The notes beneath the pieces were generated by a model that was not told where the DNA came from, made no database searches, and was given only the letters and a program-made list of their open reading frames with translations. The position numbers and the translations under genes are program-made. 64,000 nucleotides of DNA. Source: Thiorhodovibrio frisius. Lineage in GTDB: Bacteria > Pseudomonadota > Gammaproteobacteria > Chromatiales > Chromatiaceae. Shown here in pieces: positions 1-64,000 of this stretch (position 1 is the first letter of the stretch; each line of letters begins with the position of its first letter). Location: contig NZ_CP121471.1 of the NCBI RefSeq assembly GCF_033954835.1, positions 4,768,501 to 4,832,500 of the forward strand, in the 5' to 3' direction.

Positions 1-212
1 TCGAAGCGGGTCTGGAGGTCTTTCGACTCCTGCTGTAGCCCATTAACCGCGCGCAGGGAGTCGGTCAGGGTTTCGGCAAAGTTCAGCTCACCGGGGCGCT
101 GCTGGCCTTCTGGCGACTGAATGGGACCAGTGGACTCAATTCCCTCGAGTTTGCTCGTCTGCGCCAGCGCGCGCATCTGCTGCAGAACACTTTGAATTTG
201 CATGTCGCTCAT
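1..212 (-). CDS. fliE: Flagellar hook-basal body protein FliE (partial, 3' end outside window)
   Basis: This is the first 70 codons of FliE, the small protein that joins the MS ring to the proximal rod in the flagellar basal body. The visible residues begin MSDMQIQSVLQQMRALAQ and continue through an N-terminal helix to the LNFAETLTDSLRAVN stretch, which matches the FliE pattern of phenylalanine-centred helix followed by a linker. The start ATG is preceded by GGAG with about seven bases of spacing. The gene lies downstream of two sigma54-type activator genes on the same strand, the order known from pseudomonads (fleQ-fleS-fleR-fliE), and it has its own sigma54 promoter at 303-319. The rest of the gene, and probably fliF, lie left of the window. 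Confidence 0.85.
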   Translation of the reverse strand, partial: MSDMQIQSVLQQMRALAQTSKLEGIESTGPIQSPEGQQRPGELNFAETLTDSLRAVNGLQQESKDLQTRF

Positions 213-302
213 GGCACATCTCCGGCGTGATGGGTACCGGCCCTAGCCTGGCTTTGGACTCCCCCGCGCAGCGGGCGGCACCCTATCTGAATAACCGGAG
301 AT

Positions 303-319
303 ATGCAAAGACAATGCCA
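303..319 (-). promoter_or_regulatory. Sigma54 (-24/-12) promoter of fliE
   Basis: The minus strand reads TGGCATTGTCTTTGCAT. It has the GG and GC dinucleotides exactly ten bases apart and a good match to the sigma54 consensus TGGCACG-N4-TTGCW. It sits about 90 bp before the fliE start, in the gap after the flrC-like gene, so it fits the class III-type, FlrC/FleR-activated promoter expected before fliE. A small hairpin (CCCGC-GCA-GCGGG, 263-275) falls in the predicted leader. Confidence 0.8.
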
Positions 320-338
320 TCTTCCTGACAGGCAGGTC

Positions 339-1682
339 TCAAGGTGCTGGAATCGCAACGCCCTCATCGCGCAGACGCGCCAGCTTGTATCTGAGCGTCC
401 GCGGGCTGATCCCGAGCCGAGTCGCAGTCTGCTTGCGATCACCACCTGCGGCGGCAAGAGTGTCAAGAATCACGCGAATTTCTTGTTGCTGGAGCTGGGA
501 GCCCAAATGAAGTGACGGATTTTCGACGACTGTCGGTCTTTGCGCCTGATCGCCATCGGCAAAAAGCCAGTCAGCATCAAACATTACATCCGCCGCGTCC
601 AGCTCGCCGCCCTGGGCCAGCACGCAGCTGCGCTCCATCAGGTTGCGCAACTCGCGCACATTGCCCGGCCAGTCATGAGCCTGCAAGCGCTCCACTGCGT
701 CGGCTGTCAGGCCGGTGATGCGTCCGCAGGAAAGCTCCTGTGCGAAGGACTGAGCCAGGGGTAACAGATCCTCGGCGCGCTCGCGCAACGGTGGCAGATG
801 CAGCGGAAAAACATTGAGTCGGTAGAAAAGATCCTCGCGCAGCAGACCCTCGGCCAGCGCGCTTTGCGGGCAACGATTAGAGGTGGCCAGCACCCGCACA
901 TCCACCGACTTGGGTCGGCGCGCGCCCAAGGGCTCCACCTCGCGCTCTTGCAGCACCCGCAGCAGCTTGGCCTGAAGAGGCAGCGGCATTTCGGTAATTT
1001 CATCCAGCAGCAGGGTGCCGCCATCGGCTGCGCGGAATTTGCCCGGACGCGCCTCGCTGGCACCGGTGAAGGCGCCACGCTCATGGCCAAACAAGACTGC
1101 CTCTAGCATGTTCTCGGGCACGGCGGCGCAGTTGATGGCTTCAAAGGGTCTTGCGCGACGCGGCGAACGGCGATGAATCTCGCGCGCCAGCACCTCTTTG
1201 CCCACCCCGGACTCGCCAGTCAGAAAGACCGTTGCGGTGGAGCCAGCGATGCGCTCAATCAGCTGAAGCAGCCGCTGCATGGCCGGGCTCTCGGCAATAA
1301 GCGGCGGGTTTGCCTGACCCTCGGGCGCGGGTACGGATTTGACCAACGCGCGCAGCCATTGCGCCAGGGCCTGTGCCTGCGCGGGCAGTGCAAAATGCTG
1401 GGCAGCACCGGCCCTGAGCGCTGCCAGCAGCGCATCCTGACTGGCATCCAGCGACAGGCTCGCGGTGCGCTCGGGCACCATGGCGGCGGCGCCGTCGGCA
1501 GCCAGAGCGCGCACCGGATCGGCCAGCAGCCAGATGCGTGGGCGCAACCGCTCGCTTTCAGCGGCAATGCGCTCGCGCGTGCAGGTTTCGAGATGAGTCT
1601 TGGGGACCGCAGCCAGCACCGACACCAGTTGATGTCTTACCGCCGGCGACGGATCAACCAAAAGAAGCGTGGCTCTGCTCAT
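339..1682 (-). CDS. flrC: FlrC/FleR-like sigma54-dependent activator
   Basis: A 447-aa member of the NtrC group that should activate sigma54 promoters of basal-body genes. Domains in order: a receiver-like N-terminal region (about 1-120), an AAA+ domain with Walker A GESGVGKE, an intact GAFTGA loop and Walker B LLLDEITEMP, and a C-terminal Fis-type helix-turn-helix ending KQTATRLGISPRTLRYKL. The receiver is degenerate: only one Asp is seen near the N-terminus (VDPSPAVR), and the usual phospho-acceptor context and the late Lys are not evident. The FleS/FlrB kinase gene normally found just upstream is missing, since the fleQ-like gene ends 77 bp away. Activity may therefore not depend on phosphorylation. 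It could also be a diverged activator of another operon, but position next to fliE argues for flagella. Confidence 0.85.
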   Translation of the reverse strand: MSRATLLLVDPSPAVRHQLVSVLAAVPKTHLETCTRERIAAESERLRPRIWLLADPVRALAADGAAAMVPERTASLSLDASQDALLAALRAGAAQHFALPAQAQALAQWLRALVKSVPAPEGQANPPLIAESPAMQRLLQLIERIAGSTATVFLTGESGVGKEVLAREIHRRSPRRARPFEAINCAAVPENMLEAVLFGHERGAFTGASEARPGKFRAADGGTLLLDEITEMPLPLQAKLLRVLQEREVEPLGARRPKSVDVRVLATSNRCPQSALAEGLLREDLFYRLNVFPLHLPPLRERAEDLLPLAQSFAQELSCGRITGLTADAVERLQAHDWPGNVRELRNLMERSCVLAQGGELDAADVMFDADWLFADGDQAQRPTVVENPSLHLGSQLQQQEIRVILDTLAAAGGDRKQTATRLGISPRTLRYKLARLRDEGVAIPAP

Positions 1683-1759
1683 TGGAGTCCTTTTGCTAAC
1701 AAGTTCGCAAAGGAGCCAAGCAAATTCAGGGCCAGCCCTTTCAAGCCACTGTGAAACGC

Positions 1760-3169
1760 TCAGTCTTCTGCCGCCTCGGCGCCGTCCTCGCGCTCCAAGC
1801 CGAACTTGCGCATGCGCTCCACCAGGGTGGTTCGTCGCATGCCTAGGCGCCGCGCCGCGCGCGCCACGACATAGCCATGTTCTTCAAGCGCGGACTGGAT
1901 CATGCCGCGTTCAAGATCGTTGAAAAATTCGCGCAACTCCACGCCTTCGGGCAGGGATGTTGGCACCTCGGTGGACACAGTGGCCGGCGCGGTATTTGGC
2001 TCGGCTGCCGGCAGGACCGGGGCCGTGGCATCCTCGGGCCTTACCCGTGGCGGAAGTTGCGGCAGGTCGACCAGCTCCGCCGGATACATAATGGACAGCT
2101 GCTCAAGCAGATTGCCCAGCTCGCGAATGTTACCCGGCCATTCCAGGGTGCTCAAATGCGCAAGCACGGCAGGCGTGAGCAGCGCGGGTTCAGCGCCCTG
2201 CTCCTTTAAGCGTTCGCTCAGGGCATCGATTAGCAGCGGAATGTCGCTGCGCCGCTCACGCAGCGGCGGCAGGTCGATGGGAAACACATTGAGCCGAAAG
2301 AATAGATCTTCGCGAAAATGTCCATCAGCCACCGCCTGATCGAGATTGCGGTGGGTCGCGGAAATCACCCGCGCGTTGGTTTGCAGGGATTTGTTCGAGC
2401 CGACCCGCTCGAAGGTGCGCTCTTGCAGCACCCGCAACAGCTTGACTTGCATCGGCAGCGGCATGTCGCCGATCTCGTCGAGAAAAATCACCCCGTCTTC
2501 GGCCAGTTCGAAGCGCCCGGTGCGCGCGGTAAAGGCGCCCTTTTCATGCCCGAACAGCTCACTTTCGAGCAGATCAGGCGGAATGGCGCCGCAGTTGACC
2601 GCCACAAAGGGCTTGCCAGACCGTGCTGATGCACGATGCACCGCGCGGGCAACCACCTCCTTGCCAGAGCCGGTCTCGCCAAGAATCAGCACCGTCGCAT
2701 CGGTGCGCGCCACCTGATTGATCAGCCGTCGCACCTGCTGCATGGATGGATGCTGACCGCGCAGATCCTGGTCGTCATCGCTGGCTTGACCCTGCTGACT
2801 CTGGACCCATTGCAACAGGCTGATGACCTGCCCAGGCACCAACGGACTCGCCACCAAGGCAACGCGCCGGTCGGCGAAGGACGAATCGACCAGCGGCTGA
2901 CAGATAATTGGCAGCGCATCGCCATTGGCGGGCTTTTTGCTGCCGGCCAGCATATCCACTGCTGCACGCAGTGGCTCATCGGCATCGCAAATCCATAGCG
3001 CTGCGGCATTGTTGTCGGCAAGCTCGCCTAGCGCCTGCGGACATTGGGACAGCACCACCGGCTCGATGCCGAGAAAAGCGAGCACATTGGCAGTCGCGCG
3101 CACTTGTTCCCCGTCGCCACAGAGGGCGATGCGCAGTTTGGGGCCAGTCGTCGTCATGGCATCAGGCAT
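1760..3169 (-). CDS. fleQ: FleQ/FlrA-like flagellar master regulator with shortened GAFTGA loop
   Basis: A 469-aa homolog of FleQ/FlrA, the top regulator of polar flagellar genes that in pseudomonads also binds c-di-GMP. It has the FleQ-type N-terminal domain (about 1-125), an AAA+ domain (Walker [13 protein letters not shown], Walker [16 protein letters not shown], then [17 protein letters not shown] typical of FleQ) and a C-terminal Fis-type HTH ([20 protein letters not shown]). The sigma54-contact loop reads [10 protein letters not shown] (G211-F220) where FleQ proteins usually read GAFTGAxTxRxGRF, so about four residues including the GA are missing. AAGGAGG lies 13 bp before the chosen ATG; an in-frame ATG four codons later is possible. 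The gene is divergent from the comFB-like gene and co-directional with flrC and fliE. Confidence 0.85.
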
Positions 3170-3452
3170 GCGGCGGACAGCGCCTCCTTAAAGAAAGTCA
3201 ATGGCAAAAAATTGGTAGCCAGGCATGGCAAGCGCCCTGGACACTCTTGGAAAAGCCCATGGAGGACACTCGATAACATGCGATACTTGTTCACAACTAT
3301 AGACCGAAAGCGGATGAATTTTCGACTAATATGCCTTTGAGAGAAGATTCCGCGCAACTTCGGGTTGTCAGCGTGCTACAAAGCGGTTGCGGCCAAGCCC
3401 TTTCACTGGCGCGGGGCCAGGCGCACAAAACCACTTAATCTGGAGTAATATC

Positions 3453-3779
3453 ATGCCACTAGAAGAACAAAACGATTCCCAGCAGCAAAATTACGCCCCC
3501 CCCATGCTGTCGAGTATCACCAACTATTACGAGCAACTGGTGCTTGATGAGCTTTTCCGCATTTCCGGTGAGGCTTTCACACAGCCGCCCGATCAGGACC
3601 TGTTCGCCGACATCATGTGCTTGGCGCTCAATCAGCTGCCGGCCCGCTATGTTCGCCACAGCATCGATTTCTCGGCTCACACGAGCAGCAGCGCCGGCCG
3701 CGAAATGCGCCAGCAGGTGGCCGAGGCCGTCGCCACGGCCGTTGCGACGGCCACGCGCCGCGAGGTCGGCGAGCGCTAA
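3453..3779 (+). CDS. ComFB-family protein
   Basis: A 108-aa protein matching the late-competence ComFB family. The core reads MLSSITNYYEQLVLDELF, then DIMCLALNQLPARYVRHSID, the pattern of a short helical domain with a conserved acidic-cysteine and LPxRYVR segment. A short Gln-rich N-terminus and an Ala-rich tail flank it. TGGAG lies seven bases before this ATG, so an upstream in-frame start at 3387 is less likely. ComFB proteins of cyanobacteria have been reported to bind cyclic dinucleotides. Here the gene is divergent from fleQ, itself a c-di-GMP-responsive family, so a link to motility control is plausible but inferred. Confidence 0.7.
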   Translation: MPLEEQNDSQQQNYAPPMLSSITNYYEQLVLDELFRISGEAFTQPPDQDLFADIMCLALNQLPARYVRHSIDFSAHTSSSAGREMRQQVAEAVATAVATATRREVGER

Positions 3780-3813
3780 AACGCGCGCAGCTAGGATGCC
3801 AACACCGGCGCGC

Positions 3814-4926
3814 TCAGTTGCCGTAATCGCCTTTGGCATCTGTTTCCCCAGGGTCTGTGGTTTGCCCCGTGAACAGATCGCCATGCGCGCGAGCGGCTGA
3901 TGCACCGGCTGATACTCCAGTTGAAACAGACTCCGGCAACCCAAAATGCCGATATGCCGCCAGGGTCGCCACCCGGCCCTTGGGCGTGCGCATCAGATAG
4001 CCCTGCTGGATCAGAAAAGGCTCAAGCACGTCCTCAATGGTGCCACGCTCCTCGCCAATGGCGGCGGCCAGGCTCTCGACCCCCACCGGACCACCGGCAA
4101 ATTTTTCGATCACCGCAGAAAGCAGGCGCCGATCCATGTGATCGAAGCCTTGCTGATCAACCTGGAGCATGCCGAGTGCCTGGTCGGCCACGACGCGATT
4201 GATTCGCCCGTCTGCTTTCATCTGGGTGTAGTCTCGGACCCGCCGTAACAGCCGATTGGCGATGCGCGGCGTACCGCGCGAACGGCGGGCAATTTCGCGC
4301 AGGCCCTCGGCGTCGCTGTCGACGGCCAGAATCCCGGCTGAACGACGCAGAATCAGGGCCAAATCGGCAGCCGAGTAGTATTCGAGCCGCTGCACAATGC
4401 CGAAACGATCACGCAGCGGCGAGGTCAGCAGGCCAGCGCGGGTGGTGGCGCCGACCAGAGTAAAGGCCGGCAGATCGAGCTTGATGGAGCGCGCCGCCGG
4501 GCCATCGCCGATCATGATGTCGAGCTGAAAATCTTCCATCGCTGGGTAGAGCACCTCCTCAACCACCGGGCTGAGACGATGGATTTCATCGACGAATAAC
4601 AAATCGCCGGCGTCGAGGTTGGTCAGAAGCGCAGCAAGATCGCCGGGCTTTTCCAGCACCGGGCCTGATGTCTGGCGCAGATTCACGCCCATCTCATGGG
4701 CCAGAATGTGCGCGAGCGTTGTCTTGCCAAGCCCGGGCGGACCGAAAATGAGGGTATGGTCGAGCGCCTCGTCGCGCGCCCGGGCGGCGCCGATGAAAAT
4801 CTCCATTTGCTCGCGCACGATAGGCTGGCCGATGTAGTCAGCCAGACTGCGCGGGCGCATGGCGCGATCAAGCGCCTGATCATCTGAACTGGCAGCGGGA
4901 GCGATCAGGCGGTCGGTGTCGGGCAT
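3814..4926 (-). CDS. ruvB: Holliday junction branch migration ATPase RuvB
   Basis: A 370-aa AAA+ motor that drives branch migration with RuvA. Seen: [11 protein letters not shown] near the N-terminus, Walker [16 protein letters not shown], Walker [12 protein letters not shown], sensor [21 protein letters not shown], and the C-terminal winged helix with the arginine-rich RTPKGRVAT segment. About 30 extra residues follow the usual end. It is the last gene of a yebC-ruvC-ruvA-ruvB run on the minus strand, 66 bp after ruvA. Confidence 0.97.
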
Positions 4927-4992
4927 GGTGGGTAGGACGGGAGTTTAAGAATCAGGCCGGCGGGTTGGGGTTTGTTATGCAATCCGCAAGTC

Positions 4993-5610
4993 TCAGCCCC
5001 GGTTTAAGGACTTGAGCGCGATGCGAATAATCTCTTCGGTCGTCTCCGCCTGCTCGCTCGCGGCACGCGCCATGCGCGCGGCATCGGCCGGACGATACCC
5101 GAGGGCTTCGAGCGCATGGACAGCCTCGGTCAGCGGACTGGCCGCAGCTGCGAGCGGGCGCGTCTGACCGGTCGTGGCCGCACCGCTGGTACCGGTTGCT
5201 GGCAAGCCGGCGGCGAGCCGGTCTTTCATCTCGATCACCAGGCGCTGGGCGGTTTTCTTGCCCACACCCGGCACTCGGCACAGGGCGGTGATGTCCTCGT
5301 ACTGCACGCATTCGGCAAAGCGCGCGGCATCCATCGAAGACAAAATCGCCAGCGCCATTTTCGCGCCCACGCCGGAAATTTTCAGCAGATGGCGAAAGAG
5401 CGCGCGTTCACCCTCGTTGCCGAAGGCGTAGAGCACATGGGCATCCTCACGCACGATTAGATGGGTCAGCAGAGTGACGATCGAGCCCAGTTCGGGCAGG
5501 TCGTAAAACACCGACATGGGCGCCTCAAGCTCGTAGCCGATACCCTGCACATCCACCATGAGCTGGGGAGGCTGCTTGGCAATCAAGCGACCCTGTATGC
5601 GTCCGATCAT
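4993..5610 (-). CDS. ruvA: Holliday junction DNA-binding protein RuvA
   Basis: A 205-aa subunit that binds the four-way junction as a tetramer and docks RuvB. It starts MIGRIQGRLIAKQPP, the conserved RuvA opening. It carries the helix-hairpin-helix segments ISGVGAKMALAIL and VPGVGKKTAQRLVIEM, and ends with the RuvB-binding three-helix domain (ALEALGYRPADAARMARA). An upstream in-frame ATG at 5688 would overlap ruvC and lies outside the family boundary, so 5610 is chosen. ruvC ends 10 bp upstream. Confidence 0.97.
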   Translation of the reverse strand: MIGRIQGRLIAKQPPQLMVDVQGIGYELEAPMSVFYDLPELGSIVTLLTHLIVREDAHVLYAFGNEGERALFRHLLKISGVGAKMALAILSSMDAARFAECVQYEDITALCRVPGVGKKTAQRLVIEMKDRLAAGLPATGTSGAATTGQTRPLAAAASPLTEAVHALEALGYRPADAARMARAASEQAETTEEIIRIALKSLNRG

Positions 5611-5620
5611 GGTCTGCCAA

Positions 5621-6157
5621 TCATGGTCTAAAGTCCCGCCAAGAGGCGGCCGCGCGCTTGCGTGCCGGAATACCCATCGAATGCGCATGACAGAGTGCGA
5701 TGGCCAGAGCGTCGGCCTCGTCCTCTCCAGGCAGGGCGGACAGCGACAGCAGGATCTTCACCATGTGCTGCACCTGCACTTTGTCTGCGCCACCTGTGCC
5801 GACCACCGCGAGCTTGACGGATTTGGCGCTGTATTCATGCACATTCAGCCCACCCTTGAGCCCGGCACAGAGAATGGCGCCCCGCGCCTGTCCGAGCTTG
5901 AGCGCGGCGGTGGGGTCGCGGGCAAAAATAAGTTGCTCCACGGCCAGTTCGTGCGGCTGATGCTCAGCCACCAAGGCTGCGACCCGGTCGAAAATCAGCT
6001 CCAGGCGCTGGGGCCAACCGAACTGGCCGACCCGGATACAACCGCTGGCGACGCAGCGACTGTGGCGTCCGTCGCTGTCGATCACGCCAAAGCCGGTATT
6101 GCGCGAGCCAGGATCGATACCCAGAATCCGGTGGCGCAGCGCGGGCGGGGCTGTCAT
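5621..6157 (-). CDS. ruvC: Holliday junction resolvase RuvC
   Basis: A 178-aa endonuclease that cuts Holliday junctions as a dimer. The acidic active-site residues are visible: Asp in LGIDPGSRNTGFGVID, Glu in AVEQLIFARDP, and two Asp in EDEADALAIALCHAH. Length and order match the family. It lies 48 bp after yebC and 10 bp before ruvA, so the set is probably one operon. Confidence 0.97.
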   Translation of the reverse strand: MTAPPALRHRILGIDPGSRNTGFGVIDSDGRHSRCVASGCIRVGQFGWPQRLELIFDRVAALVAEHQPHELAVEQLIFARDPTAALKLGQARGAILCAGLKGGLNVHEYSAKSVKLAVVGTGGADKVQVQHMVKILLSLSALPGEDEADALAIALCHAHSMGIPARKRAAASWRDFRP

Positions 6158-6205
6158 GGCCGACCGAGAAAGCAGTCAGCGCCGTGGCGCACTTCCGCCC
6201 CGGCT

Positions 6206-6955
6206 TCAGCCTTCCAGCTCGGCCATAATGTCATCGCTGATATCGGCATTGTGGTAAACATCCTGCACATCGTCGAGATCATCGAGCGTATCGATCAGCT
6301 TCAGCAGTTTCTCGGCCGTGTCACGGTCGAGCTCGACATTGGTCGATGCGTTGAAGCCAACCTCAGACACGCTGGTATCCAAACCCGCCCCGGCCAGTGC
6401 CTCGCAGACGCTGACATAAGTCTCCGGCAGGGTGATCACATCAAGCGAGCCGTCCTCGTTGACCACGACATCCTCGGCCCCGGCCTCTATCCCGGCCTCA
6501 ATCACTGCATCTTCATCGGTGCCGGGCTGAAAGCTGATCACCCCCTGCTTGGTGAACAGATAAGCCACCGAGCCATCGGTACCCAGATTGCCGCCGTGCT
6601 TACTGAAGGCATGACGCACCTCCGAGGCAGTGCGGTTACGATTATCCGTCATGCAGTCAACCATCACCGCAACGCCGCCGGGGCCATAGCCCTCGTAGCG
6701 AATTTCTTCATAATTGTCGCCGTCATCGGCGCCCGCGCCGCGTTTGATAGCGCGATCAACGGTATCCTTGGGCATGTTCGCACCCAGGGCCTTGTCCATG
6801 GCCAGACGCAGACGCGGATTAGAGCCCGGATCAGCGCCGCCCTCGCGGGCCGAGACCGTGACTTCGCGGATCAGTTTGGTCCAGATTTTGCCGCGCTTTT
6901 TGTCCTGCGCGGCCTTGCGATGCTTAATGTTCGCCCATTTACTATGGCCTGCCAT
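6206..6955 (-). CDS. yebC: YebC/TACO1-family protein
   Basis: A 249-aa member of the YebC family, starting [18 protein letters not shown] and continuing [22 protein letters not shown], which is diagnostic. The acidic central and C-terminal domains ([21 protein letters not shown], and an Asp-rich end) are present. Members bind DNA and act as transcription regulators, and some have been linked to relief of ribosome stalling. Its place directly upstream of ruvC is the common proteobacterial order. Confidence 0.96.
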
Positions 6956-7351
6956 GCGCTATCCTCAATCATCAAACTGCTCGCCCCAGCACCCGACCTG
7001 CGGCAACCTCAAGCGAGTTGCAGGCGCGGGTCGGGCACCCTGTTGGGACGGCAGTTTAGCATCGCGCGGGCCAATCCGGGGTGCCAGACCCAAACCAACG
7101 CAGCGAAGGCTTTGACCCAAAGCCTCCAATGCCGGAGAATCAGGGGGTAACAGCGCGAACCAGGACAGCGCGCAAGGACAGCTCGCGCTTGCAGGCGGCG
7201 GAACAATCACCGTCAAACCTAAAGCTTCGTAATTTTACCGAAACTGCAGATTCATTCTCCGGGATGGCCGGGGCCATGAGCGTCACAGTGAAACAGCAGA
7301 TTCATTCTCCGGGGTGGCCGGGGCCATGACAGTTAGTCGGGGGACGTCCCA
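6956..7351. other. Intergenic region between yebC and zapD
   Basis: About 400 bp between divergent yebC and zapD. I see no convincing gene. The right part holds a two-copy tandem repeat (listed separately) that ends just before the zapD start. coaE, the usual neighbour upstream of zapD, is not here. Confidence 0.6.
7240..7329 (+). repeat. Two-copy tandem repeat before zapD (50-bp period)
   Basis: A 40-bp unit at 7240-7279 recurs at 7290-7329 with two differences (7245/7295 and 7264/7314). Its core reads GCAGATTCATTCTCCGGG followed by a GGCCGGGGCCATGA segment. The copies are separated by 10 bp and end 22 bp before the zapD start codon, inside its expected promoter or leader. The GGCC-rich half can fold (GGCCgGGGCC). 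Confidence 0.8.
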
Positions 7352-8119
7352 GTGTCGGACATAACGGTTTTCGAGCATCCGCTGAACGAGCGCATTCGCA
7401 CTTTTCTGCGACTTGAGCATCTGTTCGAGAAATACGACCATTTCCGCATTGATGAGACGACATGGGGCACGCGCGCCGCACTCGAGGGCCTGCTCGATAT
7501 CCTCGCGATCACTTCAAGATCCGACATCAAAAGCGAACTGGCCAAAGAACTCGACCGCAACGCCAACGCACTGGGGCGAGTGCGCGATCAGCCGGGCGTC
7601 GACCCGACCATGCTCGATGATGTCCTGGCCAAGCTGGGTAAGGCGCAGCGCAGCATGATCGAACTCCACGGGCAGATTGGCGCGGGCGCGCGCGAAGATG
7701 ACTTCATGAAGGCCATCGCCCAACGCAACAGCATTCCAGGCGGGGCATGCAGCTTCGACCTACCGCACTATCATCATCTGCTGACCAAGTCGTCCGAGGC
7801 GCGCGCGCAATTGCTAGCGCGCTGGAGCACCGACCTCGATCCGGTCAAGCACGCCATCGACCTCATCCTGTCGTTGGCGCGCTCAAGCAGCAATGCCCGT
7901 TCGGTCACGGCCCATCAAGGCTTTTTTCAGGAGACACTCGAAACGGGTGCTCCCACCCAGTTGATCCGGGTGGCACTCAATCCAGAGCTTGACTGCTTCC
8001 CAGAAATCAGCGGTCACAGAAACAGATTCAGCATCCGCTTCCTGACCGCCAAAGATACCTCGCGCCCGACACAGACGGCGGCGGATATTGCTTTTAAGCT
8101 AACCTGCTGCGTGTTCTGA
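7352..8119 (+). CDS. zapD: Cell division protein ZapD
   Basis: A 255-aa ZapD (YacF, DUF1342) that cross-links FtsZ filaments at the division site. It begins [22 protein letters not shown], the family signature, and continues with the helical core and the C-terminal beta domain ([25 protein letters not shown]). The start is GTG, with GGGGGA about seven bases upstream. yacG follows after 19 bp on the same strand, the standard zapD-yacG pairing, although coaE is not upstream. Confidence 0.95.
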
Positions 8120-8138
8120 AGTTCCAAGAACTGCCCCC

Positions 8139-8339
8139 ATGCCAACATCCGTCCCCTGCCCCACTTGCGACCGAGCCGTCCCCTGGGTGCCGGAATCGCG
8201 CTGGCGCCCTTTCTGCAGCGAGCGTTGCCGGCTAATCGATCTCGGCGACTGGCTCGATGAAGCCCACCGCATCCCGGGTGATCCAAACTTCGACGACAGT
8301 GCCGCCGCAGGCGAGGACGAGTCGCGCCTTTGCCACTAA
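8139..8339 (+). CDS. yacG: Zinc-binding DNA gyrase inhibitor YacG
   Basis: A 66-aa zinc-ribbon protein of the YacG family, which binds GyrB and inhibits gyrase in E. coli. The four zinc ligands appear as [10 protein letters not shown] and [15 protein letters not shown], and the family tail RIPGDP is present. It is probably cotranscribed with zapD. The gene converges on recQ, which ends 70 bp away. Confidence 0.95.
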
Positions 8340-8408
8340 CGCGCATAGCGCGATGCTACCCCGGCGGATTAATCGGCTATTTCCAAAAAGGCTCCATAGA
8401 AACCAGCA

Positions 8409-10277
8409 CTAGGCATCTGCGCTGGGCGACAACGAACAGTCCTGTTGCGCCCGATGCGCGCGCAACACCTCAAGAAAGCCCTCAGCAAAACGCTCGAGCT
8501 TGACCTGCCCCACCCCGCTGATGCGTCCAAACTCCTCGCGGTCGCGCGGGCGATGGGCCAGCATCTCGCGCAAGGTCGCGTCGCTAAAGACCACAAAAGC
8601 CGGCACATCGAGTTCCCTGGCGACCTGGCGGCGGTGCGCGCGCAACGCATCCCACAGCGCACCAGCCTCGGGATCGCTTGGCGCGACAGACACCGGCGCG
8701 CGCGCCGCGCGTTTCTGGGCTTTGTTGTCCGGGTCCTGTCGCAGGCGGATGCTGCGCTCGCCGCGCAACAACGGACGACTGTTCTCCGTCAAACGCAGGC
8801 CACCATGCCCCTCAACATCGACCGCCACCAGTCCGGCCGCGACCAACTGGCGGTAGACCGAGCGCCATTGATCAGCATTCAGCTCAAGGCCGATGCCGTG
8901 AGTGCTGACCTTGTCGTGACCAAAACGGCGCATGCGCTCATTGGTCTTACCGAGCAGCACATCGGTCAGGTAGCTCGCCCCAAAGCGCTCGCCGGTGCGG
9001 AAGATACAAGACAACGCCTTCTGCGCCGCCACAGTGCCATCCCAGGTCGGCACCGGCTCCAGGCAGGTGTCGCAATTGCCGCAGGGCTCGGGTAGCGGCT
9101 CGCCGAAATAATTGAGCAGCACCTGACGGCGACACTCGGTGGTCTCGCACAGGCCAAGCATGTTGTCGAGCTTCTGGTGCTCCAGGCGCTTGAATTGCTC
9201 CTCGGCGCCGGATTCGTCGATGAAACGCCGCAACATGACCAGATCGCCCAGGCCATAGGTCATCCAGGCATCGGCTGGCAGCCCATCGCGCCCGGCACGA
9301 CCGGTTTCCTGATAATAAGCCTCCAGGCTTTTAGGCAGGTCGAGATGGGCGACGAAGCGCACATCCGGCTTATCGATACCCATACCGAAAGCAATGGTGG
9401 CGACTGTAATCAGTCCGTCCTCGCGCAGAAAGCGGGCCTGATTCGCCCGCCGCTGCTCGGCGGTCATGCCGGCGTGATAAGGCACGGATTGAAAGCCCTG
9501 TTCGCGCAGAAACTCCGCCGTTTCATCGACGCTGCGGCGCGAGCGGCAGTAGACAATGCCAGCATCACCGGGATGCTCGCGCTTGAGAAATTGCAGCAAC
9601 TGCTGGCGCGGGCTGCGCTTCTCGACGATGCGGTAGCGGATGTTCGGCCGGTCGAAGCTGGAGACGAATTGGGCATCCAACGGCAGTTGCAGCCGGGTTA
9701 GAATTTCACTGCGGGTCGGGGCATCGGCAGTGGCGGTCAGAGCGACGCGCGGCACCTGCGGCCAGCGTCTGTGCAGCAGATCGAGCTGGACATACTCCGG
9801 ACGGAAATCATGCCCCCACTGGGACACACAGTGCGCCTCGTCAATGGCAAAGAGCGCGATGGGGGTGCGCTCAAGCAGCGCCAGAAAGCGTCCGCTCAGT
9901 AGACGTTCGGGCGCGACATAAAGCAAGTCGAGCTGACCGGCGAGCAGCGCATGCTCTGTGCGCTCAACCTGGTCACGCGCGAGCGAGGAGTTCAGAAAGG
10001 CCGCGCGCACCCCGAGTTGGCGCAGTGCGTCGACTTGATCCTGCATCAGAGCGATCAGGGGCGACACCACGATGCCCGTGCCCGGGCGCAGCAGGGCCGG
10101 AATCTGATAACAGAGCGACTTGCCACCGCCGGTGGGCATCAGCACCAGAGCATCGCCGCCGACCATAAGCCGCTCGATGACCGCCTGCTGCCGGCCACGA
10201 AAAGCCGGGAAGCCAAATACCCGATTCAGGATTTGTAACGGAGTTTCCGCCATGGCTCCAGCCTGACCAACGCGCAT
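8409..10277 (-). CDS. recQ: ATP-dependent DNA helicase RecQ
   Basis: A 622-aa 3'-5' helicase acting in recombination repair. Order of domains: RecA-like helicase core (Walker [17 protein letters not shown], Walker [21 protein letters not shown], motif [13 protein letters not shown]), zinc-binding domain with Cys residues ([16 protein letters not shown]), winged helix, and a C-terminal HRDC domain ([18 protein letters not shown]). Two starts are possible: the ATG at 10277, or the ATG at 10253 ([10 protein letters not shown]), which fits the usual N-terminus equally well. Neither has a perfect ribosome binding site. Confidence 0.96.
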
Positions 10278-10337
10278 GATCCCGCCCCCTGAAGAAAAAT
10301 TCGTGGGTTTAGGGTCACCGCCAGGGTAGCTCCCTGC

Positions 10338-11219
10338 TCAGCCGCGCGCCTCGGCCAGCAGACGCTCAATCAGTCCCTCGGCCTGACTGAGATAACCGCG
10401 CCCGAACAGGTTCAGGTGATTGAGGATATGGTAGAGGTTATACAGAGACTTGCGCGTGCTGTAACCAGACGACAGCGGCCAGGCTTCACGGTAAGCGGCG
10501 TAAAAATCGGCACCAAAGCCACCGAAGAGTTCGGTCATGGCCAGGTCGGCCTCGCGATCACCAAAATAGACCGCCGGGTCGAAAATCACCGGCGCCCCCT
10601 GGCTGTCATAGCCAATATTGCCGCCCCAGAGATCGCCATGCAGCAGCGAGGGCTCGGGGGCATGATTGAGCAGCACCGGCAGAACTTCCAGCAAACGCGC
10701 GCCACGCTCCTGCAAGCGTCCACCATGGCCATGGCGTGCAGCCAGCTTGAGCTGAAAACCCAGGCGCTGCTCGCGCCAAAAAGCCACCCAGTCAGCATTG
10801 AGTGTATTGGGCTGCGCGGTAGAGCCAATGGTGTTGTCCTGCTCCCAGCCAAAGTGCTCACGCGTGCGCCGATGCATTTGCGCGAGTTGCCGTCCGGCCT
10901 CGGCGGCGCTGTCGCCGCGCTGGCGGCCAAGATCGATCCACTCCATAGCAATGAATGCCTGACCGCCCGCAATTCCGGTGCATAGCGGCTGAGGCACGCG
11001 CGGACCATCGGCGGCTGCAAGCTCGGCCAGACCAGCCGCCTCGGCCTCGAACATAGCAAGCGTCTCGCCCTGGTTGAGTTTGACGAAAAAAGCCCGTTCA
11101 CCATCGGCAAGCTGATAAGCCGAGTTGATGCAGCCACCGCCGACGGAGCGCGGCGCCGACGGAGAGAAATGCTTGCCGCTCGCAGCGGCGATCTGTTCGG
11201 AGATAAGCGGCCAGTGCAT
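10338..11219 (-). CDS. Fructosamine kinase family protein
   Basis: A 293-aa kinase of the fructosamine/ketosamine-3-kinase family (YniA type), which phosphorylates protein-bound ketoamines and so helps remove glycation damage. Seen: the nucleotide-loop start GGGCINSAYQLADGERAFFVKLNQ, the kinase-like catalytic HGDLWGGNIGYD, and the metal-binding FDPAVYFGDREADLAM. The length matches the family. It stands alone between recQ and the HNH gene on the same strand. The physiological substrate is not known for most bacterial members. Confidence 0.9.
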   Translation of the reverse strand: MHWPLISEQIAAASGKHFSPSAPRSVGGGCINSAYQLADGERAFFVKLNQGETLAMFEAEAAGLAELAAADGPRVPQPLCTGIAGGQAFIAMEWIDLGRQRGDSAAEAGRQLAQMHRRTREHFGWEQDNTIGSTAQPNTLNADWVAFWREQRLGFQLKLAARHGHGGRLQERGARLLEVLPVLLNHAPEPSLLHGDLWGGNIGYDSQGAPVIFDPAVYFGDREADLAMTELFGGFGADFYAAYREAWPLSSGYSTRKSLYNLYHILNHLNLFGRGYLSQAEGLIERLLAEARG

Positions 11220-11245
11220 AAGTACTATGAGTCTAGTGTCGCGGT

Positions 11246-11875
11246 TCAGGCCACGCCCGGCATGCTTACCAAACGCTTCAACAGCGGGCTGGTGCGCGGA
11301 AAATGCGCGCGCAGAAACTCCATTTGGTCGACCAACACATGCCGGCCCATCAGATAGATGTATTCGGCATGGGTGGGCGTAAAGGGCACAGCAAGCAGCT
11401 CCATGCGCGCAGCCTCGGGCGTGCGCCCGGCCTTATAATTGTTGCAGCGCACGCAGGCAGTGACCACATTGTTCCAGTGGTTGCGCCCGCCCTGGCTGAT
11501 TGGGCGCACATGATCGCGCGACAACTGGCGGTCTGAGAAACGCCCACCACAGTAAAGGCAGAGATGACCGTCGCGCTGAAACAGGGTGCGATTGCTCAGC
11601 GGCGGCGTGTAATCATCGCGCAGCTTGCTTGGCGCGTGCTGGGTACCATGGGTGGCGATAATAGAATGCACGCTGAGCTGGCTGCGCTCGCGCGTGATGG
11701 CGTTAATGCCACCGCGTAGCAAAAAAATGGCATCCCCGCAGGAATAGGCCACCTGCCCGAGAAAATAGAGCCGCGCCGCCACGCGATAATCGACCCACTC
11801 TAAAGGCATCCCGCCCAAATCAGTTCGAAGAATCTGCTGATTGAGTAACACGGTGATACAAGCCTGGATCGACAA
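11246..11875 (-). CDS. HNH endonuclease family protein
   Basis: A 209-aa protein with a single HNH domain: two zinc-knuckle pairs (CLYCGGRF and CVRCNNYK) around LSRDHVRPISQGGRNHWNNV. The N-terminal half (residues 23-75) follows the pattern of a family common in gammaproteobacteria, and the tail MEFLRAHFP is also typical. No phage or restriction partner is adjacent, and its role is unknown. The gene is divergent from priA across a 618-bp gap. A later start at Met23 is possible. Confidence 0.85.
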   Translation of the reverse strand: MSIQACITVLLNQQILRTDLGGMPLEWVDYRVAARLYFLGQVAYSCGDAIFLLRGGINAITRERSQLSVHSIIATHGTQHAPSKLRDDYTPPLSNRTLFQRDGHLCLYCGGRFSDRQLSRDHVRPISQGGRNHWNNVVTACVRCNNYKAGRTPEAARMELLAVPFTPTHAEYIYLMGRHVLVDQMEFLRAHFPRTSPLLKRLVSMPGVA

Positions 11876-12493
11876 TACTGGTGCATGATACCGCCTCCGC
11901 CCGGCAACGCAACTGCTGGAAGTTTGGCTGACGCCGGGCTACCGCTCGCGCCTGCCCGCCGATGATGCCAACTTTGCAACTGTGTTTTCAACAATGCGCG
12001 GAAATCTGCAAAATCGACCAGCGTTGCTAATCGCGGCTATTCCAGCCGGGTCCGAGCATCGGGGCTTGACATTGAGCTCGGACTTTCAACAGCTTCCGAG
12101 GTGGCACCCGGTAAGCAACCAAAGAGTCCGAGACGGCTAGCACAAGCTGTCATAGATTGTCCGCACAACGCGACTTATCCATTGTTTTTATTGATATTTC
12201 TGAACATCTGGCCAAGAAGTAAGCAACATCAAGAAGTTGTAATATTTCTACCGACTTGGAACCAATGTGACAGCCTTATCCCCATACTTATCCACAGCCT
12301 TTGTGAACATTTTTCGGAACCAGCCGCCGCTGCGCGCAGCGGTAGTCGCCGGCCACATCGCCGCTTATTCTAAATCGGGCTGCTACCCGTCTTCTGCTGA
12401 GCCGGACCCCATTCACCGACGAAAGCCGCGCGCCTTGCTTGGTGCCGATTACCAGGCGTCGGTCGGCCACATCATTCACCCAGACTTGCCGCG
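11876..12493. other. 618-bp intergenic region with DnaA-box-like sites
   Basis: No credible gene is visible between the divergent HNH and priA genes. The stretch 12175-12300 is clearly more AT-rich than its surroundings. It contains a perfect DnaA box TTATCCACA (12288-12296), a one-mismatch box TTATCCCCA (12276-12284) and a weaker TTATCCATT (12175-12183). This could be a DnaA-responsive control region or an origin-like element; the sequence alone does not decide. Confidence 0.5.
12288..12296 (+). promoter_or_regulatory. Perfect DnaA box
   Basis: TTATCCACA, identical to the strong E. coli R-box form. A near-match TTATCCCCA sits 12 bp to the left in the same orientation (12276-12284), and the AT-rich block is on the left side. 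It lies about 200 bp before priA. Confidence 0.5.
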
Positions 12494-14740
12494 ATGAAAC
12501 CAGCGAGAGATGGCCCCGCGATTCTGCAAGTCGCCGTCGCCGCACCCCTGCCCGAGCTGTTCGACTACCTCCCGCTGACCAATGGTGACACCAGCCCGAA
12601 ACCCCAGCCCGGCATGCGGGTGCTGGTGCCCTTCGGTCGCGGCCGGCGGGTCGGTATGATCGTGGGAATCGCCGCCGACAGCGATCTGCCACCGGAACGG
12701 CTCAAGGGCATGCTGGCGATTCTCGATCAGGAGCCCCTGTTACAACCGGCAGATCTGGAATTCATTCTCTGGAGCGCGCGCTATTACCGCGCAGCCCCTG
12801 GAGAAGCCCTGTTCACCGCCCTGCCAACGCGACTGCGGCGGCCAGAGCCTGCGCAAACCCGCAACCTGCCTGGGTGGCGGCTGACTGCGGCCGGGCAAAC
12901 TACCGCGTCTGCCACCCTTAACCGCGCGCCACGCCAAAGGGCAACCATTGACTACTTGCACGAGTGTCCAGCCGGGGTCAGCCAGCGTCAGCTCAATGAC
13001 GCGCTTGGCGCCTGCGGCCCCAGTCTGCGCGCCTTGGCCGAGAGAGGGCTGATCGAGCCTTGTCAGGTGGCACCTCCCGCGCTGGTGCCTCAGGAGGCTG
13101 ACGAGCCACCAGCGCCCGCCGAGATGGCACCCACTCCGGAACTTAACCCGCAACAAGCCGAGGCGGTCGCTGCCGTGCGCGCCAGCCAGGGCTTTGCGGG
13201 CTTTCTGCTCGATGGCATCACAGGCAGCGGCAAAACGGAGGTCTATCTGCGCCTGATCGGCGACGCGCTCGACCTCGGCTGCCAAATTTTGATCCTGGTG
13301 CCCGAGATCGGTCTGACCCCGCAGCTCGAGCAGCGTTTACGCGCGCGCATCCCGGCACCCATGGTGGTGCTGCATTCAGGTCTGAGCGAGCGCGAGCGCG
13401 AAGAGCGCTGGTTCCAGGGCGCGCGCGGCCGGGCGCGGGTGCTGCTCGGCACCCGCTCGGCCATTTTCGCACCGCTGCCAGAGCTTGCCCTGATCATTGT
13501 CGACGAGGAACATGACTTGTCACTCAAGCAGCAGGACGGCTTTCGCTATTCGGCGCGCGATCTCGCCGTGCGCCGCGCGCAACTATGCGACTGCCCGGTG
13601 ATCCTGGGCTCCGCCACGCCCTCGCTTGAGAGCCTGCACAATTGCGAACGCGGGCGCTACCAACGCCTGGTACTGTCGCACCGCGCCGGGCAGGCCCAGG
13701 CCCCGCGCGTTCAGGTCGCCGATATTCGCGGCCAGTATCTGGATACCGGCATGGGTCCGCTGTTGCTCCAACGCATCGAAGAGCGCATCAACCAGGGCGA
13801 ACAGGTCTTGTTGTTTCTCAACCGGCGCGGCTTCTCGCCGGTGCTCACCTGCCATGATTGCGGCTGGATCAGCGAATGCATCCGCTGCGACGCGCGCCTG
13901 ACCATTCATCGCAACCGCAGCGAGCTGCGCTGCCATCATTGCGGCCTGATTCGCCCGCTGCCGGCGCGTTGCCCCTATTGCGAAGGACCGGATCTGCGCC
14001 CGCTCGGCCAGGGCACCGAACGCGTCGAGGACAGCCTGCGCCAGCGCTTTCCCGGCATTCCGCTCGCGCGCATCGACCGCGACAGCACCAGTCGCAAGGG
14101 CGAGCTCGAGCGCCTGCTCGCCGGGGCACTCAATGGGGAGTTTCGCATCCTGCTCGGCACCCAGATGCTGGCCAAGGGCCACCACCTTCCAGGCATCACG
14201 CTGGTTGGCATTCTTGATCTGGACCACGGCCTTTATGGCGCCGACTTTCGCGCCACCGAGCGCATGGCGCAGCTGCTGGTGCAGGTTGCCGGGCGCGCCG
14301 GACGGGCTGAGAAACCCGGCACTGTCATACTGCAAACCCGCCACCCGCATCATCCCATGCTGCGCGCCCTGCTCGAACGTGGCTATGGCGCCTTCGCCCG
14401 CGCCGCGCTCGCGGAGCGCCGCGCCGCCGGCATGCCGCCTTTTTCTTACCAGGTACTGATCCGCGCCGACAGCCCGCGCGAGGAAGCGGCAATGGCCTTT
14501 TTGCAGCAAGCCGCGACCCAGGCACGCGAGCTACAGACTCCAGACATCGAACTCTGGGGGCCAGCGCCGGCAGCCATGGAGCAACGCGCGGGCAGACACC
14601 GCGCCCAATTGCTCCTGCAAGCACCCGAGCGCGCCCCGCTGCACCGACTGCTCGAGCGCCTGCTGCCGCGCCTGCGCGCCCTGCCCCGCCCCCGCGAACT
14701 GCGCTTCAGCCTGGATGTGGACCCGCAGGAGACGCTGTAG
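12494..14740 (+). CDS. priA: Primosomal replication restart helicase PriA
   Basis: A 748-aa helicase that reloads the replisome at stalled forks. Seen: the N-terminal 3'-DNA-binding domain (QVAVAAPLPELFDYLP), Walker A LLDGITGSGKTEVYL, the DEEH motif IIVDEEHDLSLKQQDGF, eight zinc-binding cysteines (CHDCGWISECIRC and CHHCGL, CPYC), motif LLGTQMLAKGHH and motif VI QVAGRAGRAEKPG. The gene heads a plus-strand run with argS and a SPOR protein, the order also known in pseudomonads. A hairpin GGCGAA-TCAA-TTCGCC at 14780-14795 follows the gene. Confidence 0.97.
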   Translation: MKPARDGPAILQVAVAAPLPELFDYLPLTNGDTSPKPQPGMRVLVPFGRGRRVGMIVGIAADSDLPPERLKGMLAILDQEPLLQPADLEFILWSARYYRAAPGEALFTALPTRLRRPEPAQTRNLPGWRLTAAGQTTASATLNRAPRQRATIDYLHECPAGVSQRQLNDALGACGPSLRALAERGLIEPCQVAPPALVPQEADEPPAPAEMAPTPELNPQQAEAVAAVRASQGFAGFLLDGITGSGKTEVYLRLIGDALDLGCQILILVPEIGLTPQLEQRLRARIPAPMVVLHSGLSEREREERWFQGARGRARVLLGTRSAIFAPLPELALIIVDEEHDLSLKQQDGFRYSARDLAVRRAQLCDCPVILGSATPSLESLHNCERGRYQRLVLSHRAGQAQAPRVQVADIRGQYLDTGMGPLLLQRIEERINQGEQVLLFLNRRGFSPVLTCHDCGWISECIRCDARLTIHRNRSELRCHHCGLIRPLPARCPYCEGPDLRPLGQGTERVEDSLRQRFPGIPLARIDRDSTSRKGELERLLAGALNGEFRILLGTQMLAKGHHLPGITLVGILDLDHGLYGADFRATERMAQLLVQVAGRAGRAEKPGTVILQTRHPHHPMLRALLERGYGAFARAALAERRAAGMPPFSYQVLIRADSPREEAAMAFLQQAATQARELQTPDIELWGPAPAAMEQRAGRHRAQLLLQAPERAPLHRLLERLLPRLRALPRPRELRFSLDVDPQETL

Positions 14741-14978
14741 GTGGTGTCCGCGAACAAGTATCCCGGCAGTTTGCCTGTGGGCGAATCAATTCGCCTCTAC
14801 GGCACTGATCGGCAGGTTTCCGAAGATCCATAGCCCCAAACACCCCGAAGAATTTCAGCTGTACTTTCACGGTAATGTAGCGATGCTTTCATGCTTTCCG
14901 TTATCCTAGCCGCAGTCGCTCTTTAAAGCTTGGGGCCATTCAGATGCCCCATCTCTACCGCCTTTGTCCGAAACACGC

Positions 14979-16787
14979 ATGAAGCAAGCACTCCTCTCCC
15001 TGGTTGAACAAGCCTGGGCTGCCCTGGCGAGCCAGGATGGATTCGACCCGAGCGCCGCCCAAGGCCGCGCGCAAATTGATCGCGCGCGCGATCCGGCCCA
15101 TGGCGACTTCGCCACCAATGCCGCCTTGGTGCTGGCCAAGACCGCCCGCAGCAAGCCGCGCGATCTTGCCGCGCGTCTGCTCGCGCATCTGCCTGGCTCA
15201 CCCTTGGTGGCGCGGGTGGAGATTGCCGGGCCTGGCTTCATCAATTTCTTTCTGGCCGAGGAGGCCTACCTGCGCCTGATCCCGGAGATTCTGGCCGCCG
15301 GCCCGGCCTACGGCCGCTGTGATCAGGGTGCGGGGGCGCGGGTGCAGGTGGAGTTTGTCTCAGCCAATCCAACCGGGCCACTGCATGTCGGGCACGGGCG
15401 CGGCGCGGCCTATGGCGCCGTGGTGGCCAACCTGCTCGAGGCGGTCGGCTATCAGGTGCATCGGGAATACTATGTCAACGATGCCGGGCGGCAAATGGAC
15501 ATTCTCGCCACCTCGGTGTGGTTGCGCTATCTCGAACTCTGCGGCGAGGAACTGCGCTTTCCGGCCAATGGCTATCGCGGGGATTATGTCTGGGACATCG
15601 CCGCCGCGCTGCATCGCGAGCACGGCGATGCCTACCGGGCCGAGGCGAGCACGGTCTTTGAGGGCGTGCCCAAGGATGCTCCGAGCGCGGATGAACTCAG
15701 CGAGACCGGCGAGCCACTGCCAGGCGCGCCCACTGGCGACAAAGAGGCACATATCGATGCACTCATCGCCCACGCCCAGCAGTTGCTTGGCGACAACCGC
15801 TACCGGCTGGTGTTTGAGCTGGGGCTAAATACCATCCTTGATGATATTCGTGATGATCTGGCCGGCTTTGGTGTGGAGTATCAGGAGTGGTATTCCGAAC
15901 GCAGCCTGGCCGCGAGCGGCGCCGTCACCAAAGCCGTCGAGCGCCTGCGCGCCGCCGGTCATGTTTACGAGCACGAGGGCGCGCTCTGGTTTCGCTCTAG
16001 CGACTTCGGCGATGAAAAAGACCGCGTGCTGGTGCGCGAGAACGGCCAAGGCACCTATTTTGCCTCCGACATCGCCTACCATGCCGACAAGCTCGAACGC
16101 GGCTTCAGCCGGGTATTTGATATCTGGGGCGCGGACCACCACGGCTATGTGCCAAGAGTTAAGGCCGCGTTGCAGGCACTCGGCGATGATCCAGCGCGAC
16201 TCGAGGTGCTCCTGGTGCAATTTGCCATCCTCTACCGCAACGGGCAGAAGGTGCAGATGTCAACCCGCTCAGGTGATTTTGTCACTCTTCGGGAACTGCG
16301 CAAAGAAGTGGGAAAAGACGCCGCGCGCTTCTTTTACATCATGCGCCGCTGCGAGCAACATCTGGACTTCGACCTAGATCTAGCCAAAAGCCAAAGCAAC
16401 GACAATCCGGTCTACTATGTCCAGTACGCCCATGCACGTATCGAGAGCGTGCTGCGCCAGGCGGCTGAGAAAAACCTGCCCATTGAGGGCACAGCCGGCA
16501 TGGACCAACTCGCCCGCCTGCGCGAGCCGCACGAACAGACCCTGGTGCGCACCCTGTCGCGCTACCCTGAGGTGATACTGGCCGCCGCGCTCGAGGCCGA
16601 GCCGCACCAGCTCACCGCCTATCTGCGCGAGCTGGCGACGGACTTTCATGCCTATTACAACGCGCATCAGTTCATCGTCGAGGATCAGCCCCTGCGCGAG
16701 GCGCGCGGCGCGCTGATTCTGGCGGTACGTCAGGTCCTGCGCAACGGGCTTGGACTCATCGGCGTCTCGGCGCCCGAGGCAATGTAG
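14979..16787 (+). CDS. argS: Arginyl-tRNA synthetase
   Basis: A 602-aa class I synthetase charging tRNA-Arg. The N-terminal Add-1 domain is followed by the HIGH-type motif [15 protein letters not shown], by the ArgRS-specific [12 protein letters not shown], by the degenerate KMSKS region [13 protein letters not shown], and by the DALR anticodon-binding domain ([16 protein letters not shown]). The ATG at 14979 is preferred; a TTG five codons upstream has no better ribosome binding site. An insert with several acidic residues (about 225-265) is somewhat longer than in E. coli. Confidence 0.97.
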
Positions 16788-16823
16788 CCTGATCACCACC
16801 AACCAGCGGACAATCTTCTGATC

Positions 16824-17417
16824 ATGGCAAAAACCGCGACACGCAGCAGTCCATCATCACGCAAGCGCGACCGTCCACAGAGCACTGGCGCGTTCTGGTT
16901 TCTGCTTGGCTCCCTGGTCGGGGCCTTCGGGATGGGACTCGCCTGGATGAGGCACGACAGGCTTCCAACGCAGCCCGCCCGGCCGTCGACCGCCCAGGCA
17001 CCAACGCCCAAGCCCACCTTCGACTTCTACGAGAGACTGCGGCAGGAAGAAGTCCTGGTTCCAGTAGAAACGCCTGTGACCCAGAACTCGCCGCTGCCGC
17101 CCCCCACACCCAAGCCCGCTAGCGAAGCGGCAACAACACAAACCAAGCCCGCCGCACAAAACGCCCCCACTGCAAGCCCGGCGTCGACCGCCAAGTATCG
17201 CCTTCAGGTGGGCTCCTTCCGCGACCTCGCGGATGCCGAGCGGCGCAAGGCCGAGCTGGCACTCATGGGGTTTAGTGTGAATATAGTCGAGGCCGAGGTT
17301 GGCGGCGCCAAGACCTATCGGCTCAGATCCGGGCAATATGACAAGGCCGGCGCCGATGCGCTCGGCAAGAAACTCCAGGCTCAGGGTGTAAGCAGCATGG
17401 CAGTCAGAGACAACTGA
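16824..17417 (+). CDS. SPOR-domain (FtsN-like) membrane protein
   Basis: A 197-aa protein with a short basic cytoplasmic start, one membrane helix (AFWFLLGSLVGAFGMGLAW, about 24-42), a Pro/Ala/Thr-rich periplasmic linker and a C-terminal SPOR domain (KYRLQVGSFRDLADAERRKAEL to the end). SPOR domains bind denuded peptidoglycan at the septum. Topology and position after priA-argS match FtsN genes of related bacteria, so a divisome role is likely, but essential FtsN residues were not verified. Confidence 0.88.
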   Translation: MAKTATRSSPSSRKRDRPQSTGAFWFLLGSLVGAFGMGLAWMRHDRLPTQPARPSTAQAPTPKPTFDFYERLRQEEVLVPVETPVTQNSPLPPPTPKPASEAATTQTKPAAQNAPTASPASTAKYRLQVGSFRDLADAERRKAELALMGFSVNIVEAEVGGAKTYRLRSGQYDKAGADALGKKLQAQGVSSMAVRDN

Positions 17418-17468
17418 GTCCTGAGGGTAGTTGCTCCTATCAAGTGACCAATGCTCTGAGGATCAACA

Positions 17469-18419
17469 ATGCCCGAAGAAGCGGTTCTGGACGTTCAGGC
17501 GCTTGGTCGCCAGTTTGGTAGCCGGCAAGCGGTGCGTGGGCTTGATCTGCGCCTGAAATCTGGCGATATCCTCGGCCTACTCGGCCCCAATGGTGCCGGC
17601 AAGACGACCTGTCTGCAAATGCTGGCTGGTCAGTTGGCGCCCAGTCGTGGCCAGGTTCGCATCCTCGGAATTGATCTCTACCGCTCGCCACGCCCGGCGA
17701 AGCGCCAGCTCGGTTATCTGCCCGAACGCCCGCCCATCTACCCCGATCTGCGCCTTGGCGAGTATTTACACTATTGCGGGCGGCTGCGCGGCCTGCGCGG
17801 CGCCAGTCTGCATTCTGCTGTGGCCGGCGTGATTGGCGAGTGTGCTCTGGAGGCCGTCCGTGATCGTCTGCTCGGGCGGCTGTCGAAAGGTTACCGCCAG
17901 CGCGTCGGTCTGGCACAGGCGCTGCTGCATGATCCCGCGCTCTTGCTGCTCGATGAACCTGGGGACGGACTCGACCCGCTGCAAAGCCATGAGCTACGCG
18001 CGCTGATCCGTCGCCGCGCCGAGCGCGGCTGCGCGGTGGTCTTCTCAAGCCACCGGCTTGATGAAGTGCGCAATCTTTGTACCTCAGTGCTCATGCTGAA
18101 TGATGGACGCGAGCTGTATCGGGGTAATCTCGCGCCTGAGTGCAACGCAGCGCTCGACAGCGCCGAAGGCGCCATTGTCCGCGTGCGCTTGGTACCCCCA
18201 AGCACACCGGAAGCGCTCGCCAAAGTGGAGCAAGTTGCGAGCGCCGAGGCGATGGACGATGGTCGCATCCGCCTGCGTCTGCAACCGGGCACCGACCCTG
18301 CAAAACTCAGCCGCGCGCTGGTCGAACGCGGCTTTGGCCTCGCGGAGCTCAGCCCGGAGCCGAGCGATCTCGAGCGACTGTTCCTGGACGGCTTCGGCGC
18401 CCTTGATCGCGCGGCCTGA
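17469..18419 (+). CDS. ABC transporter ATPase, gliding-type (GldA-like), copy 1
   Basis: A 316-aa ATPase with Walker A LLGPNGAGKTTCLQML, the signature variant LSKGYRQRVGLAQALL, Walker B LLLLDEPGDGLDP and a C-terminal extension of about 90 residues. The SKGYRQR signature is typical of the GldA/NosF group. It starts a four-gene run with a permease, a GldG-like protein and a DUF4340-like protein, with spacings of 12 bp or overlap. A paralogous set is at 40110-45222. Substrate is unknown; such sets are found well beyond gliding bacteria, so gliding is not implied. Confidence 0.9.
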   Translation: MPEEAVLDVQALGRQFGSRQAVRGLDLRLKSGDILGLLGPNGAGKTTCLQMLAGQLAPSRGQVRILGIDLYRSPRPAKRQLGYLPERPPIYPDLRLGEYLHYCGRLRGLRGASLHSAVAGVIGECALEAVRDRLLGRLSKGYRQRVGLAQALLHDPALLLLDEPGDGLDPLQSHELRALIRRRAERGCAVVFSSHRLDEVRNLCTSVLMLNDGRELYRGNLAPECNAALDSAEGAIVRVRLVPPSTPEALAKVEQVASAEAMDDGRIRLRLQPGTDPAKLSRALVERGFGLAELSPEPSDLERLFLDGFGALDRAA

Positions 18420-18431
18420 GGAGCTGAAGCC

Positions 18432-19181
18432 ATGCTATGGACCATTGCCCGACGCGAGATGCTGACGCTGTTTCAGACCGGTCTGATTTGGCTACTACTG
18501 GCCGCTTGCGCCCTGATTCTCGGCTGGATATTTCTGTCCGTGCTCGACCCCTTCGTCGGCGTCGAGCGCGAGGGGCTTGAACAAATCACCATCGGCGCGC
18601 TCAATCTGCGCCTGGTGCGCGAACTTTTCGGCGCAGCCGCCGTGATGCTGCTATTAATCGCCCCACTACTCGCAAGCCGCTTGCTAAGCGGCGAGTTGCG
18701 CGATGGCCGTTATGCGCTGCTCGCCAGCGCACCTGTGGCACCGGTCGAGATTCTGCTCGGCAAATGGCTGGCGCTCGCCCTGGCGCTGCTGGCCTTGTCC
18801 CTGGTGCCGCTGTTTTTGTGTCTCTCGCTAGCACTGAGCGCGCCTGTCGATCTCGGCCTGTGCCTGTCCGCCACCCTTGGCCTCTGGCTACTGGGGCTGC
18901 TGTTCGCCGCAGTAGGGCTCTTTGGCGCCAGCATCAGCGCCCAACCCGCCGCGGCGGCCGTGATCGCTTATGGCATCCTGATTCTGCTGTCGGTCATCAA
19001 TCGCGCCGAACTGTCTGGCCTGCAGGCGCTCGGGCTGTTCGACTGGCTGTCCTGGGGCCAACATCTGTTTTGGTTCCTGATCGGTGCCGTGCGTCTAAGC
19101 GATCTTGGCTATTTTCTGCTGCTCAGCGCCTGCTTTCTGGCCCTGGCCGAACGGCAACTCGTGAATCGGCTTGATCCATGA
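18432..19181 (+). CDS. ABC transporter permease, GldF-like, copy 1
   Basis: A 249-aa integral membrane protein with about six hydrophobic helices and the opening MLWTIARREMLTLFQTGL typical of ABC-2 type permeases (GldF/NosY group). It starts 12 bp after the ATPase, behind a GAGGAG ribosome binding site, and its last four bases overlap the start of the next gene. It corresponds to the N-terminal part of the fusion protein at 41199-44231. Confidence 0.88.
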   Translation: MLWTIARREMLTLFQTGLIWLLLAACALILGWIFLSVLDPFVGVEREGLEQITIGALNLRLVRELFGAAAVMLLLIAPLLASRLLSGELRDGRYALLASAPVAPVEILLGKWLALALALLALSLVPLFLCLSLALSAPVDLGLCLSATLGLWLLGLLFAAVGLFGASISAQPAAAAVIAYGILILLSVINRAELSGLQALGLFDWLSWGQHLFWFLIGAVRLSDLGYFLLLSACFLALAERQLVNRLDP

Positions 19182-20602
19182 CGGCACCCCAAGTACGACC
19201 CTCCTCCCCGCCCGGCGCGCGCCCAAGCAGAGTCTCGCGGCGCCTCGCCGACGCCGTCTATGTGCTCTTGCTCTGGGCTCTGGTGCTGTTGGCAGGCTGG
19301 CATCTGGCCCGGCACGAGATTTACTGGGACTGGTCGAGTGCCGGGCGCAACCGCCTGAGCAACGAGAGCCTGGAGGTACTGTCCGCGCTCGACGCGCCGC
19401 TTAAGGTGCGGGTGTTTATCGCGCCTGATCATCCGCTGGTGCGAGAGATTGAGCAGATCCTGATGCGCTATCGGCGCGCCAGCGATCAGGTGAAAGTCGA
19501 GTATATCGACCCGATACGCGCCCCCGAACTAGCGCGCCGGCATGATGTGCGTTTGCTCGGGCAGATTCTCCTCGAGTACCAGGAGCGGCGCGAATATCTC
19601 GACCGGCTCGATGAAGCGACCCTGACCAATGCCATCGCGCGCCTGACCCTGACCCAAGCACCCTGGGTGGCCCTGCTAGAGGGACATGGTGAGCGCAGTC
19701 CGGGTGGCGGCACGGGTCGGGATATCGGACGTTTTGCTCAATGGCTGGAGCAGCGTGGATTTCGTCTACAACCGGTAGACCTGTCCCGTCTGAGCCGGAT
19801 TCCGGCCAATACCAATGTCCTGATTCTGAGCACCCCGGCCATCGCGCTCTTTCCCGGCGAGGTCGAAGCGCTGATCGACTATGTCGCCGCCGGCGGCAAT
19901 CTGCTCTGGCTACTCGACCCGGGCGATTGGCAGGGCTTCCAGCCACTCGCGAACTTGCTCGGTATCGACAGCCTGCCGGGGCAAATTGTCGATGCCGCCG
20001 GCAGCGCTTTCGATGTCGCATCGCCCAATGTCGCCGTGGTCAGCGACTGGCCCGCACATCCACTCTGGCAGGGCCTGGGCGCACCCGCGTTCTTTCCGGG
20101 CGTCTCGGCCTTCGCGCCGGAGACCCTCTCCAGCTTGGCGCCGGACTGGCAACTGATCACGTCGCTTGAGAGCAGCGCCCAGAGTTGGAATGAAACCGGT
20201 CCCATCCAGGGCAAGATCGCCCGCGAACCCGAACTGGGCGAACTGGCCGGCCCGCTACCCTTTGCGCTGGCAATGACGCGCCAAGTGCCCAGTGCCCTGC
20301 GCACAGGTGGTGCTGAGATGGCCGCATCCGCGATGGACCAACAGCGCGTGATGCTGATCGGTGACGGCGATTTTCTCAGTAACGCGGCACTTGAACGCGG
20401 GGCAAATCGCGCGCTCGGCCTGCGTCTGCTGCGCTGGCTAAGCGGTGTGGAGATGATGGCCAGCGAGGCGGGTGAAAAGGATGCGCCGCTCGCGCTCACG
20501 CCAGGTCGAGCCTTTGTGCTGAGTGTCTTGGCGCTGGTGGTATTGCCATTTGGCTTTTTGCTGCTGGCGGTCGTGAGCTACTGGCGTCGCCGTCATGGTT
20601 GA
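19178..20602 (+). CDS. GldG-like ABC auxiliary protein, copy 1
   Basis: A 474-aa protein with one N-terminal membrane helix (YVLLLWALVLLAGWHL), a large periplasmic part resembling the GldG/ABC-type auxiliary domain (NRLSNESLEVLSALDAPLKVRVF, then a glutamine-amidotransferase-like fold with LSTPAIALFPGEVEALIDYVA), and a C-terminal membrane helix (FVLSVLALVVLPFGFLLLAVV). Start overlaps the permease stop by four bases, implying translational coupling. The substrate or partner is unknown. Confidence 0.85.
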   Translation: MTAPQVRPSSPPGARPSRVSRRLADAVYVLLLWALVLLAGWHLARHEIYWDWSSAGRNRLSNESLEVLSALDAPLKVRVFIAPDHPLVREIEQILMRYRRASDQVKVEYIDPIRAPELARRHDVRLLGQILLEYQERREYLDRLDEATLTNAIARLTLTQAPWVALLEGHGERSPGGGTGRDIGRFAQWLEQRGFRLQPVDLSRLSRIPANTNVLILSTPAIALFPGEVEALIDYVAAGGNLLWLLDPGDWQGFQPLANLLGIDSLPGQIVDAAGSAFDVASPNVAVVSDWPAHPLWQGLGAPAFFPGVSAFAPETLSSLAPDWQLITSLESSAQSWNETGPIQGKIAREPELGELAGPLPFALAMTRQVPSALRTGGAEMAASAMDQQRVMLIGDGDFLSNAALERGANRALGLRLLRWLSGVEMMASEAGEKDAPLALTPGRAFVLSVLALVVLPFGFLLLAVVSYWRRRHG

Positions 20603-20617
20603 CAAGGAGCAGGCCCG

Positions 20618-21199
20618 ATGAGCGGTCGCTGGCTGATCAATGGTCTGCTGCTGGCAGTCTGCACGCTGTTGTTTCTGCTCGCACGCGGGCAGCCCGAATC
20701 GCCTCCGGGTCTGGCCGGGCTGGTTGGCCTTGCGCCAGAAGCCATTACCCGTATCCGCCTGCAGCAGCAGGCCGAGCCGCCGCTGATGTTCCAATCGAGC
20801 CCCGAAGGCTGGATGATGCGCGAACCGCTGCAGGGCAAGGTGACAGCAACCATGGGCGAGCGGCTCGATGCCCTGCTGCGAGCACCCGCCACTGAGGCGT
20901 TCAAGCTGCCAGAAGCAGAGGATGCAGCCGCTAAGGATGCAACCGCGCGCGATGAAACGACCGGGGATCGGGCGTCAATGCTGGCGGATCTTGGCCTGGC
21001 CGCCCCCTGGCTGGAGCTTGAGCTGAATGATCTACACCTGTGCGCCGGCGCCGCCGACCCCATTGACCGCCGCCGTTACCTGCTCGCAGGCGATGCCGTA
21101 GTGCTGATCGACGACCGCTGGCTGCTGCCATTGCTAGCGGCACCTGCGGATTATCTGATCGATACTGATCCTTCCGCCGATCTTCTGGGTAGCGATTAG
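20618..21199 (+). CDS. DUF4340-like membrane-anchored protein, copy 1
   Basis: A 193-aa protein with an N-terminal hydrophobic anchor (WLINGLLLAVCTLLFLLA) and a short extracytoplasmic part of DUF4340 type (ITRIRLQQQAEPPLMFQSSPEGWMMREP, and a YLLAGDAVVLIDDRWLLPL end). It begins 15 bp after the GldG-like gene behind AAGGAG. It is about half as long as the paralog at 40110-41195. An Ala/Asp/Thr-rich spacer sits near residues 100-120. Confidence 0.7.
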   Translation: MSGRWLINGLLLAVCTLLFLLARGQPESPPGLAGLVGLAPEAITRIRLQQQAEPPLMFQSSPEGWMMREPLQGKVTATMGERLDALLRAPATEAFKLPEAEDAAAKDATARDETTGDRASMLADLGLAAPWLELELNDLHLCAGAADPIDRRRYLLAGDAVVLIDDRWLLPLLAAPADYLIDTDPSADLLGSD

Positions 21200-21329
21200 A
21201 TGGCTTGCCTTAACAGCATAACGCCTTGGGCGTGCTTAGGTTTTGCAAATCAAATTGCCGCCAGCTCGGCCAGCTCGGCCAAATCGGCCACCTCAGCGAA
21301 TCAAATCACCGCCGCGACGGCTCTCTGAG

Positions 21330-22145
21330 ATGCCCGAGCTGCCGGAAGTCGAAACCACATTGCGCGGCATTGCGCCGGCCTTGACCGGACAGCGCATCGA
21401 CAGACTGCTGGTGCGCGACCGGCGCCTGCGCCAGCCGGTCTCACTTGAGACCGAGGCACAGGTGCCAGGTCAGCGGATATTGCACCTGCGCCGGCGCGCC
21501 AAATACTTGCTAATTGCTCTGGAGGAGGGGTCGGTGCTGGTGCATCTGGGCATGTCTGGCAGTCTGCGTCTGGTGCCTGAGACAGCGGCCTATCGTCCGC
21601 ATGATCACATCGAACTGACACTTGAGTCTGGCGTTGCGCTGCGCCTGCACGACCCGCGCCGCTTCGGCATTTTCCAGTGGATTCCCGAGCCGGCCGAGAC
21701 CCATTCGCTGCTCGCCAGCCTGGGGCCGGAGCCGCTGTCGGCTGACTGCGACGGCGCTTACCTGTACCAGATATCCCGCAACCGGCGCGCAGCGGTCAAG
21801 TCGCTCATCATGGACAGCCGGGTGCTAGTCGGCGTTGGCAATATCTACGCCAACGAGGCGCTTTTCATGTCCGGCATTCATCCCGCCCGCGCCGCCGGGC
21901 GCATCGGCCTCGCGCGCTACCAACGCCTGGCCGACGCCATCAAGCAGGTGCTCAACGCCGCCATCGAACAGGGCGGCACCACCCTGCGGGACTTTCTGCG
22001 CGAGGACGGCAACCCCGGCTATTTCGCCCAACAATTGCGCGTCTATGGCCGCACCGGCGAACCCTGCCGCCAATGCGGCGCGCCCATCCGACTCGGGCGC
22101 ATCGGCCAGCGTTCCAGCTTCTATTGCGCGACTTGCCAGCGATAA
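21330..22145 (+). CDS. mutM: Formamidopyrimidine-DNA glycosylase
   Basis: A 271-aa DNA glycosylase/AP lyase that removes 8-oxoguanine. The start must be MPELPEVETTLRGI, because the catalytic residue is Pro after Met removal; an upstream in-frame ATG at 21243 is rejected for this reason. Also seen: the H2TH region ILMDSRVLVGVGNIYANEALF written here as SRVLVGVGNIYANEALF, and the C-terminal zinc finger CRQCGAPI and FYCATCQR. It converges on the gamma-glutamyltransferase gene. Confidence 0.96.
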   Translation: MPELPEVETTLRGIAPALTGQRIDRLLVRDRRLRQPVSLETEAQVPGQRILHLRRRAKYLLIALEEGSVLVHLGMSGSLRLVPETAAYRPHDHIELTLESGVALRLHDPRRFGIFQWIPEPAETHSLLASLGPEPLSADCDGAYLYQISRNRRAAVKSLIMDSRVLVGVGNIYANEALFMSGIHPARAAGRIGLARYQRLADAIKQVLNAAIEQGGTTLRDFLREDGNPGYFAQQLRVYGRTGEPCRQCGAPIRLGRIGQRSSFYCATCQR

Positions 22146-22175
22146 GTAACACCAGCGCGTCATAATGGTATGAGC

Positions 22176-23903
22176 CTAAGGTGCGCCAGTCAGCACCTTC
22201 GCCTCGCCTTGGCCGCGCGGATCGCTCGCGGCCTGGACGCGCTGCTTGCTCCGGTCCCAGTAAATGACCTGCATGTTACCGAACATGCCAGGGTCAACTG
22301 GCTCCAGCCGATGGCCCATGGCCTGGAGTGCGGCGGCCTCTTCGGCGTCGAAGGCGGCCGGCTCGTGCTGGATGACATCGGGCAGATACTGGTGGTGAAA
22401 GCGCGGCGCGGCCACCCAGTCGGCCGGCGTGCCGCCTTCGGTCAACGCCAGCACGGCATTGAGCACCATGGTGATGATGCGGCTGCCGCCAGGCGTGCCG
22501 AGAATGGCCACACCCTGATCGGACTCGACAAAGGTCGGGCTCATACTTGAAAGCATGCGCTTGCCGGGCGCGATGGCGTTTGCCTCGCCACCGACAAGGC
22601 CATAGGCATTAGCAACCCCAGGCTGGGCGGCGAAATCGTCCATCTCGTCGTTCAGCAGCACGCCGGTTCCCGGCGGCACAAAGCCGGCACCAAAGGGGTA
22701 ATTGATGCTGAGCGTGGCGGCGACTCGGTTGCCTTCCTTGTCCAGAATTGAGAAATGGGTGGTGTCTCGACCCTCGTCGGCCGGCTCACCCGCAGCCTCT
22801 TGCAGGGCCGGCGGCTGGCTGGGGGTGGCCCAATTCGGGTCGATATCGCGTGCCAGCCCGACAAGATAGAAGGGATGCATCAGGCGCGCGAGCGGCATCT
22901 CGACCTGATCCGGATCGCCAAGAAAGGCCGCGCGGTCCCGATAGGCGCGGCGCATGGCCTCGACGCTCAGATGCACGCGTGTGACGCGGTCCTGGGCATT
23001 AATGTTCAGGTCGGCCAGCATGCCAAGCATCTGCGCCAACCCGACACCGCCTGCCGAGGGCGGCGGCGCACTGGTGATCGTCCAGTCACCGTAGTCAAAC
23101 ACAATGGGCGCGCGCTCGATGATACGGTAGTCGCGCAGGTCTTCCATCGTCCAGATGCCGCCGGCTTCGCGCACGCCGGCGACCAGTTGTTCGGCCAGTT
23201 CGCCGGTGTAGAAGCCGTCACGCCCACGCGCGGCGATGCGCTCTAGCGTGCCGGCCAGCTCGGGTTGGCGCAGCAAATGGCCCTCGGGCGGCACTTCGCC
23301 GGCGAGCAGGAATTGTTCGTCAGCGGCGGGTGATGCGCGCAGCACCTCCAGGCGCCAGTCGGCCAGTCGTCGGTAATGCGCATCAATCGTGAAACCATCG
23401 CGTGCCAGGCGGATGGCGGGGGCCAGACTTTGACTTAGAGGCAGACGCGCATAGTGGGCCGCGAGATGATCCAGCGCCGCCGGGACACCGGGTATTCCGG
23501 CCGCTAGCGGGCCGTTCAGCGCCAGCTCTGGCACCAGTTCGCCGGAATTGTTCAGATACATATCGGGACTGGCAGCCAGCGGCGCCCGTTCGCGGCCGTC
23601 GACAAAGACTGAGCGGTCTTCGCCGCTCAGGTGCAGCAGCCAGAAGCCGCCACCGCCGAGCCCGGAGCTATAAGGCTCTACCACGGCCAGCGTTGCTGCC
23701 ACCGCGATGGCGGCATCGAAGGCATTGCCCCCGGCGGCAAGTATTTGCTCCCCGGCTTGCGTGGCCGCCGGATGCGCGCTGGCAATAGCCGCAGCTGGTG
23801 GGGTGACGGGCGCGCCATGGGCGGCGGACAGGCCGAACAGCAGGATCGCGCACAGCAGCCGCACGCCGGGCAACACCCTGAGGGGGCGGGCGGTTGGAAT
23901 CAT
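22176..23903 (-). CDS. ggt: Gamma-glutamyltransferase
   Basis: A 575-aa periplasmic enzyme that transfers or hydrolyses the gamma-glutamyl group of glutathione. It has a Sec-type signal (LLCAILLFGLSAAHGA), the large-subunit start HPAATQAGEQILAAGGNAFDAA, and the self-cleavage site with nucleophile Thr in DTTHFSILDKEGN, followed by the small-subunit oxyanion part MLSSMSPTF and the GTPGGSRI loop. ATG 23903 gives a proper signal peptide. Longer in-frame starts would run into the ferredoxin gene. A perfect 7-bp inverted repeat (22178-22199) covers its stop codon. Confidence 0.94.
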   Translation of the reverse strand: MIPTARPLRVLPGVRLLCAILLFGLSAAHGAPVTPPAAAIASAHPAATQAGEQILAAGGNAFDAAIAVAATLAVVEPYSSGLGGGGFWLLHLSGEDRSVFVDGRERAPLAASPDMYLNNSGELVPELALNGPLAAGIPGVPAALDHLAAHYARLPLSQSLAPAIRLARDGFTIDAHYRRLADWRLEVLRASPAADEQFLLAGEVPPEGHLLRQPELAGTLERIAARGRDGFYTGELAEQLVAGVREAGGIWTMEDLRDYRIIERAPIVFDYGDWTITSAPPPSAGGVGLAQMLGMLADLNINAQDRVTRVHLSVEAMRRAYRDRAAFLGDPDQVEMPLARLMHPFYLVGLARDIDPNWATPSQPPALQEAAGEPADEGRDTTHFSILDKEGNRVAATLSINYPFGAGFVPPGTGVLLNDEMDDFAAQPGVANAYGLVGGEANAIAPGKRMLSSMSPTFVESDQGVAILGTPGGSRIITMVLNAVLALTEGGTPADWVAAPRFHHQYLPDVIQHEPAAFDAEEAAALQAMGHRLEPVDPGMFGNMQVIYWDRSKQRVQAASDPRGQGEAKVLTGAP

Positions 23904-23994
23904 GGTTTGGATAGCGCTCGGGCGGGGCTTGGAAGAAGGAGGGCGCGATCCGGCAGCAGGCGCGGATCGCGCGGGACTGAGTCGGGCGACCAAC

Positions 23995-24781
<787 letters not shown>

Positions 24782-24880
24782 GGTTCGTCAGTCGCAAGGG
24801 TGCCGGGTAAGGGAAGTAAAGGCCGCCAGCATAACAGAGGGCGATGAGCGTCCGCGCAAGCGCGAATCAGGAAAAGGCCG

Positions 24881-26137
24881 TTAGGCGCCGTCAACACCGG
24901 ACTCCAAATCGGTCAGGAGGGCTTGGATCACCCGCTCTTCTTCAATCACCTGCCCACGCGCTTGCATGGCCCGGCTGAGCTCCGGGTCCCATTCGGCGGT
25001 GACCGGGCCGTCAGTCAACGGCTTGCCTGAATCCGATGCGTCGAGGTAGTCCGCCGCACCCATGCGCCAAGGGAGCGCACCGTGGCGATTAATGATGCCG
25101 TTGGCGATGCAGATGCCGGGCCAGTCGAAGTCACCGTGGTATCTGAGCTGAGCTCCGACTCCGGCGAGCTGGGTCAGCAAGGTGGTGACCGCTGCGCTAG
25201 GTTGGCCTCGGGTGCAAATCAATGGGGCGCAATCCGAACCCAGGGCATTCGCGGCCTCGGCGACGACGGCGGGGTTCTCGCAGATGGAAATCGGGGTCGT
25301 GCCTGGGGTCCAGACCGGCGGATCTTTCAGGAGCTGTCTCAGGGTGAGGTAGAGCGGCTCGCCACTGCCGGCGGCGGCATGGATGATGGACGCGGTGGCG
25401 CCGCCCCCGTCAATGCTCAGGTTTAGAACCAAGACCGTGCTGGTGATGCCGCCGCCGACCAGAACACCGGCAGCCGCCCACAGCTCATCAGTGGAAGCCG
25501 TCTGGTCGTCGACGCACAGGGCGCGTTTGACCAGGGTGGCCACGGGCCGACCGTCGTCCAGGCCGTGGGCGTCGCCGAGACAACCGGCCGCCACTGTGCT
25601 CAGGGTTTTACCCCGTTGCGGGAGACATTGGAGAACACTCAGGGCTTGGCGCAAGAGCGTTTCGGCCCGAACAGGATCCTGGCCGGCGAGCCGCTTCAAG
25701 AGGCCCTCGCGCTCCAATGCCGCGAGCCATGTGATCGCATTGAGCCGTTTTGCCTCCGCGCCATGGCGGTCGAAGACCTGCCGCCAGGCCCGCTGGCGAT
25801 CTTCACGTTCTGCGCCGAGATCGCGGAGCGGTCCACTAAGAGCTTCGATGGCCGTGCGCAGATTCGGGGCCAGATCGGCGCGTTGCAGGATGTCTTCCAA
25901 GTACTGTAAAGGCAGGCCGAGTCGGTTGCCGCTGCTGGGCCGGCGACCCAGCAGCTCGTCCAGCGCCCGGCGCTCCTGCTCGGTCGGATCGGCGATGGAG
26001 ACCCGCTCCGCGCCGCCGCGCTCCAGTCCGACCCGGACCGCTTGCAGGATGCGTGCAAGTTCGGGGCGATCCAGCAAGGACCTGAGCCGCTGCAAATCGA
26101 CCCCGGAATGGTCAGAGCAGAGATTGCTGCGGGTCAT
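24881..26137 (-). CDS. jetD: Wadjet type II nuclease subunit JetD (TIGR02679/DUF2399)
   Basis: A 418-aa protein of the TIGR02679 family with a C-terminal DUF2399 Toprim-like domain. Seen: ENPAVVAEAANALG and the acidic YHGDFDWPGICIAN motif expected for metal binding in the topoisomerase-like nuclease that cuts closed circular DNA in Wadjet systems. The chosen ATG (MTRSNLCSDHSG) lies inside the end of jetC, giving a 26-bp overlap, so translation is probably coupled. Together with jetC, jetB and jetA it forms a type II Wadjet set. Longer in-frame starts overlap jetC further and are rejected. Confidence 0.9.
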   Translation of the reverse strand: MTRSNLCSDHSGVDLQRLRSLLDRPELARILQAVRVGLERGGAERVSIADPTEQERRALDELLGRRPSSGNRLGLPLQYLEDILQRADLAPNLRTAIEALSGPLRDLGAEREDRQRAWRQVFDRHGAEAKRLNAITWLAALEREGLLKRLAGQDPVRAETLLRQALSVLQCLPQRGKTLSTVAAGCLGDAHGLDDGRPVATLVKRALCVDDQTASTDELWAAAGVLVGGGITSTVLVLNLSIDGGGATASIIHAAAGSGEPLYLTLRQLLKDPPVWTPGTTPISICENPAVVAEAANALGSDCAPLICTRGQPSAAVTTLLTQLAGVGAQLRYHGDFDWPGICIANGIINRHGALPWRMGAADYLDASDSGKPLTDGPVTAEWDPELSRAMQARGQVIEEERVIQALLTDLESGVDGA

Positions 26138-29100
26138 GATCCTCTCGTTCCATGACGTCCGCTTCCTCGGCGACCGGTGCGCGCATCGGCGGCGTCTCGT
26201 CGGGACGGCGCTGGACACCGTCCCAAGTCCAGCGCGAGATATAGACAGCGTCGATGCCCTCCTGGCGCACCAGCTGGGCGATGGCCAGACCCGGCACCTC
26301 GGCATAACAGCCCCATTCCCGCTCGCTGGTGAGCATGAAATCCAGGTCAAATTGGGCCATGAGCCCCAGGCATTTGGCGCGCGAGTCGTCGTCGATACCG
26401 GCGAAGGCCTCGTCGAGCATCACCAGACGCGGGGCCTTGGGGGCGGCACTGCCGTAGTGGCTGGAGGCGGCGGCGAACAGCGGCAGGGTGACCACCAATG
26501 CGCGCTCGCCGCCGGAGGCAGGTCCGTAGGCGGGACGCCAGCGACCGCCCTGCCAGCGCTCGACGGTAAATCGGTGCCAGCGGCGGTAGTCCAGGGCATG
26601 GGCCAGATGCTGGATCAGGGTGCCGCCGTCGTCGGACTGGCGGACCTCGTCGATGCGCCGTTGCAGGAACTCGCCCACCGCGCTGCGATCCTCGTTGGAC
26701 CAGGCGGCGACGGTCTGGCGCAACAGCCGCTTGCGGGCCTCGGCGAGACCGGCCGGTGCCGCGCCGGACTCCTCGTCCAGTGGTACCCAGGCCAGACGCA
26801 GTTTCATGCCGGTGCTGGTGGGTCGGTGCTCCAATTCCTTGTTGATGCGCTCCACCATGCGCTCGCCGTCGCCGATGAGCTGTTGCAGGTGGGTGGCCAC
26901 ATCGCTCATCAGGTGGGCCTCAAGCAGCTCGCGTTCCTTGGCGTCGAGCAGCGCCTTGCGCTCGGCGATCTCGGCATCCAGATTGTCGGCCAGCTCGTCG
27001 GGACCGCAGGGACGGGATTGGAAGATGACCCGGATCAGCAACAGCTCCCCATCCTGCTCGATATGCGCGGAATGGTTGTAGCGCGACAGGGTCTGCTGCA
27101 AGGGCTGGAAGCGATCGTAGAGCCCCTGCTGCTGACGGCGCCAGGCGTCCTCGCCGTGGTCCACCGCGATCAGGCTCTGCTCCATCTGCCGGGCCAGGCG
27201 CACCGAAGGATCCACCGGCCAAGGCGGTTCACGCTCCGGGGCTTCGAGCCCTGGAGTCGCGATCCCCAGCAGCCCGACCTGGGTGAAGCGGGCCAGGATG
27301 TCGATGGCGTCTTGGCGTTGTTGGTCTCTGTCGCCCAGGCTCGTGGTCAGACTGGTGTGGCGCTCGCCCAGGCGACTGACGTCGGCGGAGATTTCGATCT
27401 GCTTTTCCTGGCAAATTTTTTGTTGTTGCTGAAAGTCCTTCTCTTGCTGCTCGGTGTCGCTGATACGCCGCTGCAATTGATCGACGCCTTCGCCAAGGGT
27501 TTCCCGCAGGGTATGCATAATCGCCTCGGCCTCGCGCTGTCTGAGCGTGGCTCGCTCCAGCTCGTCGGCCTGCTCGGCGCGCTGCTCCGCCAATTCGGAG
27601 ACCCGCTCGGCCAATTCGCCGGTTTGCCGAAGCTGGTCCCAATGGTGCCGCAGGCCGGGCCAAAAGGCCGCTGCCTGCTTGTCATACTGAGACAGGGTCT
27701 CGGCGACCCCGTCAAGACCTTCCGTCTCCGCAGGGAGATCCAGGTCGAGGGCAGCTTTGTCGCGCGCATCCCGACAGTGCTCGGTGGCGGCTCGGCTCTG
27801 CTCCAGAATGCCGGTCAGGTGCTCGACGGCTGCGCGGCTCTTGGCCAGGCGCTCGCGCAGGTCGTCATGGCGCTGATGGGCCGCGCGCACCGCTTGATCG
27901 CTCGGGAGGGCCTGCCATTCCAGTTCCAGGGATGACAGCCGGTTTGCCAGCTGGTCGATGTCCTCGCTCAGAGTCTGGATCTGCTGTTGCAGTTGCGCCC
28001 GTGTCTCGGCAATCTCCCGCAAGCGCCGCTGCCGGGCTGCTTCCCGTGCCGCATGACCGATGTAGGCCGGTTCGGGCTTGGCCCAGGCGCCGGATGCGGG
28101 GCCGAGACACCAGCGTCCGTCGCCGTCGACCCAGGCGCCATGCGCCTGCTCGCCCCAGCCGATGCCGGCGAGGATGCCGGCAAGCGTCTCCGGCGCGATC
28201 CGGGCCGCTGCGGTGTTGTTGGGATCGATGGCAATCTTGAGCGCCTGGTGCAGGTTGCGGGCGGTGGGTGTGATCGGCCCGAGCATCCGGTCCCAGGTCT
28301 TGGCATCGCGCAGCGTCCCATCGGGCAGGACCCAGGCGTCCAACAAACCGCTGGACTCCAGAGCGGCTTCAAGCCCTGCCCGTTCGTTAGCGGACAGGCT
28401 GTCTGCGAACTCCAGGAGCTGCCAGAAGGGCGCGCCGTCGCGCTCCTTGCGTGCCTCCGGATCGCGGGTGTAAGGGATCGGCGGCTGGGCAAGCTCGCCC
28501 CGCTCGATGCGGTCTTGTTCTTCTGCCAGCGCGGTGACGACCGCTTGGGCCTCCGCGCGAGTGCGCGCGGCTGCTTCCTTGGCGCTGCGCAAGCAGTCCC
28601 GCGCGCTGTTGTAGCTTTGCAGCAGGGCAGGCCGCGCGGGGTTGTCGCCAGATAAGGTTTGGCACCAGTCCTGAAGCTCGGCGAGCAAGATCTCCGGGTC
28701 ATCCAGTCGCAATTCACGATTAGTCTTCAGTGCCTGGCGCAGGGCCGAGACCAGCGCAGTAGCTTGCTGGTCGACGACCTCGGCGGCTTGGACGCGGTCC
28801 TGATTCAGGCGCTCCATGGTCTCGATGGCTTGCTCGCGGCGCTCCCGGTGCCGTTGTTCCTCTTGTCTGGCCGCATCCAGTGCCTGGATGAGGCTGCGCA
28901 CTTGCGCGATGGCTTCAGTGCGACGCTGCACCGCGCAGCGGACGGCCTCGGCGGCCTGGCCGATGGCGGGGTCCGAAGCGGATGACTGACCCGGACCGCC
29001 ATCGGGCAGAACCAAGGGGGCGAGCGCGCTTTCATGCGCCCTGGCGATGCCCGCGCTGCGCGCCAGTTCGAGCCAGGTGCTCAGGTCTCGCATGCATGCC

Positions 29101-30272
29101 GCGCTCTGCTTCGCGCACGCCTGCTGTTGCGTGCGCAAGCGGGTTTCCTGGCGCTGGCTGTCGGCGCGCAGGCGCTCGAGCTTGTCCAGCAACGCCTGGC
29201 AGCGCTCGCGACCTTCCACCAAGCGAGCCGAGGCCTCCTTGAGCCGGTTGGCGTCGCGCATCTCGGGGCTGTCGCGCAGGGTCTGCAAGCGGGCGCGACA
29301 CTGCATCAGCTTGGTGTTGAGGACTTCGTAGCGCCGTTCCTCCTGGACTTTGGTCGCCCTGGCCTCGCGCAGGGCCTGGGCGGTCTCGCGCACTTCCGTG
29401 CCGATCTTTTCCCAGGCGCCTTGGGCCTGGCGCACGGCTTGCGCTCGGCGTCGGGCCGCCACGGCACAGTAGCCGCGGTAATGCTGCAGAAAGTCGCCCA
29501 CGGAGGCGCGGGCCTCATTGAGACCGTCCAGGGTCTTGCGCTCTTCTTCCAGGTTGCGGAAGGCGTCCGCCACATCGTTGAGCACGGACTGGTCCAAGGG
29601 CGGCAATGCCTCGGTGAGGGCCGAGGACATGGCCTTTTCGTCCGGGCGTTTGGACAATTGCGGCTGGCGCAGTTGGATCAGCAGATTGAGCAGGGCCTCG
29701 TAGCGATGCGGGCCGAGTCGGAAGAGCAGCGCGTCGACCCGGGCACGGTACTGGGCGGAACTGGTGTACAGCTCGCCCTGTTTGCCCAGTGCGTCGAGAA
29801 GCCGATCCCTGGACAGGGCGCGGCCGTTGCCGTCCACCAACATCAGGTCGCGGCGCACGCGCTGAGGAGTGATAAAAAACCAGCGCTCCGGTGCGCCGCG
29901 TCCGGCCACGGCGCGCATGCCGCAACCCAGAGTGCAGAACTCCAGCGTGCCCCCATTGTCCCGGCCGAATTCCATCCAGACGTAGCCCAAGCGCTCCTGA
30001 TACTGGCCACCGAGCAGAAGGTTCCATTCCATGCGCTTGCCCGGATCGCCGTCTGGCTCGACGCGCGAGGGGATGAGTTGCCCGTCCAGCAAGAAGGGCA
30101 AGGTCATGGCCAGCACCTTGGACTTGCCGGTGCCATTGTTGCCACGCAGCAGCAGGTTACCGTCCCTGAGCCAGATCTCCTCGTCGTCGTAGTGGAACAG
30201 GTCCACCAAGCCCAGGCGCAGGGGTTGCCAGCGGGGTCGCAAGGGCAAGGGAGCGTCTTGGATTTCGTTCAT
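26112..30272 (-). CDS. jetC: Wadjet type II SMC-like ATPase JetC (TIGR02680)
   Basis: A 1386-aa SMC/Rad50-like ATPase, the DNA-extruding motor of type II Wadjet. Walker A is LLLRGNNGTGKSK (Lys50). Long coiled-coil arms rich in Glu, Arg, Gln and Ala run from about 215 to 1120, with a hinge-like part near 590-750. The ABC signature GPASGGERALV and Walker B PRLVMLDEAFAGID are near the C-terminus. Both arms look intact. In type II systems jetC normally follows jetB directly. Here the jetB stop is 6.8 kb upstream, and other genes lie between, so jetC must be transcribed through the island or from a new promoter. AATAGATG at the start suggests that an old jetB stop once overlapped it. Confidence 0.92.
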   Translation of the reverse strand: MNEIQDAPLPLRPRWQPLRLGLVDLFHYDDEEIWLRDGNLLLRGNNGTGKSKVLAMTLPFLLDGQLIPSRVEPDGDPGKRMEWNLLLGGQYQERLGYVWMEFGRDNGGTLEFCTLGCGMRAVAGRGAPERWFFITPQRVRRDLMLVDGNGRALSRDRLLDALGKQGELYTSSAQYRARVDALLFRLGPHRYEALLNLLIQLRQPQLSKRPDEKAMSSALTEALPPLDQSVLNDVADAFRNLEEERKTLDGLNEARASVGDFLQHYRGYCAVAARRRAQAVRQAQGAWEKIGTEVRETAQALREARATKVQEERRYEVLNTKLMQCRARLQTLRDSPEMRDANRLKEASARLVEGRERCQALLDKLERLRADSQRQETRLRTQQQACAKQSAACMRDLSTWLELARSAGIARAHESALAPLVLPDGGPGQSSASDPAIGQAAEAVRCAVQRRTEAIAQVRSLIQALDAARQEEQRHRERREQAIETMERLNQDRVQAAEVVDQQATALVSALRQALKTNRELRLDDPEILLAELQDWCQTLSGDNPARPALLQSYNSARDCLRSAKEAAARTRAEAQAVVTALAEEQDRIERGELAQPPIPYTRDPEARKERDGAPFWQLLEFADSLSANERAGLEAALESSGLLDAWVLPDGTLRDAKTWDRMLGPITPTARNLHQALKIAIDPNNTAAARIAPETLAGILAGIGWGEQAHGAWVDGDGRWCLGPASGAWAKPEPAYIGHAAREAARQRRLREIAETRAQLQQQIQTLSEDIDQLANRLSSLELEWQALPSDQAVRAAHQRHDDLRERLAKSRAAVEHLTGILEQSRAATEHCRDARDKAALDLDLPAETEGLDGVAETLSQYDKQAAAFWPGLRHHWDQLRQTGELAERVSELAEQRAEQADELERATLRQREAEAIMHTLRETLGEGVDQLQRRISDTEQQEKDFQQQQKICQEKQIEISADVSRLGERHTSLTTSLGDRDQQRQDAIDILARFTQVGLLGIATPGLEAPEREPPWPVDPSVRLARQMEQSLIAVDHGEDAWRRQQQGLYDRFQPLQQTLSRYNHSAHIEQDGELLLIRVIFQSRPCGPDELADNLDAEIAERKALLDAKERELLEAHLMSDVATHLQQLIGDGERMVERINKELEHRPTSTGMKLRLAWVPLDEESGAAPAGLAEARKRLLRQTVAAWSNEDRSAVGEFLQRRIDEVRQSDDGGTLIQHLAHALDYRRWHRFTVERWQGGRWRPAYGPASGGERALVVTLPLFAAASSHYGSAAPKAPRLVMLDEAFAGIDDDSRAKCLGLMAQFDLDFMLTSEREWGCYAEVPGLAIAQLVRQEGIDAVYISRWTWDGVQRRPDETPPMRAPVAEEADVMEREDHDPQQSLL

Positions 30273-30521
30273 CTATTGGGGGCGCTGTTGAACCGAAAAG
30301 TCTCGAAGGGCGAGAAGGGGGGGGTCAATGTCGCGATACGCAGAGATGCATGAAAAAAGGTCCATGCTCGGAGCAGCAGGACAGGCTTGTTGATGCGATA
30401 TTCGGCACTCAGAGTATCAGTGCCTACCGATACCTGGGACAGATCGTCACCGATGCCGTCGATATCCGACTACAGCAGGATGACCTCATCGTCACAGGTT
30501 ATGAGCAGATTCGATTCGGGA

Positions 30522-30926
30522 TCAACGCCGTGGAAGGCAGAACCCTGCCTGAGCGAAGTGCTGATCAAAAGCAAACGCGGTAGACAGGTTCAATCGACGC
30601 ATCACGACGAAAGAGATGCAGTCCACCATCCCCCATTGCTTGTCTCCATGCTGCTGATAAAGCGCGAAGCCAGCATCGAAAAGTTCCGGAGTCAAAGACA
30701 CGACAGTCACTCCGGCAGAGTCTCGGAAGTCCTGGATGATTTGGACCGCTGCCAATCGGGCAAACCGTGACAGGGCGTTGCCGATTTCGAGCAAGACCGC
30801 GTCCGTGACGACGACAGGGTGGTCGTTATAGCGATCAGACAACCAAAGAGCTTCCGCGTGATGTTGGTCGTCCTCGTTAACCAACGCGATCACGTAGCCG
30901 GTGCCAACAAAGACAGCCTTACGCAT
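30522..30926 (-). CDS. PIN-domain (VapC-like) protein with altered first active-site residue
   Basis: A 134-aa PIN-domain protein, the toxin type of VapBC systems (Mg-dependent RNase). It starts MRKAVFVGTGYVIALVNEDD. PIN toxins normally have Asp where Gly8 stands here (VDTxxxIAL). The other acidic residues look present: Glu in VLLEIGNAL, Asp in GMVDCISFVVM, Asp in AFAFDQHF. Loss of the first Asp usually destroys activity, so this may be a dead toxin. The gene overlaps the end of the upstream antitoxin-like gene by eight bases. Confidence 0.85.
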   Translation of the reverse strand: MRKAVFVGTGYVIALVNEDDQHHAEALWLSDRYNDHPVVVTDAVLLEIGNALSRFARLAAVQIIQDFRDSAGVTVVSLTPELFDAGFALYQQHGDKQWGMVDCISFVVMRRLNLSTAFAFDQHFAQAGFCLPRR

Positions 30927-31152
30927 CAGGCTCCCCGTTCACGTAGGACTCATGATTGACCGACAAATCGGATGGACCCTGAACACGAACGCGCCGCAAA
31001 CGCGCAAACAACGACTCCGAACCCTCATCCGCCCCGCTCTGCGAGTCGACCAACAGGACACGCACGCTCTTACCGTCGAGCGCATGGCGATACTGCATCG
31101 GAATCTCGAGCATGCCATCATGGGCAATGGTTTGAAATTCGATCGCGTTCAT
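30919..31152 (-). CDS. Antitoxin-like protein paired with the PIN gene
   Basis: A 77-aa protein, MNAIEFQTIAHDGMLEIPMQ onward, resembling small antitoxins encoded directly upstream of PIN toxins. It overlaps the PIN gene by eight bases, the coupling expected of a VapBC-type pair. No clear DNA-binding motif can be read by eye. The assignment rests on context and general resemblance. Confidence 0.65.
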   Translation of the reverse strand: MNAIEFQTIAHDGMLEIPMQYRHALDGKSVRVLLVDSQSGADEGSESLFARLRRVRVQGPSDLSVNHESYVNGEPDA

Positions 31153-31218
31153 GGATTCACTCCAATGATGAGGTGCGCTGCTGTGTAGGATTCAAGCTTA
31201 CCACCAAAAGATTATGCG

Positions 31219-31605
31219 TCATCGAGCCTTGCCGACTCGGCCGATGCACGTAGTCTCCAGCGCGTAGCAAGCGATTGCGGGGAGTGGGCGAACGCTGTCG
31301 GGTCGAGCCCGGCCAGCGCCGTGGCGTCGATTCGTGGTTTGGGTATAGACGCCGTTGAGCTGGCGCATTCCCTTGGAGAGGTTGGCATCGGGCGTCTCGA
31401 CGACGAAGTGATAATGATTGGTCATCTCGCAGTAGGCGTGGCAGCGCCAGTTGAACCGACGGCAGACCTCGCCAAGCAAAGTCGGCCAATCCAGGCGGTC
31501 CTGATCGTCGCGATAGATTGCCTCGCGCCGATCACCGCGCGCGGTCACATGATAGAGCCCGCCAGCAAGCTCAATGCGTAGAGGTATGGACACGTGAAAG
31601 ATCAT
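31219..31605 (-). pseudogene. Chimeric remnant: transposase N-terminus joined to jetB C-terminus
   Basis: The first ~92 codons match a REP-associated/IS200-like tyrosine transposase (IELAGGLYHVTARGDRREAI, then CHAYCEMTNHYHFVVETPDA with the HUH-type His pair and NLSKGMRQLNGVYTQ). After NRRHG the frame continues as RPDSVRPLPAIACYALETT, which matches the end of the intact JetB (ESDGVCPLPAIARYAVEAP). So a transposase 5' part is fused in frame to a diverged jetB tail. The catalytic Tyr region of the transposase is lost. Part of direct repeat copy A. Confidence 0.8.
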
Positions 31606-31760
31606 AGGTTAACGGTGCCGGATTGCAAGACCTGCCCCCAATTCCCCGCCTTCTGATCTCAGGCGACCTGATCGAGAAATAGCTCGCGAAGAACCTCCGG
31701 ACGCTTCTGCGCAACACGAATGAGCGATCGCACCGCACCGCTCGGTTCGCGCCGGCCCTG
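31324..31760 (-). repeat. 437-bp direct repeat, copy A
   Basis: Almost identical to 32923-33359 (about 15 mismatches by my eye count, no indel, offset 1599 bp). It carries the 5' part of the transposase and, to its right, the last ~35 codons of the HTH antitoxin gene (RREPSGAVRSLIRVAQKRPE in the relevant frame at about 31656-31760). The flanks differ completely from copy B on both sides. Confidence 0.88.
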
Positions 31761-32000
31761 ACACTCTCAGGACCCTCGGCGAGTAACGGCTATACGCGGA
31801 TACCGGACAGTCCGCTCTATCTCCGGATGCTCTGCTCACGCCCCAGAGCTGCCACTGGACTTACGTCGCCCGGCGGCAGCTGAAGAAGCGAGACCAGACG
31901 TTATCTGCGAGGACGAAGGACTCCACGGCGGTCGTCGGAAGGCCAAGATGTTCCTTTAAGTAGCATATAGCGCTACAATGCGCCAAAAAGGAGATCCCTA
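31606..32000. other. Gene-free stretch with antitoxin 3' remnant and ParDE promoter
   Basis: The left part (31656-31760, minus) is a truncated copy of the 3' end of the HTH gene at 33258-33566. From 31761 to about 31945 I see nothing recognisable. The right end holds the promoter region of the ParD-like gene, including the palindrome TAGCGCTA (31968-31975) inside a GTAGC-N7-GCTAC inverted repeat (31960-31976). Confidence 0.6.
31960..31976 (+). promoter_or_regulatory. Candidate operator of the ParDE pair
   Basis: Inverted repeat GTAGCATATAGCGCTAC, containing the perfect palindrome TAGCGCTA, centred about 33 bp before the ParD-like start. Antitoxins of this family usually repress their own promoter through such sites. 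AAGGAG follows at the ribosome-binding position. Confidence 0.45.
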
Positions 32001-32210
32001 ATGGCCGTCAACGTCAAGCTGCCCGAGGAGTTCGTCAACCAGGCGAAGCACTATGCCCGGGCTGAACATCGCTCGGTGCCCAAGCAGATCGAATATTGGT
32101 CGCAGATCGGCAAGATCGCCGCAGAGAACCCGGACCTGCCATTCTCGGTGATTCGCGAGATCCTGATCGCCGATCAGGAAGAGGCGGTTGGCGAGTACCA
32201 GTTCGGCTGA
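32001..32210 (+). CDS. ParD-like antitoxin
   Basis: A 69-aa protein, MAVNVKLPEEFVNQAKHYA then RSVPKQIEYWSQIGKIAAEN, matching the ParD-like antitoxin family with a ribbon-helix-helix fold. AAGGAG lies eight bases before the ATG. Its TGA stop shares a base with the ATG of the next gene (TGATG), so the pair is translationally coupled. The pair lies on the plus strand, opposite to the Wadjet genes, within the gap between two fragments of a second jetB. Confidence 0.85.
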   Translation: MAVNVKLPEEFVNQAKHYARAEHRSVPKQIEYWSQIGKIAAENPDLPFSVIREILIADQEEAVGEYQFG

Positions 32211-32488
32211 TGCGCCTGCTCGTTACGCCGACTTTCGCTCGCGCAGTCAAGAAGCTCCATCGCAGGCAAAAGGTCGATCTCGACGAAGCGGTGAGAATCA
32301 TCGCGCAAGATCCCGGGATCGGAGAGACCAAGGTCGGCGACCTCGCCGGTGTCCAGGTCTACAAGTTCCGTACGGCCAACCAACTGTGCCTGGTCGCCTA
32401 CCGGGTCATGGACGCAGACACCGTCAAGCTCCTGATGGTCGGCCCACACGAGAATTTCTATCGAGACCTTAAGCGCGTGGAAAGCTGA
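32210..32488 (+). CDS. RelE/ParE-family toxin
   Basis: A 92-aa toxin of the RelE/ParE fold, starting MRLLVTPTFARAVKKLHRRQ and ending LLMVGPHENFYRDLKRV, a typical C-terminal signature (H-x-x-F/Y-Y-R-D). Start overlaps the antitoxin stop by one base. It looks intact. Whether it acts as a ribosome-dependent RNase or gyrase inhibitor cannot be told from sequence. Confidence 0.87.
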   Translation: MRLLVTPTFARAVKKLHRRQKVDLDEAVRIIAQDPGIGETKVGDLAGVQVYKFRTANQLCLVAYRVMDADTVKLLMVGPHENFYRDLKRVES

Positions 32489-32505
32489 CCAAGCGAGTAG
32501 CGTCG

Positions 32506-32724
32506 TTACGCGCGCGATTCCCAACCATGTATCCGCTCGGGAATTAGGCCGGTCGCCTCCTGGATGCGCTGGACGATGGCGTGACGCTGGTTGAACAGAT
32601 AGGCCCGTTCGTCCTCGTCCAGCGCGTCGTAATAGAGCAGGGGGTCGTCGAGCAGGCGCTCGGTGAGGCGCTGGCGCAGCTCGCAGTTGCGGGCCTCCGC
32701 GGACGTCGGGGTCAGGTCTTGCAA
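32506..32724 (-). pseudogene. Internal fragment of a second jetB
   Basis: About 65 residues in this fragment match the middle of the intact JetB. The string NCELRQRLTERLLDDPLLYY here corresponds to NRELRQRLTERLLDDPVLYY there, followed by DEDERAYLFNQRHAIVQRIQ in both. At DNA level 32540-32700 aligns with about 37500-37660 with few differences. Nothing upstream or downstream of the fragment continues jetB: the transposase joins on its 5' side, the ParDE pair on its 3' side. It is a remnant. Confidence 0.85.
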
Positions 32725-33204
32725 TCAAGCACTCGTCGGCTTGATGGGTAGGTGCACTGGCGATTCAATCCCGTTTTCAAGCCGGCCCACGGATCGACCT
32801 AAGGTGGAGTAGTGTACACCTAATTCATCGGCGATCTCCTGCATGCGGTAGACGCCGCTCTGATAGGCCCGTGCTATCGCCTCGGCTCGGACGGGGTAGA
32901 AGAGGTGACACACCAGCCCATTGCGTCGATTCGTGGTTTGGGTATCGACACCGTTGAGCTGGCGCATTCCCTTGGAGAGGTTGGCATCGGGCGTCTCGAC
33001 GACGAAGTGATAATGATTGGTCATCTCGCAGTAGGCGTGGCAGCGCCAGTTGAACCGACGGCAGACCTCGCCAAGCAGAGTCGGCCAATCCAGGCGGTCC
33101 TGATCGTCGCGATAGATTGCCTCGCGCCGATCACCGCGCGCGGTCACATGATAGAGCCCGCCAGCAATCTCAATGCGTAGATTTCTGGACACGTGAAAGA
33201 CCAT
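32725..33204 (-). pseudogene. REP/IS200-type transposase, internally deleted
   Basis: 159 aa, against roughly twice that in full members. The N-terminal half is the usual GLYHVTARGDRREAIYRDDQ and CHAYCEMTNHYHFVVETPDA (HUH His pair), NLSKGMRQLNGV. At HLFYPVRAEAIARAYQSG the central part with the catalytic Tyr is missing, and the reading jumps to the C-terminal HTH-like segment YRMQEIADELGVHYSTLGRS. It is therefore likely inactive. Its 5' part is repeated at 31324-31605. It ends one base before the jetB fragment. Confidence 0.82.
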
Positions 33205-33359
33205 CGGTTAACGATGCCGGATTGCAAGACCTGACCCCAATTCCCCGCCTTCTGATCTCAGGCGACCTGATCAAGAAATAGCTCGCGAAGAACCTCCGGA
33301 CGCTTCTGCGCAACACGAATGAGCGATCGCGCCGCATCGCTCGGTTCGCGCCGACCCTG
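32923..33359 (-). repeat. 437-bp direct repeat, copy B
   Basis: Partner of 31324-31760. It spans the 5' part of the transposase, the spacer and the 3' end of the HTH gene. Here the HTH gene continues to a complete start, so copy B preserves the original right-hand context while copy A is cut at both sides. Confidence 0.88.
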
Positions 33360-33566
33360 CTCCCATTCCTGGAGGGTGCGCACCGAGACACCCAAGAGTT
33401 TTGCGAATTCGCTCTGCGGCATCTTGACGCGATAACGGGCGAGCGCCACCGGGCTATGAATACCCCCTGTCGTTCCGGCCTTCATTTCGCGGATGGATTC
33501 GAGCAACTCGGCGCCGATGTCCCGCGCTGCATCCCTTTCGAGGAGTTCTTGTTCAGTCTTCGGCAT
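33258..33566 (-). CDS. HTH (XRE) antitoxin-like regulator without visible toxin
   Basis: A 102-aa protein with an acidic N-terminus (MPKTEQELLERDAARDIGAE) and a XRE-type helix-turn-helix (YRVKMPQSEFAKLLGVSVRT, then LQEWEQGRREPS). This is the NadS/HigA layout, in which a RelE-type toxin gene normally precedes it. No toxin gene is visible upstream; only a short open stretch ending NAAREMLDHAED overlaps the start. ATG 33566 has GGGAG about ten bases upstream. The 3' third is duplicated at 31656-31760. Confidence 0.8.
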   Translation of the reverse strand: MPKTEQELLERDAARDIGAELLESIREMKAGTTGGIHSPVALARYRVKMPQSEFAKLLGVSVRTLQEWEQGRREPSDAARSLIRVAQKRPEVLRELFLDQVA

Positions 33567-33814
33567 GATCCAGCATCTCCCGCGCAGCATTGAGCACATG
33601 GTTAAGTAAACTGTCACTTGAACTAGGCGTCACCGTTGCTCGGCCTCTGAATGCCCTTAGTGCTACCGTTCTCGCTTGGAACTAAATGCAACCACGTGAT
33701 TCACTCAGCGACTAACTTGGATCGCGAGCCGGGTGAATCCGACGATTGGCTCAAATCTTTGACAACCCCGCCAAGGCAGTTCTGGAAACGAAGAACTCAT
33801 GCTATCCTGTTAAC

Positions 33815-34051
33815 ATGAAAACATGCCCTTATCGCTCCATGACTAACCAAAAGCAGAAGCGACGAGCTCCGGCCACGGGCACACTCGTGGGCACGCGATT
33901 CCAATCGGACATGCTTGACGCGCTCGACGCATGGCGGAGGGATCAAGAAGATATTCCGACTCGCCCCGAAGCGATCAGGCGCTTGGTTGAACTGGGCATG
34001 TCGATCCGCTCCGCGACACCCGCAGCGCGGACGCAATACAGTAAGGAATGA
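33815..34051 (+). CDS. Ribbon-helix-helix protein
   Basis: A 78-aa protein whose centre reads GTLVGTRFQSDMLDALDAWR, then PTRPEAIRRLVELGM, a CopG/Arc-type ribbon-helix-helix. Starts at 33746 and 33839 are also possible; no ribosome binding site decides. It ends 15 bp before the DUF262 gene on the same strand, so it could regulate the DUF262-HEPN-methyltransferase operon. A candidate -10 (TATCCT) sits just before the ATG at 33815, so the message may be nearly leaderless. Confidence 0.6.
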   Translation: MKTCPYRSMTNQKQKRRAPATGTLVGTRFQSDMLDALDAWRRDQEDIPTRPEAIRRLVELGMSIRSATPAARTQYSKE

Positions 34052-34066
34052 ATCGATGGTTGCCCA

Positions 34067-35143
34067 ATGAAGAAGCCGAAAGAGATCGCCCCCAAGTTCA
34101 CAGCAGAGAAGGATGCGGCCGAAGAGCAGATCCGTGAATTGTCCAAGCGGATCGAGTTCTATCTGACCGAATACTCTGTAGAACTGCTCGCCAACAAGAT
34201 GCGCAACGGTGACTTTTTCGTGCCGCCCTACCAACGCGAGTTCACCTGGGAGCCTGAACGCAAGTCCAAGTTCATCGAGTCTCTGCTAATCGGTTTGCCC
34301 ATCCCTTTCCTCTTCTTCTGGGAGAGACCAGACGGAAATCTGGAGATCGTGGATGGTTCGCAGCGGCTGCGAACGATTGAGGAGTTCGTCTTGGGAGAAT
34401 TCTGTCTCGGTGAGTTGGAGAGCTTGACTGCCGTCTCCGGATTCACGTTCTCGGAACTTCCAGAATCAAGGCAGAAGAAGATCAAGAACCGCTCGATTCG
34501 CGGCATCATCCTGAACGAGCACGCCGATGAGCAGGCCCGTTTCGATATGTTCGAGCGCATCAATACGGGCAGCAAGATCGCGAACAAAGCTGAGGTGCGT
34601 CGCGGCGCGCTCGGGGGACCTTTCATGGACCTCATTATCGAGATTTCCTCACACTCGAAGTTCGTCGCTTTGGCTCCGGTGCCGCCGAAATCCGTCCAGA
34701 AACGGGAGCGAGAGGAACTGGTTGCCCGTTTCTTCGCTTACAGCGATGGACTCGAAGGTTATCGCGACCGCCCCTCGGAGTTCGTCTTCAAATACGTGAA
34801 AAAGATGAACGACGAGGTCGCTTCAGACCCCGATAAGATCGAACGCTACCGTAACCGATTCCTGGAGATGATCGACTTCGTCGAACGAGTCTTTCCTCAC
34901 GGATTCAGACGAACCCCCAAGGGTACGGCCAGCCCTCGCGCTCGGTTCGAGGCCATTGCGGTCGGATCCAGGCTGGCCTTGGATACTCGCCCAGACTTGG
35001 CCGAACAGGAATTCGTAAGCGTCGAGTCATGGCTGAATGGCGACGAGTTCAAGGCGGTCACGGGTTCCGACGGCGCGAATGCCATCGCTCGTTTGAGAGA
35101 CCGCATCGGTTTCGTCAGAGACAAGCTCTTGGCCGACGCATGA
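34067..35143 (+). CDS. DUF262 (ParB/GmrS-like) protein
   Basis: A 358-aa protein with an N-terminal DUF262 domain: FFVPPYQREFTWEPERKSKF, PIPFLFFWERPDGNLEIVDG and the DGSQRLRTI motif (the DGQQR motif of the family), FERINTGS. DUF262 proteins bind and hydrolyse nucleotides in type IV (GmrSD) and phosphorothioate-linked (SspE) restriction. The C-terminal DUF1524 HNH nuclease of those proteins is absent here. Its stop overlaps the next start by four bases (ATGA), which makes it the first gene of a coupled three-gene operon. I infer a sensing or restriction role. Confidence 0.85.
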   Translation: MKKPKEIAPKFTAEKDAAEEQIRELSKRIEFYLTEYSVELLANKMRNGDFFVPPYQREFTWEPERKSKFIESLLIGLPIPFLFFWERPDGNLEIVDGSQRLRTIEEFVLGEFCLGELESLTAVSGFTFSELPESRQKKIKNRSIRGIILNEHADEQARFDMFERINTGSKIANKAEVRRGALGGPFMDLIIEISSHSKFVALAPVPPKSVQKREREELVARFFAYSDGLEGYRDRPSEFVFKYVKKMNDEVASDPDKIERYRNRFLEMIDFVERVFPHGFRRTPKGTASPRARFEAIAVGSRLALDTRPDLAEQEFVSVESWLNGDEFKAVTGSDGANAIARLRDRIGFVRDKLLADA

Positions 35144-35871
35144 GTACCTTGGCCGTTAGCTTCCTGGAGCGAAAGGCAGAGGTGAAGGCATACTTGGATT
35201 TTCTATCCGTGATGGAGCAGCAAACCAAGCAGGGTCCTCCGCGCTTCGAAGGTGCCGAGCACCCAATCACCGTCGAACAGCAAAGAATTCTCTATTCGAC
35301 CGTTTACCTGCAATTGTACAATCTCGTCGAAGCGACGATATCCCTCTGCATTCAGGAAGTTACGGACGCAACGAAAAACAATGTGGCATGTACACCGAAC
35401 GACTTGAATGATGACCTTCGCCGCGAATGGGTGCGCGCGATCGCACGCACCCACGAGCCACTGACCCCTGACAATCGATTGAAGCATGCACTTCTGCTTT
35501 GCGATCACTTGGTCTCAGCTCTACCGATCAACAGCTTCGATTTGGACAAGGCAGGTGGAGGAAATTGGGACGATTCTGCGATAGAGCTCATGACCAAGCG
35601 ACTTGGGTTTAGGCTGCGGATTGGGCGACCGATCTACAAAGCGATCAAGAGACATATTCGAGATGACATGGGACCCTTAGCCTTGGTGAAGAATCTCCGC
35701 AATCGCCTGGCGCACGGATCCATCTCCTTCGTGGAGTGCTCCGAGAACGAAACCTTTTTAGGTCTTCAGAACTTGGCGAATAGCACTCTGAATTATCTAG
35801 AGGCTGTAGTCGGCTGTTTCGATAAGTATATTGAAGGACACGAGTATCTCCTGCCGGATCGGCGGCCATGA
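35140..35871 (+). CDS. HEPN-domain protein (MAE_28990/MAE_18760-like)
   Basis: A 243-aa mostly helical protein with the HEPN catalytic-type motif R-x4-H as R187-H192 (LRNRLAHG). Helices around YLQLYNLVEATISLCIQEVT resemble the MAE_28990/MAE_18760 HEPN-like nuclease family. HEPN effectors are commonly RNases in defence systems. Start and stop both overlap the neighbours by four bases (ATGA at each end), so it is fully embedded in the operon. The start MSTLAVSFLERKAEV is chosen for the overlap; longer in-frame starts overlap DUF262 more deeply. Confidence 0.78.
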   Translation: MSTLAVSFLERKAEVKAYLDFLSVMEQQTKQGPPRFEGAEHPITVEQQRILYSTVYLQLYNLVEATISLCIQEVTDATKNNVACTPNDLNDDLRREWVRAIARTHEPLTPDNRLKHALLLCDHLVSALPINSFDLDKAGGGNWDDSAIELMTKRLGFRLRIGRPIYKAIKRHIRDDMGPLALVKNLRNRLAHGSISFVECSENETFLGLQNLANSTLNYLEAVVGCFDKYIEGHEYLLPDRRP

Positions 35872-36992
35872 TGAAGATTAAGCCCAAAAAAAACCAAAAA
35901 AATACAATTAATGTTAAAGGGGTAGATTTATTCTGCGGTGTTGGAGGATTGACTTACGGCCTGTCGCGCGGAGGCATTCGGATCGTAGCTGGCATCGACA
36001 TTGATGCCAGTTGCCGTTATCCCTACGAAGCCAACAACTCGGCTCGATTCATCGAGCATGACGTCGCAAGGCTAAAACCGGATGAGATAACGCCTTACTA
36101 CGAAAGCGCAGACTACACTTTGCTCGCCGGATGTGCACCTTGTCAGCCATTCTCGACCTATAGCCGCAGTGGTCGCAATCGGGAGTACGAATCGCAATGG
36201 CCGCTCCTCTCCTCCTTCGGCAGATTGGCGGAGGCGATCCAGCCCGACTTGGTCACCATGGAGAACGTCCCCCAGTTGGCGGATCATCCGGTTTTCGGAG
36301 AACTGCTCGCGAGCCTTGCGGGTTACGCAACTTGGTGGAAGATCGTCGAATGCTCAACGCTCGGCATTCCCCAGACCCGGAAACGTTTGGTGCTGCTTGC
36401 ATCTCGTCTCGGCAAGGACTCTTTGGGCCTGATAGAGGAATCCAACCAGGAAGCAACAGTCCGGCAGACCATCGGAATGCTTCCTCCCATTGATGCCGGG
36501 GAAATTCATCCAGGAGACGAATTGCACATGGCATCATCGTTGAGCCCGCTGAATCTAGCTCGAATCAAGGCGTCGCGCCCCGGGGGAACTTGGCGCGATT
36601 GGCCAGATGAGCTGCAGGCCGTGTGTCACCGCAAGCCCAGTGGCGCCACATATCCGAGCGTCTACGGACGAATGGATTGGGATCGGCCGGCTCCGACGAT
36701 CACGACCCAATGCTTCGGCTACGGGAATGGTCGATTCGGGCACCCAGAGCAGCCGCGCGCCATCTCTCTGCGCGAGGCAGCCATGTTGCAAACCTTCCCG
36801 GCAGATTATTCGTTCGCTCCTGCTGGAGCCAGGTTCAAGTTCAACAAGATGGGGCGTTTGATCGGCAATGCGGTGCCCGTTCGGCTGGGAGAGGTGATCG
36901 CCCGGTCGCTGATCGCTCATGTTTTCGCTTGCTCGTCCCAGCCTCCAGGAACTGAAGCCAATCAACCACCAACGACTCCCCGGCTTCATTGA
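35868..36992 (+). CDS. DNA cytosine-C5 methyltransferase
   Basis: A 374-aa m5C methyltransferase. Ordered motifs: I DLFCGVGGLTYGL, IV GCAPCQPFS (catalytic Cys92), VI MENVPQL, VIII PQTRKRLVLL, IX RPAPTITT with the LREAAMLQTFP region, and X IGNAVPV. It has a complete set, so activity is expected; the recognition sequence is unknown. It is the third gene of the DUF262-HEPN-methyltransferase operon (ATGA overlap). A short Lys/Asn-rich N-terminus (KIKPKKNQKN) precedes the first motif and is AT-rich compared with its neighbours, a hint of transfer. The 3' end overlaps a vsr remnant on the other strand. Confidence 0.93.
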   Translation: MMKIKPKKNQKNTINVKGVDLFCGVGGLTYGLSRGGIRIVAGIDIDASCRYPYEANNSARFIEHDVARLKPDEITPYYESADYTLLAGCAPCQPFSTYSRSGRNREYESQWPLLSSFGRLAEAIQPDLVTMENVPQLADHPVFGELLASLAGYATWWKIVECSTLGIPQTRKRLVLLASRLGKDSLGLIEESNQEATVRQTIGMLPPIDAGEIHPGDELHMASSLSPLNLARIKASRPGGTWRDWPDELQAVCHRKPSGATYPSVYGRMDWDRPAPTITTQCFGYGNGRFGHPEQPRAISLREAAMLQTFPADYSFAPAGARFKFNKMGRLIGNAVPVRLGEVIARSLIAHVFACSSQPPGTEANQPPTTPRLH

Positions 36993-37125
36993 GGAACTGG
37001 TGCTCCCAGAGGTGGAGGACGCACCACCCGCTGATCTGGAGCCGAGCATCCGTATCTTGCGTCTCGCGCTCGATTCGGGGCGATCTTGTTCTCCCACCAC
37101 TCCCGATTGGACCTCGGATCAGTCA
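36841..37125 (-). pseudogene. Frameshifted remnant of a Vsr-type mismatch endonuclease
   Basis: On the minus strand one frame reads MTDPRSNREWWENKIAPNRA-RD and, after a shift near 37059, another reads DTDARLQISGWCVLHLWEHQ. Together they match the C-terminal half of Vsr endonucleases (pattern EW/FWxxKixxNxxRDxxxxxxLxxxGWxVLxxWEHE). The N-terminal catalytic half is missing; jetB sequence takes its place. Vsr repairs T:G mismatches from m5C deamination and is usually encoded with m5C methyltransferases, here the adjacent one, whose 3' end it overlaps antisense. Confidence 0.65.
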
Positions 37126-38369
37126 TCCAGTCTTGCAACTCGGCTAATCCGCGGCGCTTCCACCGCATAACGGGCGATGGCCGGGAGGGGGCAAACGCCG
37201 TCGGATTCGAGCCTGGCCAAGCCCAGGCCAGCCAATCGCTCGGCGGCCTCCCGGCAGAAGGATTGTCCGGCATCGGGCTCCTTGGCGGCCTTCTTCCAGT
37301 AGCGTCCGAACTGCTCGGTCCAGCCCCGATAGGCGTCATGGAGGCTGGTCCAGGATTGCGCTTGATCTTGGGACAGGCGCTCCGCGAGATGTCCGGCCAT
37401 CAATAGGGTGATGTGTCCCTCGGTGCCCTCGGAGGGCATGCGCTGGTCGGCGAGGTCGCCCTCCGGGTCGACCATGGCGATGCCCTCGGCGCGCATCTCG
37501 GGGACCAGTCCGGTGGCCTCCTGGATGCGCTGGACGATGGCGTGACGCTGGTTGAACAGATAGGCCCGTTCGTCCTCGTCCAGTTCGTCGTAATAGAGCA
37601 CCGGGTCGTCGAGCAGACGCTCGGTGAGGCGCTGGCGCAGCTCGCGGTTGCGGGCCTCGGGGGTGTCGGCGACGAAGCGGGCGGTGATGGCGCCGATGCG
37701 CTGGTCGAGTGAATCCGCTGGCTGTTCCAGGGTATCGACCAGGGAGGGGCCGCGCCGGGTCACCAGGAGCGCGGAGAGCACGTGACGGTCGATGTCGTAG
37801 AGGACGTCCTTGGTCTCGTTCCGGATATAGGCGTCTTCGCTGCCGGCCACTCGGACCAGCACGCCGAGATTCAGCAGGAGACGGACGACGGCCACCAGGT
37901 CGCGGCGATCTTCTTGGCTGCGCAGCTCGAACACCAGCCCGCTGGCCTGGATGGCAGGCTCGGCGGACTGGTCCATAGCGGCCTTGCCCAGACGCCCCAG
38001 GGTGCTCTGCATCTCGCCGCGCTCCAGGCCCGCCAACACCAGGCACAGGAGGGCGTAGCGGCGGCGCGTGAAGTCCAGGTCCACCGGGCGTTTGCCGGGG
38101 CGGGCGGCGCGGCTGCCGTCGTCGTGCTCGGGCGCGGTCTTGGCCAGGCGTGCGAAGTCGGCTTCAAGACGCAGGTCCCAGCGGGTCTCGCTGTTCAGCC
38201 AGTCCCTGAGCCAGTCGATATGGCGTTTGACCAGTCGGTAGGCCGGGTGATCGGCATAGAGCAGCGGCTGCATCAGCAGGGCGCGCAGGGCCCGGCGCCG
38301 CTCGTCCTCTCTGAGCTGGGAGAGACGGTCGCCCAGTTCGAGCTTGGGTTCGAGGCTGGTCTGGCTCAT
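37119..38369 (-). CDS. jetB: Wadjet type II subunit JetB (TIGR02678/DUF2398)
   Basis: A 416-aa MukE-like accessory subunit of the TIGR02678 family, e.g. RRALRALLMQPLLYADHPAY, HIDWLRDWLNSETRWDLRLE and DELDEDERAYLFNQRHAIVQ. It starts inside the jetA stop (ATGA overlap). It looks full length, but its last ~10 residues (ISRVARLDD) run up to the junction with the vsr remnant, so the natural end may differ slightly. A second, broken copy of the gene is represented at 32506-32724 and 31219-31325. Confidence 0.9.
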   Translation of the reverse strand: MSQTSLEPKLELGDRLSQLREDERRRALRALLMQPLLYADHPAYRLVKRHIDWLRDWLNSETRWDLRLEADFARLAKTAPEHDDGSRAARPGKRPVDLDFTRRRYALLCLVLAGLERGEMQSTLGRLGKAAMDQSAEPAIQASGLVFELRSQEDRRDLVAVVRLLLNLGVLVRVAGSEDAYIRNETKDVLYDIDRHVLSALLVTRRGPSLVDTLEQPADSLDQRIGAITARFVADTPEARNRELRQRLTERLLDDPVLYYDELDEDERAYLFNQRHAIVQRIQEATGLVPEMRAEGIAMVDPEGDLADQRMPSEGTEGHITLLMAGHLAERLSQDQAQSWTSLHDAYRGWTEQFGRYWKKAAKEPDAGQSFCREAAERLAGLGLARLESDGVCPLPAIARYAVEAPRISRVARLDD

Positions 38370-39994
38370 ACGGCGGCCTCGTCGCCTGGCGCCGGATTCC
38401 GCGCTGGCGTCCGCTCAGTCTGCGGGCTTGGGATGGCCCCGGCCTCCAGATCGGTCATGCGCACCCGATAGTCGCGGCCGCCGAAGGCCCCGTCCGGGGT
38501 CTCGATGACCGCGCGGGTCTCGGGTCCCAGTGGCTCCAGATGGATGTCGATGGTGCCGTCGCCAGTGACCGTCTGCACGGCCTGCTCCGGATCCCGGGTG
38601 GCCGCCAGGGCCTCGCCGAGCAGACGCAGGAAGAGGTCGAAGCTGGCCGGATCCAGACGTCCGATCGCGCTGAGCCGGGTCTCCTCGCCGGTCGCCAGAC
38701 GGCGGCGGGCGTCGCGCGCCTGGAGGCTCTCCCGATCCAGCCGCGCCCGGAGCTTTTGCTTATCCGCGCTGCGGTCCCGGACCTTGGGCGGGACGCCGCG
38801 CTTGGCGTGGCTGCCGGTTTCGCGCAGACGCGGGCTGATTCGCAGCGGCGGCGCCTCGGCCCAGGGGCGCGACGGCGGCACCGGCTCCTCGGCGCCGGCC
38901 TGCAGGCTGTCGTCGTCGATGCCCAGATGGCGCGCCGGGGTCAGCCCGAAGGCGGCGCGCCAGAGCCGATGGGCCTCGGCATCAGTCTTGCAGTCCATGA
39001 ACCAGGCGGCCAGAGTGCGATAGTCGGCGGAGCGGTCGCTGCGCCCGAGCCGGCGCTCGTTGAGCTGGACCACGGCGTCGACCAGATCGGAGATGGCCCG
39101 CCGAGCGCGGGAGCGCAGCAGCTCCGCCTGGGACGGTCGGTCCGCCGCGCCGATGAACCAGGCCTCAAGCCCGGACCAGCGGGCCTGCCATTCGTCGAGC
39201 ATTTTGGCCCGATCCAGGACCGGGTCGAGCTGAGTGGGCTCGGCGGCGTCCAGACCGGGCGCCGGGGCCAGGTCGGCGGCATCGCGCTCGGCGATCCGCT
39301 CCAGCAGGGGCTGGAAGGCCGGATGCTGCTGGATGTCGAGGATCAGCCCGGCGATCTCGGCGGATCGCGTCACCAGGTCGCCGATGAATCGACGCAGATA
39401 GTCCAGCAGACGATCCTTGTAGTCGATGAAGGCCGCCCGCTCGGCCCGGCGCAGATCGAGCCCTCGTGCCAGTCCGGCCATGAAGTCGCGGGCATTGTCG
39501 GCAAGATCGGTAAAGACCCGGGTGATGTCGCGCAAGAGCAGGTGCGCCTTGGCGCTATCGAGCCCGGCCTCGCTGTCCTGGGTGTCGAGCAGGGTCCGCA
39601 AGGCACGCAACTGGCTGGCGATGTCGGCCAGGGCCACAGACTGGAGGGCGCCATGATGTCCAAGCATGCGCTCATAGGTGGCCAGGGCAGCCTGGGCGGC
39701 CTCGCCCTCGCGGGTGATCTGGTAGAGATAGCGGGCGCGGTAGAAGTCCTCGACCGTGGTGACCCGGCTGGTGTCGGGCTCGGCCTGGAGGTTGCCCCAT
39801 TCGACCAGCTGGCCGAGCGCGGCCTGGACGGCATCGATGTCGAGTTGCCGGCCGTCGCGCCTGACGTGATCGAGCACATCTTCCGGACGCAGATGGACCA
39901 GGAAATGTTCCTTGGCCTCTGAGAAGGCCCGCATCAGGGTCCGGTAGAGGTCCGTCTTATCGGCGGTCAGGTAGTTGAAGCTGGTATCGGGCAT
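38366..39994 (-). CDS. jetA: Wadjet type II subunit JetA (TIGR02677/DUF2397)
   Basis: A 542-aa MukF/kleisin-like subunit of the TIGR02677 family. The N-terminal winged-helix region reads FNYLTADKTDLYRTLMRAFS then LVHLRPEDVLDHV, followed by helical bundles, and the C-terminus carries the conserved IDIHLEPLGPETRAVIETPD. It is the first gene of the Wadjet set and overlaps jetB by four bases. In Wadjet, JetA links the SMC-like heads and carries JetB. The only nearby promoter region is the 115-bp gap to the DUF4340 gene upstream. Confidence 0.9.
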   Translation of the reverse strand: MPDTSFNYLTADKTDLYRTLMRAFSEAKEHFLVHLRPEDVLDHVRRDGRQLDIDAVQAALGQLVEWGNLQAEPDTSRVTTVEDFYRARYLYQITREGEAAQAALATYERMLGHHGALQSVALADIASQLRALRTLLDTQDSEAGLDSAKAHLLLRDITRVFTDLADNARDFMAGLARGLDLRRAERAAFIDYKDRLLDYLRRFIGDLVTRSAEIAGLILDIQQHPAFQPLLERIAERDAADLAPAPGLDAAEPTQLDPVLDRAKMLDEWQARWSGLEAWFIGAADRPSQAELLRSRARRAISDLVDAVVQLNERRLGRSDRSADYRTLAAWFMDCKTDAEAHRLWRAAFGLTPARHLGIDDDSLQAGAEEPVPPSRPWAEAPPLRISPRLRETGSHAKRGVPPKVRDRSADKQKLRARLDRESLQARDARRRLATGEETRLSAIGRLDPASFDLFLRLLGEALAATRDPEQAVQTVTGDGTIDIHLEPLGPETRAVIETPDGAFGGRDYRVRMTDLEAGAIPSPQTERTPARNPAPGDEAAV

Positions 39995-40109
39995 CCGTTT
40001 CGTCGGCTCTTGAGTGGCGGGTGCTGCCTCTTGTCCTCCAGCTTGTCGATCAGCAACGATAGGGTATAGGAATCTGCAGACGAACTCCCGCTGGTTCAGT
40101 CCCCCGCGC

Positions 40110-41195
40110 TTAGGGACTCGGCGGCATGGGACCTTGCCGCACCGGCGCGTTTTCCGTGTCGGCAGGGTCAGATGCCGCTTGCGCTCCGGCTGACTCGGGC
40201 GGCTGAATCAGGTCTGTCGCCTTGGTTTCGACCAGTGGTTGGAGGTCGAATTCCGACAGCAGGAAGTAGTACGGCTGGTTGTCAGCTTTTAGCACAAAGT
40301 TTTTGCCGGCGTCTTCTGCTTCGCTTGGTTGCTCGGCGATCAGATACCGCCGGCTGTCGCCTTCGGCGAGGTCGATGTCGAGCGCGAGCAGCGGGGCCGC
40401 GGGGTCGAAATCTTCGGGCGCTTCGGTGCCGAGGACGTCGCGGTAGCTGAGATTGGCCAGGGTGCTGAGCAGTTCGTCGACCTTGGCCTGATCAAGCTCT
40501 CCGTCGGCTCCGGTCAGGCGCCAAGTCTCGCCGTCTTTGGTCAGGGTCCAGTCGTTGGTGGCGATGCGCTGGATCTGGTTAGGTTCCAGTTGCAGCCGGT
40601 CGTGCGCGATCCAGTCGCTGGACCGATCGGACAGGTTGAAGACCTCGAAGCGCACATCATAGATGCTGTCGTCTCCCGCCGGGCGCAGATAGCGGCGACG
40701 GAAGCCGGGGGAGTCGCCGAGGATCAGTGTGGAGACGGCCCCTTGGCCGTCGCTCAATACGATGCGCTCCTCGAAGGCGTCATCCGCGACCTTGAAGCGT
40801 TCCCGCGCCTCCGCGCTGGTTGCGATCGGCAGCGGGCGATGCAGGCCGGCCAGGGCGTCGAGCAGTTGGTCGACGCGCGTGGCCTCGGCCGGGAAGTCGC
40901 CGAGGGCCGGGATGGTCCAGCTGGTGTCCGTGCGGCTTAATAGCAGCGGTGCTTCGCTGTCCGGCGTGGTGACCTCGATGCGCTCGATCTGTTCGGCGTC
41001 GAAGGCCGCAAACGGTGTGTCGGTCGCGGCGGGCGCCAGGCGACTGCTACCGCCGCTGACGGCGCCGCTGACGGCGGCGAGCAAGAGCTGCACCGCGAGC
41101 AGGGCCGCAAGCCCGATGACCGCCGGGGTGCGGAGGACTGCGGGCCAGCCTGAGTCGCCCGGCCTCCTGGATGGGTTGAGGATGGTCTTGGTCAT
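40110..41195 (-). CDS. DUF4340 protein, gliding-type ABC locus copy 2
   Basis: A 361-aa protein with an N-terminal membrane helix (VIGLAALLAVQLLLAAVSGA) and repeated DUF4340 units in the extracytoplasmic part (FDAEQIERIEVTTPDSEAPL, later RIATNDWTLTKDGETWRL). It lies three bases after the fusion permease and is the last gene of the second gliding-type ABC locus. It is nearly twice as long as the copy at 20618-21199. Confidence 0.85.
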   Translation of the reverse strand: MTKTILNPSRRPGDSGWPAVLRTPAVIGLAALLAVQLLLAAVSGAVSGGSSRLAPAATDTPFAAFDAEQIERIEVTTPDSEAPLLLSRTDTSWTIPALGDFPAEATRVDQLLDALAGLHRPLPIATSAEARERFKVADDAFEERIVLSDGQGAVSTLILGDSPGFRRRYLRPAGDDSIYDVRFEVFNLSDRSSDWIAHDRLQLEPNQIQRIATNDWTLTKDGETWRLTGADGELDQAKVDELLSTLANLSYRDVLGTEAPEDFDPAAPLLALDIDLAEGDSRRYLIAEQPSEAEDAGKNFVLKADNQPYYFLLSEFDLQPLVETKATDLIQPPESAGAQAASDPADTENAPVRQGPMPPSP

Positions 41196-41198
41196 GGT

Positions 41199-44100
41199 TC
41201 AGCCCTCCAGCATGGCCGCCTGGGCCTGTTCGTGGCGTCGGCGCAGGATGCGATGCACGACATACACCAGCACCAGTCCGCCCAAGGCCAGGATGTAGTT
41301 GAGATATTCCCAGAACATGCGGCTATCGCGCCCGCCCGGCTCCAGCAGTCGACTGAACTGGCCGCGTCCGCGCAGGGCGAGCAGGCCGCGATCTTCGAGC
41401 GACCATTCGACGGCGTTCTGGATGAATTCCAGTGGTTTCAGATAGCCGCTTTGGGTCGCCTCGGAGGCCAGGCTGATGGCGGTGTCGGTCAGGAAGCTGG
41501 CCGAGCCGATCAGGATCAGGCGCGAGGCGGCCGGGGAATGGGCGACCACGCCCGAAATCACGGGTTTCTTGTCCTCGGGCGCGGCTGTCCCGTCGGCGTC
41601 TGGCTCAACGGCCTCGTCGAGCGGATCATCAAGTGGGTCGTCGAGCGCATCAAGCGCATCAGATGCGTCGTCGGTGGCGCCCGTTTGGTCGTTGAGCAAT
41701 GGTGAGGGCTGACCGGCAAAGGCCGACTGGAAAGGTCCGCGAACGGCGACGGCGAGCGTCTTGCGGCCGATGTCGTCGCCTTTCGGGAAGCCAAGCGCGC
41801 CATGCGCCTCAAAGTCCGGCTGCATGTCGGTCGAGGCGCTGGTCCAGGCGGCAGCTGAGCTTTGCAGCAGGGTTTGGATGCGGCCGGCCAGGTCGGCGGG
41901 CTTGGTCTTGCTGGCGGCGCCGGTCGCGGCTGAAGCCGCTCCCATGGGGTGCTCGGCGCTGTCTTCTTCGGCTTGATGGATGCGAATCGGTGAGGCCCAG
42001 TTCATGGTCAACTGCCCGAGGTTGGCGGTGATGCCGCTGTCGGCCGACAGGCTGTCGCCGCGCAGGTCGGGGAAGTAGGGATAGTCGAGCGTCTGTATCT
42101 CCTCGACCAGGAAGCCGCCAAGATCGCGCTGCACCGGAATCGGAAAAGGCGTGTTGCGCGGGTCGAGCACCAGCGCAGGCTCAAATTCAAGGCCGAGGTG
42201 CGCCAGCCAGTCCTCAAGTCCGGTGGTCTGGATGCTGGCGTTGATCTCCCCGCCGCTCAGATCAACATCGTAGGGCGAGGCGGCCATGACCACGGTGCCG
42301 CCCTGCATCAGGAACTGATCGATCACGAAGCGCTGCCTGTCGTTGAAATCCTTGGGCGCGACCACCAGCAGCAGGTCAGCATCACCCGGCACAAAGCCAT
42401 CGGCGAGATCGGTCGGACGCAGGTTGAAGCTCTCGCTCAGACTCTCCTGCAACAGCTGATAGCCCGGCCCCGCCGGTGCACCCATGAAGCCACCTCCGCT
42501 GGGCTCCGGCGTGTAGAGCGCGAGGGTGCGCAGTACGCCGGGCGCAAAACGCTTGATGCCAGCTTCCAACACGCGCTCCAGGCCGGCTTTGTCCAGGGTT
42601 TCGGGCAGAGGCACGGGCACGGCGGTTCCGCCTTGCTCCAGCACCAGCGAGAAATAGAAGGGCGTGGGATTGAGCAGATCCAGAATCAGCGGCGCAATGC
42701 CATAGCGTTCGGCGATGTCGTCGGCCAACGCCGGATCGGTGGCCGGATCGGTGATCTCAAACTTGAAGCGCTCACCGCCCTGGGCGGACAAGTCGGTCGC
42801 GACAGCCTCAAGATCCTCGCGCAACGCCGGCAAGGGCTCGGGCAGGGCATCGGGGGCGGAGACGAAGGCGCGCAGGCCGATGGGTTCCCCCTGGCTTCCA
42901 GAGGCGCCGGCGAACAGATCGCCGCCGCCCTGATAGCCGTAGAGCACCTTTTTGATCGCGCGGGTCAGGTCATACTCCGGATTGCGCAGTTGCACGTCCA
43001 GATCGGTCTCGCCACGCGCTTTGACATCGATCAAATCGCGGAAGCTGAGTGTGGTGTATTCATCGCCGTACTTGACCAGAATGTCGAAGTAGGAATTGAC
43101 CACCGAGGCCTGATACTTGGTCTCCGTCTGGAAGGCGACCGGCTGGATGCCATACTGCTCGCCGGCCTCGCGCTCCAGCTCCGGCGACTCGGCCGGATCG
43201 ACAAATTCCACTTGCACCTTACCCTTGCCGGCCACCTGATACTCGCGCAGCAGATCGCGCAACCGGGGCACCAGAGGCGCAAGCAGCGGGTGGGTGTCGG
43301 CGCTGAAATAGCCGCGAATCAGCAGCGGCTCCTCAAGCTGGCCGAGATAGTTCTCGGTCGCCTCCGAGATGCTGTAGAGATGGCCGGCGGTCAGATCTGC
43401 ACGCAGCTCGGTGGCCTGTTGCAGCCACAGGTTGGCCGCGAGCAGATTGGCGGCGGTGAGCCCGACGATCAGACTCCAGCGATGATGCGCAGCGGGCCGA
43501 TCAGAATCCGCCGCCCAGCGCAGGCGCTCCAGGCTGTAGATGGTCAGGGCCAGGAAGACGCCAACAATGCTCAGGTAGTAGTAGAGATCGCGCAGGTCGA
43601 TCACGCCCCGGTTGATGGACGCGAAGCGTGAGCCGCTGCCGAGCAGGCGCAGCAGCTCGCCGCCGCTGTGCCCGACCAGAGCGGTCAGGGCCGGGGAGCC
43701 GATCAAATAGAAGACCGCACAGATCAGCACCGTGCCGATCAGCGCCACGATGGGATTATCCGTGCGTGCCGAAACGAACAGGCCAATCGCCAGATAGGAC
43801 GCCGCCAGCAGCAGGGTGGCCAGATAGGCGCCAAACACCGGACCCCAGTCGAGCGGCCCGAGGATGGCGACGGTGATGGGCAGCGGCCAGGTCAGCGCCA
43901 GAGCCACGGCGACCAGCGCCCAGGCAGCCAGGAACTTGCCCAGCACCAGCCGCCAGGTCGCCACCGGCAAGGTGGCGAGCAGCTCGAAGGTGCCGGCGCG
44001 GCGCTCCTCGCTCCACAGGCGCATGGTCAGCGCGGCGGCAAGGAAAATCAGCAACACCGGCATCCAGTCGAACAGGGGCCGGGTGTCGGCAATATTGCGG

Positions 44101-44231
44101 GCAAAGAAGCCCTCGGCCCAGAAAAACACGAACAGACAGGCGGCCAGAAAGGCGCCGATGAACAGATAGGCCACCGGGGAGCCAAAAAAGGACGACAGCT
44201 CCTTGCGGGCGATGCGCGTGATCTCAGACAT
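41199..44231 (-). CDS. Fused ABC permease and GldG-like protein, copy 2
   Basis: A 1010-aa fusion. Residues 1-260 form a six-helix ABC-2 permease (RIARKELSSFFGSPVAYLFI, ALTMRLWSEERRAGTFELLA, GTVLICAVFYLIGSPALTAL). About 260-960 form a GldG-like periplasmic part (ATENYLGQLEEPLLIRGYFS, VQVEFVDPAESPELEREAGE, FNDRQRFVIDQFLMQGG). A final membrane helix (LNYILALGGLVLVYVVHRIL) precedes the end. An Asp-rich linker lies near 850. Start overlaps the ATPase stop by eight bases. In copy 1 these parts are separate genes. Confidence 0.9.
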   Translation of the reverse strand: MSEITRIARKELSSFFGSPVAYLFIGAFLAACLFVFFWAEGFFARNIADTRPLFDWMPVLLIFLAAALTMRLWSEERRAGTFELLATLPVATWRLVLGKFLAAWALVAVALALTWPLPITVAILGPLDWGPVFGAYLATLLLAASYLAIGLFVSARTDNPIVALIGTVLICAVFYLIGSPALTALVGHSGGELLRLLGSGSRFASINRGVIDLRDLYYYLSIVGVFLALTIYSLERLRWAADSDRPAAHHRWSLIVGLTAANLLAANLWLQQATELRADLTAGHLYSISEATENYLGQLEEPLLIRGYFSADTHPLLAPLVPRLRDLLREYQVAGKGKVQVEFVDPAESPELEREAGEQYGIQPVAFQTETKYQASVVNSYFDILVKYGDEYTTLSFRDLIDVKARGETDLDVQLRNPEYDLTRAIKKVLYGYQGGGDLFAGASGSQGEPIGLRAFVSAPDALPEPLPALREDLEAVATDLSAQGGERFKFEITDPATDPALADDIAERYGIAPLILDLLNPTPFYFSLVLEQGGTAVPVPLPETLDKAGLERVLEAGIKRFAPGVLRTLALYTPEPSGGGFMGAPAGPGYQLLQESLSESFNLRPTDLADGFVPGDADLLLVVAPKDFNDRQRFVIDQFLMQGGTVVMAASPYDVDLSGGEINASIQTTGLEDWLAHLGLEFEPALVLDPRNTPFPIPVQRDLGGFLVEEIQTLDYPYFPDLRGDSLSADSGITANLGQLTMNWASPIRIHQAEEDSAEHPMGAASAATGAASKTKPADLAGRIQTLLQSSAAAWTSASTDMQPDFEAHGALGFPKGDDIGRKTLAVAVRGPFQSAFAGQPSPLLNDQTGATDDASDALDALDDPLDDPLDEAVEPDADGTAAPEDKKPVISGVVAHSPAASRLILIGSASFLTDTAISLASEATQSGYLKPLEFIQNAVEWSLEDRGLLALRGRGQFSRLLEPGGRDSRMFWEYLNYILALGGLVLVYVVHRILRRRHEQAQAAMLEG

Positions 44232-45222
44232 GGGTCACCTCCGGGGCGGTTGTCCGGGCCGAGGCCGGCGCCCCGACGGGCGGCTCGGCACTCGACACCG
44301 CCTTGAACAGGGCTTCCAGATCATGCTGTTCCGGCTCCAGGCGATACAGCGACCAGCCGCGTTCGTTGACCAGCCGGGCAATGCGCGGTGCCAGCGCAGT
44401 GGCATCTGTGGTGCCGAGCGCATAGCTGTGTTGTTCCGTTGGGCCATCCTTGGCGGCCAGTCGCTCGAAGTCGGTCACGCCTTCGGCCGCAGCCAAGGCT
44501 TCGCGGGCGCTGTCTTCGGCCTGATCCAGGGTCACCAGCAGTCGCGGTGCACCGGCCAGCTCGCCGAGCTTGCAATCCAGCGCCAGGTGCCCGGCGCGCA
44601 TGATCAGCACTCGCTCGCAGATGGCATCGACTTCTTGCAGGATGTGGGTGGAGACAATCACCGTCGCCGCCTCGGCCAACTCGCGGATCAGCTCGCGCAT
44701 GTGCTGAATCTGGGACGGGTCGAGCCCATTGGTCGGTTCGTCCAGAACCAGGATGTCCGGCTCGTGCAGGATGGCCTGCGCCACGCCCAGGCGCTGGCGA
44801 TAGCCGCGCGACATGGTCGCCACCTGAGCGGTCGCCTTTGCCTCAAGCGCGGTGCGCGCGATAGCGCGGCGGATGGCTTGCGCGCGCGCTGTGCCTGAAA
44901 TGCCGCGCAACGCCGCCTGGTAGTCAAGGTGATCAAGCACTGTCATGTCCGGATACAGCGGGCAGTTCTCTGGCAGGTAGCCGATGTGGCGCTGCACCGC
45001 GCGGCGCCCTTGACGGCCTGGGGCGGCAATGTCGAGCCCGGCGATGCGAATGGTGCCGCCGCTCGGCTCCAGAAAGCCGGTCAGCATTTTCATGATGGTC
45101 GTCTTGCCGGCCCCATTGTGGCCCAGCAAGCCAACAATCTCGCGGCGACCGATGTCAAAGGACACCCGGTCAACTGCCTTGAGCACGCCATACTGGCGGC
45201 TCAGATCCCGTACTTCGATCAT
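44224..45222 (-). CDS. ABC transporter ATPase, gliding-type (GldA-like), copy 2
   Basis: A 332-aa ATPase: Walker A LLGHNGAGKTTIMKML, Q-loop region IGYLPENCPLYPDM, signature variant MSRGYRQRLGVAQAI, Walker B ILVLDEPTNGLDP, and a C-terminal extension of about 90 residues. The start at 45222 (MIEVRDLSRQYG) has AAGGAGAG upstream; a longer frame from 45270 is not needed. It heads the second locus and is paralogous to 17469-18419. Confidence 0.92.
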   Translation of the reverse strand: MIEVRDLSRQYGVLKAVDRVSFDIGRREIVGLLGHNGAGKTTIMKMLTGFLEPSGGTIRIAGLDIAAPGRQGRRAVQRHIGYLPENCPLYPDMTVLDHLDYQAALRGISGTARAQAIRRAIARTALEAKATAQVATMSRGYRQRLGVAQAILHEPDILVLDEPTNGLDPSQIQHMRELIRELAEAATVIVSTHILQEVDAICERVLIMRAGHLALDCKLGELAGAPRLLVTLDQAEDSAREALAAAEGVTDFERLAAKDGPTEQHSYALGTTDATALAPRIARLVNERGWSLYRLEPEQHDLEALFKAVSSAEPPVGAPASARTTAPEVTHV

Positions 45223-45598
45223 CGCGTCTCTCCTTAGCATTCTTGCGGCGAATCGCAGGCATCGCACCAAGGCTCATGGTCCCGGCTAACCTGGGAAATG
45301 AATCGATCAGATATCGCTCAAGCGACCCTCAGCATCCGCCCAGCGGCGCAAGTTCTAATGCAGAGAGCCAACTCTCGGCAAGTCCCGGAGCATGACAATT
45401 TGGTAATCCTCCAATTTTGGTCAGCCCAGTCTGTTGCAGAAGCTCAAGGGGCGCAGCGAGCTGACGCGGCCGAGCCCCCCACGTCCATCACCCGATCCAA
45501 AACCGAAAACGCGTTTGCGATTGGTAGTTTTCCTGATGACACTTGGCGCCTGAGCTTCTAATCTGGATGGACACTTGCAACCTCCAGGAGAGATGAGA
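45223..45598. other. Intergenic region between divergent ABC and oxidoreductase genes
   Basis: About 375 bp with no credible gene. It must hold the promoters of both divergent genes. It contains dispersed repeat copy A (45487-45526). Confidence 0.6.
45487..45526 (+). repeat. Dispersed intergenic repeat, copy A
   Basis: Contains CCAAAACCGAAAACGCGTTT then GCGATTGGTA. Related copies are at 48031-48069 and 62817-62855. With copy C it also shares the preceding CCGAGCCCCCC segment. Confidence 0.7.
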
Positions 45599-46711
45599 AT
45601 GACTGAACGCGCCGATGATCCATTGTTTTCCCCGCTGACAGCCGGAGAGCTCGAGCTGCCCAATCGCATCGTTCTCGCGCCCCTGACGCGCTCGCGTGCC
45701 GGGCAGCCGGGCAATGTGCCCAGACAGCTGAATGCTGATTACTACGCCCAGCGCGCCGGTGCGGGACTGATCCTGTCAGAGGCGACCAATATCTCCCAGA
45801 TCGCCACCGGCTATGCACTGACGCCCGGGATTTATACCGACCAGCAAGTCGCCGGCTGGCGTCTGGTGACCGATGCCGTGCATGCCGCCGGCGGGCGCAT
45901 GTTGCTGCAGCTGTGGCATTGCGGGCGCATGTCGCATGAGTCCCTGCATCCAGGCGAGGCGCCGCGTGCGCCCTCGGCCATCCGCTGTGATAGTTGCCAA
46001 GTGTTCACTGTCGATGCCGAAGGCCGTGGCGGTCTGACACCGGTCTCCCCGCCGCAGGCCATGACCGCGGCTGAGATCAAATCCACTATCGACGACTACG
46101 CCCGCGCGGCGCGCAACGCCATGGCGGCCGGCTTTGACGGCGTGCAGGTGCACAGCGCCAATGGCTATCTGCTGCATCAGTTCCTCGCCAGCAACACCAA
46201 CACCCGTACCGACGGCTATGGTGGCAGCTTGACCAATCGCTGCCGGCTGTTGTTTGAGGTGATGGACGCGGTGCTAGCCGAGGTGCCGGCAGGGCGCGTC
46301 AGTGTGCGTCTCTCCCCGCTGTTTGGCCTGAACGGCATGGCCGATGCCAACCCCGCCGACACCTTCGGCACCGTCGCCGCTCATCTCAACCGCCTGGGCA
46401 TTGCCGTGCTAGAGATTGCCGATACCGATGTCATGGCCGGCGCCGAGCCACGCATGGAGCAGATGCGCGATTTCACCCGAAAGCGTTTCGATGGTGCTCT
46501 GATGTTGAATGGCGGTTACACGCCAGAGCGGGCACGCGCGACCATCTCCGCCGGCGATGGGGATTGCGTGTCCTTCGGGCGGCTGTTCCTGGCCAATCCG
46601 GATCTACCCGAGCGGATCGGCCGCGACGGCCCATACAACGAGCCGAACCAAGCCACTTTCTATGGCGGCGGGGCGGAAGGCTATACCGACTATCCAGCTC
46701 TGGCGGGCTGA
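45599..46711 (+). CDS. Old yellow enzyme family NADH:flavin oxidoreductase
   Basis: A 370-aa FMN-binding TIM-barrel enzyme of the alkene reductase/NemA type, reducing activated C=C bonds or nitro groups with NAD(P)H. Seen: LPNRIVLAPLTRSRAGQPGN, LQLWHCGRMSH, VHSANGYLLHQFLASNTNTR, TDGYGGSLTNR, and the C-terminal FMN-phosphate segment DCVSFGRLFLANPDLPER. AGGAGAG lies about seven bases before the chosen ATG. The usual catalytic His pair position reads HSAN here rather than HGAN, still within the family range. A palindromic hairpin follows the gene. Confidence 0.92.
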   Translation: MTERADDPLFSPLTAGELELPNRIVLAPLTRSRAGQPGNVPRQLNADYYAQRAGAGLILSEATNISQIATGYALTPGIYTDQQVAGWRLVTDAVHAAGGRMLLQLWHCGRMSHESLHPGEAPRAPSAIRCDSCQVFTVDAEGRGGLTPVSPPQAMTAAEIKSTIDDYARAARNAMAAGFDGVQVHSANGYLLHQFLASNTNTRTDGYGGSLTNRCRLLFEVMDAVLAEVPAGRVSVRLSPLFGLNGMADANPADTFGTVAAHLNRLGIAVLEIADTDVMAGAEPRMEQMRDFTRKRFDGALMLNGGYTPERARATISAGDGDCVSFGRLFLANPDLPERIGRDGPYNEPNQATFYGGGAEGYTDYPALAG

Positions 46712-46732
46712 CCACCCGGGTCGGATGAGGCC

Positions 46733-46750
46733 GCTGCCCGCGCGGGCAGC
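46733..46750. terminator. Palindromic hairpin between convergent genes
   Basis: GCTGCCCGCGCGGGCAGC is an 18-bp perfect palindrome between the ends of the old yellow enzyme gene and the di-heme peroxidase gene. It lacks a clear T-run, so it may stall transcription from both sides or only stabilise mRNA ends. Confidence 0.45.
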
Positions 46751-46774
46751 GCCCAATAGTGACGACAAAGAGCT

Positions 46775-47911
46775 TTACAGCCTCGGCTTGGGTGTCGTGG
46801 CTGCTTCTACCGGCAGCATGGGATAGTCGATCTGCGGCGGCACGCCGGTCAGGCTGTGCAGAAAGGCCGCAATGGGCGCAATGTCCGCATCGGTCAGGTC
46901 AACGCCAAGCTGGGCCGAGCCCATGACGGCAATGGCCTCTTCCAGCGACCAGACCTGCCCGGAGTGGAAATAGGGCGCGGTCAGTGCGATGTTGCGCAGC
47001 GGCGCGGCACGGAAGACATACTCATCGCTTGGCGTATGCGTCACTGCAAAACGTCCCTTGTCTGCCGGCGGGCGAATGCGCTCGGCGGGCTTGCGGATCA
47101 GCCCGAAGGGAAAATACGCTTGTCCGCCCACATTCACTCCGTTATGGCAGGCGGTACAGCCCTTGTCGACAAAGCGCGCCACGCCTTGCTTGGCCAGTGG
47201 GTTGAGCGCGTCATCTTCGCCTTGCAGCCAACGGTCGAAGGGTGCGTTTGGTGTCACTAAAGTGGCCTCGTAGGCTTCGATTGCCTTGGTAAGATTATCG
47301 AAGCTCAGCGGGTCTTGATCGTCCGGAAAAGCGCTGGTGAAATTCTCAACGTACTCCGGCATGCTGCGCAGGGTTGCGACCGCCTGCTCCGGCGCATTCG
47401 CCATTTCGACAGCCGCTTGAATCGGGCCTTTGGCCTGGGCTTTGAGATCTGCGGCGCGGCCGTCCCAGAACTGCGCTGTGTTGTAAACCGCGTTGTAGAC
47501 GGTCGGCGCATTGCGCGGCCCGCGCTGCCAGCCGTGCCCAACCGAGGTGGGCAAATTATCGTCACCACCGAGCGCCAGGTTATGGCAGGTGTGACAGCTA
47601 ATGAGGTGGCTGGAGGACAAGCGCGGTTCAAAGAACAACTGCCGACCGAGTGCGATGCGCTCGGGTGTCAGCGCATTGCCGGTGACCGGACCGGGTCCGG
47701 CAGGCAGTGGCTTGAGCCCGGCGGACAGGGCCTTATTGCGCAGCGCAGCATCCGGGCTGGGCTGCGCGGGCACCGGCTCGAGTGGCGTTGAGGTAGCCAC
47801 CGCAGGCTCAGTTGCAAGGATCTGGGGCGATGGACTGGTTGCCGGGCGGTCAAACAGCACAAGCAGCACCGCAGCCAACACCAGCAGGGACAGGATAGAA
47901 GAGGGTTTCAT
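46775..47911 (-). CDS. Di-heme cytochrome c peroxidase/MauG-family protein
   Basis: A 378-aa periplasmic protein. An N-terminal membrane anchor or signal (SILSLLVLAAVLLVLF) and a Pro-rich linker precede the two heme domains. Heme motifs CxxCH are SCHTCHN and CTACHNG. The PTVYNAVYNTAQFWDGRA and TAPYFHSGQVWSLEEAI segments are typical of bacterial cytochrome c peroxidases. It probably reduces peroxide in the periplasm. The start at 47911 (MKPSSILS) gives a normal signal; a longer frame from 47950 exists. Confidence 0.92.
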   Translation of the reverse strand: MKPSSILSLLVLAAVLLVLFDRPATSPSPQILATEPAVATSTPLEPVPAQPSPDAALRNKALSAGLKPLPAGPGPVTGNALTPERIALGRQLFFEPRLSSSHLISCHTCHNLALGGDDNLPTSVGHGWQRGPRNAPTVYNAVYNTAQFWDGRAADLKAQAKGPIQAAVEMANAPEQAVATLRSMPEYVENFTSAFPDDQDPLSFDNLTKAIEAYEATLVTPNAPFDRWLQGEDDALNPLAKQGVARFVDKGCTACHNGVNVGGQAYFPFGLIRKPAERIRPPADKGRFAVTHTPSDEYVFRAAPLRNIALTAPYFHSGQVWSLEEAIAVMGSAQLGVDLTDADIAPIAAFLHSLTGVPPQIDYPMLPVEAATTPKPRL

Positions 47912-48030
47912 CGACGGCAAGCTCCCGAAGTGTGAGAGAGAAGGCGCCATTGTCGCTCACAACCAGCGCTGAGGCGATCACCGCGCGAATATACCGAAAC
48001 CCTCTGAGATTTCGGCTCGTTCTGGGCCGG

Positions 48031-48069
48031 GTGACGACCCAAAACCGAAAATCCGTTTACGATTGGTAT
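48031..48069 (+). repeat. Dispersed intergenic repeat, copy B
   Basis: ACCCAAAACCGAAAATCCGT then TTACGATTGGTA, just past the 3' end of the MFS gene. It is preceded by TCGGCTCGTTCTGGGCC (48012-48028), a segment that recurs at 62705-62721 near copy C. Confidence 0.7.
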
Positions 48070-48075
48070 CAAGGA

Positions 48076-49278
48076 TCAGTCTGAGTCATCCCGCTGCGGT
48101 AACAGACGCATTGCGACCAGGCAGCCCATTCCCAGCACCATGATGGCAGCGACCATCAGCAGCGACAGATCGAAGCGTCCGGTCCTCTCGGCCAACTCCC
48201 CCGCCACCACCGGAGCGATGATCTGCGCCACGCCATAGCCCAGCGTCAGCCGCGCCATAATGGCGGCAGGGTGCGCCGGATAGCGCACGCCAACCATGGT
48301 CAGCACCAGGGAGACGATACCAATAAAGGTAAAGCCAAACAGGATCGCGCTGATCACGGCCGCGACCAGGGTGGTGCTGAAGACCGGTAGCAGAATGCCA
48401 AGGATTTGCAGTCCGTAGCCCCACTGCAGGGCGCTTAAATAACCCAGGCGGCGCGCCAGACGGTCCCAGAGCAGCGGGGCGGGCGCGGCAGCCAGGCCGA
48501 CCAGCATCCACATCAAACCGCCTTGTCCAGCCAAGGCCGGTTGTTGCTCGGTAATCAGCACAGTAAAGGTGGCATTGACCACATATCCAAAGCCCGCGCA
48601 CAGGTAGGCCGCTTGCAGCAGCCACAACCACAGGGGGCCGGGTTCTTGAATGCCGGCGCTATGATGCGGCGCCAGTGGAGTGCCCTGGTTCGGTCGCGGC
48701 AACCAGCCCCAAGCGGGCACCAGTAGCAACGCGCCCAGGGCGGTGAGCAGCCACCATTGGCCGCGCCAGTCTGTCGCCAGCGCGGCCAGCTCCACCACCA
48801 AAGCACCGAACAAAATACCAAGACCAATGCCGCTGAAGTGCAGGCCCAGTTCGCTGCGGTGGCCGTGACGGATGAGCCAATTCAGAATCAGTCCGGAACC
48901 CAGCATCAGCCCGCCCGCCGTGCTAAGTCCGGCCAGATAGCGGCTCACGCCCCACAGCAGGGGCGCGTCGCCGAGCGCCATCATCGCGGTGGTCAACACC
49001 GCCAGCACCAGGGCGATGCGATAGAGCCGGTCCTTGAGCATCAGGTCCTTCATCGCGGTGATCAGCAGCAACCCGGACAGGTAGCCGAGATAATTCCACC
49101 CCGCCAGCCATCCGGCCAACGCATCGCTCAGCCCTGTTTGTGCCTGCATGTAGGCAAGCATTGGGGTGTAGGCAAAGCGGGCCACGCCCATGGTGAGCAC
49201 CAGGGCAAAAATGCCCGAGGCGAGAACGCGCAGAGACCCTGACCCTTGCGAACCAAGCCTGTTCTTGTTGTTTGCCAT
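48076..49278 (-). CDS. YbfB/YjiJ-family MFS transporter
   Basis: A 400-aa protein with about 12 hydrophobic helices. The first segment reads ALVLTMGVARFAYTPMLAYM and continues with GWLAGWNYLGYLSGLL, the YbfB/YjiJ signature. Substrate is unknown. The start ATG at 49278 fits the family; a much longer in-frame reading into the divergent cyclic-nucleotide gene is rejected. The gene sits between two unrelated genes. Confidence 0.88.
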   Translation of the reverse strand: MANNKNRLGSQGSGSLRVLASGIFALVLTMGVARFAYTPMLAYMQAQTGLSDALAGWLAGWNYLGYLSGLLLITAMKDLMLKDRLYRIALVLAVLTTAMMALGDAPLLWGVSRYLAGLSTAGGLMLGSGLILNWLIRHGHRSELGLHFSGIGLGILFGALVVELAALATDWRGQWWLLTALGALLLVPAWGWLPRPNQGTPLAPHHSAGIQEPGPLWLWLLQAAYLCAGFGYVVNATFTVLITEQQPALAGQGGLMWMLVGLAAAPAPLLWDRLARRLGYLSALQWGYGLQILGILLPVFSTTLVAAVISAILFGFTFIGIVSLVLTMVGVRYPAHPAAIMARLTLGYGVAQIIAPVVAGELAERTGRFDLSLLMVAAIMVLGMGCLVAMRLLPQRDDSD

Positions 49279-49398
49279 CCGATTCGCTTTCAATCCTGGT
49301 GTTACAGAACCCAAACCTGCCAGCCGGATCCGCAGACACTTACCGGCTCGATCTGCAATAATCGCCCAAAACCAACGAACTGATCGAGAAAAATCGCC

Positions 49399-49893
49399 AT
49401 GAAAGATGCCGAAAAGATCCAAGCCCTGTCCCAATCCGTACTGGGGGGCGAACTCGACAAGGACCAGGCCAGCCAGCTGGCCGCGCTCATGGGAGTGATC
49501 ACACTCGAGCCGGGCGAGACCTTGGTCGCCGAAAACGAGCAGCGCGGAACCCTTTTTGTACTGGCCCGCGGCCGACTGCAAGTCTGCAAGCTGGTCGGGG
49601 AGCGCGAGGAGACCGTTTATTTGATGCACCCGGGCGAGTGTGCAGGCACCCGCGCCTTCATTGACGGAACACCGCGCCGCGCGGCCTTGCGCGCGGAGGA
49701 CCAGGGGTCGGAACAAACCCTGGTACTGTCACTTGAACCCGAGATCTTCGACACCCTGATCGAGCCAGCGCCGCGATTGGCACACAAGGTCATGCGCGCG
49801 ATCTTCTGCGTCACCCACCGCAACCTGATGCGCATGAACTTGGAAAGCGCTGAAATGCGCAACTACCTGCTAAAAACCGGCGGGCGTTACTGA
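49399..49893 (+). CDS. Stand-alone cyclic nucleotide-binding domain protein
   Basis: A 164-aa protein with a Crp-type cyclic nucleotide-binding beta-roll (ITLEPGETLVAENEQRGTLF, LARGRLQVCK, YLMHPGECAGTRAFIDGTPR, RRAALRAED) and a C-terminal helix, but no helix-turn-helix. It cannot act like Crp directly; it may regulate a partner protein. The phosphate-binding cassette reads AGTRAFIDGTPRRAAL, close to the PBC pattern (FGExALL....RxA). It is divergent from the MFS gene and convergent with the lexA-like gene. Confidence 0.82.
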   Translation: MKDAEKIQALSQSVLGGELDKDQASQLAALMGVITLEPGETLVAENEQRGTLFVLARGRLQVCKLVGEREETVYLMHPGECAGTRAFIDGTPRRAALRAEDQGSEQTLVLSLEPEIFDTLIEPAPRLAHKVMRAIFCVTHRNLMRMNLESAEMRNYLLKTGGRY

Positions 49894-49940
49894 GCGAAAA
49901 ACCTCGCCCTCTAAAGGCTGCGGCCTTCTAGGCCGTCAAA

Positions 49941-50432
49941 CTAGCCCGTCAAACGCATGACCCCGGTGACAATGCCGAGGATTTCAATATCCTCGTGGCG
50001 CAGGTAGATGGGTGCCATCTCAGGGTGCGCGGGCTGCAAGCGGATACCGTCGCGCTCGATGAAAAACCGCTTGAGGGTGACCTGATCGCCGTTGATCTGG
50101 GCAACGACTGTCTCGCCGTTTTCGACACTCTGGCGCTGTTCGACAATAATGATATCGCCGTCCTGAATCTGGTCTTCGGTCATGGAGTGACCACGCACCC
50201 GCAGCGCATAGCTGGCTTTGCGGGTCATGTGCGCGGGGACGCGAATGGTCTCGCGGTCTTCGAGCGCCTCTATCGGCAGACCGGCGGCAACCGTGCCGAG
50301 GATAGGCAGTTCCCGGCCTTGCTCGAGCTCCAGGTCGATAGGGCTCAGGTTTAACGTCCAGGTAGGAATATGCCGGGGTTTGGGCAGACGCTGGGAGGCA
50401 TGATTAGGAATCAGCAAGGCGGGTTGGGACAC
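49941..50432 (-). CDS. LexA-like S24 peptidase lacking the DNA-binding domain
   Basis: A 163-aa protein that matches the LexA C-terminal self-cleavage domain: LPILGTVAAGLPIEA with the Ala-Gly cleavage site, catalytic Ser in VRGHSMTEDQIQDGD, catalytic Lys in DQVTLKRFF, and the end GIVTGVMRLTG. The N-terminal winged helix of LexA is missing; only a short Pro-rich segment precedes. The GTG at 50432 has GGAGG six bases upstream, so it is the likely start. It is longer than UmuD (about 139 aa). No polymerase gene (umuC) is adjacent. It could be a UmuD-like or modulator protein, or a decayed LexA. Confidence 0.8.
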   Translation of the reverse strand: MSQPALLIPNHASQRLPKPRHIPTWTLNLSPIDLELEQGRELPILGTVAAGLPIEALEDRETIRVPAHMTRKASYALRVRGHSMTEDQIQDGDIIIVEQRQSVENGETVVAQINGDQVTLKRFFIERDGIRLQPAHPEMAPIYLRHEDIEILGIVTGVMRLTG

Positions 50433-50615
50433 GGCGGACCTCCGGGGAGTCGGTGCATGAGAGCCCGGCGAAGGGCTTGAGCCGGACAGCGCAGTAATTG
50501 GCTCGACCTTCAGTCTAGCCGAGCATTGCGACAAAGACTGACTTCAGGGCGGGCACGAAACTTGCTGCGCCGTTGAATCACAATGACTAAAACGGCTGCT
50601 TCAAGGCAAAATCAC

Positions 50616-51473
50616 CTAGGCACGGACACTGAGCAGATGCACGCGGCGGCTGTCGGCGCGCAGCACGGTGAAACGAAAGCCGTCGATTTGGACCCGCTCG
50701 CCGCGCACCGGAAGTTTGCCGAGCGCATGCACCACCAGCCCGCCGATGGTATCGACGTCATCGCCGCTTAGCGTGCTGCCGAAGTACTCGTTAAAGTCTT
50801 CGATGCTGGTGCGGGCCTTCACGGTGTAGTCGCCCTGGCCGCGCTTAAAGATGAAAGCACCTTCGTCAAAGTCGTGCTCATCTTCGATTTCCCCGACAAT
50901 CTGCTCGAGCACATCCTCAATGGTGGCCAGGCCGGCGGCCGCGCCGTATTCATCGACCACAATGGCCATGTGATTGCGGCTGCCGCGAAACTCCTTTAGC
51001 AGCACGTTCAGCCGCTTGCTCTCGGGCACGAAAATGGCGCTGCGCAGGTGGTCGCGGATGTTAAACGGGCGGGTGTTGGACTTGGTGCAGTAGGCCAGCA
51101 AGTCCTTGGCCAGCAGAATACCGAGCACCTCGCCCTTGTCCTCACCGGTGACAGGGAAGCGCGAGTGCGAAGATTCCACCGCGATGGCAAGAATCTCCTC
51201 AAGCGAGGCGTCGCGGCGGACGGTGACCATTTCAGCGCGCGGGATCATGATGTCCTCGGCGCGCAGGTCGGCGACCTGGAGCACGCCCTCAATCATGCTC
51301 AGCCCATCGCGGTCGAGCAGCGCGCGGCGCTCGGCATCGCGCAGAATTTCAAGCAGTTGGTTTTTGTCGCGCGGCTCGCCGCCGAGCAACTGGCACAGAC
51401 GTTTGCGCCAGTCGCTAAGCGGCTTGCCGCTACGCGGTCGATCGCTGGTCATCGGGTCCACTGCCTGATTCAT
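50616..51473 (-). CDS. corC: CorC/YbeX-family CBS-domain protein
   Basis: A 285-aa protein with two CBS domains ([16 protein letters not shown] written here as [16 protein letters not shown], and [20 protein letters not shown]) and a C-terminal CorC_HlyC domain ([20 protein letters not shown]). It has been linked to Mg/Co efflux; the E. coli gene sits in the same ybeZYX order. The start at 51473 overlaps the end of ybeY by 44 bp; an alternative start is at 51452. Confidence 0.93.
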
Positions 51474-52011
51474 AGGGTGTATCAAATCCAATTTCTGTAA
51501 GAATACGGGTCTCCAAGGCTTCCATCGCCGACGCTTGCTCGTCGCTCTGGTGATCCTGGCCGAGCAGATGCAGGGTGCCATGCACAACCATGTGCGCCCA
51601 ATGCGCCCGGGGGGATTTATCCTGGTCGGCAGCTTCGGCAATCACCACGGGCGCGCAGATGACCAGATCGCCGAGCAGATCAGTGGCGGGCGCGCCGGGC
51701 GGGTGCTCAAAGGGAAAAGACAGCACATTGGTCGGCCCCGTCCGGCCACGATAGGTGCGGTTCAGAGCGGCGCTTTCGGCCTCGTCCACCAGGCGAATGG
51801 TCATTTCGGTCGCCGCTGGTGTTGGCCGTCCGGCGAGGAGAGCCGCACTGGCCCAGCACGCGAGATCTTCCTGCGTCGGTACTTCTGCCAGAGTGGCGCA
51901 CTGCACATCGAGCACCAAGGGGGCCGCGTCTTTGGCAAGGGACTCCCTGGACTTGGAGGCTGGGGCCTGATCGGTGAGCATGGGATCGTTAGGCATGGGA
52001 TTGGCAAGCAT
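51430..52011 (-). CDS. ybeY: Endoribonuclease YbeY (rRNA maturation)
   Basis: A 193-aa metal-dependent RNase acting in 16S rRNA 3'-end maturation and ribosome quality control. The zinc motif [11 protein letters not shown] (H-x3-H-x5-H) is present, as is the [10 protein letters not shown] segment. The N-terminal 30 residues are longer than usual. Part of the miaB-ybeZ-ybeY-corC cluster. Confidence 0.95.
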
Positions 52012-52019
52012 GGGCGGTT

Positions 52020-53030
52020 TCAGCCGGCAGCGGCCAGGTCTGGTTGGTGCTGATCGTGATGATCGTAGGCATTGACGATGCGCTGCACCAAGGAATGGCG
52101 CACCACATCCCGCGAGGTGAAGAAGGTGAAGCTGATGCCCTCAATCTCGCGCAGCACATCGACTGCCTGGCGCAGCCCCGAAGGCTGACCGCGTGGCAGA
52201 TCGACCTGGGTGACATCGCCAGTAACGACGGCCTTGGAGCCGAAGCCAATGCGGGTCAGAAACATCTTCATCTGCTTAGGCGTGGTGTTCTGGGCTTCGT
52301 CGAGAATAATAAAGGCGTCGTTCAGGGTGCGCCCACGCATGTAGGCCAGCGGCGCAACTTCGATCACATTGCGCTCGATGAGTTTGTTCACCCGCTCGAA
52401 GCCGAGCATTTCAAAGAGCGCATCGTAGAGCGGGCGCAGGTAGGGGTCGATCTTCTGCGCCAGGTCGCCTGGCAGAAAGCCCAGGCGCTCGCCGGCCTCG
52501 ACCGCCGGGCGCACCAACAGCAGGCGTCGCACGCGTTCGGTCTCCAGCGCTTCAACCGCGCTGGCCACCGCTAGATAGGTCTTGCCAGTGCCGGCCGGGC
52601 CGATGCCAAAGTTAATATCGTGGCGCAAAATGGCGTGCAGATAGGCCTGCTGGCTAGGGCCACGCGCGCGGATCAGGCCACGCTTGGTTTTAATCAGAAT
52701 CTCCGGCAGCTCGGCCTCGCTGAGGGCGGCACCAATGCCTGACTCCTGTCCAGCTTGCTGCCAGGTTTGCTGCAAGTGTAAATGCACGGTCTCGGGCGAG
52801 AGAATTTCCTCATCAGTCAGGGCATACAGATCGCGCAGCAACTGTTCGCCATGGGGCAGGGTCGCGGCCTGGCCAATGAGACGAAAACTCATGCCACGGT
52901 TATTGATCTCGATGCCAAGCCGGCGTTCGATCAAGCGCAGGTGCTGGTCGAACTGCCCGCACAGATTGGCCAGGCGGATGTTGTCCTCGGGCACGAGTTC
53001 GAGATCGAGACTGTCTGCGGGGTTGGTCAA
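52020..53030 (-). CDS. ybeZ: PhoH-like ATPase YbeZ
   Basis: A 336-aa PhoH-family ATPase, partner of YbeY. Walker A is [20 protein letters not shown], Walker [20 protein letters not shown], then [19 protein letters not shown]. It starts within the end of miaB (overlap of four bases) and ends eight bases before ybeY, so the cluster is one operon. Confidence 0.95.
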
Positions 53031-54466
53031 GATAGGGTGAAAGTGCCGGTGGCGATGCTGGCAGCCTTGCTGGGCTCAATCTGGGGGACCCCTGCCTCGC
53101 GAAGACACTCGCCGCGCAGGGAATTGGGCAACGCCTCGGTGATGCACACATCGACAAAGGAGCCGAGCAGCTCGCCCGGAGCGTCGAGATTCACCACCCG
53201 GTTGTTTTCAGTCCGCCCGCTCAGCTGCGCCGGGTCGCGTTTGGACGGACGCTCAAGCAGCACGCGCTGGACGCCACCAACCATGGATTGACTGATGGCC
53301 TGGGCCTGGGTGTTGATCAGCGCCTGCAAGCGTTCGAGCCTTTGTTGCTTCACGGCATCTGGGGTGTCATCCGGATAGTTGGCCGCTGGGGTACCGGGGC
53401 GCGCGCTGAAGATGAAGCTGAAGGACTGATCGAAGCCGATGTCCTCAATGAGCTGGAGCGTAGCCTCAAAATCTGCCTCGGTCTCGCCCGGAAAGCCGAC
53501 AATAAAGTCCGAGGCGATGCTGATATTGGGCCGCACCGCACGCAGGCGGCGAATTTTGTCCCGATACTCCAGCGCCGTGTGGCCGCGCTGCATCAGCGCC
53601 AGAATGCGATCCGAGCCGCTTTGCACCGGCAGATGCAGAAAATCGACCAGCTCGGGCACCTCGGCGTAGGCATCAATTAACTCGTCAGAAAACTCCACCG
53701 GATGCGAGGTGGTAAAGCGAATGCGTTCAATGCCCTCGATGGCCGCCACTTGGTGAATCAACAGCGCCAAATCACCCGGCTCGCCGTCGTCCATCAGGCC
53801 ACAATAGGCGTTGACATTCTGCCCCAGCAGATTGATCTCACGCACGCCCTGCGAGGCTAAGGCCATCACCTCGGCGACGACATCATCGAAAGGTCGGCTA
53901 ACCTCGGGGCCACGGGTGTAGGGCACCACGCAGTAGGTGCAGTATTTCGAGCAGCCCTCCATCACCGAGACGTAGGCGCTTGGCCCGTCCGCCCGAGGTG
54001 TTGGCAGATGATCGAATTTTTCAAGCTCAGGGAAGGAGACATCGATCCGCGTCCCGCCGCGCTGAATCTGGGCACCGCTGCGCTGGCTGGGCGCCCCGCT
54101 GCGTTCCGCGCGCAGGGCGTCGAGCATGGCAGGCACGCGGTGCAGAGTCTGGGGACCGAAAATCAGGTCGACAAAGGGCGCACGCTCGCGCAGCGCCTCG
54201 CCTTCCTGACTGGCGACACAGCCGCCCACGCCGATGACCAAGTCAGGTCGCCGGGCCTTGAGCGGGCGCCAGCGCCCGAGCAGGGAGAAGACTTTCTCCT
54301 GTGCCTTCTCGCGGATAGAGCAGGTGTTCAGCACCAGGACATCGGCATCCTCGGGCCGATCAACCCGGATCATGCCGTGGGACTCGCGCAGAAGATCGGC
54401 GATACGACCGGAGTCGTATTCGTTCATCTGGCAGCCCTGGGTCTGGATGTAGAGCTTTGCGGTCAT
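53027..54466 (-). CDS. miaB: tRNA-2-methylthio-N6-isopentenyladenosine synthase MiaB
   Basis: A 479-aa radical-SAM methylthiotransferase modifying A37 of tRNAs. N-terminal UPF0004 cysteines are in [22 protein letters not shown] and [11 protein letters not shown]. The radical-SAM motif is [15 protein letters not shown], and a C-terminal TRAM domain follows. The start at 54466 ([12 protein letters not shown]) matches the family; an earlier ATG at 54511 adds 15 unrelated residues. First gene of the cluster with ybeZ, ybeY and corC. Confidence 0.96.
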
Positions 54467-54600
54467 CAAGTTGGCGCAACGGCAGGTTCGCCGTAGAAGC
54501 AGGGCGGACAAGGCTAGACCATTGTCCGCCCGCGGTCCAGTATCAGGCGCCGAGCGGTGCGACCCTGGATGCGACCCTGGAAGCGATCACGCAATAGCGG

Positions 54601-56301
54601 CTATTTCTCACGTGGGAAAGGCCAGGCCATAATGCCACCTTCCATCACCTTCAGATTGCGCCAGCCATGGGCTTTCAGGATGGATGAAACCTCGTAGCCG
54701 CGCAGGGAGATTTTGCAGTAGAGAATGATCTCTTTGTCCTTGTCCTGTGGCAGCTCCTCAAGACGGTCGCGAATGGCGCCCTGGGGGATGAGTGTTTCGC
54801 CGATACCTAGCCGCATTTGCTCATATTCCGCCGGGTTGCGAGTGTCGAGAATAAACACATCCTCGCCAGCATCGACCTTGCGCTTGACCTCGCTGACCGA
54901 TATCCCCTGCATGCGACCTTTCAGTTTATTCTCAAGCGCATGGGCCGCGATGATGACGTGGTCGAGCGCGAGCGAATAGGGTGGCGCGTAGGGCAGATCG
55001 GCATTCACCATGTCAGTCACAGTGAGCTTACCCATAATCGCGGTGGCCATAATGGCGACCCGCTTGCTGACATCGCCCGGACCAACGCAATGAAAGCCCA
55101 GAATGCGGCCGCTGCCGCGCTCGGCCACCAGCTTGCTGATCAGCAATTTGCCTCCCATGAACACCGGGATATCCAGGCCCGAGATGACCACGGTTTCGAC
55201 ATCCAGCCCGGCGGCGCGAGCGGCGACGTCTGACAGGCCGGTAACGCCGACAGTGAAGTCGAAGATCTTGCAAATACCGGTCTGGGTGTTGCCGGGAAAG
55301 CGTGCGCTGCCGGGTTCGATCACATTCTGCCCGACCACGCGCCCCTGGAGATTGGCCAGGTCACCATAGGGCGCGCGATTCTGCTCCTGGGTAATCAGCG
55401 AGGTGCATTCCACGCAGTCGCCAGCGGCATAGATGTCCGGGTCGGAGGTTTGCATGAACTCATTGACCCGGATGCCACCCTTGGCGCCGATCTCAAGCCC
55501 GGCCATCTGGGCCAGGGCGATATTGGGTCGCACACCCACGGCAATCACGGCCAGCTGGGCCGGTAGCTCGGTGCCGTTGTCGAGCTTCACGCCAGTAAGC
55601 TGGCCGTCCTCGCCAAGAAACTCCGCCACGCCGTTACCGACGATAATGTCCGCGCCCTGAAGACGGGTGTGGTTCTCAACCAGTTTGGCCAGATCGGAAT
55701 CGAGGAAAGGCAGAACCTGCGGGGTTTTTTCAATAATGGTGGTCTCGATGCCGGCCAGGCGCAGTGCCTCGCAGACTTCAAAGCCGATCAGCCCACCGCC
55801 AACAATAATGGCGCGGGTGACCTTGCCCTCGTCGCGAATGCTGCGCAGGGCATCGGCATCCGCCATGGAGTGCAGTGTCAGCACGCCTTCGAGGTCAAAC
55901 CCAGGCGCAACCGGGCAGACGGGCGCTGCGCCTGTGGCCAGCACTAAGCTGTCGTAAGAGACTGTGCCATTTTCTTCCGTGTCCAGATTCTTGTAGGTGA
56001 CGGTTTTGTTGGCGGGGTCGATGTTGATCGCCTCGGTGCGCACCAGGGCATTGATGCGCTTGGCCTTGTCGAAGAACTTCGGATCGCGCGGAATGCCCGC
56101 CGGGGTGCACACCAGCAGATTGCGATCATCGAAGGTGCCACCGATGTAGTAGGGATAGCCACAGGAGGCCATGGAGAGGTCCGGATCGCGTTGGATCAGG
56201 GTGATCTCAGCAAATTCATCCGTGCGCCGCGCCTTTGCAGCAGCCTTAGGGCCGGCTGCCGAGCCGCCGATGATCACGATTTTTTTGGGTTCAGAAGACA
56301 T
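54601..56301 (-). CDS. CoA-disulfide-reductase-like flavoprotein with C-terminal rhodanese
   Basis: A 566-aa fusion. Residues 1-450 are an FAD/NAD(P)H disulfide reductase of the CoADR/NADH-oxidase group (FAD motif IVIIGGSAAGPKAAAKARR, redox Cys in SMASCGYPYYIGG, NAD motif AIIVGGGLIGFEVCEAL, YAAGDCVE). Residues 465-566 are a rhodanese domain with Cys in ILYCKISLRGYE. This fusion is known from NADH-dependent persulfide or sulfur reductases, so a role in sulfur or persulfide handling is plausible, especially in a sulfur bacterium; the substrate is inferred only. Confidence 0.9.
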   Translation of the reverse strand: MSSEPKKIVIIGGSAAGPKAAAKARRTDEFAEITLIQRDPDLSMASCGYPYYIGGTFDDRNLLVCTPAGIPRDPKFFDKAKRINALVRTEAINIDPANKTVTYKNLDTEENGTVSYDSLVLATGAAPVCPVAPGFDLEGVLTLHSMADADALRSIRDEGKVTRAIIVGGGLIGFEVCEALRLAGIETTIIEKTPQVLPFLDSDLAKLVENHTRLQGADIIVGNGVAEFLGEDGQLTGVKLDNGTELPAQLAVIAVGVRPNIALAQMAGLEIGAKGGIRVNEFMQTSDPDIYAAGDCVECTSLITQEQNRAPYGDLANLQGRVVGQNVIEPGSARFPGNTQTGICKIFDFTVGVTGLSDVAARAAGLDVETVVISGLDIPVFMGGKLLISKLVAERGSGRILGFHCVGPGDVSKRVAIMATAIMGKLTVTDMVNADLPYAPPYSLALDHVIIAAHALENKLKGRMQGISVSEVKRKVDAGEDVFILDTRNPAEYEQMRLGIGETLIPQGAIRDRLEELPQDKDKEIILYCKISLRGYEVSSILKAHGWRNLKVMEGGIMAWPFPREK

Positions 56302-56502
56302 GGTTCGACCTGCTTAAAATTAAGGACTAAAAAATTTCCAGGTGGCCAGATGCTAAGCCATGATATTGAGCAGCCCCCGGCTGAGGACTTGTTGTAGTCA
56401 GTCCAGCCAGTCCGCGCCAAGCCGCTGGAGCAAAGAGACTCGCGCGAACCATTCACGCTATAGTTGCAAGCCCTGATAACACACTTCAAGGAGTTCCGAC
56501 CC

Positions 56503-56880
56503 ATGCTTTATCGACTGTTCAATTCGACCCGCTCGAGCACGGCCCAAATCAAACCCGGCATCACTGCCGCCCTGCTTGGCCTGGCACTCACCGGCTGCAG
56601 CGGCGGCGGCTTGATCGCACCTGAGACCCCGCAATCCAACGACTTTCTTAATCAGCTCAGCGCCAACTGCGGCAAGTTGAACATTGGCAATCAGCCGATC
56701 GACTATCTGCTGAACATGGACAGCAACGATACCTATTTCATCGACGAGGCTAGCAAGCTCTCGGCAGGCACTGTTGACAAGGCCACCTTCGCCAGCGACA
56801 TCAATGCGTTTTATCCGACCGGACGCAATCAGGCTGCGCTTGAGTGCATTTTCACGCAACTCGGAACCAGCGCACCATGA
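56503..56880 (+). CDS. Small putative lipoprotein
   Basis: A 125-aa protein with a signal peptide ending in the lipobox LALTGC followed by SGGG, so it is probably anchored as a lipoprotein. The rest (NDFLNQLSANCGKLNIGNQP) contains two more Cys that could form a disulfide. AAGGAG lies about ten bases before the chosen ATG. I do not recognise the family. A strong hairpin follows. Confidence 0.8.
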   Translation: MLYRLFNSTRSSTAQIKPGITAALLGLALTGCSGGGLIAPETPQSNDFLNQLSANCGKLNIGNQPIDYLLNMDSNDTYFIDEASKLSAGTVDKATFASDINAFYPTGRNQAALECIFTQLGTSAP

Positions 56881-56913
56881 CAATTGGATGACGGGCAATT
56901 TGGGGATGAACGA

Positions 56914-56933
56914 CCCGGCCGTGCTTGGCCGGG
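56914..56933 (+). terminator. Hairpin after the lipoprotein gene
   Basis: CCCGGCC-GTGCTT-GGCCGGG, a perfect 7-bp stem with a six-base loop, 34 bp after the lipoprotein stop. A T6 run follows about 30 bases later rather than directly, so termination strength is uncertain. Confidence 0.4.
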
Positions 56934-56978
56934 CCGAGACGGCTCTGCGGGGGATTTTTTGGGCAAATACATTCGCCC

Positions 56979-59900
56979 TTACAATTCGTTTGCGAAGCGG
57001 ACGAACTCAGCAGCCGGTAGTGGTTTGGCGAACAGATAGCCCTGGCCAAGTTTGCAGCCCTCTTTGAGCAGGAAATTTTGCTGCTGTTCGGTTTCTATGC
57101 CCTCGGCGAGCAATTCAAGCGACAGGCTGGTACCGAGCGCGATGATGGCGCGCACAATGGCGACATCGTTGGTATCTTCCGGGATGTCCGACACGAAGGA
57201 ACGGTCGATCTTTAATTTGGTCAGCGGCAGGCGTTTCAGATAGCTCATTGATGAGTAACCGGTGCCAAAGTCATCCACGGCAATCTTCACCCCAGCCTGG
57301 CGCAACTGGCGCAGGCAGTCGATGGAACGGCGCGGCGATTGCATCACGGTGGATTCGGTAATCTCGATTTCCAACGCAGCCGGTGCCAGACCGCTCTGCT
57401 CCAGGATGCTGAGCACCTTCTCTGCCAGTTCCTCCTGCTCGAACTGGCGCGCAGACAGATTCACCGACATCATCACCTCGGGCGCCACCACTCCAGCCTC
57501 ACGCCAGACACGCATCTGCTCGCAGGCAGTGCGCAGCACCCAGTCGCCCAGGGGATTGATCAGGCCGGATTCCTCCGCCAGCGGAATAAAGCGCCCCGGT
57601 GCGATCAGGCCCTGCTCGGGATGGCGCCAGCGCACCAGCGCCTCAATGCCGCTTAAGCCACCCGCGCGCAAGTCGATCTGCGGCTGGTAGTGCAACTCGA
57701 ATTGCTCTTGCTCCAGAGCCTCCTGCAGGTTCGCCTCCAGCAGCAGGCGATCGCGCGCATCGGCGGTCAGTTCCTCGGTGAAAAAGCGCGAAGTCTTGCC
57801 GCCATCGGCCTTGGCCGAGTAGAGCGCGGCATCGGCCTTGCGCAGAAGATCATCGGCCGTGTTGCCCTGCGCCGGATAGACGGCGATGCCGATGCTGGCT
57901 CCCACCAGAACCCGCTGGCCATGCAGCATGAAGGGCGGCTGTAGCGCCTCGTGGATGCGCTCGGCAAAGCCGCTCGGCTCGCGCTTGTGGTGGAAGGGCA
58001 CAGGAATAATGCCGAACTCATCACCGCCGAGGCGCGCCAGAGTTTCGTGCTCACCCACCAATTGCTGAAGGCGCGCGGCGACAGACTTGAGCACCTCGTC
58101 ACCGTCATGATGATCGAAGCTGTCGTTGATGTGCTTGAAGCGGTCCAGATCGACGATCATCACTGCCAGACTAGCCCCGCGCCGGCGCGCCTCGGCAATG
58201 CCAGCGCTCAGACGGTCGGCAAACAGCAGGCGATTGGGCAGACTGGTGAGTAGATCATACTGCGACAGACGCAGCACGCTGAGTTCACTGCGTCTGAGTT
58301 CCGCGGCCACCGCCAGTTGCTCGGTAATATCCCGGGCGATTTCGATAATGCCAACAACCTGACCATGCTCGTCAAGAAGTGGACTGGCTGAAATCTCGTA
58401 GCTCTGCTGATCCGGTTCCTCACTGTCGGATTCATCGAGATGCACCACTTTGGCCGGCTTGTGGTCTTTCAGCACCGAGGCAAGCGGGCAGTCGAGCTCG
58501 CGCTTGGCGCAGGGCACATCGCTGCCGTAGAGCAGCGTATGACAGCTAAGATCGGCCAGAGACAGGCCACGCGCCTCAGCACGACGGGCTGCGGCACTGT
58601 TTACCCGGATCAGGCGATAGTCTTCACCAATCACCATGATGGGATCATCAATACCGTCGATGACATGCTGCAGGAAGGTGCGCTCCTGCGCCAGTTCCGC
58701 CCCGACCTGGCGCCGCTCAGTCACATCGAGCCCGGAACTCAGGGTGCCGATAATGCGGCCATCAGCGTCGCGCAGAGGGCTGTTGCGCCAGCTAACAGTG
58801 TATTCCTTCCCATCAGCGGACAGGATGGGTCCATCGACATCTTCGGTCAGCTCAATCTCGCCCTGAAGCATCCGCTCAAAGGCATCCCGTGCCGCAGGCC
58901 GCTGCTTGGCAGGCAGAAAATGCTCGTACCAATCGCATCCGACAATGTCGGCCTCGGCGCGACCGAGCAGCGCGCAGCCCTTGTCGTTGACCATGGTGAC
59001 GCGGCCACGGGTGTCAAGCGCCACCATCACCACACCGGCCACCTTCAGGTAATCCGCCGCGCGTTGCCGCTCGCGTTCAACATCGGCCAGCGCCCTTTTT
59101 AGTGGCGTGACATCGGTGTGAGTGCCAACCAGACGCAGCGGCTCGCCATCGGCGTCGCGCACTAGGTAGGCGCGCGTGAGTACATCAACCCAATGCCCTG
59201 CCTTGTGCCTGAGCCGAATATCCATCGCGAAATCGGCCTCCTTGCCGGCGATCACCGCATCCAGCAGCTTCCAGGCGCGTTTGTCGGTCCCGGGTTCGAC
59301 CAGACGCTGCCAGGTTGACATGTCATTGGGCAATTCTTCGTCGCGGTAGCCGAGCATTTCCTTCCACAGTGGCGCGAGGTAAATCTCCTGCGTTTTGAGG
59401 TTCAGATCCCAGAGTCCGTCATGGGTGCCGCGCATGGCCAGCTCCAGACGCTCCTCGCTGCGGCGCAGCGCTTCCTCACTGCGCACCAGCTCGGAAATAT
59501 CCTCCGCCATCGACAGCACTCGGGCGTGCCCGTCGATTTCGATCAGGGTGCCAGAATACTGTAGCTCCAGGCAGTCTCCGTCGCTCTTGCGGCCGCTCAC
59601 GCGACTGTTGCGCACCGCGCCATCGCGCCGCAATTGCTCGAGCATGGCCTCGCGCTGATCGGGGGTTGTCAACCCAAGCTCTGGCCAAGTGTGCCCAACT
59701 GCCTGCTCGCGCGTATAGCCCGTGATACGCTCGAAACTCGGATTGACCTCGATCAGCTTGCCGGTCTCTGGGTCGGAGAAGCTCATGAGCGTGCCGGTCG
59801 CCCGGAACAGGCGATCAAACAGCGTGGCATATTCCTGGTGCCGTGACTCAGCCTCTTTGCGCTCGCCGATGTACTGCAGCATGCCGCGGATATGGCGCGC

Positions 59901-61040
59901 CTTGCCGTGAGCGTCGCGCACCACCTCCGCAGTGACGCTGAGCCAGGTAATGCTGCCTTCGGGGAAGCGCACTCGAAACTCGCAGGCCAATGCCTGGCCA
60001 GTCGCAAGCGCTTTATCGAGCACCTGATTGAACCGATCGCGATCCCCGGGATCCACCATTTGCTCAAACAGGCTCCGCAACGGCCGCTCGTGCATATCGG
60101 CCCGCCAGCCGATCAGGGATTCGACCTCCGGCGACCAATCAACCCGGCCCGAGCGCAGATCGCATGACCAGAAACCGATGCGCGCGAAACGGCGTACCGC
60201 CTGCAATTCGCTTTCGCGCAGCTCAAAACTACCGAGCAGCGCGTCGACGTCCCTGGCCAAGCCCTCCAGCTCATCAATGGCCCTTGCCGGGGCAATGACT
60301 TGTTCGCACGTGCTCTCTTCTGCGGTGACCTCTGCGACCGCTTGGAGTCGTGTGCGCAGGTGACGCAAGCGCCTACCCGGTAGCGCGCGCAGCAGCACTG
60401 CCATGGCGACCAGCAACAGCAGCCAGACGATCAGATCTCCCGGCAGAGTGGTTGCCCATTGGCGGGCTCCCGCCTGTCGCAGACCTTTCTCCGGCGCGCT
60501 CAACACAAAATCCAGCGCTGGCAGCGGCTCGGCATGGCAATGCCCACAGCCATCGGCACGCGGAATCGGGATGGCGACGCGATAGATTGCCCCTTCACGA
60601 CCGGCGTCGATTCCATGCGCTGATAACTCTCCGGGGCCAGATCGCGCTTCGATATTGATATCGAGCGCCAGCTCGGCTGGCAGCGACAGGCTGGTATCGG
60701 CATGCAACCGGGCCAGCAGGGCATCGGACAGAAAGCCGGCTCCCGCAGTGGTCAGTGAGTCTGGTGGGTCAGCCAGGGGTTGGACGACAGCCGGTCGATC
60801 AGGGATTGCCGCCTGGTCGAAAGCGTGGAATCCCTGATGCAGGCGCTGCATTCGCTCGCTGAGAATCTGCGCCTCGCTCGCCAAGGTCGCATGTAACTGA
60901 CTGACCATGCGCCGGTAGGCCTGATACTCCAAGGCCGCGAAGGCAAGCGTTAGCAGGATGGAGAGCAGGAGCCAGAGCTTGACCCAAAGCGGCAGGCCGT
61001 CCCGGAGCGGGTCCCTTGATGGTCCTTGCGAGCTGCTCAT
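56979..61040 (-). CDS. Membrane PAS-GGDEF-EAL protein with periplasmic heme-c motif
   Basis: A 1353-aa c-di-GMP enzyme. Order: TM1 (LWLLLSILLTLAFAALEYQA), a periplasmic part with one CxxCH heme motif (GCGHCHAEP), TM2 (DLIVWLLLLVAMAVLL), about five PAS domains, a GGDEF domain (ARLGGDEFGI, no RxxD I-site before it) and an EAL domain (SGIEALVRW, then DDFGTGYSSMSYLKRLPLTK), which looks catalytically complete. One PAS carries a Cys cluster (CHTLLYGSDVPCAKRELDCP). The ATG at 61040 is preferred to a TTG six codons earlier. It may turn a periplasmic redox or gas signal into c-di-GMP change. Confidence 0.9.
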   Translation of the reverse strand: MSSSQGPSRDPLRDGLPLWVKLWLLLSILLTLAFAALEYQAYRRMVSQLHATLASEAQILSERMQRLHQGFHAFDQAAIPDRPAVVQPLADPPDSLTTAGAGFLSDALLARLHADTSLSLPAELALDINIEARSGPGELSAHGIDAGREGAIYRVAIPIPRADGCGHCHAEPLPALDFVLSAPEKGLRQAGARQWATTLPGDLIVWLLLLVAMAVLLRALPGRRLRHLRTRLQAVAEVTAEESTCEQVIAPARAIDELEGLARDVDALLGSFELRESELQAVRRFARIGFWSCDLRSGRVDWSPEVESLIGWRADMHERPLRSLFEQMVDPGDRDRFNQVLDKALATGQALACEFRVRFPEGSITWLSVTAEVVRDAHGKARHIRGMLQYIGERKEAESRHQEYATLFDRLFRATGTLMSFSDPETGKLIEVNPSFERITGYTREQAVGHTWPELGLTTPDQREAMLEQLRRDGAVRNSRVSGRKSDGDCLELQYSGTLIEIDGHARVLSMAEDISELVRSEEALRRSEERLELAMRGTHDGLWDLNLKTQEIYLAPLWKEMLGYRDEELPNDMSTWQRLVEPGTDKRAWKLLDAVIAGKEADFAMDIRLRHKAGHWVDVLTRAYLVRDADGEPLRLVGTHTDVTPLKRALADVERERQRAADYLKVAGVVMVALDTRGRVTMVNDKGCALLGRAEADIVGCDWYEHFLPAKQRPAARDAFERMLQGEIELTEDVDGPILSADGKEYTVSWRNSPLRDADGRIIGTLSSGLDVTERRQVGAELAQERTFLQHVIDGIDDPIMVIGEDYRLIRVNSAAARRAEARGLSLADLSCHTLLYGSDVPCAKRELDCPLASVLKDHKPAKVVHLDESDSEEPDQQSYEISASPLLDEHGQVVGIIEIARDITEQLAVAAELRRSELSVLRLSQYDLLTSLPNRLLFADRLSAGIAEARRRGASLAVMIVDLDRFKHINDSFDHHDGDEVLKSVAARLQQLVGEHETLARLGGDEFGIIPVPFHHKREPSGFAERIHEALQPPFMLHGQRVLVGASIGIAVYPAQGNTADDLLRKADAALYSAKADGGKTSRFFTEELTADARDRLLLEANLQEALEQEQFELHYQPQIDLRAGGLSGIEALVRWRHPEQGLIAPGRFIPLAEESGLINPLGDWVLRTACEQMRVWREAGVVAPEVMMSVNLSARQFEQEELAEKVLSILEQSGLAPAALEIEITESTVMQSPRRSIDCLRQLRQAGVKIAVDDFGTGYSSMSYLKRLPLTKLKIDRSFVSDIPEDTNDVAIVRAIIALGTSLSLELLAEGIETEQQQNFLLKEGCKLGQGYLFAKPLPAAEFVRFANEL

Positions 61041-61091
61041 TACATTGCTAGAGCCCAAGTCGAGGCATTCAAATTTGCTCTTGCGCCGGTT

Positions 61092-62549
61092 TCAATCATC
61101 GCCACGCGACCATTTCTTGTTCTCGGAGGATTCTTCCACGCGCATCTCATCCAGACGCGCTTGCAGCTTGGAGGCGAGATGGTAGTCAACTCCGGATATT
61201 CGCACAGCGCGCTCGAGTTGGCGAATCGCGGGCTCAAGATCGCCCTGATAGTACAACTCCTCGGCACGATAGCCATAGGTTTTTGCTTTGGCACCTGAGC
61301 GACCGGCGGCATCGGCCAGCAGGCCGAAAATCTGAGTGACCGATGGGCGTCGACGATGAAATGCCTCGAGCATGCTCAGCGCGGCTTTGACCTGACCGGT
61401 CTTCAGCAGGGCCTCAGCGTAGGTTTGCGCGATGGGCCAGTTGTCGCCGCGCAGACCGTAGGCGCTCTTTAAGTTGCGAATCGCCCGGCCAGGCTGCCCG
61501 CCCTCAATGTCGATGCTTGCATCCAGCACAATAAACTCCACCTGACTCGGACGCGCCTTCAGCAAGCTAGCGGCCTGCTCCCGCGCGAGCTCGAAACGAC
61601 CGGCGCGCAACAGCGCCAGCGCATAGCCGTAGCGCTCGGCAAGCGCGTTGCGATAGCGCCCGCTGGCGAGCGTCGACTCGAAATGCTCCACCGCCCGCTG
61701 CGCGCCGGTGTAGCTGCGTTGGCGCAGGTTGGCCCGGGCGAGATGAAACTCCAGGCTATCCGGGCGCTGGCGCAGTCCATATTGCTCAGCACGGGCAAGC
61801 GCATCGGCAATACGGCTAGTGGTCACCGGATGGGTGCGCAGAAACTCCGGCGCGCTGTTGTCATAATAACGACTGCTGCGCCCAAGACTTTCAAAAAAAC
61901 CCGGCATCGCAAAGGGGTTAAATCCCGCCTCGGCCAGAATATCAATGCCAATGCGGTCGGCTTCCTGCTCGTTGTCGCGCGTGAAGTTGATCTGGTTCTG
62001 GATGGCGATGGCCTGCACGCCGGCCATGGCCGCCATACCGGCCTGGGAGTCCACCTGGGCACCAAGCAGTGCTGCGGCAATGAGCAGCGCGGTGGCTGGA
62101 ACCGCCATGCGCTTCTGCGACTCGAACGAACGCATCAGATGCTTCTGGCTGACATGGGCAATCTCGTGCGCCACCACGGCAGCAAGTTCGCTCTCGGTTT
62201 CAGCCGCCAGCACCAGCCCCGCAAACACGCCGATTTGTCCCGAAGGGCCGGCAAAGGCGTTCACCGAGGGCTGATTGATCAGGAAAAACCGATAGCCGGC
62301 GACGGCACCACTTTGTTGCGCCAAATCGCGTCCAAGCGACTGGATGTAGTCGTCCAGCACTGGGTCTTCGATCACCGGCAGTGCCTTGCGCACGCTCTTC
62401 ATAAAGGCGCGCGCGAGTGATCGCTGGTCGGCCAGCGACAGGACGGTATCGGCGGAGCTACCAAAATCCGGCAGGCGGTAGGGATCAGCGGCCAGCGGAT
62501 TGGCCACAATCATAATCAGCAGTGTCAGGGTCAGCCAGAAAACGCGCAT
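61092..62549 (-). CDS. bepA: BepA-type M48 metalloprotease with TPR repeats
   Basis: A 485-aa periplasmic protease/chaperone of the BepA (YfgC) type that helps outer-membrane protein assembly. It has a signal peptide (WLTLTLLIMIVANPLAA), the zinc motif VVAHEIAHVSQKH, the third ligand Glu in NEQEADRIG, and C-terminal TPR-like helices from about 290. Length matches BepA. It is 51 bp from the PAS-GGDEF-EAL gene on the same strand. Confidence 0.92.
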   Translation of the reverse strand: MRVFWLTLTLLIMIVANPLAADPYRLPDFGSSADTVLSLADQRSLARAFMKSVRKALPVIEDPVLDDYIQSLGRDLAQQSGAVAGYRFFLINQPSVNAFAGPSGQIGVFAGLVLAAETESELAAVVAHEIAHVSQKHLMRSFESQKRMAVPATALLIAAALLGAQVDSQAGMAAMAGVQAIAIQNQINFTRDNEQEADRIGIDILAEAGFNPFAMPGFFESLGRSSRYYDNSAPEFLRTHPVTTSRIADALARAEQYGLRQRPDSLEFHLARANLRQRSYTGAQRAVEHFESTLASGRYRNALAERYGYALALLRAGRFELAREQAASLLKARPSQVEFIVLDASIDIEGGQPGRAIRNLKSAYGLRGDNWPIAQTYAEALLKTGQVKAALSMLEAFHRRRPSVTQIFGLLADAAGRSGAKAKTYGYRAEELYYQGDLEPAIRQLERAVRISGVDYHLASKLQARLDEMRVEESSENKKWSRGDD

Positions 62550-62851
62550 CGGTTATTACACAAAGATAATGTCGCATCTTGGCTTGGAGTGCGGCAGCGC
62601 GACATGGGTTCCGCCGCAGTTTTCTAGGGGCGACAGCTTCTCAAGCCGGCGACCTGAAAGCAAGCCGAGCGCGGCATCCTGCCAGGTATGAACCCCTTTG
62701 GAATGTCGGCTCGTTCTGGGCCTAGTGACGGCCACGGAGGACGCTGTGAACACTTCCTTATAGGCTTCCCGGCGGCATCCCTGATCCGATCAAGGGCCGC
62801 CGAGCCCCCCTTGGCCATCACCCGACCCAAAACCGAAACCCATATTTGCAA
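62550..62851. other. Intergenic region between bepA and the DUF2201 gene
   Basis: About 300 bp without a gene. It contains the TCGGCTCGTTCTGGGCC segment (62705-62721) and most of dispersed repeat copy C, whose end overlaps the DUF2201 stop. Confidence 0.6.
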
Positions 62852-62855
62852 TCAG
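62817..62855 (+). repeat. Dispersed intergenic repeat, copy C
   Basis: Reads CCCGACCCAAAACCGAAACC then CATATTTGCAATCA. It shares the CCGAGCCCCCC lead-in with copy A. Its right end overlaps the stop of the DUF2201 gene by four bases. Confidence 0.6.
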
Positions 62856-64000
62856 TTGAGCTGAATGCGCTCTCCCCAAGGCACTTGAGAACGCCCCTTG
62901 ACCAGCCACAGCACTGGAAAGGCCGGCGCGGCCGGCGGAAAAGCCCCTTGCGCATCGGTGAAGTACAGCAGCAAATCGGGCTGGTGATCGCGCGCGGCCA
63001 GCCAGTCAAACACCGGCAGGAAGCTGGTACCGCCTTGGCCATGCAGCTGCTCCGGGCGGTGAAAGCGCTCCCAGGGCTCGAACTCAAAGGGAGCGCCGGG
63101 GCTCAGAGCCGCATCACAGGGCAGCAGGGTCACGCGGGCACGAAGTTGGCCTTTGAGCGCGTCGATCTCGGCGATGAATTCCTCGATCTCCGCGTCGCGG
63201 ATGGAGCCCGAGGTATCCAGCCCAATCACCAGGTCGAGTTGGTCGCTGCGCAGGCGCGGCAGGATAAAGTCGCCCTCACGTCGCGACGGGCGTGCGTAGC
63301 TGTAGTCATCGCGCGCCAAGGCGCTCAGGTAGCGCGCCAGCAAGCTACGCCAGGGCAACTGGGGTTGCAGCAGATAATCGATCAGGCGGCGCAGCTCGCC
63401 GCCGAGCTTACCGGCTTGCATGGCCTGCTGCGCGGCGCCGGCCAGGCGCTGTTGCCACTTTACCCGCAGTTGCTCGCGCTCATCGGGCGTCAGGGATTGC
63501 GGCGCGCTCTGGCCATCAGACGGCGCGGGCCTCTGGCCGTTGCTGTCGTCGGCTTCAGCCTGCTGCGATTCGCCCTGGCCCATGCCACCGCGCTCACCCT
63601 CGCCCGACTCCCGCGCGCGGCTGCCGTTCGCCAAGTCCCGCTCGCTTAGCTCCTGCCCCTGGCTGCCCTGCTGGCTGTCGCTGTCTTGATCATAGGCATG
63701 GGTGTCGAGCGTCTCAGACTGGTCGTTGTCGTCGATCAGCGGATAGATTTCCTCCGCCGTCATGCCAAGGTAGGCCGGCATAATGAGCGCGTTGGGTGGC
63801 GGTTTCAGCCCCTCGTCTATCAAAAGTGGGTTAATCGCATAATCGCAGGCCACATCCCATTTGTGACGCACCCGGTGCTGGCGACGCTCGAAATGCGACA
63901 AGGCGCAGTGCAGCGCCTCGTGCGCGAGCATGAACTGGGTCTCGGCCAAACTGAGCGCGGCGATGTACTCGGGGTTGAAATAGAAGGCCCGAGCATCAGT
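62852..64000 (-). CDS. DUF2201/VWA-like metallopeptidase (partial, 5' end outside window)
   Basis: 382 visible residues to the stop; the frame stays open to the window edge, so the N-terminus is missing. The left domain has LAHEALHCALSHF, a zinc-protease-like HExxH motif (HEALH), and the right domain is VWA-like with LVIGLDTSGSIRDAEIEEFI and LLYFTDAQG (MIDAS-type Asp-x-Ser-x-Ser). A Ser/Gln/Glu-rich linker of about 90 residues lies between. These proteins are often paired with a MoxR-type AAA+ ATPase, which would be upstream outside the window. Confidence 0.85.
   Translation of the reverse strand, partial: TDARAFYFNPEYIAALSLAETQFMLAHEALHCALSHFERRQHRVRHKWDVACDYAINPLLIDEGLKPPPNALIMPAYLGMTAEEIYPLIDDNDQSETLDTHAYDQDSDSQQGSQGQELSERDLANGSRARESGEGERGGMGQGESQQAEADDSNGQRPAPSDGQSAPQSLTPDEREQLRVKWQQRLAGAAQQAMQAGKLGGELRRLIDYLLQPQLPWRSLLARYLSALARDDYSYARPSRREGDFILPRLRSDQLDLVIGLDTSGSIRDAEIEEFIAEIDALKGQLRARVTLLPCDAALSPGAPFEFEPWERFHRPEQLHGQGGTSFLPVFDWLAARDHQPDLLLYFTDAQGAFPPAAPAFPVLWLVKGRSQVPWGERIQLN

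Follow-up and report, generated by a model that had tools for sequence, protein, structure and literature searches.

The window, by which we mean the whole 64,000-nucleotide stretch of the Thiorhodovibrio frisius genome analysed here, probably carries a working type II Wadjet system in two half-operons, jetAB and jetCD, which are maintained on either side of a pocket where other defence genes are embedded; judged from sequence, we put the probability of this reading at about 0.68. The jetB-jetC junction would constitute the pocket, in which genes, mostly for defence, are inserted, lost, and replaced, while both halves of the operon would be expressed. As in the Wadjets studied so far, JetA, JetB, and JetC would assemble an SMC complex and JetD would cut the captured DNA. 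The DUF262-HEPN-methylase operon embedded in the window would act separately, as a restriction or abortive-infection-type module. This reading is backed by intact genes, split relatives, changing cargo, selection, a single JetC clade, the low G+C content of the gap, insertion scars, and a cargo operon of a type already on record, and is weighed against the lack of a detected promoter, a hairpin, broken genes in relatives, non-defence cargo, and the draft state of four of the eight carriers.

All four Wadjet components lie on the minus strand in the order A-B-C-D (Table 1). The earlier note had placed them there from the letters alone, and domain searches bear this out: TIGR02677, TIGR02678, TIGR02680, and TIGR02679 all score above their cut-offs, and the best PADLOC models are JetA2, JetB2, JetC2, and JetD2. 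The four genes are full length and retain the motifs that had been described. JetC contains GNNGTGKS (residues 44-51, with the lysine at residue 50), ASGGE (1252), and LVMLDEAF (1283), which we take to be SMC ATPase motifs, and JetD contains HGDFDWPG, presumably the acidic motif of Toprim type. jetA and jetB overlap by 4 bp. The listed jetD open reading frame opens with TTG at 26350, but its TIGR02679 match starts no earlier than residue 116 of that frame, which favours the alternative ATG at 26137; a jetD that starts there shares 26 bp with the end of jetC. The reported split is equally real, with 6,846 bp between the end of jetB (37119) and the jetC ATG (30272). The gap has a G+C content of 0.57, compared with 0.69 for jetAB and 0.67 for jetCD.

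Table 1. Features of the split Wadjet locus and of the DNA between jetB and jetC (positions in the window).
Feature	Position	Strand	Evidence
Whole Wadjet locus with cargo	24782..40109	.	Absent from G002
jetD (JetD2; TIGR02679, DUF3323/DUF2399)	24881..26137	-	348 bits vs cut-off 196; HGDFDWPG; ATG at 26137
jetC (JetC2; TIGR02680, SMC-type ATPase)	26112..30272	-	1215 bits vs cut-off 463; motifs
PIN gene and small upstream ORF	30522..31152 (PIN 30522-30926; ORF 30919-31152)	-	PF01850 8.2e-11 for PIN
Second, truncated Y1 transposase copy	31219..31618	-	PF01797 3.4e-09
ParD-like and ParE-like pair	32001..32488 (32001-32210; about 32209-32488)	+	PF11903 5.7e-14, PF15781 2.7e-32
jetB fragment, codons 236-291	32536..32702	-	92% identical over 167 bp to 37497-37663; DUF2398 2.9e-15
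Y1 (IS200/RAYT-type) transposase copy	32725..33204	-	PF01797 3.7e-08; end joined to jetB fragment
HTH regulator, MqsA-antitoxin-like	33258..33617	-	PF01381 4.3e-08, PF15731 1.6e-06
Small ORF, maybe a gene	33746..34051	+	Upstream of DUF262 gene; no Pfam match
DUF262 protein (GmrSD_N), first gene of embedded operon	34067..35143	+	PF03235 3e-25; PADLOC NsnA 9.1e-55, PD-T4-2_A 1.1e-27
HEPN protein, MAE_28990 family, 243 aa	35140..35871	+	ATG overlaps DUF262 stop; RNRLAH motif
C5 cytosine DNA methylase, third gene of embedded operon	35868..36992	+	PF00145 1e-47; PADLOC DrmMII 4.2e-86; PCQPF and ENV
jetB (JetB2; TIGR02678, DUF2398)	37119..38369	-	309 bits vs cut-off 125; PDLC00543 JetB2 2.5e-127
jetA (JetA2; TIGR02677, DUF2397)	38366..39994	-	525 bits vs cut-off 166; PDLC00536 JetA2 1.5e-187

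The gap has a mosaic make-up: it combines a fragment of jetB with a pair of related transposase segments, two gene pairs that resemble toxin-antitoxin systems, and an operon of three genes. In this plus-strand operon the DUF262, HEPN, and methylase genes overlap successively by 4 bp each. The PADLOC models matched by the DUF262 and methylase genes place defence genes between the genes of another defence system; by comparison, only one of ten window genes flanking the locus has PADLOC matches at 1e-5, and that gene encodes an ABC ATPase whose matches are to ATPase models. The HEPN protein matches PF18737 (3.5e-24, on the longer ORF 35029-35871) and no PADLOC model. The PIN gene lies on the strand of jetC, 249 bp upstream of it, and the small ORF next to it, which has no Pfam match, is taken as its antitoxin by position only. 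The two transposase copies share a block of 300 bp (31319-31618 and 32918-33217) that is 96% identical. Besides these Y1 transposases, no integrase or other recombinase was found among the gap ORFs scanned with Pfam, and Rfam gave no match over 24000-41000. A second full Wadjet, as a source of the jetB fragment, was sought across the window genome and not found: JetC and JetA each have one match, and JetB has one in addition to the fragment.

The locus as a whole is missing from one complete genome of the same genus (G002). There, 66 bp separate the DUF4340 gene from the gene found next to jetD in the window, which we take to be coaD-like. A second genome of the genus (G001) has other genes after DUF4340; neither genome yields a JetC or JetA match. 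Given that 24782-40109 is missing from G002, the locus was gained or lost as one unit of about 15.3 kb.

The split is not peculiar to the window. Among the 210 genomes of the window's family, TIGR02680 scores above its cut-off in eight, and a TIGR02678 order search, also over 210 genomes (E <= 1e-8), returned the same eight; one further genome (G073) was left out, as it has no JetB and its JetC match, on a contig of 3 kb, reaches 305 bits and misses the cut-off. A JetC scan of genome contigs gave six relatives, namely three Thiorhodococcus species, Thiocystis violacea, Imhoffiella purpurea, and Rhabdochromatium marinum; T. drewsii and I. purpurea belong to the Chromatiaceae. Four carriers have jetB and jetC on one contig, at distances of 6,846 bp (window), about 6,700 bp (T. 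drewsii, G069), about 7,100 bp (T. violacea, G206), and about 4,300 bp (G224). The other four (G006, G070, G204, and G205) are drafts with the two genes on different contigs; in these, 144 to 4,373 bp upstream of jetC extend to the contig end without jetB, and in G204 two jetB contigs continue for more than 6 kb beyond jetB without reaching jetC. In none of the eight carriers, including the four with the genes on different contigs, does jetB adjoin jetC. Contig C74 of T. drewsii, which holds two deleted jetA-jetB copies 7.6 kb apart, was not counted; its signalling genes resemble those beside jetA on C140.

Outside the family, jetB adjoins jetC in 22 of 22 loci (within 81 bp by match coordinates), which marks the split in the window as more than a chance arrangement and agrees with the view of the earlier note that type II Wadjet genes are normally tightly arranged. 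These loci comprise G294, G345, and G757 from the class and phylum samples and 19 plasmid records matched by JetC, most of them actinobacterial and some near-duplicates (H3/H4, H10/H11), each represented by the best of its places (21 in all). The split is thus the native state within the family and derived relative to the 22 contiguous loci outside it. By the standard of the note itself, relatives with this spacing as their native arrangement would refute it; the outcome is mixed, in that gaps of similar size recur inside the family and not beyond it.

What lies in the gap differs from species to species. Defence-type cargo is present in all four one-contig family loci, with differing content, and is thus recurrent at the same position. 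T. drewsii carries a 572-aa HEC-05 homologue (2.8e-208; BrxU-like), a chemoreceptor, and a YhgA-like protein. T. violacea (L008) carries a complete Zorya II in one operon, with ZorA2 (1.4e-240), ZorB2 (1.3e-101), and ZorE2 (2.4e-148), together with an opposite-strand gene that by eye is sulfatase-like. In G224, a Ppl-like ATPase (6e-38) and a Schlafen/AlbA_2 protein are both encoded on the jet strand. In T. mannitoliphagus, two jetB copies on two contigs are followed by type I restriction-modification (R-M) genes, with hsdR cut short, and one cargo protein has RNase_H_2 and IS66 transposase matches and no PADLOC match. The chemoreceptor, the sulfatase-like gene, and the transposases form a part of the cargo without any assignment to defence. 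Given that relatives carry the same split with different, mostly defence genes, the gap resembles a site where genes dock repeatedly more than the product of a single accident.

The JetC tree (19 rows) unites the seven family loci, split or on separate contigs, in one clade with G224 basal (support 97/98), beside four contiguous proteobacterial loci when rooted at the midpoint; the JetB tree (18 rows) leaves the placement of G224 unsettled. Given that the outside loci are contiguous and that JetC forms one clade, the split is most simply read as derived, perhaps once. The single interruption of an operon proposed in the earlier note does not fit this clade, the relatives that show the same split around other cargo, or the mosaic structure of the gap.

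All four jet genes are under purifying selection among relatives. Pairwise dN/dS among the Chromatiaceae loci without G224 is 0.09-0.18 for jetA (10 pairs), 0.09-0.24 for jetB (15 pairs), 0.12-0.30 for jetC (15 pairs), and 0.17-0.27 for jetD (15 pairs), and in comparisons with the window the coiled coil of JetC is under weaker constraint than the heads. The suggestion that the split system may still work gains from these values, and motifs and selection together suggest that the Wadjet machine has been kept in the window locus. As a separate observation, in all 13 species pairs with values from both halves, jetC and jetD show a higher dS than jetA or jetB; the two halves may have been exchanged separately, but codon bias or rates that differ by gene could also account for it.

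How jetCD would be transcribed is less obvious. The earlier note had considered a promoter of their own; a simple scan gives no sigma-70-like site in 30150-31450, and a weak terminator-like hairpin (30315-30301) lies just upstream of jetC. Judging from orientation, jetCD may instead be transcribed by read-through from the PIN pair. Given that the sulfatase-like gene of T. violacea precedes jetC on the other strand, a promoter would be expected there in the roughly 860 bp before jetC.

These observations also bear on the alternative that the Wadjet is decaying in a defence island, with the split as a step of decay and the cargo as neutral hitch-hikers, which we consider unlikely. It would account for the missing promoter, for the transposase and jetB fragments in the gap, and for three relatives with broken genes: jetC has one internal stop in Imhoffiella and is in pieces in Rhabdochromatium, and jetA of T. 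drewsii occupies two frames over two contigs, all of which may be draft errors. It is at odds with four full-length, motif-bearing jet genes in the window, with dN/dS of 0.09-0.30, and with the state of the cargo, which is a complete Zorya II in T. violacea and a set of overlapping, motif-bearing genes in the window.

The boundaries around jetB show traces of repeated rearrangement. The end of the transposase is joined to jetB codon 236 at the same junction in the window and in T. mannitoliphagus (L060), i.e. in two genera, and in the latter the jetB fragment continues from this junction to the jetB stop. The 3' half of a tRNA-Phe sits exactly at the jetB stop in two species, T. violacea and, on one contig, T. 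mannitoliphagus. Of 48 bases compared in the T. mannitoliphagus half, 46 agree with the tRNA-Phe of its own genome; the T. violacea half is 90% identical to the T. mannitoliphagus copy over 51 bases, and ARAGORN calls tRNA-Phe in six of the seven matching loci tested. tRNA 3' halves are typical att sites of tyrosine integrases. No second tRNA-Phe half was found in the jetB loci of T. violacea or T. mannitoliphagus, and the window locus has none; at 2.49 Mb, the window genome has a short match to the junction of jetB and tRNA (L109), which was set aside as no jetB lies around it. Ahead of jetC, G224 has a sequence similar to the 3' end of jetB, in which a TGA overlaps the jetC ATG; given that 19 of 10,774 control windows score as high, this repeat is only suggestive. 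Within the window gap, a search for a further copy of the jetB 3' end returned only matches of 9-13 bases, and a direct-repeat scan of 24780-40120 found no pair at the two locus ends. In several species the sequence after jetB diverges within about 20 bp of the stop. In T. minor, jetA and jetB are separated by a PIN gene and the beginning of hsdM, which lie in a block that is 89% identical over 816 bp to T. mannitoliphagus cargo, which argues that the boundaries still move. Together, these scars point to insertion and recombination around jetB, with no single mechanism assigned.

A bolder version, which we hold only tentatively, makes the jetB 3' end a preferred landing site and the tandem jetB copies and fragments homologous boundaries. 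The Wadjet operon of the Chromatiaceae would then serve as a cassette array that swaps complete defence systems (R-M, Zorya II, BrxU-like, HEPN-methylase) while the anti-plasmid system stays functional.

The opposite emphasis, that a stable two-operon architecture arose once and encloses an ordinary defence island at a site without attraction for insertions, seems to us rather improbable; it differs from our preferred reading mainly in whether the junction is special. Such an island would fit a split in every one-contig family locus, the single JetC clade, and window gap ORFs in which the scan found no recombinase but Y1 transposases. It does not anticipate that sequences part so soon after the jetB stop in several species, that tRNA-Phe halves sit exactly at this stop in two of them, or that the T. 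minor insert between jetA and jetB shows boundaries still on the move. Finally, a recent strain-specific insertion that broke a normal jetABCD operon and probably left jetCD poorly expressed would suit the 22 contiguous outside loci, the lower G+C content of the gap, and its transposase copies, but we reject it as highly improbable, as it is contradicted by relatives of several genera with the same split and other content, by their one JetC clade, and by the transposase-jetB fragment junction common to the window and T. mannitoliphagus.

The preferred reading, two half-operons around a pocket of defence genes, has consequences for how such loci are understood and searched. The Wadjet core consists of kleisin, KITE, and SMC subunits, joined by JetD with its Toprim domain, and all four subunits are required against plasmids in Bacillus subtilis (PMC10586767). 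Given that all four are needed, yet the split persists under purifying selection and with changing content, the two halves may be expressible apart. In this Chromatiaceae lineage, genes between jetB and jetC become candidates for defence functions. Annotation that requires contiguous jet genes may miss or mistype split loci, and the PADLOC authors themselves note systems fragmented by intervening genes (PMC9252829).

Type I R-M and Hma clusters are known to harbour embedded defence genes (PMC11411939; PMC12988326), and so is R-M in Pseudomonas islands (PMC12629846). A literature search at the level of titles and abstract openings returned no description of defence genes embedded in Wadjet, with Payne et al. 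(2024) as a possible earlier account, and no paper on Wadjet in Chromatiaceae. Embedded defences are thus already known, and Wadjet as their host appears, within that search, to be new, which extends the principle to an anti-plasmid SMC system.

Compared with known type II Wadjets, the window locus has the same four components above their cut-offs, the same order on one strand, and the same motifs, and differs in the 6.8 kb between jetB and jetC, which are contiguous in all 22 outside loci; we treat contiguity as the usual state of type II Wadjet and not as part of its definition. Similarly, the Zorya II of T. violacea resembles other type II Zorya systems in having ZorA2, ZorB2, and ZorE2 in one operon, and differs in sitting between jetB and jetC. 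MAE_28990 HEPN genes have been tabulated in operons with ParB nuclease and DNA methylase genes (PMC3710099); the window combines DUF262, HEPN (MAE_28990), and C5 methylase genes in one overlapping operon, and, as far as the tabulated entries go, its composition shows no difference, so that only its location inside a Wadjet locus sets it apart. The closest parallels are the Hma-embedded candidates and the GmrSD-like TgvAB in the type I R-M operon of Vibrio cholerae, where intact defence genes likewise lie inside another multi-gene system, and the T. drewsii cargo is itself a homologue of HEC-05, which has been equated with BrxU (PMC11411939). In contrast to these parallels, the host here is an anti-plasmid SMC system, and the cargo changes by species and includes a whole Zorya II.

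dS was lower for jetA and jetB than for jetC and jetD in all 13 Chromatiaceae species pairs for which both halves gave values; the jetA-jetB and jetC-jetD halves may have been exchanged separately. 5' of jetC, a stretch of ~25-40 bp of the CCCTTCG..CTTTGCGGTTCAA type is kept among relatives (30280-30315 in the window, and the equivalent place elsewhere), while all sequences further upstream differ between them; the conserved stretch is a possible boundary or leader.

Further features are listed in the table. The window's jetB fragment lies, with the ParDE-like pair, between two related Y1 transposase segments, and the transposase end sequence TTGCAAGACCTGACCCC is found again adjoining jetC in Thiorhodococcus mannitoliphagus. 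The tRNA-Phe 3' halves of this species and of Thiocystis violacea resemble att scars, with no integrase seen near them at either locus. The YhgA/Rpn-type gene preceding jetC is present in Rhabdochromatium as two tandem copies, and the one such gene scanned gave a Transposase_31 match. In Thiorhodococcus drewsii, an 8.7-kb contig carries copies of a deleted jetA-jetB fusion at its ends, with signalling genes between them.

Other features of the window and of relatives (L numbers, loci of relatives)
Feature	Organism	Position	Placement
YhgA/Rpn-type gene	Thiorhodococcus drewsii	L006:7175-8170	directly before jetC, same strand
YhgA/Rpn-type gene	Thiorhodococcus minor	L007:594-1613	directly before jetC, same strand
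YhgA/Rpn-type genes	Rhabdochromatium	L010:799-1770, L010:1869-2864	directly before jetC, same strand
Deleted jetA-jetB fusion, 2 copies	Thiorhodococcus drewsii	L064 (G069:C74) 1-537, 8164-8682	
tRNA-Phe 3' half	Thiorhodococcus mannitoliphagus	L060:1211-1265	exactly at jetB stop
tRNA-Phe 3' half	Thiocystis violacea	L008:2874-2924	exactly at jetB stop
Related Y1 transposase segments, 2	Thiorhodovibrio frisius	window 31219-31618, 32725-33217
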